Below, piece by piece: positions 1-64,000 of a stretch of DNA of 64,000 nt. The stretch covers positions 62,001 to 126,000 of the forward strand of contig SAUG01000135.1 of assembly GCA_011316305.1 (NCBI GenBank). The letters run 5' to 3'. The DNA comes from Rusavskia elegans (Eukaryota > Ascomycota > Lecanoromycetes > Teloschistales > Teloschistaceae). Every line of letters begins with the position of its first letter. The stretch's first letter is position 1. The notes beneath the pieces are model-generated. The model had not been told where the DNA came from, did not search any database, and saw only the letters and a list, made by a program, of their open reading frames with translations. The translations under genes and the position numbers were made by a program.

Positions 1-326
1 GAATTATATATTAATATTATAGATTATATTCGGATCTTCTAATATTTCTATTAATTTTTATTTTTGAACTACTATTTCGTTCTATAGTAATAGAGCTAGT
101 AATTATCTATCTTTTAGTTATATATTTAGAGTAGAATCTAGTCTTCTTTTATCGGATTATATCTCTAGTTCTAGTATAGAATTATATCTAATTCTTTCTA
201 TTTTTCTAATAACGCTTTTATAGATTTTTTTAATATCGTTTATCTAAAGTTCCTAAATTTTTTTTTATATTTTATTATATCTTAGAGCTATTTATTATAA
301 TGGATAGTAGTACTTTATAACGTCTC
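1..326. repeat. AT-rich RIP-mutated DNA left of the LTR array
   Basis: No open gene is visible. The sequence is extremely AT-rich with almost no CA or TG dinucleotides, as expected after heavy repeat-induced point mutation. It is not similar to the body of the neighbouring LTR units, so it is probably a different, unidentified degraded repeat. Confidence 0.6.
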
Positions 327-725
327 TGTATATTAAAAGGCGTTACGTTCGAGCCTAGCTATAGCCGTAGACGTAGTCCGAGCTACTAAATAGTAAGGGA
401 ATTTTAGTATAGATTATTATAACTAATTCTATAGAGTCGCAGAGGTACGGTTACGATATTATAAAATATCTTCGTTATAAAGTAATTAAGAAAAGAATAG
501 TAGAAACGTATTTAATAATTATATTAACGACTAATAAGAGAAACTATAAATAGTAATAATAAACGATATATATAGTAAAAGTAGCTATCAGAACCGATAG
601 ATAGCTATCTACTAAAAGTCCTATTTAAAGGAGCGGCTATAGCGGCTATAGGCGGCTATAGATAATTATATTCGTTTATCTATCTAATTTTTCTAGAAAA
701 CCTCTATAGAATCGTAGATATAATA
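327..725 (-). repeat. LTR copy 1 of a RIP-degraded retrotransposon
   Basis: This ~399-bp block recurs in the same orientation at 3262-3660 and 5217-5616. Shared landmarks include the start TGTATATTA, GAGCCTAGCTATAG, GGCGGCTATAG and the end CCTCTATAGAATCGTAGA. The least mutated copy (third) begins TGTTACGTCC on the minus strand, a TG...CA terminus typical of LTRs, and the gag remnant between copies reads on the minus strand. This copy would therefore be the 3' LTR of the first unit. Differences between copies are mostly C/T and G/A. Confidence 0.7.
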
Positions 726-3261
726 TAATCCCCCCTATATCGCTTTTTACCTAGTATAAAAACCGTTTATAGAATATAAAAAAGGTTTTATCTTTTTTTT
801 TTTCCTTTCCTTTTATTAATATCTTTATTATACGTTTTTAAAAGAAAAATCGACTAAAATCTTTTTATCGTATTTAGTTAAAAAAAGTTATAATATTTTT
901 CCTTTATTTTTTATATATCCGTAATCTTTTAAAAGAGTATAAAATCGAAGTTAGTAGTAATATTTATAGTAAATATACTCGGGCTTAAAAGTCGTATAAC
1001 CTTTTAATATCTAATACTATCTATATATTATTTTTTTTATTTTTTTATTTTTACTAACCTTCGTAAGAAAGTATTTTAAAGATAAAAAAAATAAATTCTA
1101 TTCTAATATCGCGGGTATTTTTAATAAGTTTTTCGAGGCTCGCTATTATATTAAATCCTTTTTTAATTTCGAAAAGAAAATTTATAATAAATATTTAGTC
1201 TAGGAATTAGATTTCTATCGATTCTTTAATAAATAAAAGCGTCTTATTACTTATTATCGCGCTTTAAATAAATATAAAAGTAGTTTTATTATTTAGAAAT
1301 AATATATACTATCTTATTTTAATAAATTTAATAATTTAGTTACGTTCTATTCTTCTATTAGTTTTATACTAGCCGCGTAAAAGATATCCGTTAAATTAAT
1401 TTCGGGGTTTAGTTTAGAAAATTTAGACTAAATTTTAAGAGATTTTAATTTCTTTTAGTTTATAAAAAATATAGGATTTTAAAAAAAGTCTAGTAAAAGA
1501 TCTTTTTACTATTACTTTTATATATTCCGATTTATATATTTATATTATAAATTATTTCCGGTTTTTTTAATAGTTCTACTAAGTTCTATTCTTTAGTAAC
1601 TATTTTATCCTATAATAATAAAAACGGGTACTAATCGAAATCTTTATTTTTTAGTTAAATATTAAATATTAGATCCGGTATTCCTTTATTCTAATCTATT
1701 TAATTTAGTTTATAGTATTCGATTTTATCTATAGCTTTAACTATACTTTAATATATCTTTTTAATATAGTTTATTTAAAGCTATTAAATTATTTTTCTAC
1801 TTTTATTATATTTTTTAGTAAGTTATTATAGAAGGTAATAATATTTCTTCTAAATTTTTATTTCCTAAACTTTTCCGCTTTCCTTAAATTTTTTATCTAA
1901 GTTTTAAATATCCTTATAGTTAGTTATTAAAATATTATCTATTTCTTTATATAAGAGGTTTTTATAGGCTAGGAAATATATTATTTATAGTTTTATTTTC
2001 TTACCGATAGTACTTTTTTTTATTAGTTTTTCTAAAATCGATTCTTTCTACTTATTTTCTAAGATAATATAATTTCTCTAACTTTTAATTATAATAAAAT
2101 TTATTATTTTAATTAATTTATATTTTATTTTAGTTTCGATATCGAGGATTTTATTATTATTTATTATTTATTTATAGAGATATCTATTAATTTTATTATA
2201 GAATCTTTTTATAACTTTATTATCTTTTTTTCTATTTATAAAAACTATTATTTATTAACTTCCGATTTTAATTTTAAACGTCGTTATAAAGGGTTTTTCG
2301 ATTTTATATAGTTTAAAATCGATTATTAGTTTTATTTCTTATATTTTCTTTAGTTCTTTAAAATAATATCCTATTCCTTTTTTTTTAAATAAATAGATAG
2401 GGTAAATATTATTATAATAGGCTAACTAGCTTTTTACTATATATTTATCGGGTAATTTTTCTATTATTTTAAAAAAATATTTAATTATTTTAGTTATTTC
2501 TTTAGTTAGGTAATTTTTTTTAAAATATCCTATTTTTCTATATAAGTAATAAGCTTTAGTTTTCAATTCTTTAATTTCGGTAGTATCGAATTCTATTAGG
2601 TTTTTTCTAGATTTTTTTTTAGCGGGTTCTATTTTATTAAACGTCTATTTATCTAAGTAAATTTTATACTACCTAGTATCGATCTTTATTATAAACTCGA
2701 TAAAATCTATTAATAAATCTAGTTCTTTAATTACTACTATAGCTTTTTTAATTTTTATCTAGAATCCTTTATAGAAGTAAACTTTTAAAATTAAATCTTC
2801 CTAGTCTATTTTATAAACTAATATTCTAAACTAAATAGTATAGATTACTACCGATTTCTATTATTTTAGAACTATTAGTCTCCTATTTATTACTCTATTT
2901 TTATTATTTTTTCCGAAGGCTTTTTTTATAGCTATAATAAAATTACCGAAGGTATAAAAGATCTATAATATTTTATCTTTTTTCTATCTTTCCGAATTAT
3001 CGAAATAGTCTTTTATTCGAAGTTATATCTAATTAAAGGTACCCCTTCCTAGATATAATATTATAAATAGAATTTTAATTATTTTATTTAGAAACTAGTT
3101 TATATATAATACGAAATAGATATTTATTTAAATAATCTATAGCTTTAAAGATGCTTTATCTCCTTTATAGATATTTAGTATTACTATTTTAATAGTATCG
3201 CTTCGATCTATCGGTCGGGATAACGAGACTAATATAGTAAGTCGTTAAAATATAATATCTT
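726..3261 (-). mobile_element. Internal region of LTR unit 1 with gag remnant
   Basis: This 2.5-kb body lies between LTR copies 1 and 2 and is saturated with stop codons. On the minus strand near 2510-2551 a CCHC-type zinc knuckle of a retroviral-like gag can still be read, with the Cys and His codons turned into Tyr codons (YYLYRKIGYFKKNY), exactly what TGT/CAT to TAT change gives. The text upstream of it also reads as a gag-like protein (3100 to 2500). No reverse transcriptase was recognised, so the unit is either internally deleted or a gag-only derivative. Around 1085-1500 the plus strand reads as a second degraded protein frame whose stops are nearly all TAA/TAG. Confidence 0.55.
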
Positions 3262-3660
3262 TATATATTAGAGGGCGTTATATTCGAGCCTAGCTATAGC
3301 TATAGATATAATTCGAGCTACTAAATAGTAAAGAAGTTCTAGTATAGATTATTATAACTAGTTCTATATAGTTATTAAGGTACGGTTATAATATTATAAA
3401 GTATTTTTATTATAAAGTAATTAAGAAGAGAATAGTAGAAATATATTTAATAATTATATTAATAACTAATAAGAGAAACTATCTATAGAAGTAATAGGTA
3501 ATATATATAATTAGAATAGCTATAAAGGCCGATAGGTAGCTATCTACTAAAAGTTCTATTTAGAGAGGCGGTTATAGCGGCTATAGGCGGCTATAGATAA
3601 TTAGGCTCGCTTGTCTATCCAATTCTTTCAAGAAACCTCTATAGAATCGTAGACGTAATA
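3262..3660 (-). repeat. LTR copy 2 (shared between two units)
   Basis: Second ~399-bp direct copy of the LTR. It serves as the 5' LTR of unit 1 and the 3' LTR of unit 2 on the minus strand, so the array is LTR-body-LTR-body-LTR. Such tandem arrays arise by unequal or LTR-LTR recombination. Confidence 0.7.
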
Positions 3661-5216
3661 TACTTTTTCTAGATTTTTATTTCCTAAATTTGGTTTCTTT
3701 ATTAAAAGAAGGTATTAATTTTTTTAATCTATTAATGATCTATATTTAATCTAATATCTATTTTATTATATAAAAGGCTTCTATATACGAATAGATATAT
3801 TATCTATAGTTCTATTTTCTTTTCGAATATACTTTTCTATATTAGTATTTTTAAAATCGATTTTTTTTATTTCTTTCCTAAAATAATATATTATCTAGAA
3901 TATTCGATTTCTATAAAGTCCGATATTCTAATAAATCCGTTTTTTATTTTAATTTTTACTTTTATAATTTGATTATTTTACCAGAAATATTATTAGATAA
4001 ATTTTTTAACTAAATCGTAGGATTTTTTTATAATTTATTTTTATTCTTTTTATTTATAAAAGCTATTATTTTATAATCTTCGATTTATATTTTAGGCGCT
4101 TTAATAAACGATTTTTCTATTTTATATAATTTAAATTTAAACGTCGGCTTTTTTTTCTACTCTTTTTAGTTTTATAAAATACTATTCTAATTCTTTTTTA
4201 TCCGATAAATAGTTAAGATAGTTTTTATTATAGTAGGCTATCTAACTTTTAATTATTTATTTTCTAGTTTTTTTCCGGAATATTCTTCTATTATTCTAAA
4301 CTAATATTTAGTTAATTCTATTATTTTTTTAGTTAGATAATTTTCTTTAAAGTATTCTATTTTTTTATATATATAATAAACTTTAATTCGCGATCTTTTA
4401 GTTTTAATAATATCGAGCTCTTATTATTTTAAACTAATATTTATTTAAATCTATTATTTTTTTAGTTAGATAATTTTCTTTAAAGTATTCTATTTTTTTA
4501 TATATATAATAAACTTTAATTCGCGATCTTTTAGTTTTAATAATATCGAGTTCTATTAGATTTTCTTTAAACTATCTTTTAGTAGATTCTATTTTATTAA
4601 ATATTTATTTATTAATATATTATTTATACTATCTAATATCGATTTTTATTACTACCTCGATTAAATTCGCTAGTAAATTAAGTTCTTCGAGTATTATTAT
4701 AACTTTTTTAATTCTATTATTAAACGTTTTAAAGAAGTAAATATTTAGAATTAAATCTTTCTAGTCTATTTTAAAAGCTAATATCATAAATTAAATAATA
4801 TAAATAGCTACCGACTTTTACTATTTTAGAACTATTAGTTTTTTTACTATTATTCTATTTTTATTATTATTTCCGAAGATTTCTTTAATAGCAATAATTA
4901 GATTATCGAAGTTATAAAAATTCTAAAATAATTTTTTATTAACTTTTAAAATTATTAATATAGTTTTCTATATAGGACTAAATCTAATTAAAAGCTATAT
5001 TTTCAAGATAAATTATTAATAATAGAATATTAATTAAATGATTCGAAAACTAGTTTATATATTATAAAAAATAGATATTTATTTATATAAACTAAGGGTT
5101 TAAAAATCCTTTATCTCTTTTATAAATATTTAGTATTACTATTTTAATAGTATTATTTGATTTTATAGAACGGAGTAATAAAACTAATATAGTAAATTAT
5201 TAAAAAATAATATTTT
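3661..5216 (-). mobile_element. Internal region of LTR unit 2 (shortened)
   Basis: 1.56-kb body that matches roughly 1850-3261 of unit 1; the remaining ~1.1 kb is missing. The same degraded gag zinc knuckle reads on the minus strand at about 4337-4378 (YYIYKKIEYFKENY) and again in a tandem copy at about 4470-4511. Heavily RIP-mutated, with no functional frame. Confidence 0.55.
4301..4550. repeat. 133-bp tandem duplication inside RIP-mutated gag
   Basis: The stretch from 4301 (CTAATATTTA) through TATCGAG at 4417 is repeated with a 133-bp offset from 4434 to 4550. The ~95-bp core from CTATTATTTTTTTAG to TAATATCGAG is essentially identical in the two copies, including all RIP-type changes. The duplication therefore happened after the mutation process had acted. 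Confidence 0.8.
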
Positions 5217-5616
5217 TATATATTAGAAGACGTTATATTTAAATCTAGCTATAGTTATAGGCGTAGTCCGAACTATTAAATAGTAAAGGAATCTAGATAT
5301 AGATTATTATAATTAGTTCTATATATCTATAAAGGTAAAATTATAATATTATAAAGTATTTTCGTTATAAAAATAATTAAAAAGAGAATAACTAAAGGTA
5401 TCCTATAATTATATTAATAACTAACGAGAAAAACTATCTAATAGAAATAAAAAACGATATATATAATAAAAATAGCCGATAATACCGATAGATAGCCGTC
5501 CGCTAAAAGACCCTATTATAAAGGTCGACTACCGCGGCTATAGGCGGCTATAGATAATTAGTCTCGGTTAACTAGCTAATCTTCCAGAGCGCCTCTATGG
5601 AGTCGTGGACGTAACA
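5217..5616 (-). repeat. LTR copy 3, least mutated
   Basis: Third ~400-bp LTR copy, ending ...GGCGCCTCTATGGAGTCGTGGACGTAACA on the plus strand. On the minus strand it starts TGTTACGTCC and is the 5' LTR of unit 2. Its right end keeps more G+C than the other copies, and the base composition returns to normal immediately after it. Confidence 0.7.
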
Positions 5617-6436
5617 AAAAGTTTAATCCGTCCAGTATCCGCTTTAGCGTCTAGACGGGACGTGCGGGGCGGTTGGCAGCACTGTTGGAAACTAACTCGA
5701 TAGACTTAACGCTATGGCTATATGAAAGTGGTACCTCGTGCCAGATAATGCCTTGGCGCTCCTACTCGCCTTCAAGACAAACCTTAATGTTTCAAGCATC
5801 AACTTCTCGAGGTCCTATTTGTCTCTGCCCACAGACTCAGCTCGTTTACCTCAGGCCCGATAGCTTTTCTGTCACGGTAGGCCGTGATAGCCGTACAATT
5901 TGCAAAGCCCAGCTTCGTTCATGCCACCAGATGCTTTCGTTCAAAGATATACAGAACAAGCAGACATATATACAAGCAGGCACAAAGCTTTGATCTTGTC
6001 GTCAGCTGCAGGCTGGGAGGGTATAAAAGACAACATGGCTCAATGTGGTGTATTACACAAGTTGCTGATTGGTAGCCTTGTCAGAGAGGCGTCACCATAC
6101 ATTAGAGCCGTCATCCCACCCCAAACCTGGCGGCACGGTGGTTTTCTTCTCGCTTGTCGGTTTTCTTTTACGACTATGGTCTTGATCTCGAATTTATATA
6201 CTGATCTGGTGAACTAACAATCCTCTTTCCTCCTGGGCCACGACGGGAAATTCAAAGTTTGTATAGGTCTCTGTGTCCAGCCTTGCACAGCCTTGCACAG
6301 CCTGTCCACCGTCTCGACTCTACGCATCCCGCGATAAGAATAGAACTCATGAACGGAGCGGGCCCCGAAAGCTCTTCATCTCTGGACGTCAAAGAAACAA
6401 CATTCAAGATACAGTTCGGAATATCGATAGCCAGTG
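5617..6436. other. Non-coding upstream region of the 6437 gene
   Basis: Normal base composition resumes here. Short open frames exist on the plus strand but overlap in several frames and show no recognisable protein. A TATA-like TATAAAAG lies at about 6021. I see no RNA gene or repeat. Confidence 0.4.
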
Positions 6437-9400
6437 ATGGATGACTCTTGGAGGGTACTTGAAATCGGAGGGCTATCGAAAATCCGTGTGGTAAACGTCT
6501 TGGATTTGGTTGGACAAATTGTGCTGGACTTTGAAACGCCGTTCGAGAAAATCTCGAAAGTATCGATACGGAGTCCTGACTGGTGCAGCTACGATACTAC
6601 AGAAGGACTGTTGTTAGCGCGGTTTCAACTGCTTGGTCCCCAGGATATCAGTTGGATTGGGTCATCAAAGTTCCTTCGAAAATTCAATGGCAAGAAATGT
6701 AGTCTTCGTCAATTGGCGGATCCGAATACTGTTCTGGGAGAATTTTCGAAGGACGAAAGGGCGGTAGAAACATTAGAGCGTTGGCTTGACAGGAAACAGC
6801 GGGTTGCTCTGGTCACGGGTATTCTCGTGGAAGAATGGGGCCAATGGAATCGAGATACGCAAGCTTCAGTAAGTCCAATTATAACAGTGCCGGACGCGTC
6901 CGCCGCGCTGATATTTCATCGCAATCGTGAAGGCAGGCAGTACACATCGACTCACCGATAACATTACGGGATTATTCAGAAAGCGTACGGTTCAGACGGC
7001 TTTTCGATTCAAGCCTATTACATCTGCGGATTTTGACCTTATGATCAAAGGTCCTTCGCAGACTTCACATTCAAACCCGTATAAGCTATCCAAAGCGCGC
7101 TCACTCGATAAGCCTTCAGCGAAGGCTTATCGAGAAGCTCCCTCCACTCAAGCTTCTTCGCTCCATACATCTTTGCAAGCGTCGCCTCTTAATAAGGACG
7201 CTCGGATCGAATCTCCTTGTGCTCAGACTTCTCCGCTGCGGCAGGCCGCTCTCGAGCGCGCTGTGTCCAAGAAAAGTTGGATATCCGAAATGGAGCACAA
7301 CACACATCAAGGAACCAAGTTACCTCTATCGGACTCCAAATCAAGCTCGACTAAGCAGTTCTGCGCAAGGGTGGAGAGAGCTGTATTATCTGTCGTAAGC
7401 AGTAATCTAGTTCCGGCTTCCGCACAACTCAATATGACGACCTCTTGTCTTTGCGAGTGGGACTTGCCATTATTCATGCAAAATAATTTCGAATTCAATC
7501 AAAAAATATCAAGTGTGATTACCTTGGTTGGCACAATGCCGGCGTATGATGGCTATGCAACTACATGTTCGGAGTACATTTCTCAAACCTGGCCAGACGG
7601 CGGGCCTGTTTTGCTGCAAGCCATCGAGGAATTGTTCCAAACGACAACCTCACAGGAGAGTAAGTATAGATATTGGTAGATTGATGAAGCTAAGCTAAGG
7701 ACACAACAGTTCGGGTAAAAGACGGAGATCTACATATCCGTCTAGCTTTCTCGGTGAGGGTGAGTGGCAAATATCTGTGGGTCTTGGTAGTCACAGGTCC
7801 TCCTAGGCTTCAAGTCGAAGTTGCACAAACGCTGTGCTGGCTTGCCGCCACTTTCCGGAGCTCGCCTTCCGCAACGATTGCAGCATCTCGGGTCGTATTC
7901 CGAGCCTCTTCGGCTTCTACGAAGCAATCAACAGGCACAGATTTCGTTCTTTCGCTGGAGGACCTGGACCGTCTTCCAGATCTGGCAATGTGCTGGCCTC
8001 CGCTTTTTACGCACACCCCTATGGCGGTGCAGTTTCCTGTTCCGCAAAAAAAAGAAGGAACTGGCCTGGAGATCTCGCCACTCCTCATGACCAGGTTGGC
8101 GGGTATAGTCATGGCGGTCGAGTTCCAGGGTGGTCTGATACTTAAAGGGCTCTCCACTGCGCTCATACCGGTCAAATACTGCAACGATGGGGCAGCTGTT
8201 CAGTGGCATCTCCTTCATACCCAGTCTGCGGATGGCTTCTTAGAAGAATTGGGAACGGCCGAAGACTTTGTCAAGGTTCAAGACCTTACAATACTATTCC
8301 AGAAGACAGCATATCTAGGCTGGTGCAAAGATGCAAGCATTCTGCTGGGAACAAGTGTTTTCGATCATACCGCCGTCAATTGGTCAACTCCGGCGCCAGA
8401 GCGCAGCAAAATTACAGTTTCGGGATTTTCGTTAGGCCTCGCTTCGAATGGTCTAGGATTCTTTGGCCCGTCTGCTACAATGAACTTTACTGTTGCAAAG
8501 AGCCAGCGAACGCGTTATATTGATATCGAGCAGCAGCTTGAAGATCGTCTGAAATTGTCAGTAACGAAGCCTGTTTTGATATATGATACCTCGACTCAGC
8601 GTGCCTGGCTTGTTCCTGTGACATGCCTCTTACTGCAGATGATGCATTTGAGGTATCATCAAATTGGGAATCGCGTACCTTACAACAGTACATCGGCCAT
8701 GCCGTATGCCAAAACGACCGTAGAGGGCGGCTACGAGGCTTACCAGATTCTTGTTAGGCATCTGCAGCCAGGCTTAAGTACAGCTCTGGGCTCACAGTTG
8801 GTATGGAGAGACACTTTGGCCCGCTTGTACACGGGTCTCCACATGGCACTCAAGAATGCAAGCGAGTTCAAGACCAGACCACGGCAGGATGAAGCCGAGA
8901 TTTTCGGATTCGAGTTGCTTGACATAGTACTCGCAGATTCTCCTTTTCGATTAAGCCAGCGAAAGGTTCAGAAACAATCAGGCGGCTGGGCGCCAGTCGG
9001 ACAGCATGTAGGTTACGTACTCTTCTGCTCCAATTTAGGGGAGGTACTTATACCTAGTCCCATGTCCCGAAACGATCGCCTTTGCAAGCACTGCTCCACG
9101 CTTCCATCCGGTCGCGACTATCTGTCCGCCTACGTCCCTTGCTTTCAGGAAACGCTGCTACGGCAGGGCGAGCAAGCAGTATCGAAGTTACTCGATAATG
9201 TAGAATACGAAAAGTCGCTGTATCACGATTGCATTGGTACGAACGGAGAACAATGCATTCCATTACACACCTACGATAGTCTTTTCCAAGCGTCAAAGGA
9301 AGCCTCGATCTCCACCACGGCCAGGGCTCCAGATGAGATCAGCAAAGGTGGAGCCATCGTCATCGGTAAAAGAACCAAGTTGTCGAAGAGAAACCTTTCC

Positions 9401-9586
9401 ATCATGCCGGATGGCCATCAGGGAACGAATAGAACACCGATCACACCGAACGGTAGCCGAGCAATAATCACAGAACCAACCACATCGAACGGCAATCATG
9501 CAACGGCCCCGACAAAAAAGCTAAAGACTATTCTTCGCCTCGTCTTGTACAGATTACGAGCACTTCGCCAGGTCAGACCCAAATAG
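6437..9586 (+). CDS. Large fungal protein of unknown function, three exons
   Basis: Model: exons 6437-6868, 6933-7659 and 7710-9586, giving 1011 aa. The second intron is clear (GTAAGTATAG...ACACAACAG, 50 bp). The first has a strong donor GTAAGT at 6869 but an AAG acceptor, chosen because it restores frame into the next long open stretch. The ATG at 6437 directly follows an in-frame GTG. No signal peptide or membrane segment is evident. The N-terminal 145 aa are rich in Trp and charged residues. A Ser/Pro/Lys-rich low-complexity linker lies around residues 180-260. The long C-terminal part contains a Cys pair (LCKHC) and ends in a basic tail. I do not recognise a domain and assign no function. 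It sits next to the transposon array, which fits a lineage-variable gene. Confidence 0.7.
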
Positions 9587-9600
9587 CCTTCGTGAGCTTC

Positions 9601-9895
9601 ACTTAGGCCACGTTTGGATGGTCGAACTCTTGCACCTTCAACTCGTACACCTGTATTAGCGTCACCTCCTATTCGCGTAGATTGGTATGGTATCTCGGCA
9701 ACGATGGTGTACGAGTTGGAGGTTGGTACGTTACTTGGGTTTAAATATGACGTTACTTGGGTTTAGATAGGGTGTTGCTCCCTCCACCCACCCCCGGGTG
9801 CCACCAAGAGTAGGGTTAGCCCTATCCTATCAAATATAAATAACCTTATCGAGATTCCTTTTCTTTAACTATCTATTTTAACCTTATACGATGTA
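9601..9895. repeat. Repeat debris with inverted and direct repeats
   Basis: No coding frame. An inverted repeat pairs 9632-9651 (GCACCTTCAACTCGTACACC) with 9706-9726 (GGTGTACGAGTTGGAGGTTGG). A 16-bp direct repeat ACGTTACTTGGGTTTA occurs at 9728-9743 and 9750-9765. The block 9834-9893 (TATAAATAACCTTATCGAGA...) closely matches 35350-35408 inside the Mutator-like element, but here it is not RIP-mutated. This looks like a short non-autonomous element or a transposon scar. Confidence 0.55.
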
Positions 9896-10485
9896 ATCAT
9901 TGGCCAAGCATACGTAGATTGCACTCGCCTTTGTCGCCATGGAAGAGCAATATCAAGTGTCATCTTTGAAGATTGCTGTTTTTCCAGCATCGCGAACCAT
10001 CTATAAAAGGGAATAATAGCGCTAGATAACCGAATTTTTCTTAATATCACCACAAAAGGAGATGTTTCGCAGAGGGAGATCATATATACAGAGGCCGATG
10101 ATGCGGGAACTCCGGACTGATCTTGATGGTGGCAAGTAGTAAGAAAGCCAATGAAATACTCAAAGCTTTCCTTTCGCTCCTAAATGATCTCATTCCATAG
10201 TCTGGCAGGTTGGAAATCCAGGGTCAAAAGTATCGTTCACATCGGACAAAGGAACGTGTACTCCATCCCACATTCTTTGCCACATCCTCTTGTCGGGAAG
10301 CGGGTATTTCAGCAGTCAATAAAAGCCTCAGCTACTTGATTTGAACCTTTCCAGCTCATGGGAATGATGGCGCCAAACGTTGAACAGAAGCTTGCGAAGA
10401 CATGGAATAAAGCGTAAAATGATCGCTCATTGACGACCCTACCGTTCTCATCCCAATTTTGTCTCCACGATATCTGCCATCTCGA
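9896..10485. other. Intergenic, nothing recognised
   Basis: About 590 bp between the repeat debris and the 3' end of the peptidase gene. Only short frames without recognisable similarity are seen. Confidence 0.4.
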
Positions 10486-12753
10486 TCACGTCTTCAGGAT
10501 GTCTGCAGCTCTCCTAATGCCCAGACTCGTCCGGCCCACCCACTCTGCCGCCCTGTCAAAGTTTCCTGCCACAACCGCCTCTGTGATACCAGGGAACGTA
10601 GTCGGCGCATAACCCGTGTCGATGCCCGGTGCGTTAACGACATGCTTGTAGAACTCTCTGTCCGGCAGACCGCCCGCGGACGTGAAGGCACGCTGGAAGT
10701 CGCGGAATTTGTGGTTAACCACAGTCTTCAGTGCTGCGTCATTGGTGGAGACGGCCCGCTCCATAAGGGCCATGACTTCGTTGGCGCTGGTTTCGAATTG
10801 CGCGATGGCGGCGGCTAGTTCGGAGGTGTCGACTTTCTCGGAAGTGCCATTTATGGTTGCGAGGAGTTCATCGTAGTACGAGCGCAAAGCAGTGGTGTAG
10901 GCTGGAAGGTCGTAAGGTATCATCTCATCATTAGCCAGGTGGTAGGCGAGTAGAGCCAGGTATTGCCCCATTGCGGCGTGATAATGGTAGCCTGGGTCAC
11001 CGTAGGTGGACATCCAGTGATAAGAATCATAGTTGCTACCGCCTCGTCAGCAATGGCAGTGAATACGGCCTTCAGACATAAAGAAGCAACAGTTGAGAGA
11101 TACCTGTGATAATGATATACAGGATCGTCGACCCCCTGGTCAGTGCCCATATCCAGACTACTAATTCCATTGTGCAGGAAACTTGTGTAGTCACTTCCAG
11201 ACCCCAGAGTTCCTACCTCACCATCGTTCTCTGCGGACCATGCATCGTAGAGTGTCTCATTTGGCATTGTGGGCCACAAGATTTTCTTCATGATATTTGT
11301 CGCTATGGTTCTGAGTTCTGGAGTGGATGAAAGGCTAGGCGATTTCCCAGAGACACCTATGTCGATGTTGAGATAAGCAACAGTAGACTTGGTGAGCCAA
11401 TCGATGTGTTCTTCCACCCATTCTGTGCTTCCAACAAGGCCATACTCTTCGGCGTCCCAGGAGCAGAGCTGCAACGTAGAATTAGCTGCTACTTCTGACC
11501 TCGAAATACTCAAGAACAAGTAAGCTGCGAACGAAGGAGGAACAACTTACAACGATAGTTCGTCTAGGTTTCCAACCCGTAGCGAGCAGCTTTCCGAAAG
11601 CCTTACTCAACTCAACCATAATTGCACTGCCCGAGTTCGGATCCGCTGCACCACCTACGATCCAAGCATCTCTATGATTGCCGATGACAAGAACCTCATC
11701 CTGATTGGTGCCATTGATGATACCTACAGCGTCCCAGATCGGCGTAATGGCGTCTCTCATCGCATTTGACATCGAAAGTGTCGCCCCTGGAGCGGGCCCA
11801 GTTGAGTACGTGACGTTCAAAGCGCCCACCCATTTCGTGCGATTAACTTGTGATCCCGGAGTGCCGAAACCATCCAGGGCACGGAGCAACGGAACGGCCT
11901 CGGCGTACGATATGGGAAGAGAGGGGATACTTGGAACTACTGGTGATTTGTCTGCTCGAGGACTGTCTTGTTTGGAGGGATAGCCTGGCGTAGTCGGGTC
12001 GCCGGGGTATGTTGATAGGAATTGTACAGACCCTCGCTGAACGCTCGTAGGATTGCGTGCTGGACCGTCTGGATAGGCCGCGTAGCCATTCGCTTCCGTA
12101 ATATTTCCATCGTCGCCAGGGTCAGTGAAGAGGACGCATCCGATCATGCCATACAAAGCGGCATTCTTGACTTTCAGCCCGCGAAACGGGCCTCCGTACT
12201 TTGCGAGGGCAATCTTGCCTTCCAATGGTACGCTCAAGCCAACAAGAGCCTCAAAGTCAGCGACCTGGCCACGTCCAACGTAGACGTATTCGGCGGTTGC
12301 ATCGCCCGTAAATGAGTAGCCGTTGAAGGTGGGAATTCTGTCCGGATAGCTGGTCGTCTCATCCTCGGTTAGTACGGCCTCTTCTAGGCTTGCCTTGAAC
12401 ACAGAGCCATTCGGGTACGTCAAAGATAGCGAGTGGCTGACTGGATAATTCAGGTAGGTCATATATTCATCCAATCTTGCTTGGAACCCATTCTCCGACC
12501 ACCGATCGGCTGTCCATTGGGCCATGGTTCTGTTCGTTCCTCCCAAGTGGGCGCCATGGGTGTAGTAGTAGTTCCAATCATTCAGGGTGTTGTTGTCGAA
12601 AGAGTTGGCAAGGATGGCTTCATCTGATGTCAGTGTTACAAGGGGTGTGGATTGACGCTTTACAAGCGATCTCGGACGGTGGAAAGCATGGTCACGAATA
12701 CAACTGCATGCCAAAGTCGCGAAGAGCAGTGATGAGAGGATGTACGGATACAT
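10486..12753 (-). CDS. Secreted M28 family metallopeptidase (glutamate carboxypeptidase-like)
   Basis: Zinc aminopeptidase/carboxypeptidase of the transferrin receptor/glutamate carboxypeptidase II type (M28B). Exons on the minus strand: 12753-11551, 11468-11104 and 11035-10486; the introns are 82 and 68 bp and the lengths sum to 705 codons plus stop. An N-terminal signal peptide (MYPYILSSLLFATLACSC) is followed by a KR site, suggesting a secreted precursor. A protease-associated domain precedes the peptidase core. Zinc ligands and catalytic residues are visible: GNHRDAW (His), GGAADPNSG (bridging Asp), CSWDAEEYG (catalytic Glu pair), NID (Asp) and the late YHYH. The C-terminal helical dimerisation domain is present, and several N-glycosylation sites (NRT, NGS, NGT) occur. 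The gene looks intact. Likely role: extracellular or vacuolar peptide trimming. Confidence 0.93.
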
Positions 12754-13815
12754 ATTGGCAGCTGATAGAAAAGAGGGGTGCGACCTTGATGAGAACTCTA
12801 CAGATATTTATGACTGGGGCAACGTTGCATCGACTTCGGCTTATAAGTACCATACTCGTTCTGGTCATGTCAAGCTGAGGGGATCGAGGGAACCCCTCAG
12901 CCTGACGTCGGTTGGGATCGCCATGCTTGGGGTAGCGAGGGTACTTAGCTTCTCGATTTATTCTCTGCAAGTATCCGATAGGAAAAGATTCTACATGCGG
13001 GGAAAGTCTGATAAGGTAGGTGAGACTATCTGCAGGATGATGCATTGAGAGCACCGCTGACGGCAGCGGGATACTGGGTACCTGCCTTTTGAGGACGAGT
13101 CGGAGCTTGGCATATGTAAGTAATGCTATGCCATGTCAGACTGGGAACATCATACAGCGCTGCAGCTAAGTCTGGGCTTGGTCAATATGGTGTAGTGAAG
13201 TCCTTATCGACACAGTGCCACTGTAAAGTGGGTTATAGCCATGAAGACAGAAGGATAAGAAAGTAGTGTAGGAGCAAGGGAGATTTCTCAACGGCGACCG
13301 TGCATTGCCAAGCCACTACTCTTTGCCGTAGCTTCATTGGGACAAGCATGAGACTTGGCGTCTTGGCCCGATTATGTGATCCAATCCGAGTGAGGCTTTA
13401 GAAGCTGGCCTTACTCCTGTCTCAGCGCACATCGTCTCTGCAAATGGATATGGTGATGAAGATAATCCGTCATAAGGCTTCGGAGCAGTGAACGCTGGCT
13501 GGGAATGCTTCAGTGAATTGATAAAAAGTCGAGTATATGATCGATACGTTCTCTCCGACTCGAGAAGTTGGTTCTCTTGTGTTACTCTTGTGATACTCCA
13601 GATTGTATTCCGAGCTTGCATTGTTGGCTGTGATGAGGACGAACCTGGTTGATTCAGCTATGCGACATGCGCCATTGGCATTTGGCGAGCGCAGAAATCT
13701 CCGATCATACCTTGTCATGTTCTACTTCGCAACTCGGCTATCTCCTTACCTCCCGCAACTCCAATTTCCCCTGCCAAACCAATATTGCTTACTGTTGTGC
13801 TGAGGATATTGTTTC
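12754..13815. other. Intergenic, nothing recognised
   Basis: About 1.06 kb between two divergent genes (peptidase on minus, secreted protein on plus), so it should hold both promoters. Short open frames on both strands overlap each other and have no recognisable similarity. Confidence 0.4.
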
Positions 13816-14295
13816 ATGTATCTCACCGCCCTCCTTTCGTTCCTCGTGGTTGTCAACCGCTGGAAATATCCCGTCACCACCGATGCGGCTACCATGATCC
13901 GTGCCAGCAACCCAACGTGTTGGGATGACAGTACCCGTTTCCATCCCGTCGTTTTTCGCGAATGCATCGATATCATCAACCACGATATTATCCAAGGCTA
14001 TGATCCTGACGAGCCTCTCAAGTTCAGTTTCGACGCCTCTCTACAGCCGGATATCCAGCTACCTAGATACTGGAAACGGACGGGTGTCAACTGCGGCGTA
14101 GGGGTCGACTTGGCACCTGGGCAGGAAGGCTATGACCGAACGACGCTGAGGGATATCAGAGCTGCTGCTCAAGCCGTGGCAGTGAAATGCGTTATCCAGC
14201 CGCCGCATGCTGGGGGTTTTGTCCAGCTCGGATGGCACAACAAATTGGGCGTATTGATAAGTGGAAGAAACACATTCTCAATTCATGATCAATGA
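13816..14295 (+). CDS. Small secreted cysteine-containing protein
   Basis: Single-exon 159-aa protein with a hydrophobic N-terminal signal segment (MYLTALLSFLVVV). The mature part has three cysteines (PTCW, NCGVG and VKCV). The C-terminal half (TTLRDIRAAAQAVAVKC...GGFVQLGWHNKLGVLISG) has the same layout as the first domain of the larger secreted proteins at 17174 and 42550: a helix leading to a Cys, then a GG...G turn, then a hydrophobic strand. I infer one family. Such proteins are common in plant-associated and saprotrophic ascomycetes and their function is unknown. It starts 1.06 kb upstream-divergent from the peptidase. Confidence 0.7.
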   Translation: MYLTALLSFLVVVNRWKYPVTTDAATMIRASNPTCWDDSTRFHPVVFRECIDIINHDIIQGYDPDEPLKFSFDASLQPDIQLPRYWKRTGVNCGVGVDLAPGQEGYDRTTLRDIRAAAQAVAVKCVIQPPHAGGFVQLGWHNKLGVLISGRNTFSIHDQ

Positions 14296-14676
14296 GAGGA
14301 GAGCGAAATTTTGAAGTGAGATGCCATTATTTAGTCGCCATTGTCATCTTTGTTATCAAGCCGACGTACCGTCAGGGATGTGTGATCACATGGATTTCGA
14401 TGGTCGCTACGTCGAGCATCACGTAACCCTCAAATGCCCGCTTCTCCATATGAGGTGCGTCTGGCTAGATATGCAACATTAAGTCAGATGAAGGAGAGAC
14501 TACAGTACCAAAGTCCGCCATTATCTCCGCGTGGCGACGCACGTCCCACGTTCCATGACGTCGTTTGCAAACGTCTCCTTGATCTTGAAAACATCGAACC
14601 GAGTATCAATCAGCCCCAAGCAAATATACAACCTGGCACTGCGCCTTGATACCTCAATTGAACATCAACACCCGCT

Positions 14677-15347
14677 ATGGCAGACAACTCTCAACAAGGG
14701 TCGCACCCTTCCGAAGATCAGAAAAAGGCCATCTACGAAGGCTTGTCCGACGATCAGAAGAAGAAGCAGACCTACACCGAATGGGTCAAGGATGCCTACA
14801 ACAACCAGTACGAGAACTGGATGCCCTGGATCGAGGACAAATACCTGGCTTGGTTTGGCAACGATAACAAGGCTTCCTATACAACCAAGGTTCGTTGACC
14901 CACCCTCATCTTTCCTCTCGTATCGATTTGCATTTGCTGCGCAGCCCTTACCTTGCCCGTCTACGAGATAGCTCTAGCTGACATGAGGACCATGATGACC
15001 AGGATACACTGGGCCAAACCAAAGTCACCGGCATCTCCCAGGTCGACAAGCTCCAGGACGGCGTGAACAATCTCGTGGGTGACCAGGTCGGGAAAGATGG
15101 GCTGCTTGCTCCAGTTGGGAATATGGTCTCTAAGGAAGGCATCAACCGCGCCGAACGAGGTGGAAAGGACGAGCAGGGTTCCTACGGTGGACCCGCCTCC
15201 TCATACACAGATCCCGTGGTCAAGAATGCCCAAGGCGCAGGCCAAGGTCTGGCCGGAGGTGCTCAGTCGGCTGGAGGTGCTGTTACCGAGGGTGCAAAGG
15301 GCGCTGGGAGCTATATCGGAGGAATGTTCGGTGGGAAGAAAGAGTAG
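14677..15347 (+). CDS. Small hydrophilic conserved fungal protein
   Basis: Exons 14677-14889 and 15003-15347 (113-bp intron, GTTCGT...CCAG) give 185 aa. The N-terminal part is highly charged, rich in Lys, Gln, Trp and Tyr (SEDQKKAIYEGLSDDQKKKQ, WMPWIEDKYLAWFG). The C-terminal half is Gly/Ala/Gln-rich and low in complexity (GAGQGLAGGAQSAGGAVTEG), ending GGMFGGKKE. There is no signal peptide or membrane segment. The composition resembles stress-associated hydrophilic proteins, but I assign no function. Confidence 0.8.
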
Positions 15348-17173
15348 CTGGGTATATACATGAGGCTTGTTTGTATCTGATGCCGGCGCGCCACGAAATA
15401 CGACCAGTCAGGTAGGCATCATCGTAGCAAGGTTCTCGTCAGTCGATGTTGTTCACTTCATTCCATCCGCGTCAACATCATTATTATCCTGAGCTTCGTA
15501 TCTCAAAGATTCGGTCACCGTACGCTCTCTCCGACCAGCGTGAATGGGGATCCCGATTAGTGCCAGGCGGTGTTTTTTCTTTTTGTCCGATCCTCGTCGA
15601 CTTCTCGGCTCCTCCTTCTGATCCCTTATCTCTGCCTCTGTAATCTTCGTCCAATACTAGAAGACGTCAAGCTGAAGTCTCGCAACAATGGGCCGAATCG
15701 TTGGCACTGACAGTGCACTGATTGCTTATATCTTTACTGCGTATCCCATGCCCCTGGCTGCTAGCCTACTTCCAAAACGGCCAGCGTCGACAATGATGGC
15801 TGGTCGAGCTCCGTGTATATCTCCGAAGGTCCAATCGCACTTCAACGGGGAGGACTTGCTGGTCTGTTTGATCAGTTTCATATCTTATGTCACCTGATAG
15901 AAACCCTCCAGGAGCACATACCGCTAAAGATACATACCAAGTACGGATAGGGTACGTCCAGCTTATCTTTAATGCAAGAATTTCTTGATTATATGACAAG
16001 TTCAGCAAATCTTCTTATATATCCTATACCCAATGGGAATCGACCACGGCCAATTCTCTAATATAATATCTTACTTATTATTCGTCGGATGCCGGCCTGA
16101 CAGCAGTTTATTGTACAGTCATAGGCTTTGTTATACGCCTAGCTTTGTAATCGATCCGTCTAGATTATACGTCTGCTAATATCCAGGATAACCTTAAATA
16201 CCCGGCAAGACCAAATCAGCCATACGCTCATTCTTGGACTGAGTGATAATAACAATCAAGGGTAAGAATTTTTCTAGTATTAACTCGCGGCTATATTATG
16301 CTAAACCTCAACTTATAGACCCTTTGACCATCAAGACTTATTTCGGTCGTGCAGTTCACCAAGTCAGCACACCCCCGTCAGCCAACCACCACGAGGCTGC
16401 GTCAGGCACAGTACCGAGGTTTCTATCCTCACAGCATGATGGTTTGGAGACCGATATGAAACCAATCTCCCTGTCGCGGACTTGGAATCTCCAGGTTCTT
16501 ACTTTAGACCTCTCAGCTGTACAAAATCAGTTTTTGAGATCCGTGATCAATACACTGATCTCGAACCATACGCAAAAGCCCGAGATCACGGACTGCCAGT
16601 ATCGTAGACTTGGCTACCAATGACGACGACGTCCCAAACTCAACGTAGGTCTCTCCAGCATCGAGACTACCTGATTAAACTTCCTAAGAGTGGCCCACAA
16701 TTTCGACTACCGAGGGAATGGTCTCAGCTCTAAAATTGCTTCTCTCCCTAACCTCATATCTTGAGCTACTTGGAATAGCACAAGCAGCATGCAGTATAGC
16801 TCAAGGGCTTGCTCTGATCTTATACCCATTCCAACTTTTCAGCTTGAAGGTCGAAGGAGGTATACACCGCGGGACATTGCTATCGAACCAACTCGCTTCG
16901 TGCAAAAAGAGGCCAACTTTATGATGTCATTGGCACGGGTTAGGGATCGATCAAAAGCCCTTTTTAAATATGGATGTTTCCGAACGCCGCCTTAGGGACA
17001 GTGGACCTTGTCATCTAGTCACGCCGCAAGCCATTCGTTCCTCTTATACGCCGAGCGCGTATCGACTATCGCAAAAATAGGAGGCGCATGAGCTAGCTAC
17101 ACACATGTGGGAATCGCTCACTGTGCAGGAAGCCCCAGACTTCTTGATTCATCTTCAGGTGTAGCTTGAAGTC
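15348..17173. other. 1.8-kb stretch without a supported gene
   Basis: Several short plus-strand frames (15446-15643, 16243-16623, 16718-16924) have no recognisable domain and no convincing splice continuation. The part around 15950-16260 is AT-richer than its surroundings and may be decayed repeat. No RNA gene is seen. Confidence 0.4.
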
Positions 17174-18413
17174 ATGTTCATGATTCACGTCTACTCGTTC
17201 GCATTACTTGCTTCTCGAGTCCTCTTCTGCCAGACAGCCAACATCCCTCCTAATGATGGCAGCCTCCTCAAGCCTCCTACACCTGTGGCCAACGAAACCA
17301 TAACAACGTCTCCATCCAACGACATCCAAATCCAATGCGGCGGCCGCCAATTCGGCACCAACCTCGACTACGATAGCTGTCTGGATGCTCTCCACACATT
17401 CACAAAGGGCGACTCCCCAGTACCCATAGAAATCGGACGGCGGAACACCGGGACATACTCTCACACTCTCCCCTGGAAATGGGTCAGCGGTCAGAATTCA
17501 GTATCCGCATTTCCAGTAGGGATGCAATATTGATGTATTGCCCGCAGGGAATGGACGCTGTATATTCGACTTCGTTATGAAAGGACCGACTCTATCCGAG
17601 ACAACAACGGGACAAGAAATCGCGCGCGCAGCATTGCGACTCGTGAACGAATGTGTGCGCGACCAAGGAAAGCAGGGCGGAGCTGTATCTGGCATCGGTG
17701 CGTTGTCGCCATGATAATAGCTCTATAATAATAAGCCACCCCAACAAAGACGTCCGAGCTGACAACTCATTCCCCCTCCTATCTAAAGGCCAAGAAGGCA
17801 AATTGAAAATCTTCCTGCGATCCTACGACCCCAGCCAGATCGAATGCGGAAGCACCACACAGCGCTTCACGCCCGACGACAAATGCGCCGAGTTGTTGTC
17901 GACGATCCCCGCTGAGGTATCGCCGAGCATCAGCTGGGGACCGATGGGGAGGCACTTGCCCTATTTCTGGCAGCTCCAGGGTACGTGATTCATACCTTGC
18001 CAGAGTTCTACAAGTTGTATGCAAGTCTTTGACATATCTTTGATAAATGCAACCCAAATATGTGGCCTCTAACAATCTACTACAGGCAAAGCCTGCCGCC
18101 TAATGCTCTGGGGAGCCTACGGCCGGCACGAACTGAGCGACACGATGTCGGCTTACGAGATATGGACCGCAGGCGTCATGCTGGCGGGGACATGCGCTCG
18201 ATTCAACAAAGTCGGCAAGTATCCTCATCTCGGTACGTGCAGTAATATCTCCGAAATATATCCAGAATCCATTATACACTTACCAACTTACTATCTCCTA
18301 TAGGTCAGAATGGACGGCTTTGGGTCTTCCTCGACGATGGTCGATCTGCGGGTCTAGAGCAGTCGAGCAACATCTCTGTGAACGAGCTGGAAGCGATGGA
18401 CGCGACGAGTTAG
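17174..18413 (+). CDS. Two-domain secreted protein, five exons
   Basis: Exons 17174-17489, 17548-17697, 17789-17980, 18086-18232 and 18304-18413; the total of 915 nt gives 304 aa. All four introns are phase 1, so every exon edge splits a Gly codon or its equivalent. A signal peptide (MFMIHVYSFALLASRVLFC) leads into a first domain with IQCGGRQFG, DYDSCLDA, CIFDF and LVNECV. A second domain carries IECG, CAEL, GKACRLMLWG, TCARF and NGRLWVFL. The acceptor of intron 2 is AAG, chosen because it restores frame. The gene has the same exon count, phases and middle exon length (192 nt) as the gene at 42550, so the two are paralogues. Likely an extracellular protein; function unknown. Confidence 0.8.
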
Positions 18414-18981
18414 GGCGAATTATTGCTGTTCCGGTAATGACGTGGAGAGACCACGGTCCGGGGGCCCTGAGTGAACGTGCTGCTGATAGGCCCTACACAG
18501 GCCCTACTCAAGCAGCATTGTTTCTACCCAATCAAGACTGGAGAAGTACCAGACCGGTGAGCAGGTATCAGTATGTATTTCCCGGCCGCGGCTCTCTTTC
18601 AATGGTCACCCGTCCATGCGAGCGATGATCTATACTGAGATGCAGAGTTGACGACCCCAGTGACTCTTTACCCTAGTGGGATCAAAAATATATCTCTTCT
18701 TCCCAGCCCCTAAAGCGATGGCCTCCTCTTGGGATGGATCATGTAGGATTGGGGGTTTTGAACATTATCCAGCCTTGGCATAACCACAGTCTTGTATCAA
18801 TCCCATTACCCGATATTTGAGGTAATAGTAGCCTCAGAGGTAACCACGAGTTAATATGTTATAAAACACCTCAACTGAATCTAGCCCTTTGCTTCCTTTC
18901 CTAAAACAGAGTGCTCTCTAAATCCCACTTCACTCCTCCAAGACCCATGTCCAATCCCCCTCCACAACAACCACCACCCAC
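18414..18981. other. Intergenic, nothing recognised
   Basis: About 570 bp between convergent genes, presumably the 3' regions of both. No supported feature. Confidence 0.4.
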
Positions 18982-19542
18982 CTACCTCCTCCCCTCGGGC
19001 CTCACCACAACCCCACCCTCCCCCACAACCCTCATCCCCGCAAAACAAACCCTCTTCCTCTCCCCCTTCTCCCACCACCACTCCCTCGCATAAACACTGG
19101 CAAAACCTCTCTGGACCGCATCCCGGCGACTCTCAAAATACTCTTCCAAGAACCTGACGGGAACCGGTTCGGACATGGTGCATCCGAATTCCCATCGTAG
19201 ATCTCCGGCTTCGATAACGAGTTGATTGATATCTGGCTTGCTGGCTATAGCGTCGAGGACCGTATCGAGAATGTAGGTGTAGAAAGTTGATAGGAGTTCG
19301 TAGAAAAGGGGGGCGGATGTAACGCTCATGGCGACCAGGAGGACATGTTCGAAGGTAGGGAGCCAGAAGGGGAATTGGCGGGGGGAAAGGCGATGGCTAG
19401 AGATGGCGGTGGAGATGAGGTTTGAATCGTGGATGTTGGCGGTAGCGATGTGGTTGGTGGTTTTGGTTTTGGAGGAATCGATGGATAAGGCAGTCGTGAA
19501 GACGATGATGGTTGTGAGTAGCATAAATTTTAGCAACCGCAT
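18982..19542 (-). CDS. Small secreted protein, member A of a divergent pair
   Basis: Single-exon 186-aa protein with a clear signal peptide (MRLLKFMLLTTIIVFTTALS). A Ser/Thr/Asn-rich spacer follows. The core has a hydrophobic helix (FEHVLLVAMSVTSAPLFYELL), then DLRWEFGC, a region with FLEEYFESRRDAVQRGF and REWWW, and a final hydrophobic strand (RVCFAGMRVVG). The gene at 20178 on the other strand shows the same sequence of features (FHFMFADFVV..., RVRWEFVC, EFMEG) at similar spacing. I infer paralogues. Function unknown; secretion to the cell surface or medium is likely. Confidence 0.75.
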   Translation of the reverse strand: MRLLKFMLLTTIIVFTTALSIDSSKTKTTNHIATANIHDSNLISTAISSHRLSPRQFPFWLPTFEHVLLVAMSVTSAPLFYELLSTFYTYILDTVLDAIASKPDINQLVIEAGDLRWEFGCTMSEPVPVRFLEEYFESRRDAVQRGFASVYAREWWWEKGERKRVCFAGMRVVGEGGVVVRPEGRR

Positions 19543-20177
19543 GATGCTGCAGTCTTTTCACTGTGGGAAGCCAGCTATTGACGGGTGGTAATCTTGGCGG
19601 CGATTGGACTTCTCTGCTGGTGTCGGATCTCTTAAATGTGTAGAGAAGGTTTTGTCACGGAACGATGATTCAATTCTGCACCTTGCCGCTGTCCAAGAGA
19701 ATGTAGAGATACACCGACAAGCTCGTCGTCGGAGTTCCACCTTGTGCAACCCCATGAGGGTTGCGTTCGTTGGGAGTCTTTTCGGCCGTCGAAACTTCTG
19801 ACATTTTATTTTCTGATTCAGTGGAAGCTGCTTAATTAGTGGACCGTATGCCGCTTATAAACCCTTCTTCAAAAGTTGCAATTTTCTCGGATCATCGCTA
19901 ATCCGCTTACTCGCAACTAGACGAGTTTCGTCCGATTTAGTAGGGACGGGTGCGAGTAAGCGAAGCTCTTGCTACAGTCATTGTGCCTTTCACGTGGTAG
20001 AGACCGGGCGCTTGTAGTGCTGCTGCAGATCGGATATATGAGGCTGATCCGAGGACGCGCAACCCACTCTATATGTCTTGATCAAGCAACGGATCCTTTG
20101 AGGCGCTCTTCAAGGCTGACATGCCACCCCTGTAGAAAATCTGGCCTCGGAAGTCTAAGCAAACGCAAACTCGAACT
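19543..20177. other. Shared promoter region of the divergent secreted pair
   Basis: 635 bp between two genes transcribed away from each other. It contains a 12-bp perfect inverted repeat (19904-19915 with 19951-19962) and a TATA-like TTATAAACC near 19855. Confidence 0.5.
19904..19962. repeat. 12-bp perfect inverted repeat (hairpin) in the divergent promoter
   Basis: CGCTTACTCGCA at 19904-19915 is followed 35 bp later by its exact reverse complement TGCGAGTAAGCG at 19951-19962. It could be a stem-loop, a two-site binding element for a dimeric regulator, or the ends of a tiny element. Confidence 0.75.
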
Positions 20178-20714
20178 ATGCGATTACGGACGCCATGCCT
20201 AGTCGCTTTCCTAAGTCTCTTCGTCTCGGGGCAGTCTGTTCCAACAGACACACATGTCGATACTAATGGCCCTCTCGCTCTCGCACACGAATCCGCACTG
20301 GTTGCTTCAACTGACCATTCACTCGAACCTCGCGTTCTCGGGTTCCATTTCATGTTCGCCGACTTCGTCGTAGCAGCCATCGCGGTCCCCACTTTCTATC
20401 TTGGATTCAAAGTCGTTTTACGTCGGGATTTCGAACTGATTCTGGACGATCTCGCGAAAAAGACCCTTCGGCCGGGCAGGAGCCTTGTTGTAGGCCTTGG
20501 TCGTGTCAGATGGGAATTTGTATGTCTTACACACCCGTTGAAGGAGGAATTCATGGAGGGCTAATTTCGGAAGCGGCTTCAGGATGCGGAGAGAGGGTGG
20601 CTGCCGATCAATAGGAGGGAGTGGTGGGGCACGATAGCCAAGGGAAGTAGGGAGTGCCATGTTAGTGTTCGTGTTGTAGGGGTGAATGTTGGAGAAAGAA
20701 GGAGAATAGGTTGA
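20178..20714 (+). pseudogene. Small secreted protein, member B, with premature stop
   Basis: The open frame 20178-20564 encodes 128 aa with a signal peptide (MRLRTPCLVAFLSLFVSG) and a core like the gene at 19542 (RVRWEFVC). It stops at TAA (20562-20564). The same frame continues beyond this stop to TGA at 20712-20714 and keeps matching the sister protein: FRKRLQDAERGWLPINRREWW corresponds to its EYFESRRDAVQRGF...REWWW. The stop therefore lies inside the ancestral coding region. A CAA-to-TAA change is the simplest origin and is of CpA-to-TpA type. The 128-aa product could still be made but would lack the C-terminal third. Confidence 0.7.
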
Positions 20715-21084
20715 GAGGATGAGATTGGTTGAAAGGCGTCAGATTGAACTAAAGAAGTGGGCTGAGCGATAAACATGCTGATGGGTGTATATAGAAACCC
20801 TGTAAAGTAATATGATTCATGATAGATCCCCGAGCTCACGACTCTTTATAATAATAATTCTATTCGATGATATCGTCTGCTCCGCTGTGACAGCTGTCGA
20901 AGCCCAAGGAGAAGGCCAAGGGTTTATCTAGGTCGAGGTGGTGGCTTTCGTGGCCATCTATGAATTGTAAGGTATCAGGTGAAGTGGTCGATGATACCAC
21001 AGGGAGGATTGGTGATTTAAAGTCCAATGCCTCATGAAACCATAACCCATCTGGGGGCAAAGCGCAGACCGACGGCGGGAAAGC
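20715..21084. other. Intergenic, nothing recognised
   Basis: 370 bp between convergent genes; presumably 3' untranslated and terminator sequence. Confidence 0.4.
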
Positions 21085-22113
21085 TCATGTCGATTCTACT
21101 ACAGCCTTTCGAACCTCCTTCTTGACCTCTTTCTTGCAAACCCACTCATACGCATCATCCCACCAGTTGAAGAAAGGAGCATAGTACTTGTTACCAATAC
21201 GATGATGCATACTATGTCGTTTCGATCCACTAGCCCAACCCTGTGGCAATATCTTATCGAAGCCCCATTCCAAATCCAGGCCTGAATGTATATCCACCAA
21301 CAGCCACACGAAGATCAAGACGAAGATCGTCCTCGTAAGAACATGTGACCCGATGATGTTCAGGCTAAAATTTGCGAGGAGAACGAGCCCAAGGCGTTCG
21401 AACATGTCGAGTTGATTGGTGATCTGTGGGTTAATCTCGCGATGGTTGTGGTGCTGGGAATGGATGCTTGCAAACTTTGGATGATGGAGGGTGAGATGGA
21501 AGGCGAAAAAGAGGGTATCGTATATGATGAGGCTTGTGACAAGTTGAAGGGCTAGCTCTCGACTTGTGGGTGGTGCAACAGGCAAGGCTCGGCGAGTCTG
21601 GAGGGGAGAAGATAGGGTGAAGTTGTGGAGAGTAGGAGCGAGGAAGGTGCCGTGGATAGTTTTGGTCACGGAGGAGATGTCATAGTTTCCGCTTAATACC
21701 ATATCCTGGACAGAGACGCCGGCGTACTTCTTGATCAAGGTAAGATCGAGGAGGAGCAGAGGGGAGATATAGGTAAGCCCCTCGACGATCCGGTGTTTGG
21801 GACGCTGCATTTTTGGGATTGGCTTGGAGCCGGTGCTGCCGTCGTTTCCGTGATTGGCAAGGCGGAGCTGTGGATTTCGGGCAAATCGGTAGGTATACGT
21901 GACTTCGATGACGGCGTAGATAATAACGGTCCACCATGTTTCGAAGGTGGAGGCAGTGAAGAGCGAAGATTGGCGGAGTGAGGCGTAGAGAGAGTCAAGG
22001 ACTGGTTGATACACGCTTGGGGCAACAATGCTGCTTCCCAAGAGTAAAAACAAGAAGGATCGAAGGATCCAGATGGACGAGAAGCCAGGAGAGCCATGGC
22101 TCGGAACTACCAT
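21085..22113 (-). CDS. Fatty acid hydroxylase / sterol desaturase family membrane protein
   Basis: Single-exon 342-aa integral membrane di-iron enzyme. The three histidine clusters of the superfamily are visible in order: HLTLHH (about residue 206), HSQHHNH (about 217) and KRHSMHHR (about 298). Hydrophobic segments near residues 12-35, 55-75, 115-125, 190-210 and 245-275 would place the clusters on the cytosolic ER face. The family includes C-4 methylsterol oxidase, C-5 desaturase and cholesterol 25-hydroxylase types. The exact substrate cannot be read from sequence. It is transcribed divergently from a CDP-alcohol phosphatidyltransferase, from a promoter containing a TGACGTCA site. The gene looks intact. 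Confidence 0.9.
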   Translation of the reverse strand: MVVPSHGSPGFSSIWILRSFLFLLLGSSIVAPSVYQPVLDSLYASLRQSSLFTASTFETWWTVIIYAVIEVTYTYRFARNPQLRLANHGNDGSTGSKPIPKMQRPKHRIVEGLTYISPLLLLDLTLIKKYAGVSVQDMVLSGNYDISSVTKTIHGTFLAPTLHNFTLSSPLQTRRALPVAPPTSRELALQLVTSLIIYDTLFFAFHLTLHHPKFASIHSQHHNHREINPQITNQLDMFERLGLVLLANFSLNIIGSHVLTRTIFVLIFVWLLVDIHSGLDLEWGFDKILPQGWASGSKRHSMHHRIGNKYYAPFFNWWDDAYEWVCKKEVKKEVRKAVVEST

Positions 22114-22254
22114 GGGTTGGAATGTGAGGCTCTCTGGCTAAAGCAACACTGATGGACAAAGCAGACCAAGTGTTGGCAAATGAGCGAGTATCAAGCTCAC
22201 CTGATTGACATTAATTCGTCTGTAGTTATATCTCTTAAACGAAGGGTCCGTCCG

Positions 22255-22262
22255 TGACGTCA
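22255..22262. promoter_or_regulatory. CRE-type TGACGTCA palindrome
   Basis: Perfect 8-bp palindrome TGACGTCA, the consensus for bZIP/ATF-CREB factors. It lies in the 433-bp divergent promoter between the fatty acid hydroxylase gene (142 bp upstream of its ATG) and the CDP-alcohol phosphatidyltransferase gene. Use as a regulatory site is inferred. Confidence 0.5.
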
Positions 22263-22546
22263 CCACTTAACCAACGAGGGTCCCTCGGCGCGAACGATGA
22301 CAGTAATCTCGCGTGGAAATACCGAACGGCTGATTGAATAATGCTCCAGTGAATGAATTAGCACGAGTACAAGTATGCACTGCCTTACTTGCAGCTTGGA
22401 GATCAAGAGAAAGAGACGACGCTCTCCGAAGTCGGCTCATCGGCTGACTAAGCCCAGCCCACCTTGGCGCCAAGACATACCTATTTGCCACCTCTCTCCT
22501 TCTCACCACCCACCACCTCCAATCCCCTACCATCCTCTCCACAACC

Positions 22547-23194
22547 ATGTTCGACATCCCCCTCCGCCCCCTAAAAGACTCCCTCTTCAACCCCCTCTGC
22601 ACCCATATCCCTCTCTCCATCACACCCCTCCACATCACCCTCCTAGCCTTCATCTCCGGCCTCCTGTCCTGCCTTCTAATCGCCCTCTCCCACGCCAACA
22701 CGGCCTTATCGGTGTTCTTCTGGGGCCTGAATCGTGCCCTCGACTGCCTCGATGGCGCTCTAGCCCGCCATCGCGGTACGGCGTCCGATCTCGGTGGATT
22801 CCTGGATCTGTGGTGTGATTTTGTTGTTTATTCTGTCTTGCCGATTGCGGTAGCACAAGGAGGGGGCGAAGAGAAAAAGGGAGTTTGGGTGGCGGTAGCG
22901 GTATTGGAGGCCACGTTCCATGTTAACAATTTCGTGTTGTTCTATGTTGCTGCGCTCGTGGAGAAAGCAGCGAAGGAGGAAGGGAAGGGGGATGTTGCAA
23001 GCAAGAATAGAAGAAAGGAGTTGACGAGTTTGAGTATGAGACCTGCGCTCGTTGAAGGTTTCGAGAGCGGACTCCTGTTTACCCTCATGTTGTTACATCC
23101 GAGCGCGATAGAAGGGTTGAGCTGGGCGATGGCCGGATTAGTGGCTGTAGGAGTTGGGCAGAGGACGGTGTGGGTGGTTAAGGCTTTGCAGTAG
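22547..23194 (+). CDS. CDP-alcohol phosphatidyltransferase family protein
   Basis: Single-exon 215-aa membrane enzyme. The family signature D-G-x2-A-R-x8-G-x3-D-x3-D is complete in DCLDGALARHRG...GGFLDLWCD (about residues 65-88). Enzymes with it join an alcohol such as inositol, choline or glycerol-phosphate to the phosphatidyl group of a CDP-lipid, usually in ER or mitochondrial membranes. Hydrophobic helices occur at about 28-50, 53-65, 90-105, 118-140 and 175-210. The substrate alcohol cannot be determined. It is divergent from the fatty acid hydroxylase gene, suggesting co-regulation in lipid metabolism. Confidence 0.88.
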   Translation: MFDIPLRPLKDSLFNPLCTHIPLSITPLHITLLAFISGLLSCLLIALSHANTALSVFFWGLNRALDCLDGALARHRGTASDLGGFLDLWCDFVVYSVLPIAVAQGGGEEKKGVWVAVAVLEATFHVNNFVLFYVAALVEKAAKEEGKGDVASKNRRKELTSLSMRPALVEGFESGLLFTLMLLHPSAIEGLSWAMAGLVAVGVGQRTVWVVKALQ

Positions 23195-23831
23195 AGGATG
23201 GGATATATGCATCTTCGCAAGCGGCAAACAAATGCGATTACTATAGGGTCTCGCTTGCTCGCAATGCATATCAGACGGAAATGTAGTCGTGATTGGGCTT
23301 TGCCTGCACGCATAGCTGTCCCTTTTCAGGGTTTGAGGTGCCTCAAAGGGCTGCACCTCGTTGAGCTACTCATTAGGGCTGCAAGCAGTGCCGGCCACTC
23401 CTCCTATCTAGACGACGAGGATCTGGAGTTCTAGATACAACACCGCTAGGCGCAGGTGGGTGGGTGGTGAAAGGGACGAAAATAATGCAGAGTGTGCTCT
23501 TACTACCGGCTTGGTCTTGGAGTGAACAGCGCCTGCAATTCCCCTGGTCGATAGGCTTTCTAGATAAGGGTCGAAGGAAGGCAGCTTGTAGGAGTGTATC
23601 AGAAGCACTGTGGAAGGTTTCGGCTGCTCAAGCAGTAAAGAATCCCCCTTGCTGACGGTTGTTGACGTAGCGGGCGGCGTCCATACCAACGGGCCCCCAG
23701 TCGCGGCCGGGTTCTCCTTTTGGTCTGCTGCTTGTGGTCTGTATTGTGCTCTTGTTTGTACATTTTGCGGCCCAATCGATGACATGGCTTCTCCCGCCGT
23801 GATGGCAGTGGAAGAGAAGACTCTGGAATCA
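23195..23831. other. Intergenic, nothing recognised
   Basis: About 640 bp between convergent genes. A minus-strand frame at 23408-23872 has biased Ser/Thr/Pro composition and no recognisable domain, so it is not called. Confidence 0.4.
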
Positions 23832-25499
23832 TCAAGCTTTGTAGTATATACTGACTGTGAACAACGATACAACCAGCGCCCCTAGCACACACCCTCCAGC
23901 TATGAAAAAGCCCTTCTGACCGCTCCAGCTCAACCTGCCCTCCACAAAACGGCTTGCGAGATCCAACTTCACCAACGGCACTGCCAGCAAGAACCCTACT
24001 CCCGCCAGCCAGTACCCGATCGGAATCATCACAGCCAGTGCAATACGACTCTTCTCAATATATGCGCTGCTCGTAGGCTCTGTCGTCCTCAGCGCCAGCC
24101 CAACAATCTCCGGGCCGGACGAATAGATGAGGACCTGAACCAGACTCCAGACGGCGAGTCCAAAAGTCTTGGTACGGGGTGGTAGGAGCAGGGCGATGAG
24201 GCTGTTCATTGCACCTAGCCAGAGTTCGGCCGTCAGGTAGGCGATGGACATGGCGCCGTACAGCACTTTGGTACCCCGGACCTCGTCACCGTGAGATACG
24301 TTCCGAGAGTACAGCATTAGCAAGACGAAGACGGAGGAGATCATCCCTCCAATCGCCGTCAGGTAGAGCGGGAGAATTTTGGTACGGTGCCAGAACAGTG
24401 AGGTCAGAAGCCCACCGGCGAGAACGGCGACGGAACCTACAACTCCAACGATGATGCCGTAGCGAGAAAGTAGAGATGGCTCTGATGGATATAGGTTGGA
24501 CAGGTACGAGGGCATGTAGTATCCAAAGACGTTTCCGGCGAGTTGGCGGAACGCCGCACTAAGGGCGAGCAGCCAAAAGGATCTCATACGTGCCAAGTAT
24601 CTGAATGTTGAAAGGATGTCCTTGCGCGCTGTCACCAATCTAGAAGGGACCGCGGCAGAGGTGGGCCCTTGGTGATTGAGATTGTTAGCCATCACGAGAG
24701 AGATTTGGCGCTGTGGTTCGCGAACAACCACTCGGACAAGCAGGGCGACCACGACACCCACGATACCGATGGCAATCAATGCAGTGTTCCAGGGAGTACC
24801 GGTCCGTGCAAAGGCGACTGCGATCTGCCCGGATACAGCTTCTCCAATATAGACGCCAACATAGAGCACACTTGCCCCAAAGAAAACATATTGTTTGCCC
24901 ATCAGATCACTGATCAGACTCACGCTCAACGCCTCGACCGGAGCTTGTCCGACACCCATGCCTATCCTTGCCAGTAGGATCTGCCAAAAGTTGTGGCTCA
25001 AGCCCTGGAAGATGGCACACAAGCTCCACCATATCGCGGCCACAGTCAGAACCCACACTCTGGCCGAGGTATAATCTGCCACGAAGGCTGTTGGGAGTGC
25101 CAGAAGGGCGTAGACGATACCGGTGGCATACCCGCTGAGGAGACCATAGGAGATTGACGATAGATGGAGAGAGCTGATAACGTCGTCTTGGAAGTAGGAC
25201 AGGATGAATTTGTCGTATTGAGCGAGGAAGTAGTTAAGGAACAAGAGGACGAGAGATATACTGATTCGCCAGACGGGGACGTCAGGCCGGCTTGTCAGGG
25301 AGATATCCCTGTTGGTGTCGTCGCTGGCTTGACTCGTTTGTTGGCCGTCGTCATCTGTCAAGACGTGGATCCCCTTTTCATGCTTCGCCTCCATCGCAAC
25401 GCCTTGCTTTCCTGAATGGGAGCTGGGTTTTGGTGAGAAAGGTTGAGCTTTTCCTTTTCCTTGGGTACGTTCTTTCGCTGACATCTTGCCCATTCCCAT
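23832..25499 (-). CDS. Major facilitator superfamily transporter
   Basis: Intronless 555-aa permease. The frame extends upstream to a TTG, but the first ATG is at 25499. A hydrophilic ~75-aa cytosolic N-terminus precedes about twelve hydrophobic segments in two halves of six, with a loop around residues 270-295 (NHQGPTSAAVPSRLVTARKD). The first half carries the conserved loop-2 region (SYGLLSGYATGIVYALLALP, DYTSARVW) and LLARIGMGVGQAPVEALSVS, which resembles Spinster-like and anion:H+ MFS members. The substrate is unknown. It shares a 337-bp divergent promoter with the gene at 25837. Intact. Confidence 0.92.
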   Translation of the reverse strand: MGMGKMSAKERTQGKGKAQPFSPKPSSHSGKQGVAMEAKHEKGIHVLTDDDGQQTSQASDDTNRDISLTSRPDVPVWRISISLVLLFLNYFLAQYDKFILSYFQDDVISSLHLSSISYGLLSGYATGIVYALLALPTAFVADYTSARVWVLTVAAIWWSLCAIFQGLSHNFWQILLARIGMGVGQAPVEALSVSLISDLMGKQYVFFGASVLYVGVYIGEAVSGQIAVAFARTGTPWNTALIAIGIVGVVVALLVRVVVREPQRQISLVMANNLNHQGPTSAAVPSRLVTARKDILSTFRYLARMRSFWLLALSAAFRQLAGNVFGYYMPSYLSNLYPSEPSLLSRYGIIVGVVGSVAVLAGGLLTSLFWHRTKILPLYLTAIGGMISSVFVLLMLYSRNVSHGDEVRGTKVLYGAMSIAYLTAELWLGAMNSLIALLLPPRTKTFGLAVWSLVQVLIYSSGPEIVGLALRTTEPTSSAYIEKSRIALAVMIPIGYWLAGVGFLLAVPLVKLDLASRFVEGRLSWSGQKGFFIAGGCVLGALVVSLFTVSIYYKA

Positions 25500-25836
25500 G
25501 AATAGCCACAAACCAAATACAAGTCCTCTTGAGCCAACGCGACCCTGGAGTTAGGTTGAATGGGTCCCACCCAGCTCTGCAAGGACCGCGCAGAGTTCAG
25601 TTAGTGTTCGCTGGAGGACTCCGACTCTTCCCATCACAAGAAGGACGGGATGAAATCATCATGCTGACCCGCGCATGAATACCCCGCCATCTAGCTTGGC
25701 CCTGAGGCTTACCGTAAGAGCTTATGTTACTCCATACGAATAAGCACTACTACTAGGTATATCAGTACTTTGTCTGTCGGAAGAACACATACCTTCCGTC
25801 ATCAACATCGACTCCAAGTGGTAAGGAAGGCTCACC

Positions 25837-26333
25837 ATGGCTGCCCCCACGCTGTTCATCCTCTACAACGCCGATGCCTCCGTCATGGGCAAGCTATCCT
25901 ACGGCTACAAAAAGCTCACCAACAAGGACAAGGACAAACCCACTTGCGCCGCCTGCGACATCACCCACGGAGGCTTGAGTCTGGACGAGACCTCGCAGTG
26001 GAAGGCTGCCAAGGCCGACTTGCTCGACAGTGGAGCCGTGAAGGATATCAAGCAGTTCCACCGCGATGAATTGGACCACGAGGTATGTAGACTTGTCCTG
26101 GCATCATTCCGACTGGCATCATATGCTGATGAGTCGTATTTGATGCGTGTGCGTAGACCAAGGAGTTCGTTCAATCCCGAGGGCTGCAATTCCCCATGGT
26201 TTTGGCACGGAACGAGGGAAGCGACTTGAGATCTGTCATGAGCAGCGAGGATCTCGCTACTTTCAAAGGCGATCCGCAGGCCTTTATGAAGAAGATTCGT
26301 GATCATTTGGACGGAACCCAGAGCGCGTTGTAG
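25837..26333 (+). CDS. Small conserved protein with CxxC motif
   Basis: Exons 25837-26082 and 26157-26333 (74-bp intron, GTATGT...GCGTAG, phase 0) give 140 aa. It starts MAAPTLFILYNADASVMGKL and contains CAAC near residue 38, followed by THGGLSLDE, then FHRDEL and a hydrophobic strand FPMVLARNEG. The sequence looks like a thioredoxin-sized soluble fold, with CAAC as a possible metal or redox pair, but I know no named function. The ATG sits in a good context (CTCACCATGG). It is convergent with the TLC-domain gene, whose stop is 130 bp away. Confidence 0.82.
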
Positions 26334-26463
26334 CTCTACATCGTGACAGCATCCCCTCCTCGTGAGCGACCTGCTCGGATGGCCAAAACAGAAAGGGATT
26401 CCGTCTTGGTCCAGAAGCGTGATAGTTATCGTATTGCAGGAGCAGCCAGATTATAGAAGGTTT

Positions 26464-27384
26464 TCATGTCTTCGAGATACCCGTCTCCTTGCCGACGCTA
26501 GCCAATTCTTGTGGGAATCTCTTGACGACACTCATTACCAGCAAGGCCCACCAGGTTGTGTTGGCAATCCACAGCGCGCCTGTCCCCAGTTGACACGGCA
26601 ATCTCATCCCCTCCAAGTAGACTCTCCATGCACTGTCGTAGCCGTGTGACTTCCCGTACCCCCTTATGATCCACCCAACCAGCCAGACCCGAGCCATGTA
26701 GAACGCCGCGATGAAGGCAATGTCGGAGCCCAGGCGAAGTATTTTGCATCCTGAGTGATAGGTCCGCAGCCACCACCGCACGTTCAATATCGGCGTCGAG
26801 CTGTTCATAAGGAGAAATTGCACGATAATGTAAATGCCGCGGTCCCGATCTCGATGTATATAGTAATGGAGGAAGAGTAGGGCCATGGCGATACTGATAT
26901 GATGGAACAGGAGAGTGTTGTCGGCGTACTGGAGGACGGATCGGAGGGTCGGTTTAGAGGTTGGCTGGACGAGACGATGGCGGAGACGGGCCTCACGAAG
27001 AAGGCTTATCGTGTCTTGCAGAAGGTATCCGCATTCGACGGCTGTGATGGCATTGCCCAAGGTAGAGCGAGTTTGTACTAGAGGGTTCTTGGAATCGTCA
27101 GGATACCCCCCAGGGTGGAGTCCCGCAGCCGTTGTCCCATGCTTCACGGATGAGTCCGCCGCGCCTATTGAGCCCGCCTCTGCCCACTGTGCCCTGCACC
27201 GTCGCAGGAAGTATATGGCGAGGACCGTTGTGAGGGTGGAATGCAAGGTCGAAGTCGCTTTGGTGACGGCGCCCAAACGTGCCGGAGAAGGCTTTGGACC
27301 GGCGGCATAGCGATGGATCAGACCATACACGGTGAAGGATATGAGAAGGGCGGCGACATTGGAGGGTATGGTCAGCGCTATCAT
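26464..27384 (-). CDS. TLC-domain (TRAM-LAG1-CLN8-like) membrane protein
   Basis: 306-aa multi-pass membrane protein. The frame is open further upstream but begins with TTG; the first ATG is at 27384 (MIALTIPSNVAALLISF). Hydrophobic segments include ALLISFTVYGLI, LTTVLAIYFL, FHHISIAMALLFLHYYI, GIYIIVQFLLM, IAFIAAFYMARVWLVGWII and ALWIANTTWWALLVMSVV. The pattern ADNTLLFHHISI matches the His-His core of TLC/TMEM56-like proteins, which include ceramide synthases and lipid-sensing relatives. Substrate and role are unclear. I rate the family assignment as likely rather than certain. Confidence 0.75.
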   Translation of the reverse strand: MIALTIPSNVAALLISFTVYGLIHRYAAGPKPSPARLGAVTKATSTLHSTLTTVLAIYFLRRCRAQWAEAGSIGAADSSVKHGTTAAGLHPGGYPDDSKNPLVQTRSTLGNAITAVECGYLLQDTISLLREARLRHRLVQPTSKPTLRSVLQYADNTLLFHHISIAMALLFLHYYIHRDRDRGIYIIVQFLLMNSSTPILNVRWWLRTYHSGCKILRLGSDIAFIAAFYMARVWLVGWIIRGYGKSHGYDSAWRVYLEGMRLPCQLGTGALWIANTTWWALLVMSVVKRFPQELASVGKETGISKT

Positions 27385-27893
27385 CGTCAGTGGCTGTCTC
27401 TCCGGTACACAGGAGGCAGCGGTGTGGAGGCGGATAGGCTGCTCATGGAGGGTCAGAGTTTGGACATGTCGGCGATGGTCTGTCGCTACTGGAAGTAAGA
27501 CGCACAAGGAGACGCTGAATCATGTCGAAAGGTCCATCAGGATCGTCTCTGCCGAAACTGGATAATCCTCAAGCCTCAAGGTTGGTTGAGATGCCAAGAC
27601 CAAGAGGATGCTACGGTGACCCGGTCAGACAGCCAGATGCAGTCTTGGCGGCTACGATCAGGAATTCAGGCCACTCTTTCTTTTGCTTTCTAATCGTACA
27701 ACTATATTACATGCTCTACATGCGGTCTCGTTTCTCCGTGTTGGCTCCCGCTCGTCTCGGTAAAACAGTGCCTGCCCATCTTCAGACAGTCAAAGTATAC
27801 TCTGTTATTCAATGGGAAAATAATATGCCAGCAATAACGGTGTCGTTGATGATCCCATCCCCAGGCTGAGCGCCTGTCCACATATCTAAAGCT
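27385..27893. other. Divergent promoter region
   Basis: About 510 bp between the TLC-domain gene and the P450 gene, transcribed away from each other. No repeat or RNA feature recognised. Confidence 0.4.
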
Positions 27894-29330
27894 ATGTCTC
27901 ATACGCCTAGATTGCCCTACGGCTCTCCGACAACGCTCTCTGGCATTTCCGAGAACTTTGCCCTACATCTTTCTCTTGAGAGCTTTATCACTGCAAGGAC
28001 TCTTGCCTTCCAGAAAGCATATCCTAACCTGGCTGAATCCCGGTCGCCGATACGTGCCAAAGTCTTAAACCGCGATGTCGCTATACTTTCGTCCTATCAT
28101 CATGTTCGCCGGATTCTCTGCGATGACACCATCAGATCGTGTCTAAGCTCAAGTCAAGCTTACAATGAGTTGATGGCTCCTTTCTTGCCCCCTCCAAATC
28201 TTCTTCTCCTTGACCCACCCGATCATCAAGAGCGAAAACAAATCTGGCTGGAAAAGATGTCAACGTTGAACTCGGATATCCAGCCTCTGATTCATTGTTG
28301 TGTCCTCGACCATTTCCGCAATACTCCATCAGGTTCCCTCATTGACCTCTACGAATCGATGAAATCCCTGTCTTGGCGAATTCTGCTCTCAACATTTCTA
28401 CAGCGGGAAGATAGCGACAATGGTGACGATATAGCTGAGATAGAGGCCTTGCATGAGGTTCTGCTACGTGGCCAGTTTTCACTGTTTCCCGTCAGCATCA
28501 ATACCCCCTTCTGGCGCTCTCCAAGATGCAAAGGACTCCAGGCACGCCAACAGTTACAATCACGACTACACTCCAAAGTCACCCTGGGCAAATGTCCGTT
28601 CGCGGTTGGTGACCCTGAAGATGGGCAGGACATTGCTAATCACCTGTTGCTCTTCACATCTTCTCTTGCTGCAAAAGCTTTGGCATCTCTGCTTACGGCT
28701 GTCCTTCTTGATCTATTCCTGTTTGACCAGGCAGGAACTCCTCTGAGTACCAAGATACGAAGTACTGGGGATCCGAAGCAAAGATCCAATTACATCCAGA
28801 GTATGGTTTCAGAGGCAGAGCGCCTGTCCCCGCCAGTAGTTGGTATCATGCGTAGAACCACTCAAGATGTTGTTCTACACAGTGAAGGAGACGTAGCTCC
28901 CCCAACACTGGTACCACAGGGCTGGGACATCTGGCTTTACTTCTCAGGCGCCGGGCGAGATCATGCTGCATTTGGCGAGGCGGCTGAGAGCTTTGTTCCG
29001 GGTCGATATTTTGACACACAGTCCCCCCAACAAGAAGGTTTCGCATTTGGAGCTGGTGCCAAGACCTGCTTGGGGAAGGGTTTGATACGGACAATTGCAA
29101 TGGCGGTAGTCGAGAGTTGTCTCTGGCAAGCTCAAACCTCAGAGTCCACCAACGCTCCGATGATCGATCTCCAAGGCGACGGAGGCGAGTTACCAGTTGG
29201 GGTGCAGGGTTGGCTCGGCTGGCAGCCAAAAGTCAAACCGGAGGATTGGGCAAGAGACATGAAGCAACTGCCCACGCAACGGCCGCGGAAACCCGTCATG
29301 GTCAAGATTCAGCATCAATTGGCTGCATAA
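27894..29330 (+). CDS. Cytochrome P450, soluble and divergent
   Basis: Intronless 478-aa haem monooxygenase-like protein. The haem-binding loop FAFGAGAKTCLGKG (Cys about residue 392) and the K-helix ExxR in SEAERLSPPVVGIMRRT are clear, and SFVPGRYFD is the usual PERF-like segment. There is no N-terminal membrane anchor, unlike most fungal microsomal P450s, so it may be cytosolic. The I-helix region (LLLFTSSLAAKALASLL) lacks the usual acidic-Thr oxygen-activation pair, which suggests altered chemistry such as peroxide use, isomerisation or an inactive enzyme. The substrate is unknown. No clear partner gene adjoins it; the NRPS is 20 kb away. Confidence 0.85.
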   Translation: MSHTPRLPYGSPTTLSGISENFALHLSLESFITARTLAFQKAYPNLAESRSPIRAKVLNRDVAILSSYHHVRRILCDDTIRSCLSSSQAYNELMAPFLPPPNLLLLDPPDHQERKQIWLEKMSTLNSDIQPLIHCCVLDHFRNTPSGSLIDLYESMKSLSWRILLSTFLQREDSDNGDDIAEIEALHEVLLRGQFSLFPVSINTPFWRSPRCKGLQARQQLQSRLHSKVTLGKCPFAVGDPEDGQDIANHLLLFTSSLAAKALASLLTAVLLDLFLFDQAGTPLSTKIRSTGDPKQRSNYIQSMVSEAERLSPPVVGIMRRTTQDVVLHSEGDVAPPTLVPQGWDIWLYFSGAGRDHAAFGEAAESFVPGRYFDTQSPQQEGFAFGAGAKTCLGKGLIRTIAMAVVESCLWQAQTSESTNAPMIDLQGDGGELPVGVQGWLGWQPKVKPEDWARDMKQLPTQRPRKPVMVKIQHQLAA

Positions 29331-29993
29331 GACCCCTACCCTTTATCCGTCAATGACACGACACGTCAATGACGTGTCGGTCGAGGTCCGATGTGTTGTT
29401 CCAAGTCTCAAGGGCGCCAGGTCATTCATAGTCATTCGATCATTATCATCGAGATGATCGGGGGTCGGAAGATGATGCCGGTCGAAGCGGAAGCAACCAA
29501 CCACGATGATCAATGGAGTCTCACTTGGTAAGTGGAGTCTGGGTCTCGCTCTGTGGTTGATTATTGACTGTGTATCAACCCCGGATTTGCCTTGCCATGG
29601 AAGGTGTTCTACTGAATACGCCATGCTCGGCACGGAAACACGATTGGTCAATGAACGATCTCCGACGATTTAGACTTTCTTCTTGCTTTGATCGTCGCAT
29701 ACGATGCAAGATGACCTAGATTCTCATGCACACGGGAGCATCTCCGAGCTTCTCCATATAGCCGTTTGGGTGATCTTCCCGGCCTCTCAAGCTGGCGCTG
29801 CAGGTACCCTGGTAGGTTGTATTTCTTCTTGCAGATTGCTTCTCTGGCTGTTTCCATGAAAACCTTATCATGGGACACCTTGACTTTTTTATAAATCACC
29901 GTGCGTCGTCGGCAGGCAGCTTGTCGACGTTCCCCCTCACCATCTCACAGAACATACATCTGATATTACCAGACCAGCTACAACCCTATCGTC
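29331..29993. other. Intergenic with 21-bp palindrome
   Basis: Between the P450 stop and the CFEM gene start. It contains a 21-bp palindrome (29359-29379). No supported gene. Confidence 0.45.
29359..29379. promoter_or_regulatory. 21-bp perfect palindrome CGACACGTCA-A-TGACGTGTCG
   Basis: Two 10-bp arms are exact reverse complements around one A and include a TGACGT half-site on each strand. It begins 28 bp after the P450 stop codon. It could be a bZIP-type dimer site for the downstream CFEM gene (615 bp away) or a hairpin in the P450 3' end. Confidence 0.45.
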
Positions 29994-30832
29994 ATGTCTC
30001 CAATCCTCGTCATCCTATGCTCATTTTTCGCCATGATCGTTGCCCAAGACCCAAACCTGGGCGACCCACGCCTCCTAGCCAGCTACCCACCCTGTGCAGC
30101 ACAATGCCAAATATCCGTCATAGCCAGATCCGTACGTTGCCCACACCCTCACCACCATCATACATCCTGACCTCAACCTGATAGTCCAACCCCTGCGCCT
30201 TCACCACTTCGACAAACCTAACCTGCCAATGCGACTCCGGCAACCGCGCCGCCACCGCCGCCTGCGAAAAACTCAGCTGCTCCTCCACCGAATATGATAC
30301 CACCCAAACCCTGGCGCAACAGGTTTGTGGCCCCTTATACACCAACAACACCCTCAACCCCACTCCCGTTTCCTCCGCCATCGCTTCCGCCACCGCTGCC
30401 GCCACCGCCGCAGTCGCCGGCAAAGACGCCACGAACTCAAACGACTACCCTGCCTGCGCAACATCTTGCCAACAGCAGAACTTACCCTCAAGCGGTTGTG
30501 GAACCTTGGCGAATAAATCCTGCGTATGCAATAGCCCCGCCATTGTCACGTCGACCGGAGTTTGTGAACTCAGGACCTGTAGTCCTGCGGACCTGGCGAC
30601 AACCGCGTATTTATCTTATGTTCTTTGTGCCGGGGTCGGAGGGATTGGGAACGCGAGCGAAATTGCGAATCAGACCATCGCGACGCAGACAGCGGGGTCG
30701 GTGGCCATGCCGCCGACGGGGACTGCGATGCCACCAATGTCTTTTATGGGTGGGGCGGGAATAGTGGGGGTTGAGATTGGGGGTTGGATGGTGTTACTGG
30801 GTGGGTTTGCTGTTGGGTGCCTGGCTGTGTGA
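29994..30832 (+). CDS. Double-CFEM secreted, probably GPI-anchored protein
   Basis: Exons 29994-30131 and 30185-30832 (53-bp intron, GTACGT...GATAG) give 261 aa. A signal peptide (MSPILVILCSFFAMIVAQ) is followed by two eight-cysteine CFEM units. Unit 1 spans CAAQC to QQVC, with PCAF, TCQCD and ACEKLSC. Unit 2 spans CATSC to YVLC, with GCG, CVCN and VCELRTC. A Thr/Met/Pro-rich stretch and a hydrophobic C-terminus (GGWMVLLGGFAVGCLAV) suggest a GPI-anchor signal. CFEM proteins sit at the fungal surface and can bind haem or take part in host contact. Here the first unit carries the intron. Intact. Confidence 0.88.
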
Positions 30833-32703
30833 TCTGCAAGCTGGAGTTCCGAGCAAGATAGACTCCTATTAAGAGGTAAATAAGGTGACGTATTGAGTGT
30901 CCTCTCGGGGGATAGCTCGGGATGGTTGGAACGGAAAGCAAGAGGTCGGTACATGTATTGGCAGAGCGTCGAGTTTGGTTCTCAAAAGTCTTCTCTTACA
31001 GATGCCGTAGAGTATCCTCAGATGAGTACAACTTCTCAACAGGTGGAGATCATTCCGCCGCACACATCTCCCTGGCCGCTGGCGTCGCAAAAGTTGCTAG
31101 AGCCTTGCTACATTCGACTCTCATCTCTCTCAACACCGATACGCATCTTACTCCTTCACTAGTCTATCAGATGAAGACTGCATCCGGCACCTTAACCAAG
31201 TATGCGTAGCAAGCTATACACTCAATTATCTAATCGAATCAGACGCGGCCTTGACCGATAATTGATTTCTATCCTTCGATCTCCGCCCCGGTATAGCCAA
31301 TCTTGGGCGGTGAGATAGTTGGCTGGATTTTATCACAATCGAAAGAGGGAAAAGATACGAGCTGTGATTATGAGCTTTCGGTTAGCTACATCGCAAGCAA
31401 TGCACAAACACCATGCCCTATTTCTTCGCCTGCCAACATTGGAGTCTGCTTGGTGTTTCCCCCACTGAATCGACAACGACCCTAGCAGGCGAAGGGAAAA
31501 GATCCGATATTCGTTTCGCCTTCAACGACCCCTAGGTCCTACTCTGTAGTATGATAGTTCCCCGTCTATTTTGAAGTACAAGCGGGGTGCTCCTGAAGAT
31601 TCTGGACATTTGCTCCTGCAAGAATGGCATTGGCGGATACTAAAATAGGGAAGGACAAGGAAACGGGTCTTTCAATTTGGAGGGCCAAAGGACTGATTGT
31701 TGATTGACCTGTGGACTAATGAAATTTCTCTAGTAGGCGAGCATGCTAACCGGTGTTAATCAATGCTTTGATGTGATATACTTGAAAGTATATGTCGATA
31801 AGTTCCTCCGTATCGATTATCAACAACCCCAAACCTCGCTCCTACGCACCTCGACAAACACAACGAACATAGTCCTCTCCATCAAACCACCAACCATACC
31901 TCTCGCAGTGCTCACAGCCACAGTCCTCCAACGATTTCCGCGTCCTATCGCACCAATCTTCAAGATCGTACTGCAAGCACCAATACTCGCCAACCACAAA
32001 CGGAGCACGGCCTTCAAAACCTTCAGCATACCGCTTAGCGCACGCTTCCATATTCGAATTTTCCCTAATAAATTTGGGAAGCGAGATAATTTTGAGTTGG
32101 CTAGGTTTTGATATAATGCAAAGGCGCAGAGAATCCAGGCGAAGGTTGAGGGAGCCCCGGATATTAGGGCTTTGAAATGGTCGTAGTCGTCCGAATCGGA
32201 AGTTGCCAGCCTTGGAATTGGCGGCATCGCAATTGGAGTCCTATTCTTTGGGGGGCACTCCAGTTCCCCACGGCTCTGGGCATTGGATACGAGATTTCTT
32301 GAAACGAGTTTTCTCACGGAAGAGAGCAAAAAGTGCGACAAGTTTTCCTCTGAGGGCAAGTGTTGAGCTGGGACTGGGACCCAGCTCTCCATGACGAGCT
32401 CTTTCATGGCGTGTTAGGGTAGAGGAGGTAGGAGCCTATCGAAACGGTGGTATGTTACGTTTAGGAAATCCTATTCGAGATAAATTGACGACGAGCTTGA
32501 AGTTCTGGAGCTCGTAAAGATAGTGGAAACCGTCCTCATATAGTTGGGGATTGGTCAGGAGTACCTTAGAGTATAGGGACGCGGCCTTGTAGTCGAAGAT
32601 CCACCAGTAGGCTACTGGTGCAATCCGCATGGGCTTGTCCAAAATGAGACGGTCTCTATAGCATTTAAGTCCTACAAGCGTCCGGAGAAATCTTTGCTAG
32701 CCT
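30833..32703. other. 1.9-kb stretch without a supported gene
   Basis: Overlapping frames on both strands around 31743-32407 have no recognisable domain. A minus-strand frame at 32436-32642 starts at ATG but is short and unrecognised. Nothing is called. Confidence 0.4.
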
Positions 32704-33693
32704 TTAGGCCCTCTCCTCCATGATTTCTTTAAAGCTTTTAAGGTGACCGCCGTTCTGGTTAGTTATTGTCACATTTGGCATAGCAGCCAGTCTGTCACTG
32801 ACACGCGGCTCGCTCTGAGAGCGATCGAGTCCTGCAGCAGCTAAATGGCCAGAGCTCAGTGCATCAGCCAATACACCTTGGTCGATCATATTGGCGGACC
32901 TCATCCTCACCATGCGAGAACCAGAAGGAAGGAGAGTGAATAAATATCTTTGCGTCATGACAGTGTCGATCATGAAATGAGGCAGGGCGAGGAGAAGGCA
33001 GTCTGTCTCTCGAACCATAGCGACCAATTCCGTGTAGAAAATTGCATTGACAAATGCTTCCTGCTCAGGAGATTTGCGTCGGACGTCGTGATATCCGATC
33101 TTCATCCCCAACCTCTCGTACGCGTTGCGTGCAATAGCAGTACCGATGTTGTCAAAACCCAAGATACCTAGCATGTGGCCACGGGGGTTGAAAGCTTCAA
33201 CAGGTATGTCATTGTAGGCTTGGATCAGCTTGTCCGGATCCATCGAGCGAGTCGTCGAAAATGACATACTTACGTAGCGGAACACACATGATATGAGATC
33301 GATAACAATGTCGGCGAGATCTAGATGTGTCGCTTGGCCATAAGTGGAGATTTTTGGTCTAGAAGGTATGGGTCTGGGAGGCGAAAGGGCTGCGCTGAAT
33401 GCTAACGTAGAGGATTTGCGTATCGTTCCAGGATTGATGAACTCCTGCACGACGGCGTTTGTAATGGCTCCCGTCCGATTGGATGGTTGGAACCGCTTTC
33501 TTTCTCCAGAAAAGCATGATTGCGTACAAGCGATGTCCAGAACCCTAAGCGATCTCGGTGGGCTACCCTCTACCTTGATAGTACTACTTTTGCCTTTGGC
33601 ATGTACTGTATGACAGTCAAGATAACGGCTACCCGCCCCACCACAGTTGATTGAGGCTGCGTTATCGATCCCTGTTTTATATGGCCTTATCAT
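32704..33693 (-). pseudogene. D-isomer 2-hydroxyacid dehydrogenase remnant
   Basis: The C-terminal two thirds of this frame (about 33330 to 32704) reads as the NAD-binding domain of a D-2-hydroxyacid dehydrogenase: HMLGILGFDNIGTAIA, GMKIGYHDV, ETDCLLLALPH, HLAAAGLDRSQSEPRV and PNVTITNQNGGH. Features needed for activity are gone: the Rossmann glycine motif is GFDNIG instead of GxGxxG, the position of the catalytic Arg reads RMRSANMIDQ, and the catalytic His position reads TNQNGG. The N-terminal catalytic half is missing, since the ~110 aa before the domain are unrelated. I read it as a 5'-truncated, inactivated copy. It lies just upstream of the ankyrin gene. Confidence 0.7.
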
Positions 33694-33843
33694 TGGCTAT
33701 CCTGCAGGAGTCCGGACCCCATTCTCCGTCAACCTCACCCAAGCTTCTTCATATTTCGTTCACGATCAGTGTCAGACCTCTTCAGTCTTATTTGAGTTCA
33801 CCAGCGCTATACTATCGATAGGCCGCCCGAGCACTGTCCGATC

Positions 33844-34477
33844 ATGCAAAAATAGACCCAACCGCGAGTGTACTCGGGCCCGGTGAAGGGCAACGTCGTT
33901 ATTCAGGGGGACATGAGCGCCCAGGGCAACATCAATATTAGTACAAAATCTCCTCCTCAGTATATTAAAAGAGTTCCGGTATATAGGGTATTCTTTACTT
34001 TTAAGCGCAATCGATATCTACTCCGGTATAGGAATCATCAATTTACTATTGGATCACGGTGCAGATATAAATCAACCTTATTTGAAAAACACTATGCCTT
34101 TGCATCATGCTGTCAAAAGGGAAGACATCGGTGTCGTCAAAATTCTCCTTAGTCGCGGCGCCAATGTCAATGCTAAATCGGACATCGAACCAACAACAGC
34201 TCTTGGGACTGCCATTGATCGTACTTTGAACCGAGCACACTCGCTAGAAATCATCATATTATTGGTCCAAATTGGATGCGACCTGAATCAGGCTTGCCCC
34301 GAAACGCCGGTGTCTCTTGCGGTTGAAAGAGGTCGAGTGGACGTCGTAGAGTTTCTCTTGCGAAATAATGCATACGTAGATGCATCTGTGCTACCAACGG
34401 CTTTCAAGATGCAGCGCGCTGAGCACTTACAAGCCTTACTGGCTCACTCTGTAAGCAGGCAGAGGCAGCAGTCATGA
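33844..34477 (+). pseudogene. Ankyrin-repeat protein with N-terminal amyloid-like motif, nonsense-mutated
   Basis: Best model: ATG at 33844, exon to 33959, intron 33960-34005 (46 bp, GTATAT...TTTTAAG), exon 34006-34477; the lengths make 195 codons plus stop. Codon 4 is TAG (33853-33855), so the model is interrupted; a CAG-to-TAG change would explain it. Alternatively, the TAG is the end of an upstream intron and the true start is elsewhere. After it comes a Gly/Asn-rich motif (VYSGPVKGNVVIQGD, then MSAQGNINIS) and then about four ankyrin repeats (INLLLDHGADINQ, MPLHHAVKREDIGVVKILL, VDVVEFLLRNNAYVD). No nucleotide-binding domain lies between. The motif matches the C-terminus of the convergent caspase-lipase gene, whose end is 235 bp away. 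Confidence 0.65.
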
Positions 34478-34711
34478 TGATTGATTGAGAAAGGAATCGA
34501 AATCTATGGAGGAACTAAATTACGGAGTGTCTCGGGAGCGCAATAACTGAACGTAACATGCATAAATAGAGGCTCCTTCACTAAAAAGGTTTTATCGACG
34601 TAGTATATTTATACTGGTAGCGCCGTCCATAAACAAGGATAATGATCCATGGACGTGGGCGATCCACGAATGGTGTACAACATGTAGAAAACAGAGAACG
34701 CAAGTCTTTTG
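34478..34711. other. Gap between convergent partner genes
   Basis: 234 bp separating the 3' ends of the ankyrin and caspase-lipase genes; presumably both 3' untranslated regions. Nothing else seen. Confidence 0.4.
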
Positions 34712-35182
34712 TCATCTTCCCTCTCCCCAGTAATTCAGATTTAGACCCCCAGAAGATGTCAAATTACCCTGAATCACCTGTCCTGCCTGAGCGTTGATAG
34801 ATCCAGAGTAAACATGCGATGATCCTCTATCCGCCTGCTTCGCAACATCAGTATCATTTGTGACCTCCGCTCCGGCCTCAATCTCCACGGCCCAGATAAG
34901 TAGTTGATCACGAATATTCCGATACCCTTGGTCTTTCGAGCTAGCGAATCTTGTCATACCCACATGACTGGCGTGAATACCCTGGTTACTATACCTTGGC
35001 AGTACGGCCGAGTGTCTTGGTACGATGAGGCCTACGAGGTTGTTGTATAGGAGTTCCTCGAAGAAACAGTATATACGGGGTACTGGCTTGTTTTGGGATT
35101 GTCGGGCGTCTAGCATTGTGTGGAATCTAGTTGGAGTCAGCGTCAGAAAATGACTCTTGAGAATGGACAAATAATATGGTTT

Positions 35183-35237
35183 GGGTCTTGATCCGTGCAC
35201 TCCATAGTATCACTAAAGTACTCCATAGAGATTACTA
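35183..35237 (+). repeat. Left terminal inverted repeat of the MULE
   Basis: 55 bp beginning GGGTCTTGATCCGTG. Compared with the reverse complement of the right end there are seven differences, all C/T transitions. Just inside it the sub-repeat ATAGAGATTACTAAAATACTCT is reiterated. Confidence 0.9.
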
Positions 35238-38200
35238 AAATACTCTATAGAGATTACTAAAATACTCTATAGTAAAACTTTACTATATAAAATATAGCGT
35301 ACCCGAGCCGACTAATTAAATATTTAGGATTTAAAAGGTCTATTTTACTTTATAAATAATATTATCGAGATCTTTTTTTCAACTATCTATTATAACCGTA
35401 TATTATATACTAATAATATAAAAATTAAAGTCGAAACTTTTAGATCTATAAACTATACATCTATACTATTAAATATAAAAAAAACCACTATATATATATA
35501 GAATTAAATAAATAGTATTTCTTTTAGATTATTTACTTTAATTATAGAAAATATCTTACTACTAAAAATTATATAAAATATTTTAAAATAGAACTAGTTC
35601 TATTTTTTTTTATATTTCTTTTATATTTTCTATCGATTTAAGTTTAGTAATCTAGTTTAATAAAACTAGACCGTCTAATATAGCTAATTATAATTATAAA
35701 ATATATATAGGACAGACTTTTTTATTAATAATTTTAAAATAATTATATATATACTATTATTAATTTTCTTTAATTCTATTATCTTTTTCGCTATTATAGT
35801 TCCTATAATATAGTTTCTACCTCCTTCTACTAATTAGATATTCGATATATTTAATATATTTATTAAAGCCGTTAATTTCTAGATAAAATAATAAGGCTAT
35901 ATTATATAAAAGGATTATATAATATCTAATCCTGCGAAAAAATATAGTATTATTAAAACTATAATCGTCTATTTAAAATCCGGCTATTTTAAAAAGCGTA
36001 GCAAGTATCGATAGATAACTATCTAATATTATAACTATTCCTTTAAAATAAAAGCGACTTATAAAAAGGAACTCGATATCTAGAAACTCCGTATTATTAA
36101 TTCTAATTACTCTGGATATAGACTTTTTAAAACTAAAAGTCTCGTAATATATTATAGAGTTTCTATAACCTCGGCTGTTATAGAAGATATCCGTAATCGT
36201 ATTAGAGATTATATAACGCCTTTATAGATTATTAAAATCTTCTATAACGCCGTAAATATCGAGAAATAAAAATACCTTATTAATAAACGCGATATCTATA
36301 ATATTAAACGGACTATTAAATATAAAGCTCTTCGCAGCCTTATATCTATTTAAGTATTATTTAAAATACTAATAGAAAGTAAGTTAAAAAACGCTAGAAA
36401 ATAGATATTCGAAGTTTATAAAAATTAAAATAATTAATTTATATATCTTTTTTTCGCGAACCGAAAAACTTTTAAAATATCTGGGAAATATTATTATATT
36501 TTTATAGTTAATTCTATATATAAGATAAATAAATCTAGATTTTCTTTTTATATAATTATTAGTTATACGCCTATAAAAATAACCTTTATTATTATTTTTA
36601 TATTTATTTTTAAAAAGAAGAATCGAGACTATATCTAGATTTTTATATAAATTAAACTTTTATATAATACTTTCTATATTTCGGACTCTAGTCTCTTTAT
36701 TATTAATACCGAATAAGCTTTTATTAATAAAATTATTATCGTTTTTCTCGGTTCTAACTATATCCTATATATTTATTATATCGATAATAATATTAAAACT
36801 TAAGCGACGCGTTCTCTTTATTTTAAAAAAAAGATTAAAAAGTTTATAACTATATAGAAGACTATTAACTAGGTAGATACTATAGAGAAAACCGATAAAA
36901 AATAGATTATATTAGAAATTAAATAGAAGGAAATAGACTCTACGCTGGTTTAATATTACTAGACTATATAGATAGAAAAAAGGGTAGAAAAGTTCTATTA
37001 CTACTATACTAATCAGATTTTAAACTTCGCGGTTATTATTACTAGCAGCTATAAAGGAGTTTATATAGAATTAAAAAAAAGACTCGAAGTCTTAATAGGG
37101 GATCTAGAATATATTTTTAAATACTTTAATAATTTTATTAGAAATTAGATTAAAAAATATAACTTTATTTTTACTAATTCCCGGGAATATATCCTATTTA
37201 ACTATTAAATCCGCCTATTTTAAAAGTTTAATTTTAAGACTATACGAATTATTCGCGATAAAATCTTTAAATAATATAAAATAGTAAAAAATATATCTCT
37301 AGATTAGAATTTAAAACTATATAAAGATATTTTCCGCCGGTTAATAGGTTTTCTATATAAATATAAAATTCAGAAATTTCTCCTATAAACTAATAGCGCT
37401 AGCGTCCTCGAAGCAAGCGACTATTATTTCTACTAGTACTACTACTATAATTTCTAGAATAGTTTTTACCTTTGATTTTAAATATTTAATAGAGATTCGT
37501 ACGAAGCTTTAGATATTATTAAAAAAAAAGCGAGTTTATTTTAATAGAATTAATAGAGAGAAAAGGTACCTTCGAAGTTAATACTACTATCTATAATATC
37601 CCTTTACCTTTTATTTCTAAATTTAGAGATTCTAATAAAGATTAGATAGAAGATAATAATAAAGTCTAGTAAATATATTAAATCGATAAGAAAGTATTTA
37701 ATAAACTATTTAAAAATATTATAGATTTCTTTTATTCTAATAATATATCCTAGGCTTCCTTTATTAATAATTTTATCGGTAATGACTCTTTTAATAAAAA
37801 TAAAGTTAAAGAATTCCTTTATATCGATAAACTACCTTATATTAAAGGGAAAAAATAATTAAAAAGAGCTATTAAAGCCCGTTCCGTATTATATACGCAA
37901 GAAATATTATAGGAAACCTCTATTTAATAAAATCTATCTTCTTTCGAATTTATAAAAATAAAGATTTATAATAAAAAATAGTAATAGGAAATTAAAATTC
38001 GTTTTATAAAAGATTATTATATTAGATAATAATATTTCTATTATAAAAATAAACTAGCTATATACTATATAGCTATATAAAATATATAAAATCGAAAAAA
38101 AAATAATATAAAGAAAAGCCGGAGGAAAAGTATAAAATCGAGATATATAAAGTCGAAGTCGAAACGGAAGAGACGCTAAACCTTTTTATAATTTTCTAAA

Positions 38201-38707
38201 CCCTTTTACTAGCGATAACGAATAACTAATACGAGGTCGAGGTCGAGGCCGAAGTAAATAAATATCTCGAAGAAAAAAATTACGAAATAAAGATAGAAGG
38301 ATTTCGAAATAGATATAATATTTCGAAAATATAATAAATAATAATAGTAAATACGAAGCTACTATATATAATCTAGATATTACTGCTAGTAATAGTAAAG
38401 GTAATAAAACTATAGATCGAAGTCGGCGAGTTAAAAAAAAGTCGAAAAAATAGATATAAATAGAAGTAGAAAAATAATATAATATATATTTAAAAACGTT
38501 TAAATTAACTAAAATTAAATATTCGATAATATTAAAATAAAATAGCTAATTAGCTTCTAAATAGATAAATTAAATAAATTAAAATATAGTTAAGAAATTT
38601 AGTTAAAATAACCGTATTCCGTAAAATATATAAGATAGAAGGAAATAGCAGAATAGTAATTTAATATTCCGATTAGTAAAATCCTATTTAATAAGCGTAG
38701 AGTTTTA

Positions 38708-38762
38708 TAGTAATCTCTATAGAATACTTTAGTAATACTATAGAATACACGGATCAGGACCC
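38708..38762 (-). repeat. Right terminal inverted repeat of the MULE
   Basis: 55 bp whose reverse complement begins GGGTCCTGATCCGTG and pairs with 35183-35237 over its full length. Confidence 0.9.
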
Positions 38763-41117
38763 TATGGTTTTGGTATAAAATAAATAGAACTAAATAGAAT
38801 ATATATTCGTCTAGGCAGAGGTATAAAGAAAGATCAAAATGAAAACAGATATTATGGTAAACATCGTGGATTGTCACTACTCCATAAAGTGTTGATAACA
38901 ATGTAAAGTATTTCAGGAAGGATCGAAGTAAAGTTGATCATTGCAATGGATGCGTATTTAGATTCACGTCTCAGCGATCATTGGAGTCACATCATAGATC
39001 CGATGCATAGTGAAAGAGAAACGGAGGTGTAGAAAATGTCTTGACTCACTCTTGCTGCAGATTCGCTAATATCTCCGAGCCAGGTTTCAATACACTGCTA
39101 ATATTCTTGTTCGTTGACCGGACGATGCTCGAGAGCTTAGTCAATATACTAGCCCAGTCCACGAGCTTAGAGCCCGTATGTGGAGTTCCTAAGAAGATGA
39201 TGCCGGCGGTTGACTCAAGAAGCGCGTTTATCCACGGTTCCGCCGCTCCACGCGAGACTAGAAGCGCCTGCTTACAGACTAGTCCCCCGAGACTGTGTAC
39301 TACAAAGATCAGAGGGCGTTTTGTCTGTTCAAGGTTAGCAGAGAACGACTGGTTTGCCTTACGATGAGCAATATAGCTCGGACGACTAGCCGATAATTCG
39401 ACTTCTCTGAGTAGCAATTCGATACCTCGACTCATGACGCGCCTGGTGTCCGAGCTTTTCTACATTCCGCGACCCAGCAACGGGTAATAACTCTTACCGT
39501 ACCATCCAATAAGCGTTTCCGGCTCAGGTCAGTGGCTAAGGCCTTTCCATGATCTCTTATGGTGTTTGTCGAGGATACGTCGATCAGATGGACGACGTCT
39601 GCGTCGTAGCCGAATGTCATGATTCGTGAAGTTGGCATGTCTGACGCAAGCATGTCTCGAGGCCATGTTGTCCCTTGTTTATTATCTGTCCACGTCGATT
39701 CTCGATTTCCTGTTAAGCCATGAACAAAGACAATGCTGAAGAGTGTCAGAAAGTATACTGGTAAGTTTTGAAAGATTCTACACCAGTACTGACTCGATCT
39801 CAGCCTCGCTAGGTTCGGCAAATGTCTTGAGTCCATATTCGGAGCCCGTCGTAGTGGCTTTCCCGTCGGGTTGCTTTAGGTTACGAGATCTCACAAAGGC
39901 GACGAATGATATAGCAGGGTCCCTGGGAAGTAGGTCCCACGTTGCCACCGGGAGCAAGAGAAGTAGGAGTGTCGAGTCACTTTGATATACACTTTCGATG
40001 TGTATACTTTTAGCTACCGCAGGAAATGCCTCTAGCCAGGTGATCCAGTCCCTGGTATGAAAAGTTTGCTCTTCTTGGAGTGCTATAGCAATCAAGACCT
40101 TAGGCGAGACGAAATTTGGATCGGGAAAGACCTCCTCCAATGAACTTTGACTGGACTCGTGGTAATCTGACATGTCAACATCTACTGAAGCCGATGTGAG
40201 CGGTGTGGAAAACTGCGTAGTCGATGACTCTTGACTGGTCCCAGATGTTGAGAGGTATGTAGCAGTGGTGTAAGCTCGATACACCTTTGATTCGATCTGT
40301 CTGCAAGGTGGATATAGATCGGGGTTCTTCTCCGCTCATAGTTTCCGTCCGTAGCATAGCGAGGGTTCCAAGATTTCTTAGCTCTCGCAAGTACTTTGTT
40401 GTGAAGAAAAGATGTGGAGATAGGACCTGGTCGCTGTGCGTACCACCTTAGTTCTTCGATTAAGCTTCTTGTAAAAGAGTGCTCGCCGACTCCCGGCGCG
40501 AAAGCCTCGAATCCGCACGCAGCTATTATCTCGGTGGTCCCTTTGCTATGACCGTCGGTAGAGCTTGCAGCAGCACAACAATCCAGTAAGATCAGAACGT
40601 CGCAGTCAGCCTCCTCAAGCATGGTCTATATGCTCGACCATTGGGCGGTAGCGGCGTCTGGCTCCTGGTTACTAGAGACGACCATCAGCCACGAATCCTG
40701 CAAGTATCACCCTACTCAGGCTCACCAAAGCCATACGCATTGCCGATCCTCGTTCATGAAACCGTGACCTCCATAGTAAACGATCAGAAGCTTATCGCTC
40801 GCCTCGGCCTCGTCTAGCGAGCGTATAATCCGACGTGCTAGAGCATTGTGTGACTTGGTGCTAGGAATACGCCACTGGTTCGTGCTGTATCGGTAAATAT
40901 CTCGGAACAGATCGTCCAGGTCGTTGATATCTGACGCAACGCGCAAGTCATCATCCTCCCACGAGAGCAAGAGCACGTGGACGTCGCAGTAGCGACTCCG
41001 ACCAGCCTTTGGGAAGGCTCCCACAAGCGCTCGATTGAGGATCTCGCCCAGCGCCTTGGGGTCCTTGATATGGTTATCAATGAACGAGAGATCATGAGTC
41101 CTGTCTTTGGAGGTCAT

Positions 41118-41751
41118 CGCGTGACAGCTCGTAATTCTTAATGGTGGACTCGGTGCGGAGGGAATTGGTCACGCTCTTTGGTCTTCAAAGACGTAGCAAG
41201 ACGAATTCCACGAGGCTGTATTGCCCCGGCACCTGAACCCCTTGTAAGGCTGCATCCATTGGTTACAATTGCACGCAACCGTGCAGCAGCTCGATTCAAC
41301 ATGAATAGCCGGATCATCCCAGAATTCGGGCAGCAGCGCATTCGGGCGTGTGACCGCAAGTCGTAATTCCTCGACGTCGTAGTCCATGGATGTAAGATAA
41401 GGCAATTTGTGATCACGATCGGTGGTAGTCTGCCAAAAGACACAGAAGGAGAGAGGAGCCCATAATCCAAGATTTGCCGAGCTCAAGTTATCGCTCGTTT
41501 AACACCATTAAGGGATTGTTTCTTTTGATTGGCTCTGCTGAGTGATATCAGCATTGAGTGTGAAGACCTCCATGAACATGGCATTTAGAGTCGATACGGA
41601 GATGACTCCGGGAAACGCGACTAGTTACCTATTTAGGCCTAGCGTTAACTCTTAACGTGCAATATTTAGTAATGATTTCCTTTTTTTCTACTTATCACCC
41701 TAGCCACCATCCTCAATTCTTACTCCCCACCTTCAGCTCTCCACCCGCATC
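41118..41751. other. Upstream region of the caspase-lipase gene
   Basis: A minus-strand frame (41486-41169) has many Cys/Trp residues and an ATG (MDYDVEELRLAV...), but no recognised domain and no splice continuation I could support. It may be an upstream exon or a relic. Not called as a gene. Confidence 0.35.
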
Positions 41752-42058
41752 CGAGATGATGGCCCTTCTCGATACGATGGCTGCCGTCCTCGTTGGCCTG
41801 ATCTTCCTCCATGTCTTCCTCTTGCGTGCCAAACCTACCGATATCACGGTCTGGCGCGGTGTCCAGGCAAGTACACTGCTGGTGGATTGCTTATGCTGGG
41901 TGCCTTTGCTAGAGCATTGAATGCTCAGGATCAGATGGATTTGAGGGTCTGGAGAGCTGAGGAATGGATGAATTATGCTGTGACCGTAGGGGTGGCGGCG
42001 ATCAGGTCTGCGTTCTTGATGGGGGTCGGCATGGATGGGAAGAATAAACCGAAGGTAT
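41752..42058 (+). pseudogene. Small membrane-protein remnant with frameshift
   Basis: One frame reads MMALLDTMAAVLVGLIFLH...DITVWRGVQASTLLVDCLC up to about 41897. A second frame continues from GAFARALNAQDQMDLRVW...EEWMNYAVTVGVAAIRSAFLMGVGM to a TAG at 42056-42058. Together they look like one small fungal membrane protein (helix, TVWRG, helix, WR/EEW, helix). The layout resembles the DUF7704-type family, though I cannot confirm the name. The switch sits near TTATGCTGGG, consistent with a one-base loss. The N-terminal half expected for such proteins is missing. Confidence 0.5.
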
Positions 42059-42549
42059 AGCAACGCGTAAGCTGCTCTCCCTTCTGTACGCTTTAATTCT
42101 ATCTTGTCGTCACTAGGCTGTTCCACAAAGACCTCTGTATGGACGGAAGCAGTAACATATTGATGTCGTGTGAAATTGCCCGTGGCCACGACGACACACA
42201 AGAGGTTCCACCACCCATGGTGAACTGACTTTTATTGATAGCAAGCCACAGCGGCTGTTCCCAAATCCAGTCGAAAGATGACTTTAAATGGTATGAAAGA
42301 ACGCTCAAGTGTACGGGCGTTGTAGGATCCTTATTTGCTTGCCACGTCAACGCCGTGCATCGCTCGCTACTGATAGGATAAGCAGTTGAGCCAACAAGCT
42401 GTGATACGCGACATCCGACACCAGCACAATCCTGAGGTAACCGAGTATTGTGCGCCTATATCGGCGGCTACTTCGATGAAGAGATCGATCCAAAGGCCCC
42501 AGATTATGGACGATTGCTGTTCACAAGGAAAACGATACATGACCGGAAG
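42059..42549. other. Intergenic, promoter of the secreted protein at 42550
   Basis: About 490 bp. A plus-strand frame overlaps and continues into the downstream gene, but the downstream ATG gives a clean signal peptide, so this stretch is treated as upstream sequence. Confidence 0.4.
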
Positions 42550-43697
42550 ATGCAACCGACAGCTTATACCGTCCTCTTCATTGCGACTTTGCTCAGCTCG
42601 GTGCTGTCCAGTCCGTTCTCGCCAGCCAGGACCAACATCCTCTCAACGCTGGACGACAATAAATCCTCCCTTTTGAATCAATTCTCCAACACCACAAGGT
42701 CACCTGTGAACGTAGACTCCCTGCGGACCGAATGTAGCGGCGAGGATTTCGGCTTCAACCCTGTTATCTCGGACTGCCAGTCTGCCAGAGATCACATCAG
42801 TCCAGATTTCGGCCAATTCACATGGGGGACCCGTCATACCGGGCTACCAGCCACTGTATTCCCTCTGCCGTACAGAATAATGGGCAGTAAGTCAAGGGCG
42901 TGGAGGACAACTGGAGGTCGAAAATGACTCTTGACTAGATCGGGGTCTATGCTTCTTCGAAGCCGTCATCCTTGGAGACGATACGACGACCGCACATGCG
43001 AGTCTGAACCAGATAAGACAAGCTGCTGATAGATTAATATTCGACTGTGCGGCGGGCGTGGAGTCTCGAGGCGGTATCGCTTTCAACATAGGTTAGTCAG
43101 GGATTCTTCCCAAGTCAAGATTCATGATCAAGACCCTTCACCAGTGTACTGAAAGGACTGTGTCCAGGCGGAGACAACAAGCTTGCCGTCGCTCTTGGCA
43201 CCTACCTGCCCAACGTCGAATGCCGCGGCACTTTTGGTCCCGAATGGAGTTCATGTAGAGACATCCTCGGCGATATGCCCGCATACAAGACCGAAATGGT
43301 ATTCGGACCTCGTGGTGCTCCCGGAGTCCAGCAACCGCTTCCGGTATCGATAGAGTCATGTAAGCTCATTATTTCAAGGTTGTTTTCACCAATCCTGGTT
43401 AGCTAATGGAGTTATGTGTTGCAGCGGACGACAAGTGCGTCGTTAAAATCTTCTCGACAGGAGCGCTGGATATCAGTCGTTGGTATCGAATGTGGGAGGC
43501 TATGACGGCGCTCTTCAGCATCTGCATCCGAGGTAGAAGAGGTGGTGTCTTTCGGAGTCTTGGTAATGCTGTTGTACCGATAAGAAGAGGATGATACTAA
43601 TGTGTGCGTAGGAGATCTCGGCAGCATTTTTATCTCGGTGAAGTCACAACGGCCACTTGCCTTGCCCGGCAGCTCCGTTTCTGGTACTCAATCTTGA
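42550..43697 (+). CDS. Two-domain secreted protein, five exons (paralogue of the 17174 gene)
   Basis: Exons 42550-42886, 42939-43091, 43168-43359, 43425-43532 and 43612-43697; the total of 876 nt gives 291 aa. Introns are 52, 76, 65 and 79 bp, all phase 1. The signal peptide is MQPTAYTVLFIATLLSSVLS. Domain 1 has TECSGEDFG, SDCQSARDHI, LPYRIMG, LCFFEAV and FDCAAGV...GGIAFNIG. Domain 2 has NKLAVALGTYLPNVECRG, SSCRDIL, DKCVVKIFS and SICIRG. Exon number, intron phases, the 192-nt third exon and the GG...G turn at the second junction match the gene at 17174. Probable extracellular role; function unknown. Intact. Confidence 0.82.
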
Positions 43698-43958
43698 TAA
43701 AGACTAGAGGTCGACCCTGCTACGACGACCTATGATTTATCTGGTGAGAATTGCTGGTGTAGTGGTAGTCGGGGCACAGGTATAATTAGGGTCAGCCCTA
43801 ATTACACTGGCATGCCGAAAGGGAGAAAGGGAGACTCCAAAAAGGAGCTTAGTGAAAGCTTAGTCAGCAATGTCGTATCAGCAGACCGTGACTAAAATGG
43901 AACTGTTCTGATTCCGACTTCGAATCGCTGCTAGTCGTGGCCGCTCTACACCAATGCT
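43698..43958. other. Intergenic with a short hairpin
   Basis: Contains AATTAGGG-TCAG-CCCTAATT at 43784-43803, a perfect 8-bp stem with a 4-base loop, about 90 bp after the preceding stop codon. Confidence 0.5.
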
Positions 43959-45882
43959 ATGCCGCTCTCTAAGTCATGGAAGTCAACATATCAGTATGAA
44001 GCTTTGATCAGTCCATCCCACATCCGGCTCCTCAGGATCCATCAACAGCCTGAGAACAGCAAGGGACTCGATTGCGAGATATTTCAAACTTCAGTCCATC
44101 AGCCGCATTGCCTGTATACGGCCTTGTCATATACCTGGGGCGATCCCCACAACCAGCGTATCATCACTTGCAATGGATCCAGCATCGTCGTTACGGCTAA
44201 CCTTCACTCCGCGCTGACACGGATAAGTGAGCTTGAGACAGGAGCCTTGATCATTTGGGCCGACGCTGTTTGCATCAATCAAAGCGACCTGCGGGAGCGT
44301 GCGGCGCAAGTACTCATCATGCCCAAGATATACACACAAGCGACAAGGGTTATCGTTGATATTGGAAAACAAGTTGATGACAGTGATATTGTCCTACATA
44401 TGTGTGCGGATTATCAAACGCTTATGGCACACCTTAGGGATAAGCAGGCCGGTGCTTGGCCGAATCTTGAACAGTTTAATCGCGGAGAATGGGGTCAGGA
44501 CGAATGGTGGTCTGGTTTGAACTCTATATGCTCTAGACCTTGGTTCAGAAGGGTATGGGTCGTGCAGGAAATATTGCTCGCTAGGAGCGTTAAAATGCTC
44601 TGTGGTCATGTCTTCTTCGAATGGTTCGATCTCGCCACCGTCATCAGAAATTTGGATCGGGACGGAATGCTCGCCAATGTCGGTCCAGTAGCCTACCGTG
44701 GCTGCCAGGCTATCTTGACTATGGAGCCACATCGTCCGGGCACCCTCAATGCGGACACCATACCGTTATTGGCGGCGAATAGAGTCCGGGAAGCTACTGA
44801 TCCTCGAGATAGGGTATATGCGATAATGGGAATCGCCGCTGACAAGCAGTTGAGCACGAAACTGGGCGTTGATTACTCACTCTCAATGGAACAGGTCTTT
44901 GAAGATACCACAAGATACTTGATCGGTAAAAAAGCGTCTATCGAAGTTTTGTACGAGGCTGGGGGACCAAAGAACCTAACGCGCTTGCCGAGCTGGGCAC
45001 CAGACTGGACCATTGGACCTCAGAGCAGTCTCCGCGGCTATGAAGATGTGTATAATGCCTCGGGACGGTCGGCATCGTTAATGGAATTCGATGAGTCTGG
45101 CCTGAGGCTTCACATTAGGGGCTTCGTTGTTGACGAAATCCATGAACTGGGGACGATCTTAGTATGGTCTGAAAGACCTTCCTCCATGACAGATGACGAA
45201 CCATGGCACAGGATCTCGGAATTCCTTGAAGAATCTATGAGCATGATCCAAGGCTTGGGGGATCACTATACACCAAAAGGGGTCTCGACAGCTGAGGCAT
45301 TTTGGAGGACATTAATTGGAAACAAGACTTTCAAGGACAAATCTACACCTCGTGCCTGGAAGTACAGCAAGTTATTCGATGCCTTCCAGCGGCGATGTCA
45401 GACCTGGTATTCATCGCCGCCAGAAGATCCGAGCCTTCTTAGCGGTAAGAGCCTGCGCTCTCTCGTATTGGGATACTGCAGATGAACCCCTCTCTGGATC
45501 GAGAGGACTAAGGCTGACTGATGATATCGGATATTCAGATCACATTGAGCAGCGCCTGCGTCTGGCGTCGGAATCCCTTCCTTACCAGCAAAGCCTTGAA
45601 CAGGTGTTGTGGGGTAGGTTATTCGGCACGACGTTAGGCGGATACATGGGTTTGCTACCACGCAATTCTCGGAGAGGAGATCGGATTGCGGTCATCGCAG
45701 GCAGCAATGTTCCTTTCGTTATAAGGAAAGGAGCTGATTACGAAGATGCGTTCCGGCTCATTGGGGATTGTTACGTACATGGAATGATGTCTGCAGAGAT
45801 GGTTGACTCTTTCAATGACGAGTTTGCACCTTCGGCTGATTTGGAAGTAAATAAGAGCGAAATGTCTCTGGTGCTGATTTGA
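43959..45882 (+). CDS. HET-domain (heterokaryon incompatibility) protein
   Basis: Exons 43959-45444 and 45482-45882 give about 628 aa. The N-terminal HET domain shows its landmarks in order: YTALSYTWGDP (about residue 55), LIIWADAVCINQSDLRERAAQV (about 97-118), IYTQATRVIVDIG and WFRRVWVVQEILLAR. The middle carries DPRDRVYAIMGI and LPSWAPDW. The C-terminal part has GGYMGLLPRNSRRGD...IAVIAGSNVPFVIRK and YVHGMM, as in many fungal HET proteins. The two parts lie in different frames and are joined by a candidate 37-nt intron (GTAAGAGCC...ACTGCAG) that fits phase exactly; the alternative is a frameshift. HET proteins trigger cell death on contact with non-self. It lies 2.8 kb from the caspase-lipase locus. 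Confidence 0.85.
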
Positions 45883-47360
45883 TGAATTGTAATAGGTGTT
45901 GCTTGGAGCTCCGCCCGACCTTCTTCTGAGGTGAATGAGATTGTATTCACTGTCTTCGTAGCGCACTTTATAACTTATACCCTGTCGCTGCCAATGTCCC
46001 ATAGATGGCTGTTGTACTGCCAACGCCATCTCTGGGATGGTTATAACAGCCCCTGGAGTAGCCAACCACAAACCACCCCAGACTCTTCCGACTTGTTCAG
46101 CCAAATCCATACGACGATCGAAGTCAATCTTACGTAGCAGGCTGAGCTTGACAGTCGACACCCCGTCACTTAGTCGGGCTAGCCATGGATGTGGCTCTGC
46201 TTTCAGCTCCGAGCTGCAGACTGTATCTCACCTATTGCCTCGCTGTACGATGTGGCTTCTGTCTCGTTGTGCGCCTGGTGCGCCTGATATAGACGTTAGC
46301 CCTTAACCTCTCTGAGGGATCTGGAATGGAATGGATAGAGTGAGGCATTCGCTAGCTGATGAAGTATGCAGACTTCGAAGCTTCAACTTGTCTTCCCTGA
46401 TAACAGATCGGCAGTCGATGTCTGAACGTGTTCGGTGTTATACCGATTAATGTAAGCCGCTTCTGTGTATGCTTGTAGTACAGATATTCCGATGCGTAAG
46501 ATTGGATTGACTCCTTATGATGCTAATGCTGAAGCTATCGAGCGTCGGTTCGGAAAGCGGTGGGAGTTTTTTCCGGATTGCTGTTTGTGTTGGCTGGGCG
46601 GGGAGGGTGAAGGGTGAAGGGTGAAGGGTGAAGGGTGAAGGGTGAAGGGTGAAGGGTGAAGGGTATATGCTCTTACCCAAGCTAGATTCTGATATGTAGT
46701 GCTTATGTTATGGTTTATAGACGTGATCTCCGGAGCAAAGGAAAAGGGAGATATAGTTGCGTGGGAGAAGGATAAGATAAAAAGGGCGGAGACTATCTCT
46801 TGATATGTGGAGGCTGAAGTCTTGAAACTACTGGATATTTCAACTGCGGATATTCTAGAAGCTACCGGCTGAACAAGATGGCTATTAAATAATGGTCAAC
46901 AGGATGATAGATCTATATTGATTGGTCTAGATTAATACAACCGGGCAAGAGGCAGGAAACAGGCTACGACGATTTCGGATCCAGAAATCCGCGTATGTAG
47001 CTAATCATATCGCTTTTAGGGGGATATAATGCAGTAGCATTGATTTGTACCAGCGTGGTCCCCGAGTTAGACTGTATATCGTTGGAGTGACGAGTAGAGA
47101 AAGAAGGAGCTACTTTGTATTTAGCACGATCGATAAGCGCCCTCTGAGAGTATTCTTCCGGCAATTGTCACTATTCGCTCGGCTATTTGTATGCCGATGT
47201 CTCAACACCTCATACGGATAATTGTCGCCAGTCGCCTGCTTTCGCGTGGAGGATGACTATAAATGGATCAAAGACCTTCCGTCTCGTTGATTAAACAACC
47301 CACCTCGACAATGCAGGCTGTTGCATGGTCTGTAAACTTGATAAAAGTCAGAAGCCCACC
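45883..47360. other. Intergenic with minisatellite
   Basis: About 1.5 kb with only short unrecognised frames on both strands. It contains the 7-bp minisatellite at 46605-46663. Confidence 0.4.
46605..46663. repeat. Minisatellite (GGGTGAA)n
   Basis: About 8.4 perfect tandem copies of the 7-mer GGGTGAA. It is likely length-polymorphic. It is not a telomere repeat (TTAGGG). Confidence 0.95.
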
Positions 47361-47987
47361 ATGTTTTTCCTACCACTAGTGAAATATTTGCTATTAGCCC
47401 AAGTATGGCAATCGAGCGTGAAAGCACTCGTGCTTCCGACTCAGACTCATCCATTTCGTCAACCCGACCTGCGTTTGATGAACCAGACATTCCTGAATGG
47501 TTCATCCCCACCTCCTCCAAGGTAAGTCGCCACGAGCAATTTCCACCCACCATGATATCTCACATACCTGTCATTCACATCTAGGCCATGGAACGACTAC
47601 ACCTGCCGCTTCCCGGAGCTCTACCCCAACATCTACCTCACCTTCTCCTTCGGCACCACCCTCTCGCGAGCAGCGATCCCCGCTATGCTCAATTACATCG
47701 AGCGCGATATCCGAAGCGAGATCGCAGACGGCCATCGCGACCTAGCGATCTTCCCGTTTAACGTAGTTCGGCGGGAAGATCTGGAGCTGGAGTTTTGGAC
47801 CGAGACTGAGATGGGGAGGAGAATCACTTTTGGCCAGATTTTTGAGGTCGTGGAGTTGTTGAAGAGGTGTGGGATTGAGAGAGGGTATCGGGAAGAGATG
47901 TTGGGGGTTGTTTTTGATGGGGCGGGGAGGACATTGGGGGAGGTGGCCTTGGTGATGTGGAGGGAGGATGGGGGGGAGGTTGATTGA
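47361..47987 (+). CDS. Small secreted protein
   Basis: Exons 47361-47521 and 47585-47987 (63-bp intron, GTAAGTCGCC...CATCTAG) give 187 aa. The signal peptide is MFFLPLVKYLLLAQVWQSSVKA. Acceptor and donor join in frame through an Arg codon. The mature part contains a single CRFPELYPN cysteine, a hydrophobic strand IYLTFSFGT and a helix MLNYIERDI. Its C-terminal layout (LELEFWTE...FGQIFEVVELL...GIERGY...VALVM) is similar in order to the secreted pair at 18982-20714. A distant relationship is possible but not proven. Function unknown. Confidence 0.75.
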
Positions 47988-47995
47988 TTGGTGTA

Positions 47996-48318
47996 AGACT
48001 GTATGATCCAATTCGGTATTAGCTTACGACACGCGTTCTTCTAGTCTAGGTATGGAATCCTATATAGTAGTAAAAGAGTACAGTCATTAGTACGCTTTTT
48101 ACTAATTAATTCTAGGGTTCGATCCGCAGGAAGGATTTTAGCTTAGTATAGGCTCGAAGCTCGATTACCGAAGCGCTTTTAAGATAGCCGAACCGGACTA
48201 TACGTTCCTTTCTAGCTTAGATAAAGAGTTAATAACCCTATTATCGAACCTAAGGGGATATATAAAACTGTAAAATCTAATTTGATATTAGTTTACCACG
48301 CGCGTTCTTTTGGTCTAG
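47996..48318 (+). repeat. tRNA-derived SINE-like element with direct repeats
   Basis: A ~53-bp block (ACTGTATGATCCAATTCGG...GTTCTTCTAGTCTAG, 47996-48048) recurs at 48265-48318 with mainly C/T differences. Between them, 48056-48128 resembles a mutated tRNA: an A-box-like TATAGTAGTAAAAGAGTAC and a perfect B box GGTTCGATCC at 48114-48123. The segment is AT-rich and lightly RIP-like. It does not look like a functional tRNA because the stems are not intact. Confidence 0.45.
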
Positions 48319-48869
48319 TCCTACAATTGGGTTTGAGATGGATGGATTTTGGGGATTGATTGGTGTAGTACAGGGGCAGGGCAAAAAGAGTGAGCCGTTG
48401 GAATATCAGCGAGATCTGCTACAAGAACCAATACTTTTGTACCAATTCTCCCGTTTTCTCGCGAGTGAATCCTATTAACCACTTCCACTTCGTGCTGGGT
48501 AAGTTTGATGAAGAGAATCTACAAATGAGTACTCAGACATATTCGTGTGCCTCCAAGACAGATCCCATACAGCATTACGCTCATCAATATTATCGCTACT
48601 TCGAACAAAATGGGTTCCATCATAGGTTCTCCACCACTCTCTTTACCCTACATCACAAAGGCATTCACAACTCGTGATGCGTTTGTAAACCCCACTTATC
48701 CTTGCCCAATCTTCCCACTTGCACCTCTACCATCTTCCCACCATACAGCCCAATACACTACACCCACTGCCGGCTTATAAATTCTCTAAGTCTACCAAAC
48801 CTCCTCATTCAAGCCTCCAAGACCAGACCCTAACCTCATCAACAACCGACAGCATTGTCTCAAAGATCC

Positions 48870-49059
48870 AAACACCCTAACCAAGATCCCCGCCTTAAAA
48901 CATTCTACCTCCACGAACACTGGAACTTCCGCACCTTGAGCACAGTATTCAACCAAGCGCTACCATGCGCGACCGATATCTCGATGGCTGGAATAGAGGA
49001 CTGCACATGATACTACCGAAAGCAGCTCGTTCCGCTACTCGAAAAAGCACCAACACCAG
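48870..49059 (+). pseudogene. Possible relic exon
   Basis: One frame reads KHPNQDPRLKTFYLHEHW...FRTLSTVFNQALPCATDI up to a TGA at 49008-49010, then YYRKQLVPLLEKAPTP, then a splice donor GTAAGTCTAAC at 49060. The composition looks coding but no family was recognised and no neighbouring exon was found. Confidence 0.3.
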
Positions 49060-49867
49060 TAAGTCTAACTAGCGTTGTTATCCTTTTTAACTAAATCCGC
49101 CTGCACAACTCCACTTATCAATCAAATTATATGCCCTCAAGCCATCTCCGGGTAGTATACAACCGATCTATCATCAACACAAAAAACAATGAGAGGAAGT
49201 CTACGGGGCCACGACTCTATTATAAAGATAGGGGAAGGAAGGCATAGTCGGATGCTCGGCATAGTTGGAGTGAATCCTATCCATCTAGGCACGCAAGCTT
49301 GCGTACTGGGGGAGAGGGCGTTTTTGGCTGTAGTCGTACCTGAGACCGTTCGCACCGATATAGGGTTGCAATACCCACAGATTCTGTTATAACGTCCTTT
49401 TGAGTAAACCGTGGTCCTGACCTCCGGCTCCCTTCCTAGATTTTCCAGGCCATGTTCCTAAGGGCACTTTCAGATACCCGGAACGATATCGGACACAGTA
49501 CGATACGTGTCCGGCATTTATATTGAGAATCAATAGAGAATTATAGTCGATGTTACTTACCGAAATTGGGACTACATCATTGTTTGCAAAGCCGTTCCTT
49601 GACTGACTGATGGTATGAGACAATAGACATTGAAAATAAGGCGTTAGGAAAATCTCAATACTACCAATTGCCTTTATGCCAGCAGATACGGATATGGTCA
49701 GGAAGCTAATGAATTAGAGGACGTTCACCCAATGAAGAAACGAAGGGAATAGAGCGAATGAAATTCGGAACGATGCGATGTATTGAACAACAATCAAGCC
49801 CAACTTCTATATACATTCAAACTCCCACCTCCCTTAACCCAAAATACACAAATCCCAGCAAAGCACT

Positions 49868-52620
49868 CTATGCCGCCACCGTCGCGGTAGTCATCGCCAC
49901 AACCCTACCCACATCCTTCTTCCCGTTCCGTCTCCCCTTACCCTTCAAAACCCTCAACCCTTTCTTCCACCAAACCGCCTTCTTCTTCTCTCCCTCACCC
50001 ACCACCGCCGCATTCCCATCCCTCTCACCAGTCGCACTCCCTGCGCTATTGGTCGAATTGTTGAGGGTATCACTACTACTCGCTCCACTCTCGCCACCCT
50101 TCTTCGTTTTCAGTTTCCACAACATACTCACTTGCTCTCCCATCGTCGGTCGGCTGATCAGGTCCTCGAGTTTGAGATCCCAACCTTGCTCTTCCAGTAT
50201 CGCCGTCAGCGAAGCCAGGGAGATGAGATCGCCTCCGGATTCGTAGAAGGAGGAGTCGAGGTTGAGGATGAACTGGCGGTTCTTGGCCGTCGGCAGCACC
50301 AACCTCCACCCTCTCGCCAACGTATCGGCCAAATCAGTGACCTCCTTCTTGGAAGCGCCGCGGAGGAGAGAGTCGAGCGCGGGCCGGGAAGATGGCGACG
50401 AGATCATGGGTTGAGGGTTGCGTTGGTGTTGTGTTAGAGAGACGGAGATGGCGGATTTGGATACCACATCCAAGATGGAGCTTGTGGGACTGCGGACCAG
50501 ATTTTGAGCGAGAGAGCACATGCTATCCAATGCGTTCTGGACGAATTCTTTGGAAATCGATCCGTCGTCGATGAACGACAGTGTAACCTCCAGTTTATCC
50601 CCGCCTTTGGGTGTAGACACGAGTGTCAAATCTGCAAGCGTATCCTGCGCACCTTGCGCACCAACTTTGTAGCTGATGCGGTCGAGCGCGAGTTCGAAGT
50701 CCTGTGCTAGGTTCTGGTGTTGGACAATGGTGGAGAAGTACGTCCATTCCGCCCAGGAAGTACAGTTTTGGACAATCTCGCGGAAGCCCAGGGATTCATA
50801 GGGCATGCCTGCTACCTGTTGTGATTGGATCTTGCGGAGCAGTTCGAGAGCGGTCCACTTGGGTTCGAGTCTCATGCGGACGGGGACGACATTGACGCAG
50901 GGCCCGACGATGGATTCCACGCCATCAACGGCGACGTTACGGCCACTGATGATGTTACCGAAGACGATGTCTGACTGGCCTGACAGTTGAGCCAGTGTGA
51001 GAGACCAAGCAGCTTTGAGAATTGTGGCTTCGGTGATATTCCTTGAGGTCAAGGATGGAAGTCTGATGTTCTGCACCAGCATCGTCGAGACAATGTTTGG
51101 TGATTCGTACCTTGGTTGATGACGGGGAACGACCTCTGTCATCGATGAACCCTGCAATAGCTTCTTCCAGTATTCTCGACTGCCATTGGTCGGAGTACCA
51201 CAAGCTTCTTTGACATATGCCGAGAAAGGCGGTGCTCGCAGAAGATCCTTGCCTTCGTACGCTGCTCGGAAAGAGTCAAGGATCTTCGGTAAACAGACAC
51301 CGTCATACTGTGCGTGTGACAGCCGTAAAATGATGCGGTGTGCCTTTGATCCCGTCTTTCTGATCACAGTAAATTGTGTGTAGGGCTCACCAAGGCGAGG
51401 CGAGACGTGCGTGCTGCCATCCCGCAACTGCTTCGTGAAGACATCGAAGTCTAAATCTGTGTCGAAGACCTGCACTTGAGGCTGTAGAGTCCGAAGAACG
51501 ACCTGCAAAAAGCGGTTGCCACTAGGTACAAATACAGTCCGTAGTATTTCGAAGCTATCGACAAGCTTCAATGCCGCTTTCCTGAGCCGTCCAACGTCCA
51601 GGTTCCCCTCACCATCGAAGGTGAAGTAGTTGAGCATCCAGCATGATTCGATAAGAGTACCAGCGACTGCAAGAGCTTGAAAGTCCGTGACAGGGAAAGC
51701 GTCAACGATACCCCCGCGGAAGATTCCCACCTTAGGGCAAATGTAGTCTTGGAGAAAGTTTTCCACATTGGTGGCTTCGAGAAGGGAGAAGTGCTTGATA
51801 TGTCCTTCGTCCTCAACGTCCTCATGTTCGGTATCGCTAGAAGTGTCACTCGCGGCAAGGATATTCTGCTTCTTCATATCCGCTCTGCCCATGCAGTAGA
51901 CCATATCCGAGAACACAGGTTCCCCGAAGATATCAGCAACAGTCAGAGCAAGACCAGCATCACGCGTAGACTTGGCAAGCTCCATGGCCAGGATTGAGTC
52001 CCCTCCGAGAGCGAAGAAAGAGTCGTCGTCGTAGATTTTGCCGGTGGGGATATCCAGCAATGGACTCCACAGCTCCCGCAGTGTCCTGGACATGGCTTCA
52101 TACGAGAAGGTTTCGGTGTATGAGCCTGCACGAGATCTTCCACCAGTGGTCTCGAAAGATTTCCTGGTACCGAAATCATACTGATCGATACCATGGGCAG
52201 GGCCGAAATTGTCGGCTGCATCGAAGTCCGTAGCGTCAGACATGCGACGTGGGCGTACAAGCTCGCCAGATTCGATGAGCTGCTCGATGGTTTCACGCAC
52301 AGTCTCTTTGATCAAGCTTCGGTAAGCATGCGGTTCCAGAGCACGCAACGGCGGTTGTTCTGTTTCCGAGATGGACGCGGTCACTTCCGTGGGTGGGCTT
52401 GGTTCAACAAAGACAGGAGTGTGTTTGGTCTTCTCGGCGGCCAATCCTACTTCTCGTTCTTGTATCAAGGTGTCATGGACACTTGAAACGGCATCGATTT
52501 CGGCAGGCGCGTCATATTCTGCAACTGTCTGATCGGCGCAATCGATTATCTTACCGAGCAGTTCCTCATAAGTCCTTGTAAGTGTTTCACCTTCTTCAGC
52601 CGAGAGTAGGGAAGTCCAAT
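49868..52620 (-). other. NRPS terminal T-C-T* region
   Basis: After the condensation domain that spans the intron there is no adenylation domain. Instead a ~170-aa linker, a normal carrier (FFALGGDSILAM), a condensation domain with SHAQYDG, and a carrier-like domain with ESGGDLISLAS follow, then a basic, Ser/Gly-rich tail. Confidence 0.85.
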
Positions 52621-55600
52621 GTTTGATTCGTCCGCCTTCGTCACCCGGTGCACTACGAATATTCACTGTGACCGCGTACTAGGAGAGTCATTATTAGTCC
52701 TTTGCACACCTTTATCAGGGACAGCACGATACTCACCTCGGTAGGATCATGATCAGTTATCGGCACGATCTCAATCGCATCCCCCTCCTTCTCCGCATCT
52801 CTAGTCGAAATCTGATTCTGAATTGACACAGCCGTATTAAACAAAGGCTCCCCAGAGAAGCCAAGATCATGCTGCACTTTCGCCAGGGAGCAATGCTGAT
52901 GGGGCAACATGCTAAGATAGTCGCTTTGAACATTGTGAACAATATCCTTGAGGGTCTTGGCTGGCGAAAAGTTGACACGGCATACCAACATGTTGATGAA
53001 GGCGCCGACTGTATCCTGTATCCCGTCGACAGGGGCCTCGCGGCCTGCTGTGAGATTACCGAAGCAGACATCATCTCTCGAAGTGTACTGCCGGAGGAGC
53101 AAGCCCCATGCAGCAATCATGACATTGGACAAGGTAACTTCATTGCTTCTGCAGAAAGCTTGAAGTTCGGGGAACCGTTTGAAATCGAGGTAGATGGCAT
53201 TCAACCGTTGCTTCTCAGTAGGCGTGTTGTTCATCGTGGGAATGTGGCAACGCTCGACCTTGTGTAAGTAGTTCTTCCAGAAAGCGGTGCCAGTGCCTTC
53301 ACCGAGGCTGCTGATGAATTTGACGTAGTTCGAGTACAGTGGTTTGTCACCATCCGGTAAGCGATTCTCATAAGCCAACGCAAGATCTCTGGTGATCAAA
53401 GCTCCAGAGCCACCGTCAATGACGGCATGATTGAGCTCGAGCTTGGTGTAGCATTTGCCGGACCTGGTGGTGCAGATGGCGAATTGATGAGGCAGCATTG
53501 GACGTCTAGTCTTGTTCGTCTCACGCAGAGACGACTTGGTGAATTCCTTCTCGAAGTCGTCGTCTGCACATTGCAAGACAAGAGCCCCACCAGGGGCTTG
53601 TTTGAGAGCGATTTGGTCAAAAGCATGACCCTTGCAGACACTGTAGACAAAGGCGGTCCTCAGAGATTGGTGTCGATCCACAACCTTCTGCCAGGATCGG
53701 ACAAGCCTCTGGACGTCGACTTTGCTGCCCCCGTGTGACAAATAGACCTCCGAGATGACGAAGTTGACATACTGCTCCGGATTCCGGATTTGTGACAGCA
53801 GCAGTCCCTCTTGGGTAGGTGCTGTTGTATAGATATCCTCGACCTCGTCCAGGCTTTTGATGCCGACCTCAGCAAACGTCTCGGTCAAATGCTTGTGCAG
53901 ACCACTATAGTTCGTCGGCAAGAGCGGATAGTCGATGAGAGATGCACCGGGTTTCGACTTGACCAAATCCTTCACAAGGCTTTCCAGACCGCGCTGGCAC
54001 TCCGTCACCCATTGTTCAATGGCATCTTGGTGCTGCATATGTTTGTTGTACATGAATGAGAAATGGATCTGGTCATTCGAAGCGCCCACGGATATTTCGA
54101 ACAGCGCCATTCTCGTTGTTTTAGGTCCAACATCTGCCACAGCGTATTGTTCTTGTTCGCTCTTGGCGATGTCGAAAGGTGCAAAGAGGGAGTCGTTCTT
54201 GCCAGACTGCTGGCTTTGTCCCGTGTAATTGACGAGGATTTCCATAGGCATGTGGTCGCCGAATCGCCAGCGTCCGTCCGGTGTAAGATAACGATGAGCA
54301 AAGTAGTCTCTGCCGTTGTTTGGAATCGACCGGCGGAGATCTTTGACTCGTTGCAACACCTCCACCGCAGATAGTTCTTCGCTTCCTGCAGGCAGCTGGA
54401 GTGGGGAGATGGAAGTGAACCATCCCGTTGTGGCAGTGAGATCAATACTTGGATCCCAAGCATCACGCCCGTGGCTTTCACTAAAGACCGTGGGCGCTGC
54501 TCGCTGAGGGAATGCAAGTTTGAAGGAGCTAATGAGGGCAGATAGGAAGAGCTCGACCGGTTGGGTCCGCAGGGTATTATTCGATTTCCCAAACGCCAAT
54601 TGAGTTGTGGCCTGGTCGACGGTGAACCTCTCGACCTTGACATCGGCATATGTATTGATAGCGTCAGCCATACCCCAGAACGCCATATCGGCTCTCTTGA
54701 TATTAAAAGGCAGAACGCCTTTGATCTTCGATGCCTCTCGTTGCGTAGCGTGGGTATACTGCATCTGGTTCCAGACCTGGAAGGACATTGGCTTCTCGAT
54801 GGCCTCGGTCTGGGACGTAAGTAGATCTTCAAGCTGCTGAACGATGATGTTCCAGGATACCACATCAATGATGAGATGATGTGCGACAAGCGACAGGACT
54901 TGCCCTTTGTCCAGGGTGTCGATAAGCTTGATGGCAAAAAGCGGGCCATTGACAATATCCAAGCTGTTCTGATTGGCAGCGAGCACCGGCAACATCTGAC
55001 TTGAATGTTCTACTTGATGCTCATCCAACCGAAAAGACGCCGAGACATCCTTAACGATACGTTGTTGCCATGTACCAGCTTTATTGCGGGAGAACCTTGC
55101 TCTGAACATAGAGTGTTGATGGACGATAGTCTCAATGGCGGCCCGAATAGTAGCTCCCTCAGTCTTGCGGGTAAGACGAAGCAGCTGGCTCTGATTGAAC
55201 CGACCTTCGCGTGTGTAATCACAAGAGGGACCCGCCAGCTCAAAGTACATCCGCTGCACTGGCGATAGATCAAAGGGTTCATCGATCTTCTCCTCCGTAG
55301 CTGCGATCTTGGGGGTCTTCGAGGTGTTGCCTCTGGACTCAGCCAAAGCCGCTAGTTGAAATAGCGATTTACTTTGCAAGATTTCCTGCAAGGACATTAT
55401 AATTCCAACCTTGCGAAGCTTGGCAATGATTGACATGGAGATCAGGGAGTCGCCACCTTGACTCATGAACGACCGGCTTGGATCAATCTCGTCAACCGGA
55501 TTGTTGAAGACATCAGCCCATACTTCACGCAGCTGCTGCACAGTTTCCGTGATGGGTGCTTTCTCCTGTGCATCGTTATCATTGGCGGTGCTCTTCCGAT

Positions 55601-58600
55601 ACTGATCATCATCCATCTTCTCGATCCACCTCTCAACCTGCTTCCTATCAAGTTTACCTGACACCAGCAGCGGTACAGCTTCGACGGCTATCCACAAAGC
55701 AGGGACCATGTAGACTGGTAGTCGATCGGAAACGAATTCGCGTACATCCTTTAGCTGGGCCTGTGCCTTCTTGACACGACTTTCGTCTTGCAGTAACACA
55801 CACTCCTTAGCATTAGAAGCTTGCGACTCCGAGCACATGTCCGAAAGCGATAGCACAGCCACAAGTCGTTTCTTGCCGAAACCCGCCTTCGGAACGATGG
55901 CGACCGTATGCCTGATATGTGGATGTAATTCGAACTTGTGTTCGATTTCTCCAAGCTCGATACGGTTGCCGTGAAGTTTGATCTGGTTATCCTTTCGTCC
56001 GATGAACGTAATGCTGCCATTCTCGGCGTATTTGACCAGATCACCAGTCTTGTAGATCTTCTGGTGTGTCGTCGATGCAGGAAACACACTGGCAAGCCAG
56101 TCTGGGTTGTTGATAAAAGCAGCTTGAGTCTTAGCCTCGTCGTGAAGATATTCACGAGCAAGTATAGGTCCACCCAGGAGAAGTTCTCCCACGCAGCCCA
56201 GAGGCGCCAGCTTGTTATGGTCCTCAGCATCGGCAACCCAGGCGAATCCATTATCATGAGCGTAGCCAATGTTGGAAGAATCTTTGTCCCTCGAAGTATT
56301 CGAGTTGACCACAGAGATGACTGAAGCTTCCGTTGGGCCATAGCCGTTGACAAGCGACAGAGAGTCTGCCCACTTAAGAACATTTTCCTTTGACATAGCT
56401 TCACCACCGCATACTAGGACTTTTAGTGATGATACCGCAGCTGGCTCAATGAGGTTGGCTACAGAAGGTGTCAAGAACGCCCACGTAGCTTTGAGGCCAT
56501 TGATAGCAGACGCTAGATCCGTCATCTTGGCTTCATTATTGGGTACGCAAACGCATGCGCCCAGGGTGAGGGGTGATAAATTTTCCATAAGCCCGACGTC
56601 GAAAGTGACGGAAGCGAAGTTGAAGACTCTGGAGGACGGGGTCATGAGCATGGCTTCGGTGTATGCCAAAGAGCTGGAAGTGAACGCTTGGTGCTCCACA
56701 ACAACCCCCTTTGGCCGGCCGGTAGAGCCAGAGGTAAAGATCACATAAGCTGTGTTGCTGCTCTCAGCCTCAAGAAGCGTGGTGTCACTTCCACTGTCAT
56801 CAACTGTTGGCAGCTGAGCGATAGTTTTCTCCTCGATTGAGATGACAGCTTCCACCATGGACGAGTAGCGGTCATGGTATCCCGGCGAGCAGAGTAATAC
56901 GCTAGCTCTGGAGTCCTTGATGATTTCTGCATGACGAGAAACAGGATGTGCTGGATCAAGAGGAACGACAGCACCTCCGGCGAGAAGAACACCCATTTGA
57001 GCAACTAGAGCCCATCTTGACTTGTCCATACAAAAGGGCACAAGCACCTCGGGCGAAACGCCGAAATTGCGTTGCAAATTTTGTGCAAGCTTTTCCGCAT
57101 GCATGCTCAATTCTTGATACGTGAATTCACCATCCCACGCACAGACAGCTGGAGATTTGGGAATCATCTCGGCCTGTTGCAGGAACAGCTCATGGATGCA
57201 CTCCTTGACTGTGACCGGTTCGTAGTCATTCCATTGACGAATCGACTCAATATCCCGCAGGCTGATCACCTTCACCTGGCTCAGCTTCATGGCACCGTCG
57301 GACGAGGCGGAGTAAATTTGGCCCAAGATCCCTTCCAGCTGGTAAAGCAGTCTCTGAACATGCCACTTGGAGATGACATGCTCGTTGTAGTGAGCATCGA
57401 TCTCGATGACTGACTCATCAGCGCTGCACTCGACGACGAGCGGATAGGTGAAGAAGTTGGAGCCAACACCTGTGTTGACTGGATCCCACAGTTTAGACTC
57501 CCCTTGGCCGCCCTGAGCGGTCTGTATGACGAGAAGATTTTGAAAGTCGCAAGCCATGGCGCAGTCTTCGTTGAGCCGGCGGATGTTCTGCATGCCGACA
57601 TGCTGATATGGGATGACTTCAGCCGCCATCTGGTTGATCTTTTGTAGGAGATCCTTGATCGTGGACGTCTTGTTCAATTGAATCCTCGTGGGAATCGTGG
57701 TCAAGGTCGGGCCAAGCATGTCGATGACTCCATCAACGGGGATATCACGTCCTGTCATAGTCTCACCAAAGACCACATCATCGCTTCCGGTATGTGCGGA
57801 TAGCAATATTCCCCACGCAGCTCTGATAATGGTCGGTAGCGTAATGCCTGTTGCTGTCGCCTTTGGCGGGAGCCGAAGGGTGTATTTCAAGGCGTCGGTA
57901 CTTCCCTGTTGCTCTCCCTCAGTGGATGAGACGCGCGGAAAATTGATGCTCTGCAGTCCATCAAACTTGGAGCGCCAGAAGCGGTCCGACACTTGACGGT
58001 CCGTGCTCGAGATGTACTTGATGAACTGTGCATAGGATGCCCTGATTGGAGGCGGTGAGTCTTCGAAGTAAATATCCTCAACTCTTTGCAGCATCCTCGG
58101 CATACTCCATCCATCATAGAGAGCATGATGGACTGACCAGACCAGATACCGGTCGGACGAAGACCCGCTGTCGACCAAGGTAAACCTCATTAATGGAGAT
58201 CCGCTGTGTTCAGGTAGTGGTACTGGAGTATCGGTGACATCTCCTAAACGCTCAGCCGAATGCCATTCTATAACCTCTTCCTTCAAAACGGCTTGAACGA
58301 ATGTCGAGTCACTCGTATGGACAATTCTGGTTCTCAGGATAGCCATGTCTTCGATGGCTCTTTCCCAGGCCGCCTTAAAAGCATCAAGATCCACCGCTTC
58401 AGGAAGGCGAAAGATGTTGTTCGCCACGTAGGCGCCGGGCTGTTTGATGGACAACGTAATGAGGCCCTCCTGTAGTGCACTGCATGGATATGCATCGGCC
58501 AGCTGTTCTTTCTCAACGCAACACTGTGCAGTGATCTCGTCGAGCAGTTGGCCAAGAGCATCGACATTGCCTAACAACCCAAATGGCTTCAGCACAGATT

Positions 58601-61600
58601 GATCGCTTTCGTCCAACAGACTGCATGCGCTGGCCATCTCTTTGAGGGTGGGTTTCCGGAAGATGTCGAGTACACTCAATGATATCTTCTCCGCTCGAGC
58701 GGCAGCAACGAGTTTCATGGCCTGTACACTGTCACCTCCGACGACAAAGAAGCTGTCGTCAAGTGTGGCCGATGCTGATTGCAGGCTTAGAATACGCTCC
58801 CACAACTTTTGAAGTCGTTTCTCCATTTCAGTGGTCGGCATCCGTTTGTTGCCGCTGCTGGCGAGTTTCAATGGCGCGGTCTCCTCCACTGACAGCTTCG
58901 ACACGATCTTACAGAGATGAGTTCGGTCTAGTTTTCCAGATGCTGTCCAAGGCATGCGTGATAGTGGTATAAAAAGAGTTGGGATCATGTAGGCGGGTAA
59001 AGCTCCCGCAAGGTCCGCTTTGAGCTTCCTGCATAGTGAAGTGGTGTCGTCTGTCATAGCCAACAGCAGCTTGCCTTCATCTGAACTCTCAACATCAGTA
59101 GCTTGATCCCGTTGGCCAGCAATGCAGAAAAAGACAGCCAAAGTGCGCTCTTGTCCAGACGGTGCAACCATCTCGATAGCGGTGTGGACATTCTCCGGGA
59201 CTCTTTTCTTGACGTGGTGTTCAATTTCTCCGAGCTCGATCCGTAACCCATTGAGTTTGATCTGGGTATCTTTTCGCGAGACGTATACGATATTGCCGTC
59301 TGATCTGTAACGTACGAGATCGCCAGTTTTGTACACCAGAGTCCCTGAGTCACTGACAGGCTCTTGAGCAGTATGATCCATGAAAGAAGGCCGCGGAACG
59401 AAAGATTTGGCAGTCTTCTCTTCGTTGTTCAAGTACCCACGAGCGACAGTGTTTCCCTCAATCACTAGCTCGCCGACGCTGCCGATAGGCATCAATTGTG
59501 TATGATCTTGGGGGTTGACGACCCAGCTTCGGCAGCCAACAGCGTGACCAATCACCGCTGGGTCATTGTCGACAAGGCGCTTTTGCTCATCCACCTTGAG
59601 ACTGGTAGTGGCAATGACAGCACATTCGCTGGGCCCGTATGCATTGACCAGGCTCGTCTTGCCAGTCCATTTAGCAATGTGTCTTGCCTGCATGGCTTCT
59701 CCACCAGTCACTAGCACCTGCAGGCTGGGAACGCTTCCAGGATTCAGGACCTCGGCAACAGATGGAGTCAACAGGGTCCAATTGACGGACATGCGACGGA
59801 TAGCACCGGAGACGTCGTTCATTCGTTCTTCATCACTTGGGATGCAGACGCAGGCACCGATGATCAAGGAGGTGAGAATTTCCATAATCGAAGCGTCGAA
59901 GCAGAGGTTCGAGAACTGTAGGACTCTGGACCTCTGAGTCATCAAAATGGCGGGCGCATGCTCTGTAGCGCTCGTAGCAAATGCCTGATGAGAAATAATA
60001 GTCCCTTTGGGGAGACCTGTTGTTCCGCTCGTGAAGATGAGATAGGCTGCATTGTTGGTATTGGAGGGCGAGACGGCCTTTTCATAGAGTGGTTGTTCCT
60101 GCTGCTCCAAACCCATACCTACAACATGTGTCGTGACCCCAGCATATCCACGGAATTTGTTGCTGTGCTTTGCAGATGACAGGACGAAATTCGCATTGAC
60201 ATCGCTGATGATGAATTTGAGTCGATCTTCAGGGTGTGTGGGTTCAAGGGGGACAAAGGCTCCACCGGCCTGGAGTACTCCAAGCATGGCTACTACAGCC
60301 CACAACGACTTTTCGAAACAGATGGGAACATACGATTCTGGTCCAACGCCAAGAGCGGAAAGCTGATGCGAGAGTCGTGTGGATAGTGCAATGAGCTGCG
60401 TATATGTCAAATCCCCATCCCACGAGCATACTGCAGGTGTCGAAGTGGGAAGCTGACGCGACTGACGCTCGATGACTTCGTGTACACAACGGTCGACCTT
60501 TGGCAGCCGGCGGCTGTTCCACTCCAAAACCTGCTTTGTGTTGCTTGCACCGCAGTATTCGATAGCTTCTATTGTACGCTCGGGGGCAACGGTAGCTATC
60601 AAAGAGCTCAGGACTTGACTGAAGGTGTCTGAGATATTCTTCGCTTGGGTTTCGCAGAGGAAGGTCGTCCAGTATGTGAAGTAAACCGCAACATGCGCAC
60701 CATTGACTTCCACATTCACTGTCAGATCATACTCGGAAGGATCGTGAGCATCCAGGATATCGAATGTAATCTCTTGATCCGTAGCATCCCGCGGAGCGGG
60801 ACGTCTTTGATAGGTGAAAGCCGTGTTGAACAGCGACTTCCCAGCCAGTTGCAACTCATGCTGCATGTCGCCTAATGAAAAGGCCTGGTGGGACATACTT
60901 TGGGTATAGTCGTCACGGATCTGCTCCAAGGCGCCGCTGATCTGCACCTCATTGCTGCAGTCCATGCGGCATACTAACATGGAGATGAAGAGGCCCACAG
61001 CGTCTTCGATGCCCTCGACCGGAACATCACGCCCAGAGCTAAGGTAACCGAAGCAGACGTTCTGATTACCTGTATACGCTCGAAGAACGAGCGACCAAAC
61101 GAATTGCAAGGCAGTCGAGAGGGTGACACTGCGCTGGGTACAGAACGATTGTAGTCGTGCAACATCGCGCAGCTCAAGCTCAAGTGTTCGAAGCTCCTTC
61201 TCTTCGTTGAGGCCGTCAGTCAGAGCTGGGAAATGGCAGGGCTCAACAGCATCAAGATACCGCCGCCAATAGGCCGAATCGTCCTCCCGAGATGTCCGCT
61301 GGAGGTATGCAACGTATTCACTATATAAGAGCGTCTTTTCTACCTTGGGGGTTTGAGAGATATAGGCGCGAGCGATGTCCTGGAAGATGATCGGAATCGA
61401 AGTACCGTCGCAGATGGCGTGGCTGAGCTCCAGCCTACAGAACATGCGTTCACCGTTCGTTTCGCAGATTGTGAGCCGATGATGAGGCTGAGCGTCCGCG
61501 GAGCTGATGCAGGCCTTACTTTCCAGGGCTGCAACAGCGTGTGCGGCATCGGCTTGAAGCAGTTCAATTCTAGCAGGACTCTGCTTCAAGACCGCTTGAT

Positions 61601-64000
61601 CAGTGAGACCCTCACGCGACAAGCTCTCGAAGAACACGGTCCGTAAAGACGTATGCCTCTGCACGACTGCTTGCCATGCACGTGCAAGTCTTTCTGCGCT
61701 GACGCGAGAACCTGGGTTGGCTGGGTTGACGGCGAAGATTGAGTGAAACATGTACTGTCCGGTACTCCTAATCTGGCTTAGCAGTAACCCTTGCTGCATT
61801 GAAGAGCATCCGTAGACGTCTTCAAGCTCGGTCATCGATTCGACACCTATTGAAGGAAGTCTCTCATGCAGGTTGCTCAGAGTATTGTAGGCCAAAGGCA
61901 ACGACGGGAAGTTGCTCAGTGTAGGCTGAGTCTGTAGGTCGAGCAACGTTACAGCGGAACGTCGTAGGCTTGCTTCTATCTCGTTTAACCAGCTCTTGAT
62001 GTCGTCTTGACGTTCGATCGATTGGGGATGTGTGAGAGACATTTTCAAGCGGTCATTGACGATGGACGCAGATAGTTCGAAAAGAGCCAGTCGTGGCACC
62101 GTCGCGCCGATGTCCGATCTGCCTGTCAATTCGTCCAGAGGCTGGAACAGAGAGGTTGCCTTGTTGAATTGCTTTTCCTGGCCAAGGTAGTTGAAGGCTA
62201 TCTCCATTGGCCAGTGGCCAGTCGACTGTCGTCTTCCCTCTTCGGTCAACATGCGATGTGCGAAGTAGGGGCGCCCATTGGCCTTGGTGCTCCTCCTCTG
62301 GTCTTTGACCCAGCGGATGACGTTGGCGATATCATGGTCTTGAGCGGCTTCAGAGGGAAGAAACACCGGACTGATGGTTGTGAACCAGCCCACTGTATGT
62401 GATAGATCGAGGTCGGAGTCCCAAGGCTCCCGCCCATGGGCTTCATTGAAGACTGCGGGTGGTTGTTGTCGGTCTGGGAATGCTCGGCAGAAGGAGTATA
62501 GAATGGACCCAAGAAGTGTGTCGATCAGCTCGGTACCAAGAGATCGATTGCATGGCCCAAGAAGATCTCTCGTAGTCGCCTCATCAAGAGAGAAGCTTGA
62601 TTTAGTAGTTACGCCATAGTTGTTATCCTGGCCCGTCACGTTCCAGAAGGAGTAATCAGCAGCAGGGACCTCTGTCAGTGCTTGTTGACCGTCCTCCGGC
62701 GCCTTCTCCAGCTGAAGACGGGACCATACCTGGAAAGAGAGAGGTGGTTGGGGAAGGGCCTTGTCTGAAACAACAAGTTCTTCGAGATCGTCCAGAATGA
62801 TTCCCCAAGAAACCACGTCAACGACAAGATGGTGTACAACCAGTGACAGTACTTGGGAGCCGCTTTCGTCGGACTCAAACAGGTTTACAGCAATGACTGG
62901 CCCGTCCTGAATGTTGAGACTTTTCTGGCTCGTCTCGATGATGGAACCCATCTTGTTGGAGGAGAACTTCCCGGAGTGAGACGTGCATAGCAGGGACCTG
63001 GATGAATCTTTACTGAGTGACTGCACCCATTGACCATCACCTCGTTGTTGGAAGCGTGCTCTCAGCATTGACTGGCTTTTCACCAACGCCTCCACCGCGG
63101 CAAAAACTTTGGCTGGATCTTGCCTCTGATTGATTCTCAGCGCGGTGCTTTGGTTGAAGTGCTGGTAATTATCTCCGACCCAATCGAAAAACAATCGTTG
63201 AATCGGCGACAGATCAAATGGCACCTCGAATTCTTCCGCAAACTGAGTAGACTCCTTAGGCAACGTCACGCGGGTTGCAAGGTCTGAAAGCGAGGGGCAG
63301 CGGATGATGTCCTGAACAGTGACCCCAAGCCCTTGAGTCCGGCACTGCGAGGCAACCTGCAAAGCGGAGATGGAGTCACCACCCAAATAGAGAAAGTTCT
63401 TGTCCAGGCCGATCTGTTGTGCTGGCAGGTGCAGAACCTTGGACCAGATCCTCTGGAGTCTCTGCTCGACTTCAGTACCTTGTGCCTCTGTGCTGTCGGA
63501 ATCTGTTCCGGATATCTTCCGAAAGACTTCCTCATTCATGTCCTCGATCCATGTCGTAATTTGGCGCCGACCAAGCTTGCCGCTGGGTAGGAGGGGGATC
63601 GATGTCAATACAATCCAGTTGCTTGGTACCATGTATGGCGGGAGACGGCTTGTCAGGCAGTCCTTGGCTGATTGTATCTGACACTCTGCGTCCTTTCGAG
63701 CGACAAAAGATAGTCCTCCATTCTCTGTATGTGGGTAGTTACGATCTTTGAACGCAAGGACACCGACCAGCTTCTTTTCATAAAGGCCACGGGACGGGAT
63801 AGTAGCGAGACCGTGACGGATAGATGGGACTTGACCTAGGTGATGCTCGACTTCACCCAACTCCAGCCTCTGGCCGTGGACCTTTGCCTGATTATCCTTG
63901 CGGCCTACATACAGAAGAGAACCATCTTCAGCGTATCGAACCAGATCTCCGGTCTTGTACGCAATATCTGCAGAAGCCACAAATTTCTGCACCCAGGGGG
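49868..64000 (-). CDS. Non-ribosomal peptide synthetase, 3' part (5' end beyond window)
   Basis: Multimodular peptide synthetase of at least ~4,690 aa in view. The frame is open to the right edge; one intron is seen (52679-52736, GTGAGT...CTCCTAG). It enters inside an adenylation domain (YKTGDLVRY) and runs A(partial)-T-E / C-A-T / C-A-T-E / C-T / C-T*. Carrier motifs are LGGDSISAL (near 63380), VGGDSVQAM (58735), QGGDSLISM (55455) and LGGDSILAM (52000). The last, ESGGDLISLAS (50225), lacks the serine. Condensation active sites read SHAICDG, HHALYDG, NHAVIDG and SHAQYDG; epimerase sites are HHLVVDVVSW and HHLIIDVVSW. There is no thioesterase; a terminal C domain may release or cyclise the product. 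A short basic tail ends the protein at a TAG. Confidence 0.95.
53990..55285 (-). other. NRPS epimerisation domain 2
   Basis: Starts PFDLSPVQRMYFEL. The active site AHHLIIDVVSW is at about 54860-54890, followed by ESHGRDAWD and TTGWFTSISPL. It predicts a D configuration for the A3 residue. Confidence 0.88.
55640..57215 (-). other. NRPS A3 domain
   Basis: Complete adenylation domain: VIFTSGSTGRPKG (near 56725), FDVG (near 56600), NGYGPTE (near 56335), YKTGDLVKYAENG and VSGKLDRKQ. The tentative pocket is D-V-M-L-V-G-G-V-I, close to that of A2. It is followed by a carrier and an epimerisation domain. Confidence 0.85.
58920..60490 (-). other. NRPS A2 domain
   Basis: Complete adenylation domain: LIFTSGTTGLPKG (near 60020), FDAS (near 59890), NAYGPSE (near 59640), YKTGDLVRYRSDG and ASGKLDRTH. 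By eye against GrsA numbering the pocket reads approximately D-A-M-L-V-G-A-V-I. The assignment is tentative, and I do not predict a residue beyond 'probably not charged'. Confidence 0.85.
61960..63225 (-). other. NRPS epimerisation domain 1
   Basis: Begins PFDLSPIQRLFFDW after the carrier domain. The active-site motif VHHLVVDVVSW is at about 62806-62840, followed by EAHGREPWD and TVGWFTTISPV, as in epimerisation rather than condensation domains. It predicts that the residue loaded by A1 becomes D. Confidence 0.88.
63560..64000 (-). other. NRPS A1 domain, C-terminal part
   Basis: Only the end of this adenylation domain is in view: core A7 YKTGDLVRY, A8 GRKDNQAKVHGQRLELGEVE and A10 LPSGKLGRRQ. 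Its specificity pocket lies outside the window. Confidence 0.9.

Follow-up and report, generated by a model that had tools for sequence, protein, structure and literature searches.

A probably decayed copy of a candidate amyloid-motif receptor–lipase pair in the lichen-forming fungus Rusavskia elegans

Described fungal systems and the Rusavskia pair

The accessible text of a 2025 paper (PMC12261475) gives five families of fungal amyloid signalling motifs, namely HRAM, sigma, PP and PUASM 1-2. In the published accounts, as far as these are available, the receptors of fungal amyloid signalling are NLRs that all contain a NOD, and oligomerisation of the nucleotide-binding domain (NBD) is thought to bring their motifs together. 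The window analysed here, a stretch of 64,000 nucleotides from Rusavskia elegans, contains neighbouring genes for an ankyrin-repeat sensor and a lipase effector with related motifs at opposite termini; unlike those published receptors, this sensor has no detectable NOD. The window genes are likely to have arisen by decay of one copy of a receptor-effector pair that is conserved and signals via a shared prion-like amyloid motif.

Several described pairs share parts of this architecture. The sigma system of Nectria haematococca (SesA/SesB lipase and the NLR HET-eN), in the available part of its description (PMC3321046), likewise combines a SesB-type lipase bearing a C-terminal motif with an adjoining partner that carries a homologous N-terminal motif and ankyrin repeats, in variable gene orientation. 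However, HET-eN has a NACHT domain, and the sigma motif, in the same excerpt, is built of repeating GxGxQFN / GGTQNIN units that together span about 40 residues. The HET-S/NWD2 pair of Podospora anserina, an HRAM system, is encoded, in the accounts at hand, by divergent adjacent genes and shows the same topology, the receptor motif being N-terminal and the effector motif C-terminal, but HET-S, the effector, is a HeLo protein that forms pores and carries the motif twice, and NWD2 is a NACHT-WD NLR. The PP system (HELLP, the SBP lipase and the PNT1 NLR), in the passages available, includes one effector that is a putative lipase and has a motif of about 20 residues, whereas its sensor is an NLR and its consensus is unmatched here. 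Finally, PUASM, the PNP_UDP-associated amyloid signalling motif, has, in the accessible sections of its description (PMC9815663), a similar length and glycine spacing, GN[IL]T..GD being common to one peptide; its effector, though, is a PNP_UDP enzyme and its sensor an NLR.

According to those same sections of PMC9815663, the fungal survey sought motifs in NLR N-termini and in effectors beside NLR genes, so that a pair without an NLR would be invisible to that procedure. The partially available open-access literature, which leaves subscription journals mostly outside, yielded no paper on such a lichen pair or on amyloid-motif sensors devoid of an NBD.

The window pair and its counterpart on contig C179

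The genome searched comprises 44.2 Mb in 217 contigs, the window belonging to contig C41. Sensor and effector genes are convergent in the window, with 234 bp between their stop codons. Open reading frames place TQPRVYSGPVKGNVVIQGDMSAQGNINI in the sensor frame (33856-34149, + strand), and the effector frame (35125-34715, − strand) has the C-terminal end ...SHVYSGSINAQAGQVIQGNLTSSGGLNLNYWGEGR.

The window sensor gene (33844-34477, + strand) is most likely, as judged from its sequence, a decayed copy. It consists of a start-like ATG, an in-frame stop at 33853-33855, the N-terminal motif VYSGPVKGNVVIQGDMSAQGNINI (33868-33939, + strand; E = 1.3e-12 here and 3.9e-7 at C179 in an own-genome search), a partial ankyrin region in another frame and an early stop. 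The stop at 33853-33855 separates the motif from its nearest upstream ATG, which aligns with the start of the intact copy. When the 805-aa protein P0121 is aligned to the window by tblastn, residues 5-57 fall in frame 1 and residues 278-435 in frame 2, placing the motif and the ankyrins in different frames; relative to the intact form, the stretch from the motif to about residue 278 is missing and the window copy ends near residue 435 of 805. The remaining ankyrin repeats (33968-34447, + strand) are detected by Pfam (Ank_2, E = 3e-21) and by tblastn.

The last exon of the effector (34712-35126, − strand) encodes the C-terminal part of the lipase, a linker and the C-terminal motif VYSGSINAQAGQVIQGNLTSSGGLNL (34736-34813, − strand), and is 64% identical to residues 207-352 of the C179 effector. 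It is adjoined by an apparent last intron (35127-39049, − strand; GTGAGT...CAACTAG) located where the C179 copy has an intron of 53 bp. Within this intron sits an AT-rich, strongly RIP-like transposon of 3,580 bp and 21.5% GC (35183-38762). Its terminal inverted repeats are 65 nt long (86%), and it is flanked by a target duplication of 8 bp, TATGGTTT, at 35175-35182 and 38763-38770; the duplication suggests what we take to be a hAT-type element. The SesB-like alpha/beta-hydrolase (lipase) part (39049-39867, − strand) comprises three tblastn blocks, presumably separated by short introns, of which the two large ones share 77% and 80% identity with the C179 effector; its DUF676 match is weak (E = 0.0012, under the Pfam cut-off). 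Fused upstream of the lipase is a caspase-like (C14) part (40182-41168, − strand, within the segment 39778-41168; Peptidase_C14 E = 0.0018, also under the cut-off), inside which an in-frame stop occurs at 40626-40628. This part is absent from the C179 effector model. Similar open genes exist on contigs C56 and C167, where relatives of the linker part of the caspase segment are found in frames of 627 aa (C56) and 335 aa (C167); these frames hold no lipase and give no Pfam match at E<=0.01.

Taken together, the stops in both genes, the truncation of the sensor and the transposon in the effector intron indicate that neither window gene is likely to be functional; splicing or re-initiation might nevertheless still yield a product. 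The initial annotation had described two genes, an ankyrin sensor and a 'caspase-lipase'. Their motifs are indeed present, and both caspase-like and lipase parts are seen, but the sensor frame is broken by a stop, with its ankyrins in a different frame, and in the effector a stop interrupts the caspase-like part and a transposon occupies the last intron.

The surroundings of the pair include other recognizable genes. A HET-domain gene (43935-45485, + strand; PF06985, E = 3.2e-30) lies about 3 kb from the upstream end of the effector, which places the decayed pair near another incompatibility-type gene. Directly left of the sensor is a D-isomer 2-hydroxyacid dehydrogenase frame (32707-33696, − strand; PF02826, E = 2.2e-21), and at the right end of the window long frames (49868-52678 and 52656-63998, − strand) resemble, on the impression of their translation alone, a non-ribosomal peptide synthetase.

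A search of the whole genome with the effector motif returned two places, C41 and C179:85967-86050 (− strand), and a search with the sensor motif also returned two, C41 and C179:87765-87842 (+ strand), the latter 1.7 kb from the C179 effector motif. A consensus-like probe of the genome found the same two effectors and no others; these motif searches are blind across sensor and effector forms, and distant additional copies could escape them. The second locus thus bears out the claim that neighbouring genes share the motif. Its two genes are divergent, with about 450 bp between their ATGs, so the convergent arrangement emphasized at the outset holds for C41 and is not conserved. The spliced model of the C179 effector has 361 residues in six exons, without stops and with the motif at its end, and matches DUF676 (E = 2.6e-6); its start is supported by the Flavoplaca protein P0005. 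The C179 sensor model has 805 residues in three exons, again without stops, and the motif stands at its start. It is supported by P0121, an independently annotated R. elegans protein of the same length (805 aa), to which it is 98% identical over the query region 1-250.

The shared motif and its distribution

Alignment of the sensor and effector motifs of the window gives a local BLOSUM62 score of 52, reached by 0 of 20,000 shuffled pairs (mean 19.0, s.d. 3.9, maximum 42), and each motif is the other's best match, self excluded, among 2,430 six-frame stretches of the window. A hold-out profile, built solely from nine effector C-termini of other species to avoid circularity, was run on 6,475 open stretches from the window and the fetched loci, the C179 stretches being counted twice where two loci overlap. 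It recovers both effectors of the genome, followed by both sensor N-termini at E = 1.7e-7 and 1.9e-7, and nothing further among the 6,475 stretches below E = 1.4, the value of the next unrelated one. The reverse profile, made from a mere two sensors, detects the effectors weakly (E = 0.034 and 0.38). The likeness of the two termini was therefore read correctly from the start, in the right places. The motifs contain 38-58% G/N/Q/S, alternating hydrophobics and few charges; across the four motifs of the genome, the sensor form is two residues shorter than the effector form and has 2-4 charged residues, against 0-1.

None of these four motifs matches the PP consensus FxGx(x)NxGLQLxGxNxGxL or its core NxGxQxGxN, the sigma units GxGxQFN / GGTQNIN, or the PUASM pattern FxGxGxQxxGxGxF. 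The sigma family PF17106 is not among the Pfam matches of the pair, and is precomputed for some Fusarium and Diaporthe lipases. Shuffle tests against PUASM were mostly weak, 10 to 1122 of 2000 shuffles reaching the observed score in ten comparisons. For HRAM, defined by a beta-solenoid repeat of 21 residues, there is no HET-s-type Pfam match at E<=5, a search that short motifs escape. Membership in the PP, sigma and PUASM families was rejected on the printed consensuses, from which the motif is set apart, and the pair most likely adds to an established type of signalling both a motif family and a receptor architecture that are new.

The motif appears to be maintained in relatives. Mean pairwise identity among 11 effectors (55 pairs) is 0.76 for the lipase end, taken as the 62 residues up to a conserved tryptophan, 0.36 for the linker and 0.70 for the motif, indicating that the motif is kept and the linker free to drift. 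In the sensor, Rusavskia and Kuettlingeria agree at 22 of the 24 residues of the motif, the proteins themselves being 51-59% identical. Between C41 and C179, codon differences in the sensor motif are synonymous in ten cases and non-synonymous in five; in the effector motif they are synonymous in six and non-synonymous in nine, which gives no clear sign of constraint on the effector motif of the window. Sensor-to-effector motif scores within a locus (51 and 56) are not above those across loci (56 and 56), and private co-evolution of each pair is thus not seen.

The closest database relatives of the pair belong to the lichen-forming Teloschistaceae, a placement checked by lineage for Rusavskia and Kuettlingeria and which we assume for the other genera. 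For the effector, the best 120 of 1,548 matches were considered and 15 proteins fetched, of which 13 were taken to be close relatives and two served as comparisons. The full motif stands at the end of 9 of the 13, with Seirophora and Polycauliona proteins among these nine; P0002 is cut within the motif, and P0005, P0058 and P0098 stop before it. The sensor search gave 11 relatives, all ankyrin proteins, two of which carry PF28177. Three of them (P0121, P0122 and P0125) have the full N-terminal motif, seven start downstream of it, and in P0126 an initial MDAQRVYSGP is followed at once by a later part of the protein, which probably reflects a faulty gene model. The N-terminal motif is kept in sensors of Rusavskia, Xanthoria and Kuettlingeria. 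Wherever the sequence of a relative reaches the relevant end, the motif is retained; recurrence in related species, a test set beforehand, was accordingly found, and the proposed topology, N-terminal in the sensor and C-terminal in the effector, persists at C179 and in the relatives. Adjacency also recurs beyond C41 and C179. The Polycauliona proteins P0001 and P0127 have consecutive tags (Q9169_006653 and Q9169_006652) on contigs that both measure 14,365 bp, as do the Flavoplaca proteins P0005 and P0126 (Q9198_003165 and Q9198_003166, both on contigs of 6,799 bp); judged from these annotations, the consecutive tags and equal contig sizes make the genes very probably neighbours in both fungi.

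An effector-motif profile applied to the 132 fetched proteins gives 20 matches at E<0.01, nine of them training rows; 17 are at lipase C-termini, 2-22 residues from the end, and the other three begin at position 9 in ankyrin sensors. Further matching lipase tails occur in Halenospora (P0071, 2.5e-6), Fulgogasparrea (P0111, 1e-5), Alternaria (P0032, 1.5e-4) and Xylaria (P0003, 1.3e-3), the weakest being P0037, P0062 and P0007 (0.0049 to 0.0081). Fulgogasparrea is presumably a Teloschistaceae genus; the Xylaria, Alternaria and Halenospora tails suggest that the type extends well beyond lichens. Several stretches of P0132, a glycine-rich protein of 1,365 aa, resemble the motif, as in GGNIVYGGNVEAGRDI; from this likeness, the pattern of the motif may correspond to one turn of a beta-solenoid. 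Since the profile also touches these repeat-like stretches, the resemblance among distant tails may be partly convergent.

SesB-like lipases across ascomycetes display several types of glycine-rich tail, among them SGGGxIFMGN..AGRDF, FNGPISGRNVISG..GGTVNF and GGNxxSGxIxGNxGxILQG. Examples are P0008, P0016, P0029, P0012 and P0048, for which the precomputed Pfam annotation gives hydrolase domains alone, and these tails are possibly more undescribed signalling motifs. The SGGGxIFMGN..AGRD tail of Penicillium and Alternaria lipases had no match in the genome, in a search run without a positive control; its resemblance to the present motif is no more than suggestive of kinship.

Receptor architecture and alternative readings

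The C179 sensor combines its N-terminal motif with a helical region of about 210 residues and 12 Ank-profile matches, as seen from Pfam and an AlphaFold model, and does not support the minimal ankyrin-only form that the short window copy had suggested. The model of P0121 shows a first stretch of 35 residues at low confidence, long low-confidence helices from about 25 to 258 and then a confident ankyrin solenoid; no part of it looks like a nucleotide-binding domain. In a fold search with the sensor model, the first 50 matches listed among solved structures are all of ankyrin type, many of them designed. No NACHT or NB-ARC domain was found among the Pfam matches of the C179 sensor or the precomputed domains of the 11 sensor relatives, and in the three relatives whose sequences include both ends, no nucleotide-binding domain was detected in the interval from the motif to the ankyrins. 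The suggestion that the sensor is the remnant of an NLR was rejected, as none of the 11 relatives found has such a domain.

The effector shows the features of a SesB-like lipase, namely DUF676, an AHSLGG elbow in the consensus, a nearly invariant S153 and, in the related effector P0071, the hydrolase fold; at least three homologues among the 120 listed are named SesB or SesB-related. In the P0071 model an alpha/beta hydrolase is predicted with confidence, and the motif lies in a tail that is disordered. In single-chain models, which are neutral on amyloid, the motif regions are disordered, with pLDDT of about 22-33 in the sensor and about 43-57 in the related effector. Among solved structures no sequence matched P0071, and the motif had a single hit, at an insignificant E = 5.5; NCBIfam gave no match to the effector pieces.

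The genome has at least 34 NACHT and at least 10 NB-ARC matches, counted as matches and not as genes; those listed include none on C41, and on C179 about 150 kb separate the pair from the closest one. Motif profiles were run near 24 of the 44 matches (20 NACHT with 2.2 kb upstream, three NB-ARC with 6 kb upstream and 2 kb downstream, and the C197 NB-ARC within L030); none of these carries the motif, the best value being E = 0.14 overall and 1.3 at the C197 locus. Joined motif variants searched against proteins of about 470-1,500 residues returned only P0121, P0122, P0125 and P0132, in a search that is insensitive because identical motifs score only 33 bits and no more than 7,984 candidates were scored.

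By analogy with the HET-S/NWD2, PP and sigma pairs, in the accessible parts of their descriptions (PMC3321046, PMC5485727, PMC9815663, PMC12881547), we infer an amyloid fold, templating, lipase activation and cell death. The intact sensor would comprise an unstructured N-terminal motif of about 24 residues, the helical region, some 210 residues long, and the ankyrin repeats, without a nucleotide-binding domain, and the intact effector a SesB-like alpha/beta-hydrolase whose flexible tail ends in the motif. Binding of a ligand to the ankyrin surface would be followed by clustering of sensors through the helical region, acting in place of a NOD; the clustered N-terminal motifs would fold into stacked beta-arches, on which the tail of the lipase would be templated into a like fold. 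Assembly would thereby activate the lipase, and the cell would die, probably from membrane damage, in the course of allorecognition or defence. Whether a receptor without a NOD or NBD does employ a new motif family in this manner, its ankyrins and helical region sensing and clustering so that lipase signalling is not bound to NLRs, we regard as evenly balanced.

Other readings of the shared motif can be weighed against the same data. It might serve as a short heterotypic docking segment, through beta-augmentation or a common binding partner, with no amyloid templating; the consistently shorter and more charged sensor form and the lack of a detectable NOD speak for such a role, but composition, length, end position and topology resemble those of fungal amyloid signalling motifs in the published descriptions as available, and we consider docking unlikely. 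We give still less weight to the possibility that the motifs are relics of an ancestral NLR sensor that lost its NBD, the present ankyrin proteins being decoys or decaying receptors. The decayed appearance of the window copy agrees with it, as does the pairing elsewhere of SesB-type lipases with NACHT-ankyrin NLRs (HET-eN, in the published excerpt); yet the C179 sensor is open over all 805 codons and 98% identical in Rusavskia, its motif is preserved between Rusavskia and Kuettlingeria in otherwise diverged proteins, and the three relatives with both ends show no NBD between motif and ankyrins.

Short segments of low-complexity character can appear alike, and two glycine-rich termini might have come to resemble each other by chance. 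The shuffle test, the hold-out profile and the fixed positions in relatives all oppose this, and the second pair in the same genome refutes it, leaving it a negligible probability.

If the preferred reading, a conserved pair that relays its signal through a shared amyloid motif, is true, a receptor of this kind without an NBD would uncouple the amyloid relay from the NLR engine. It would add a motif family and offer a small testable system, and the pair would be a candidate allorecognition or defence system of lichen-forming fungi.
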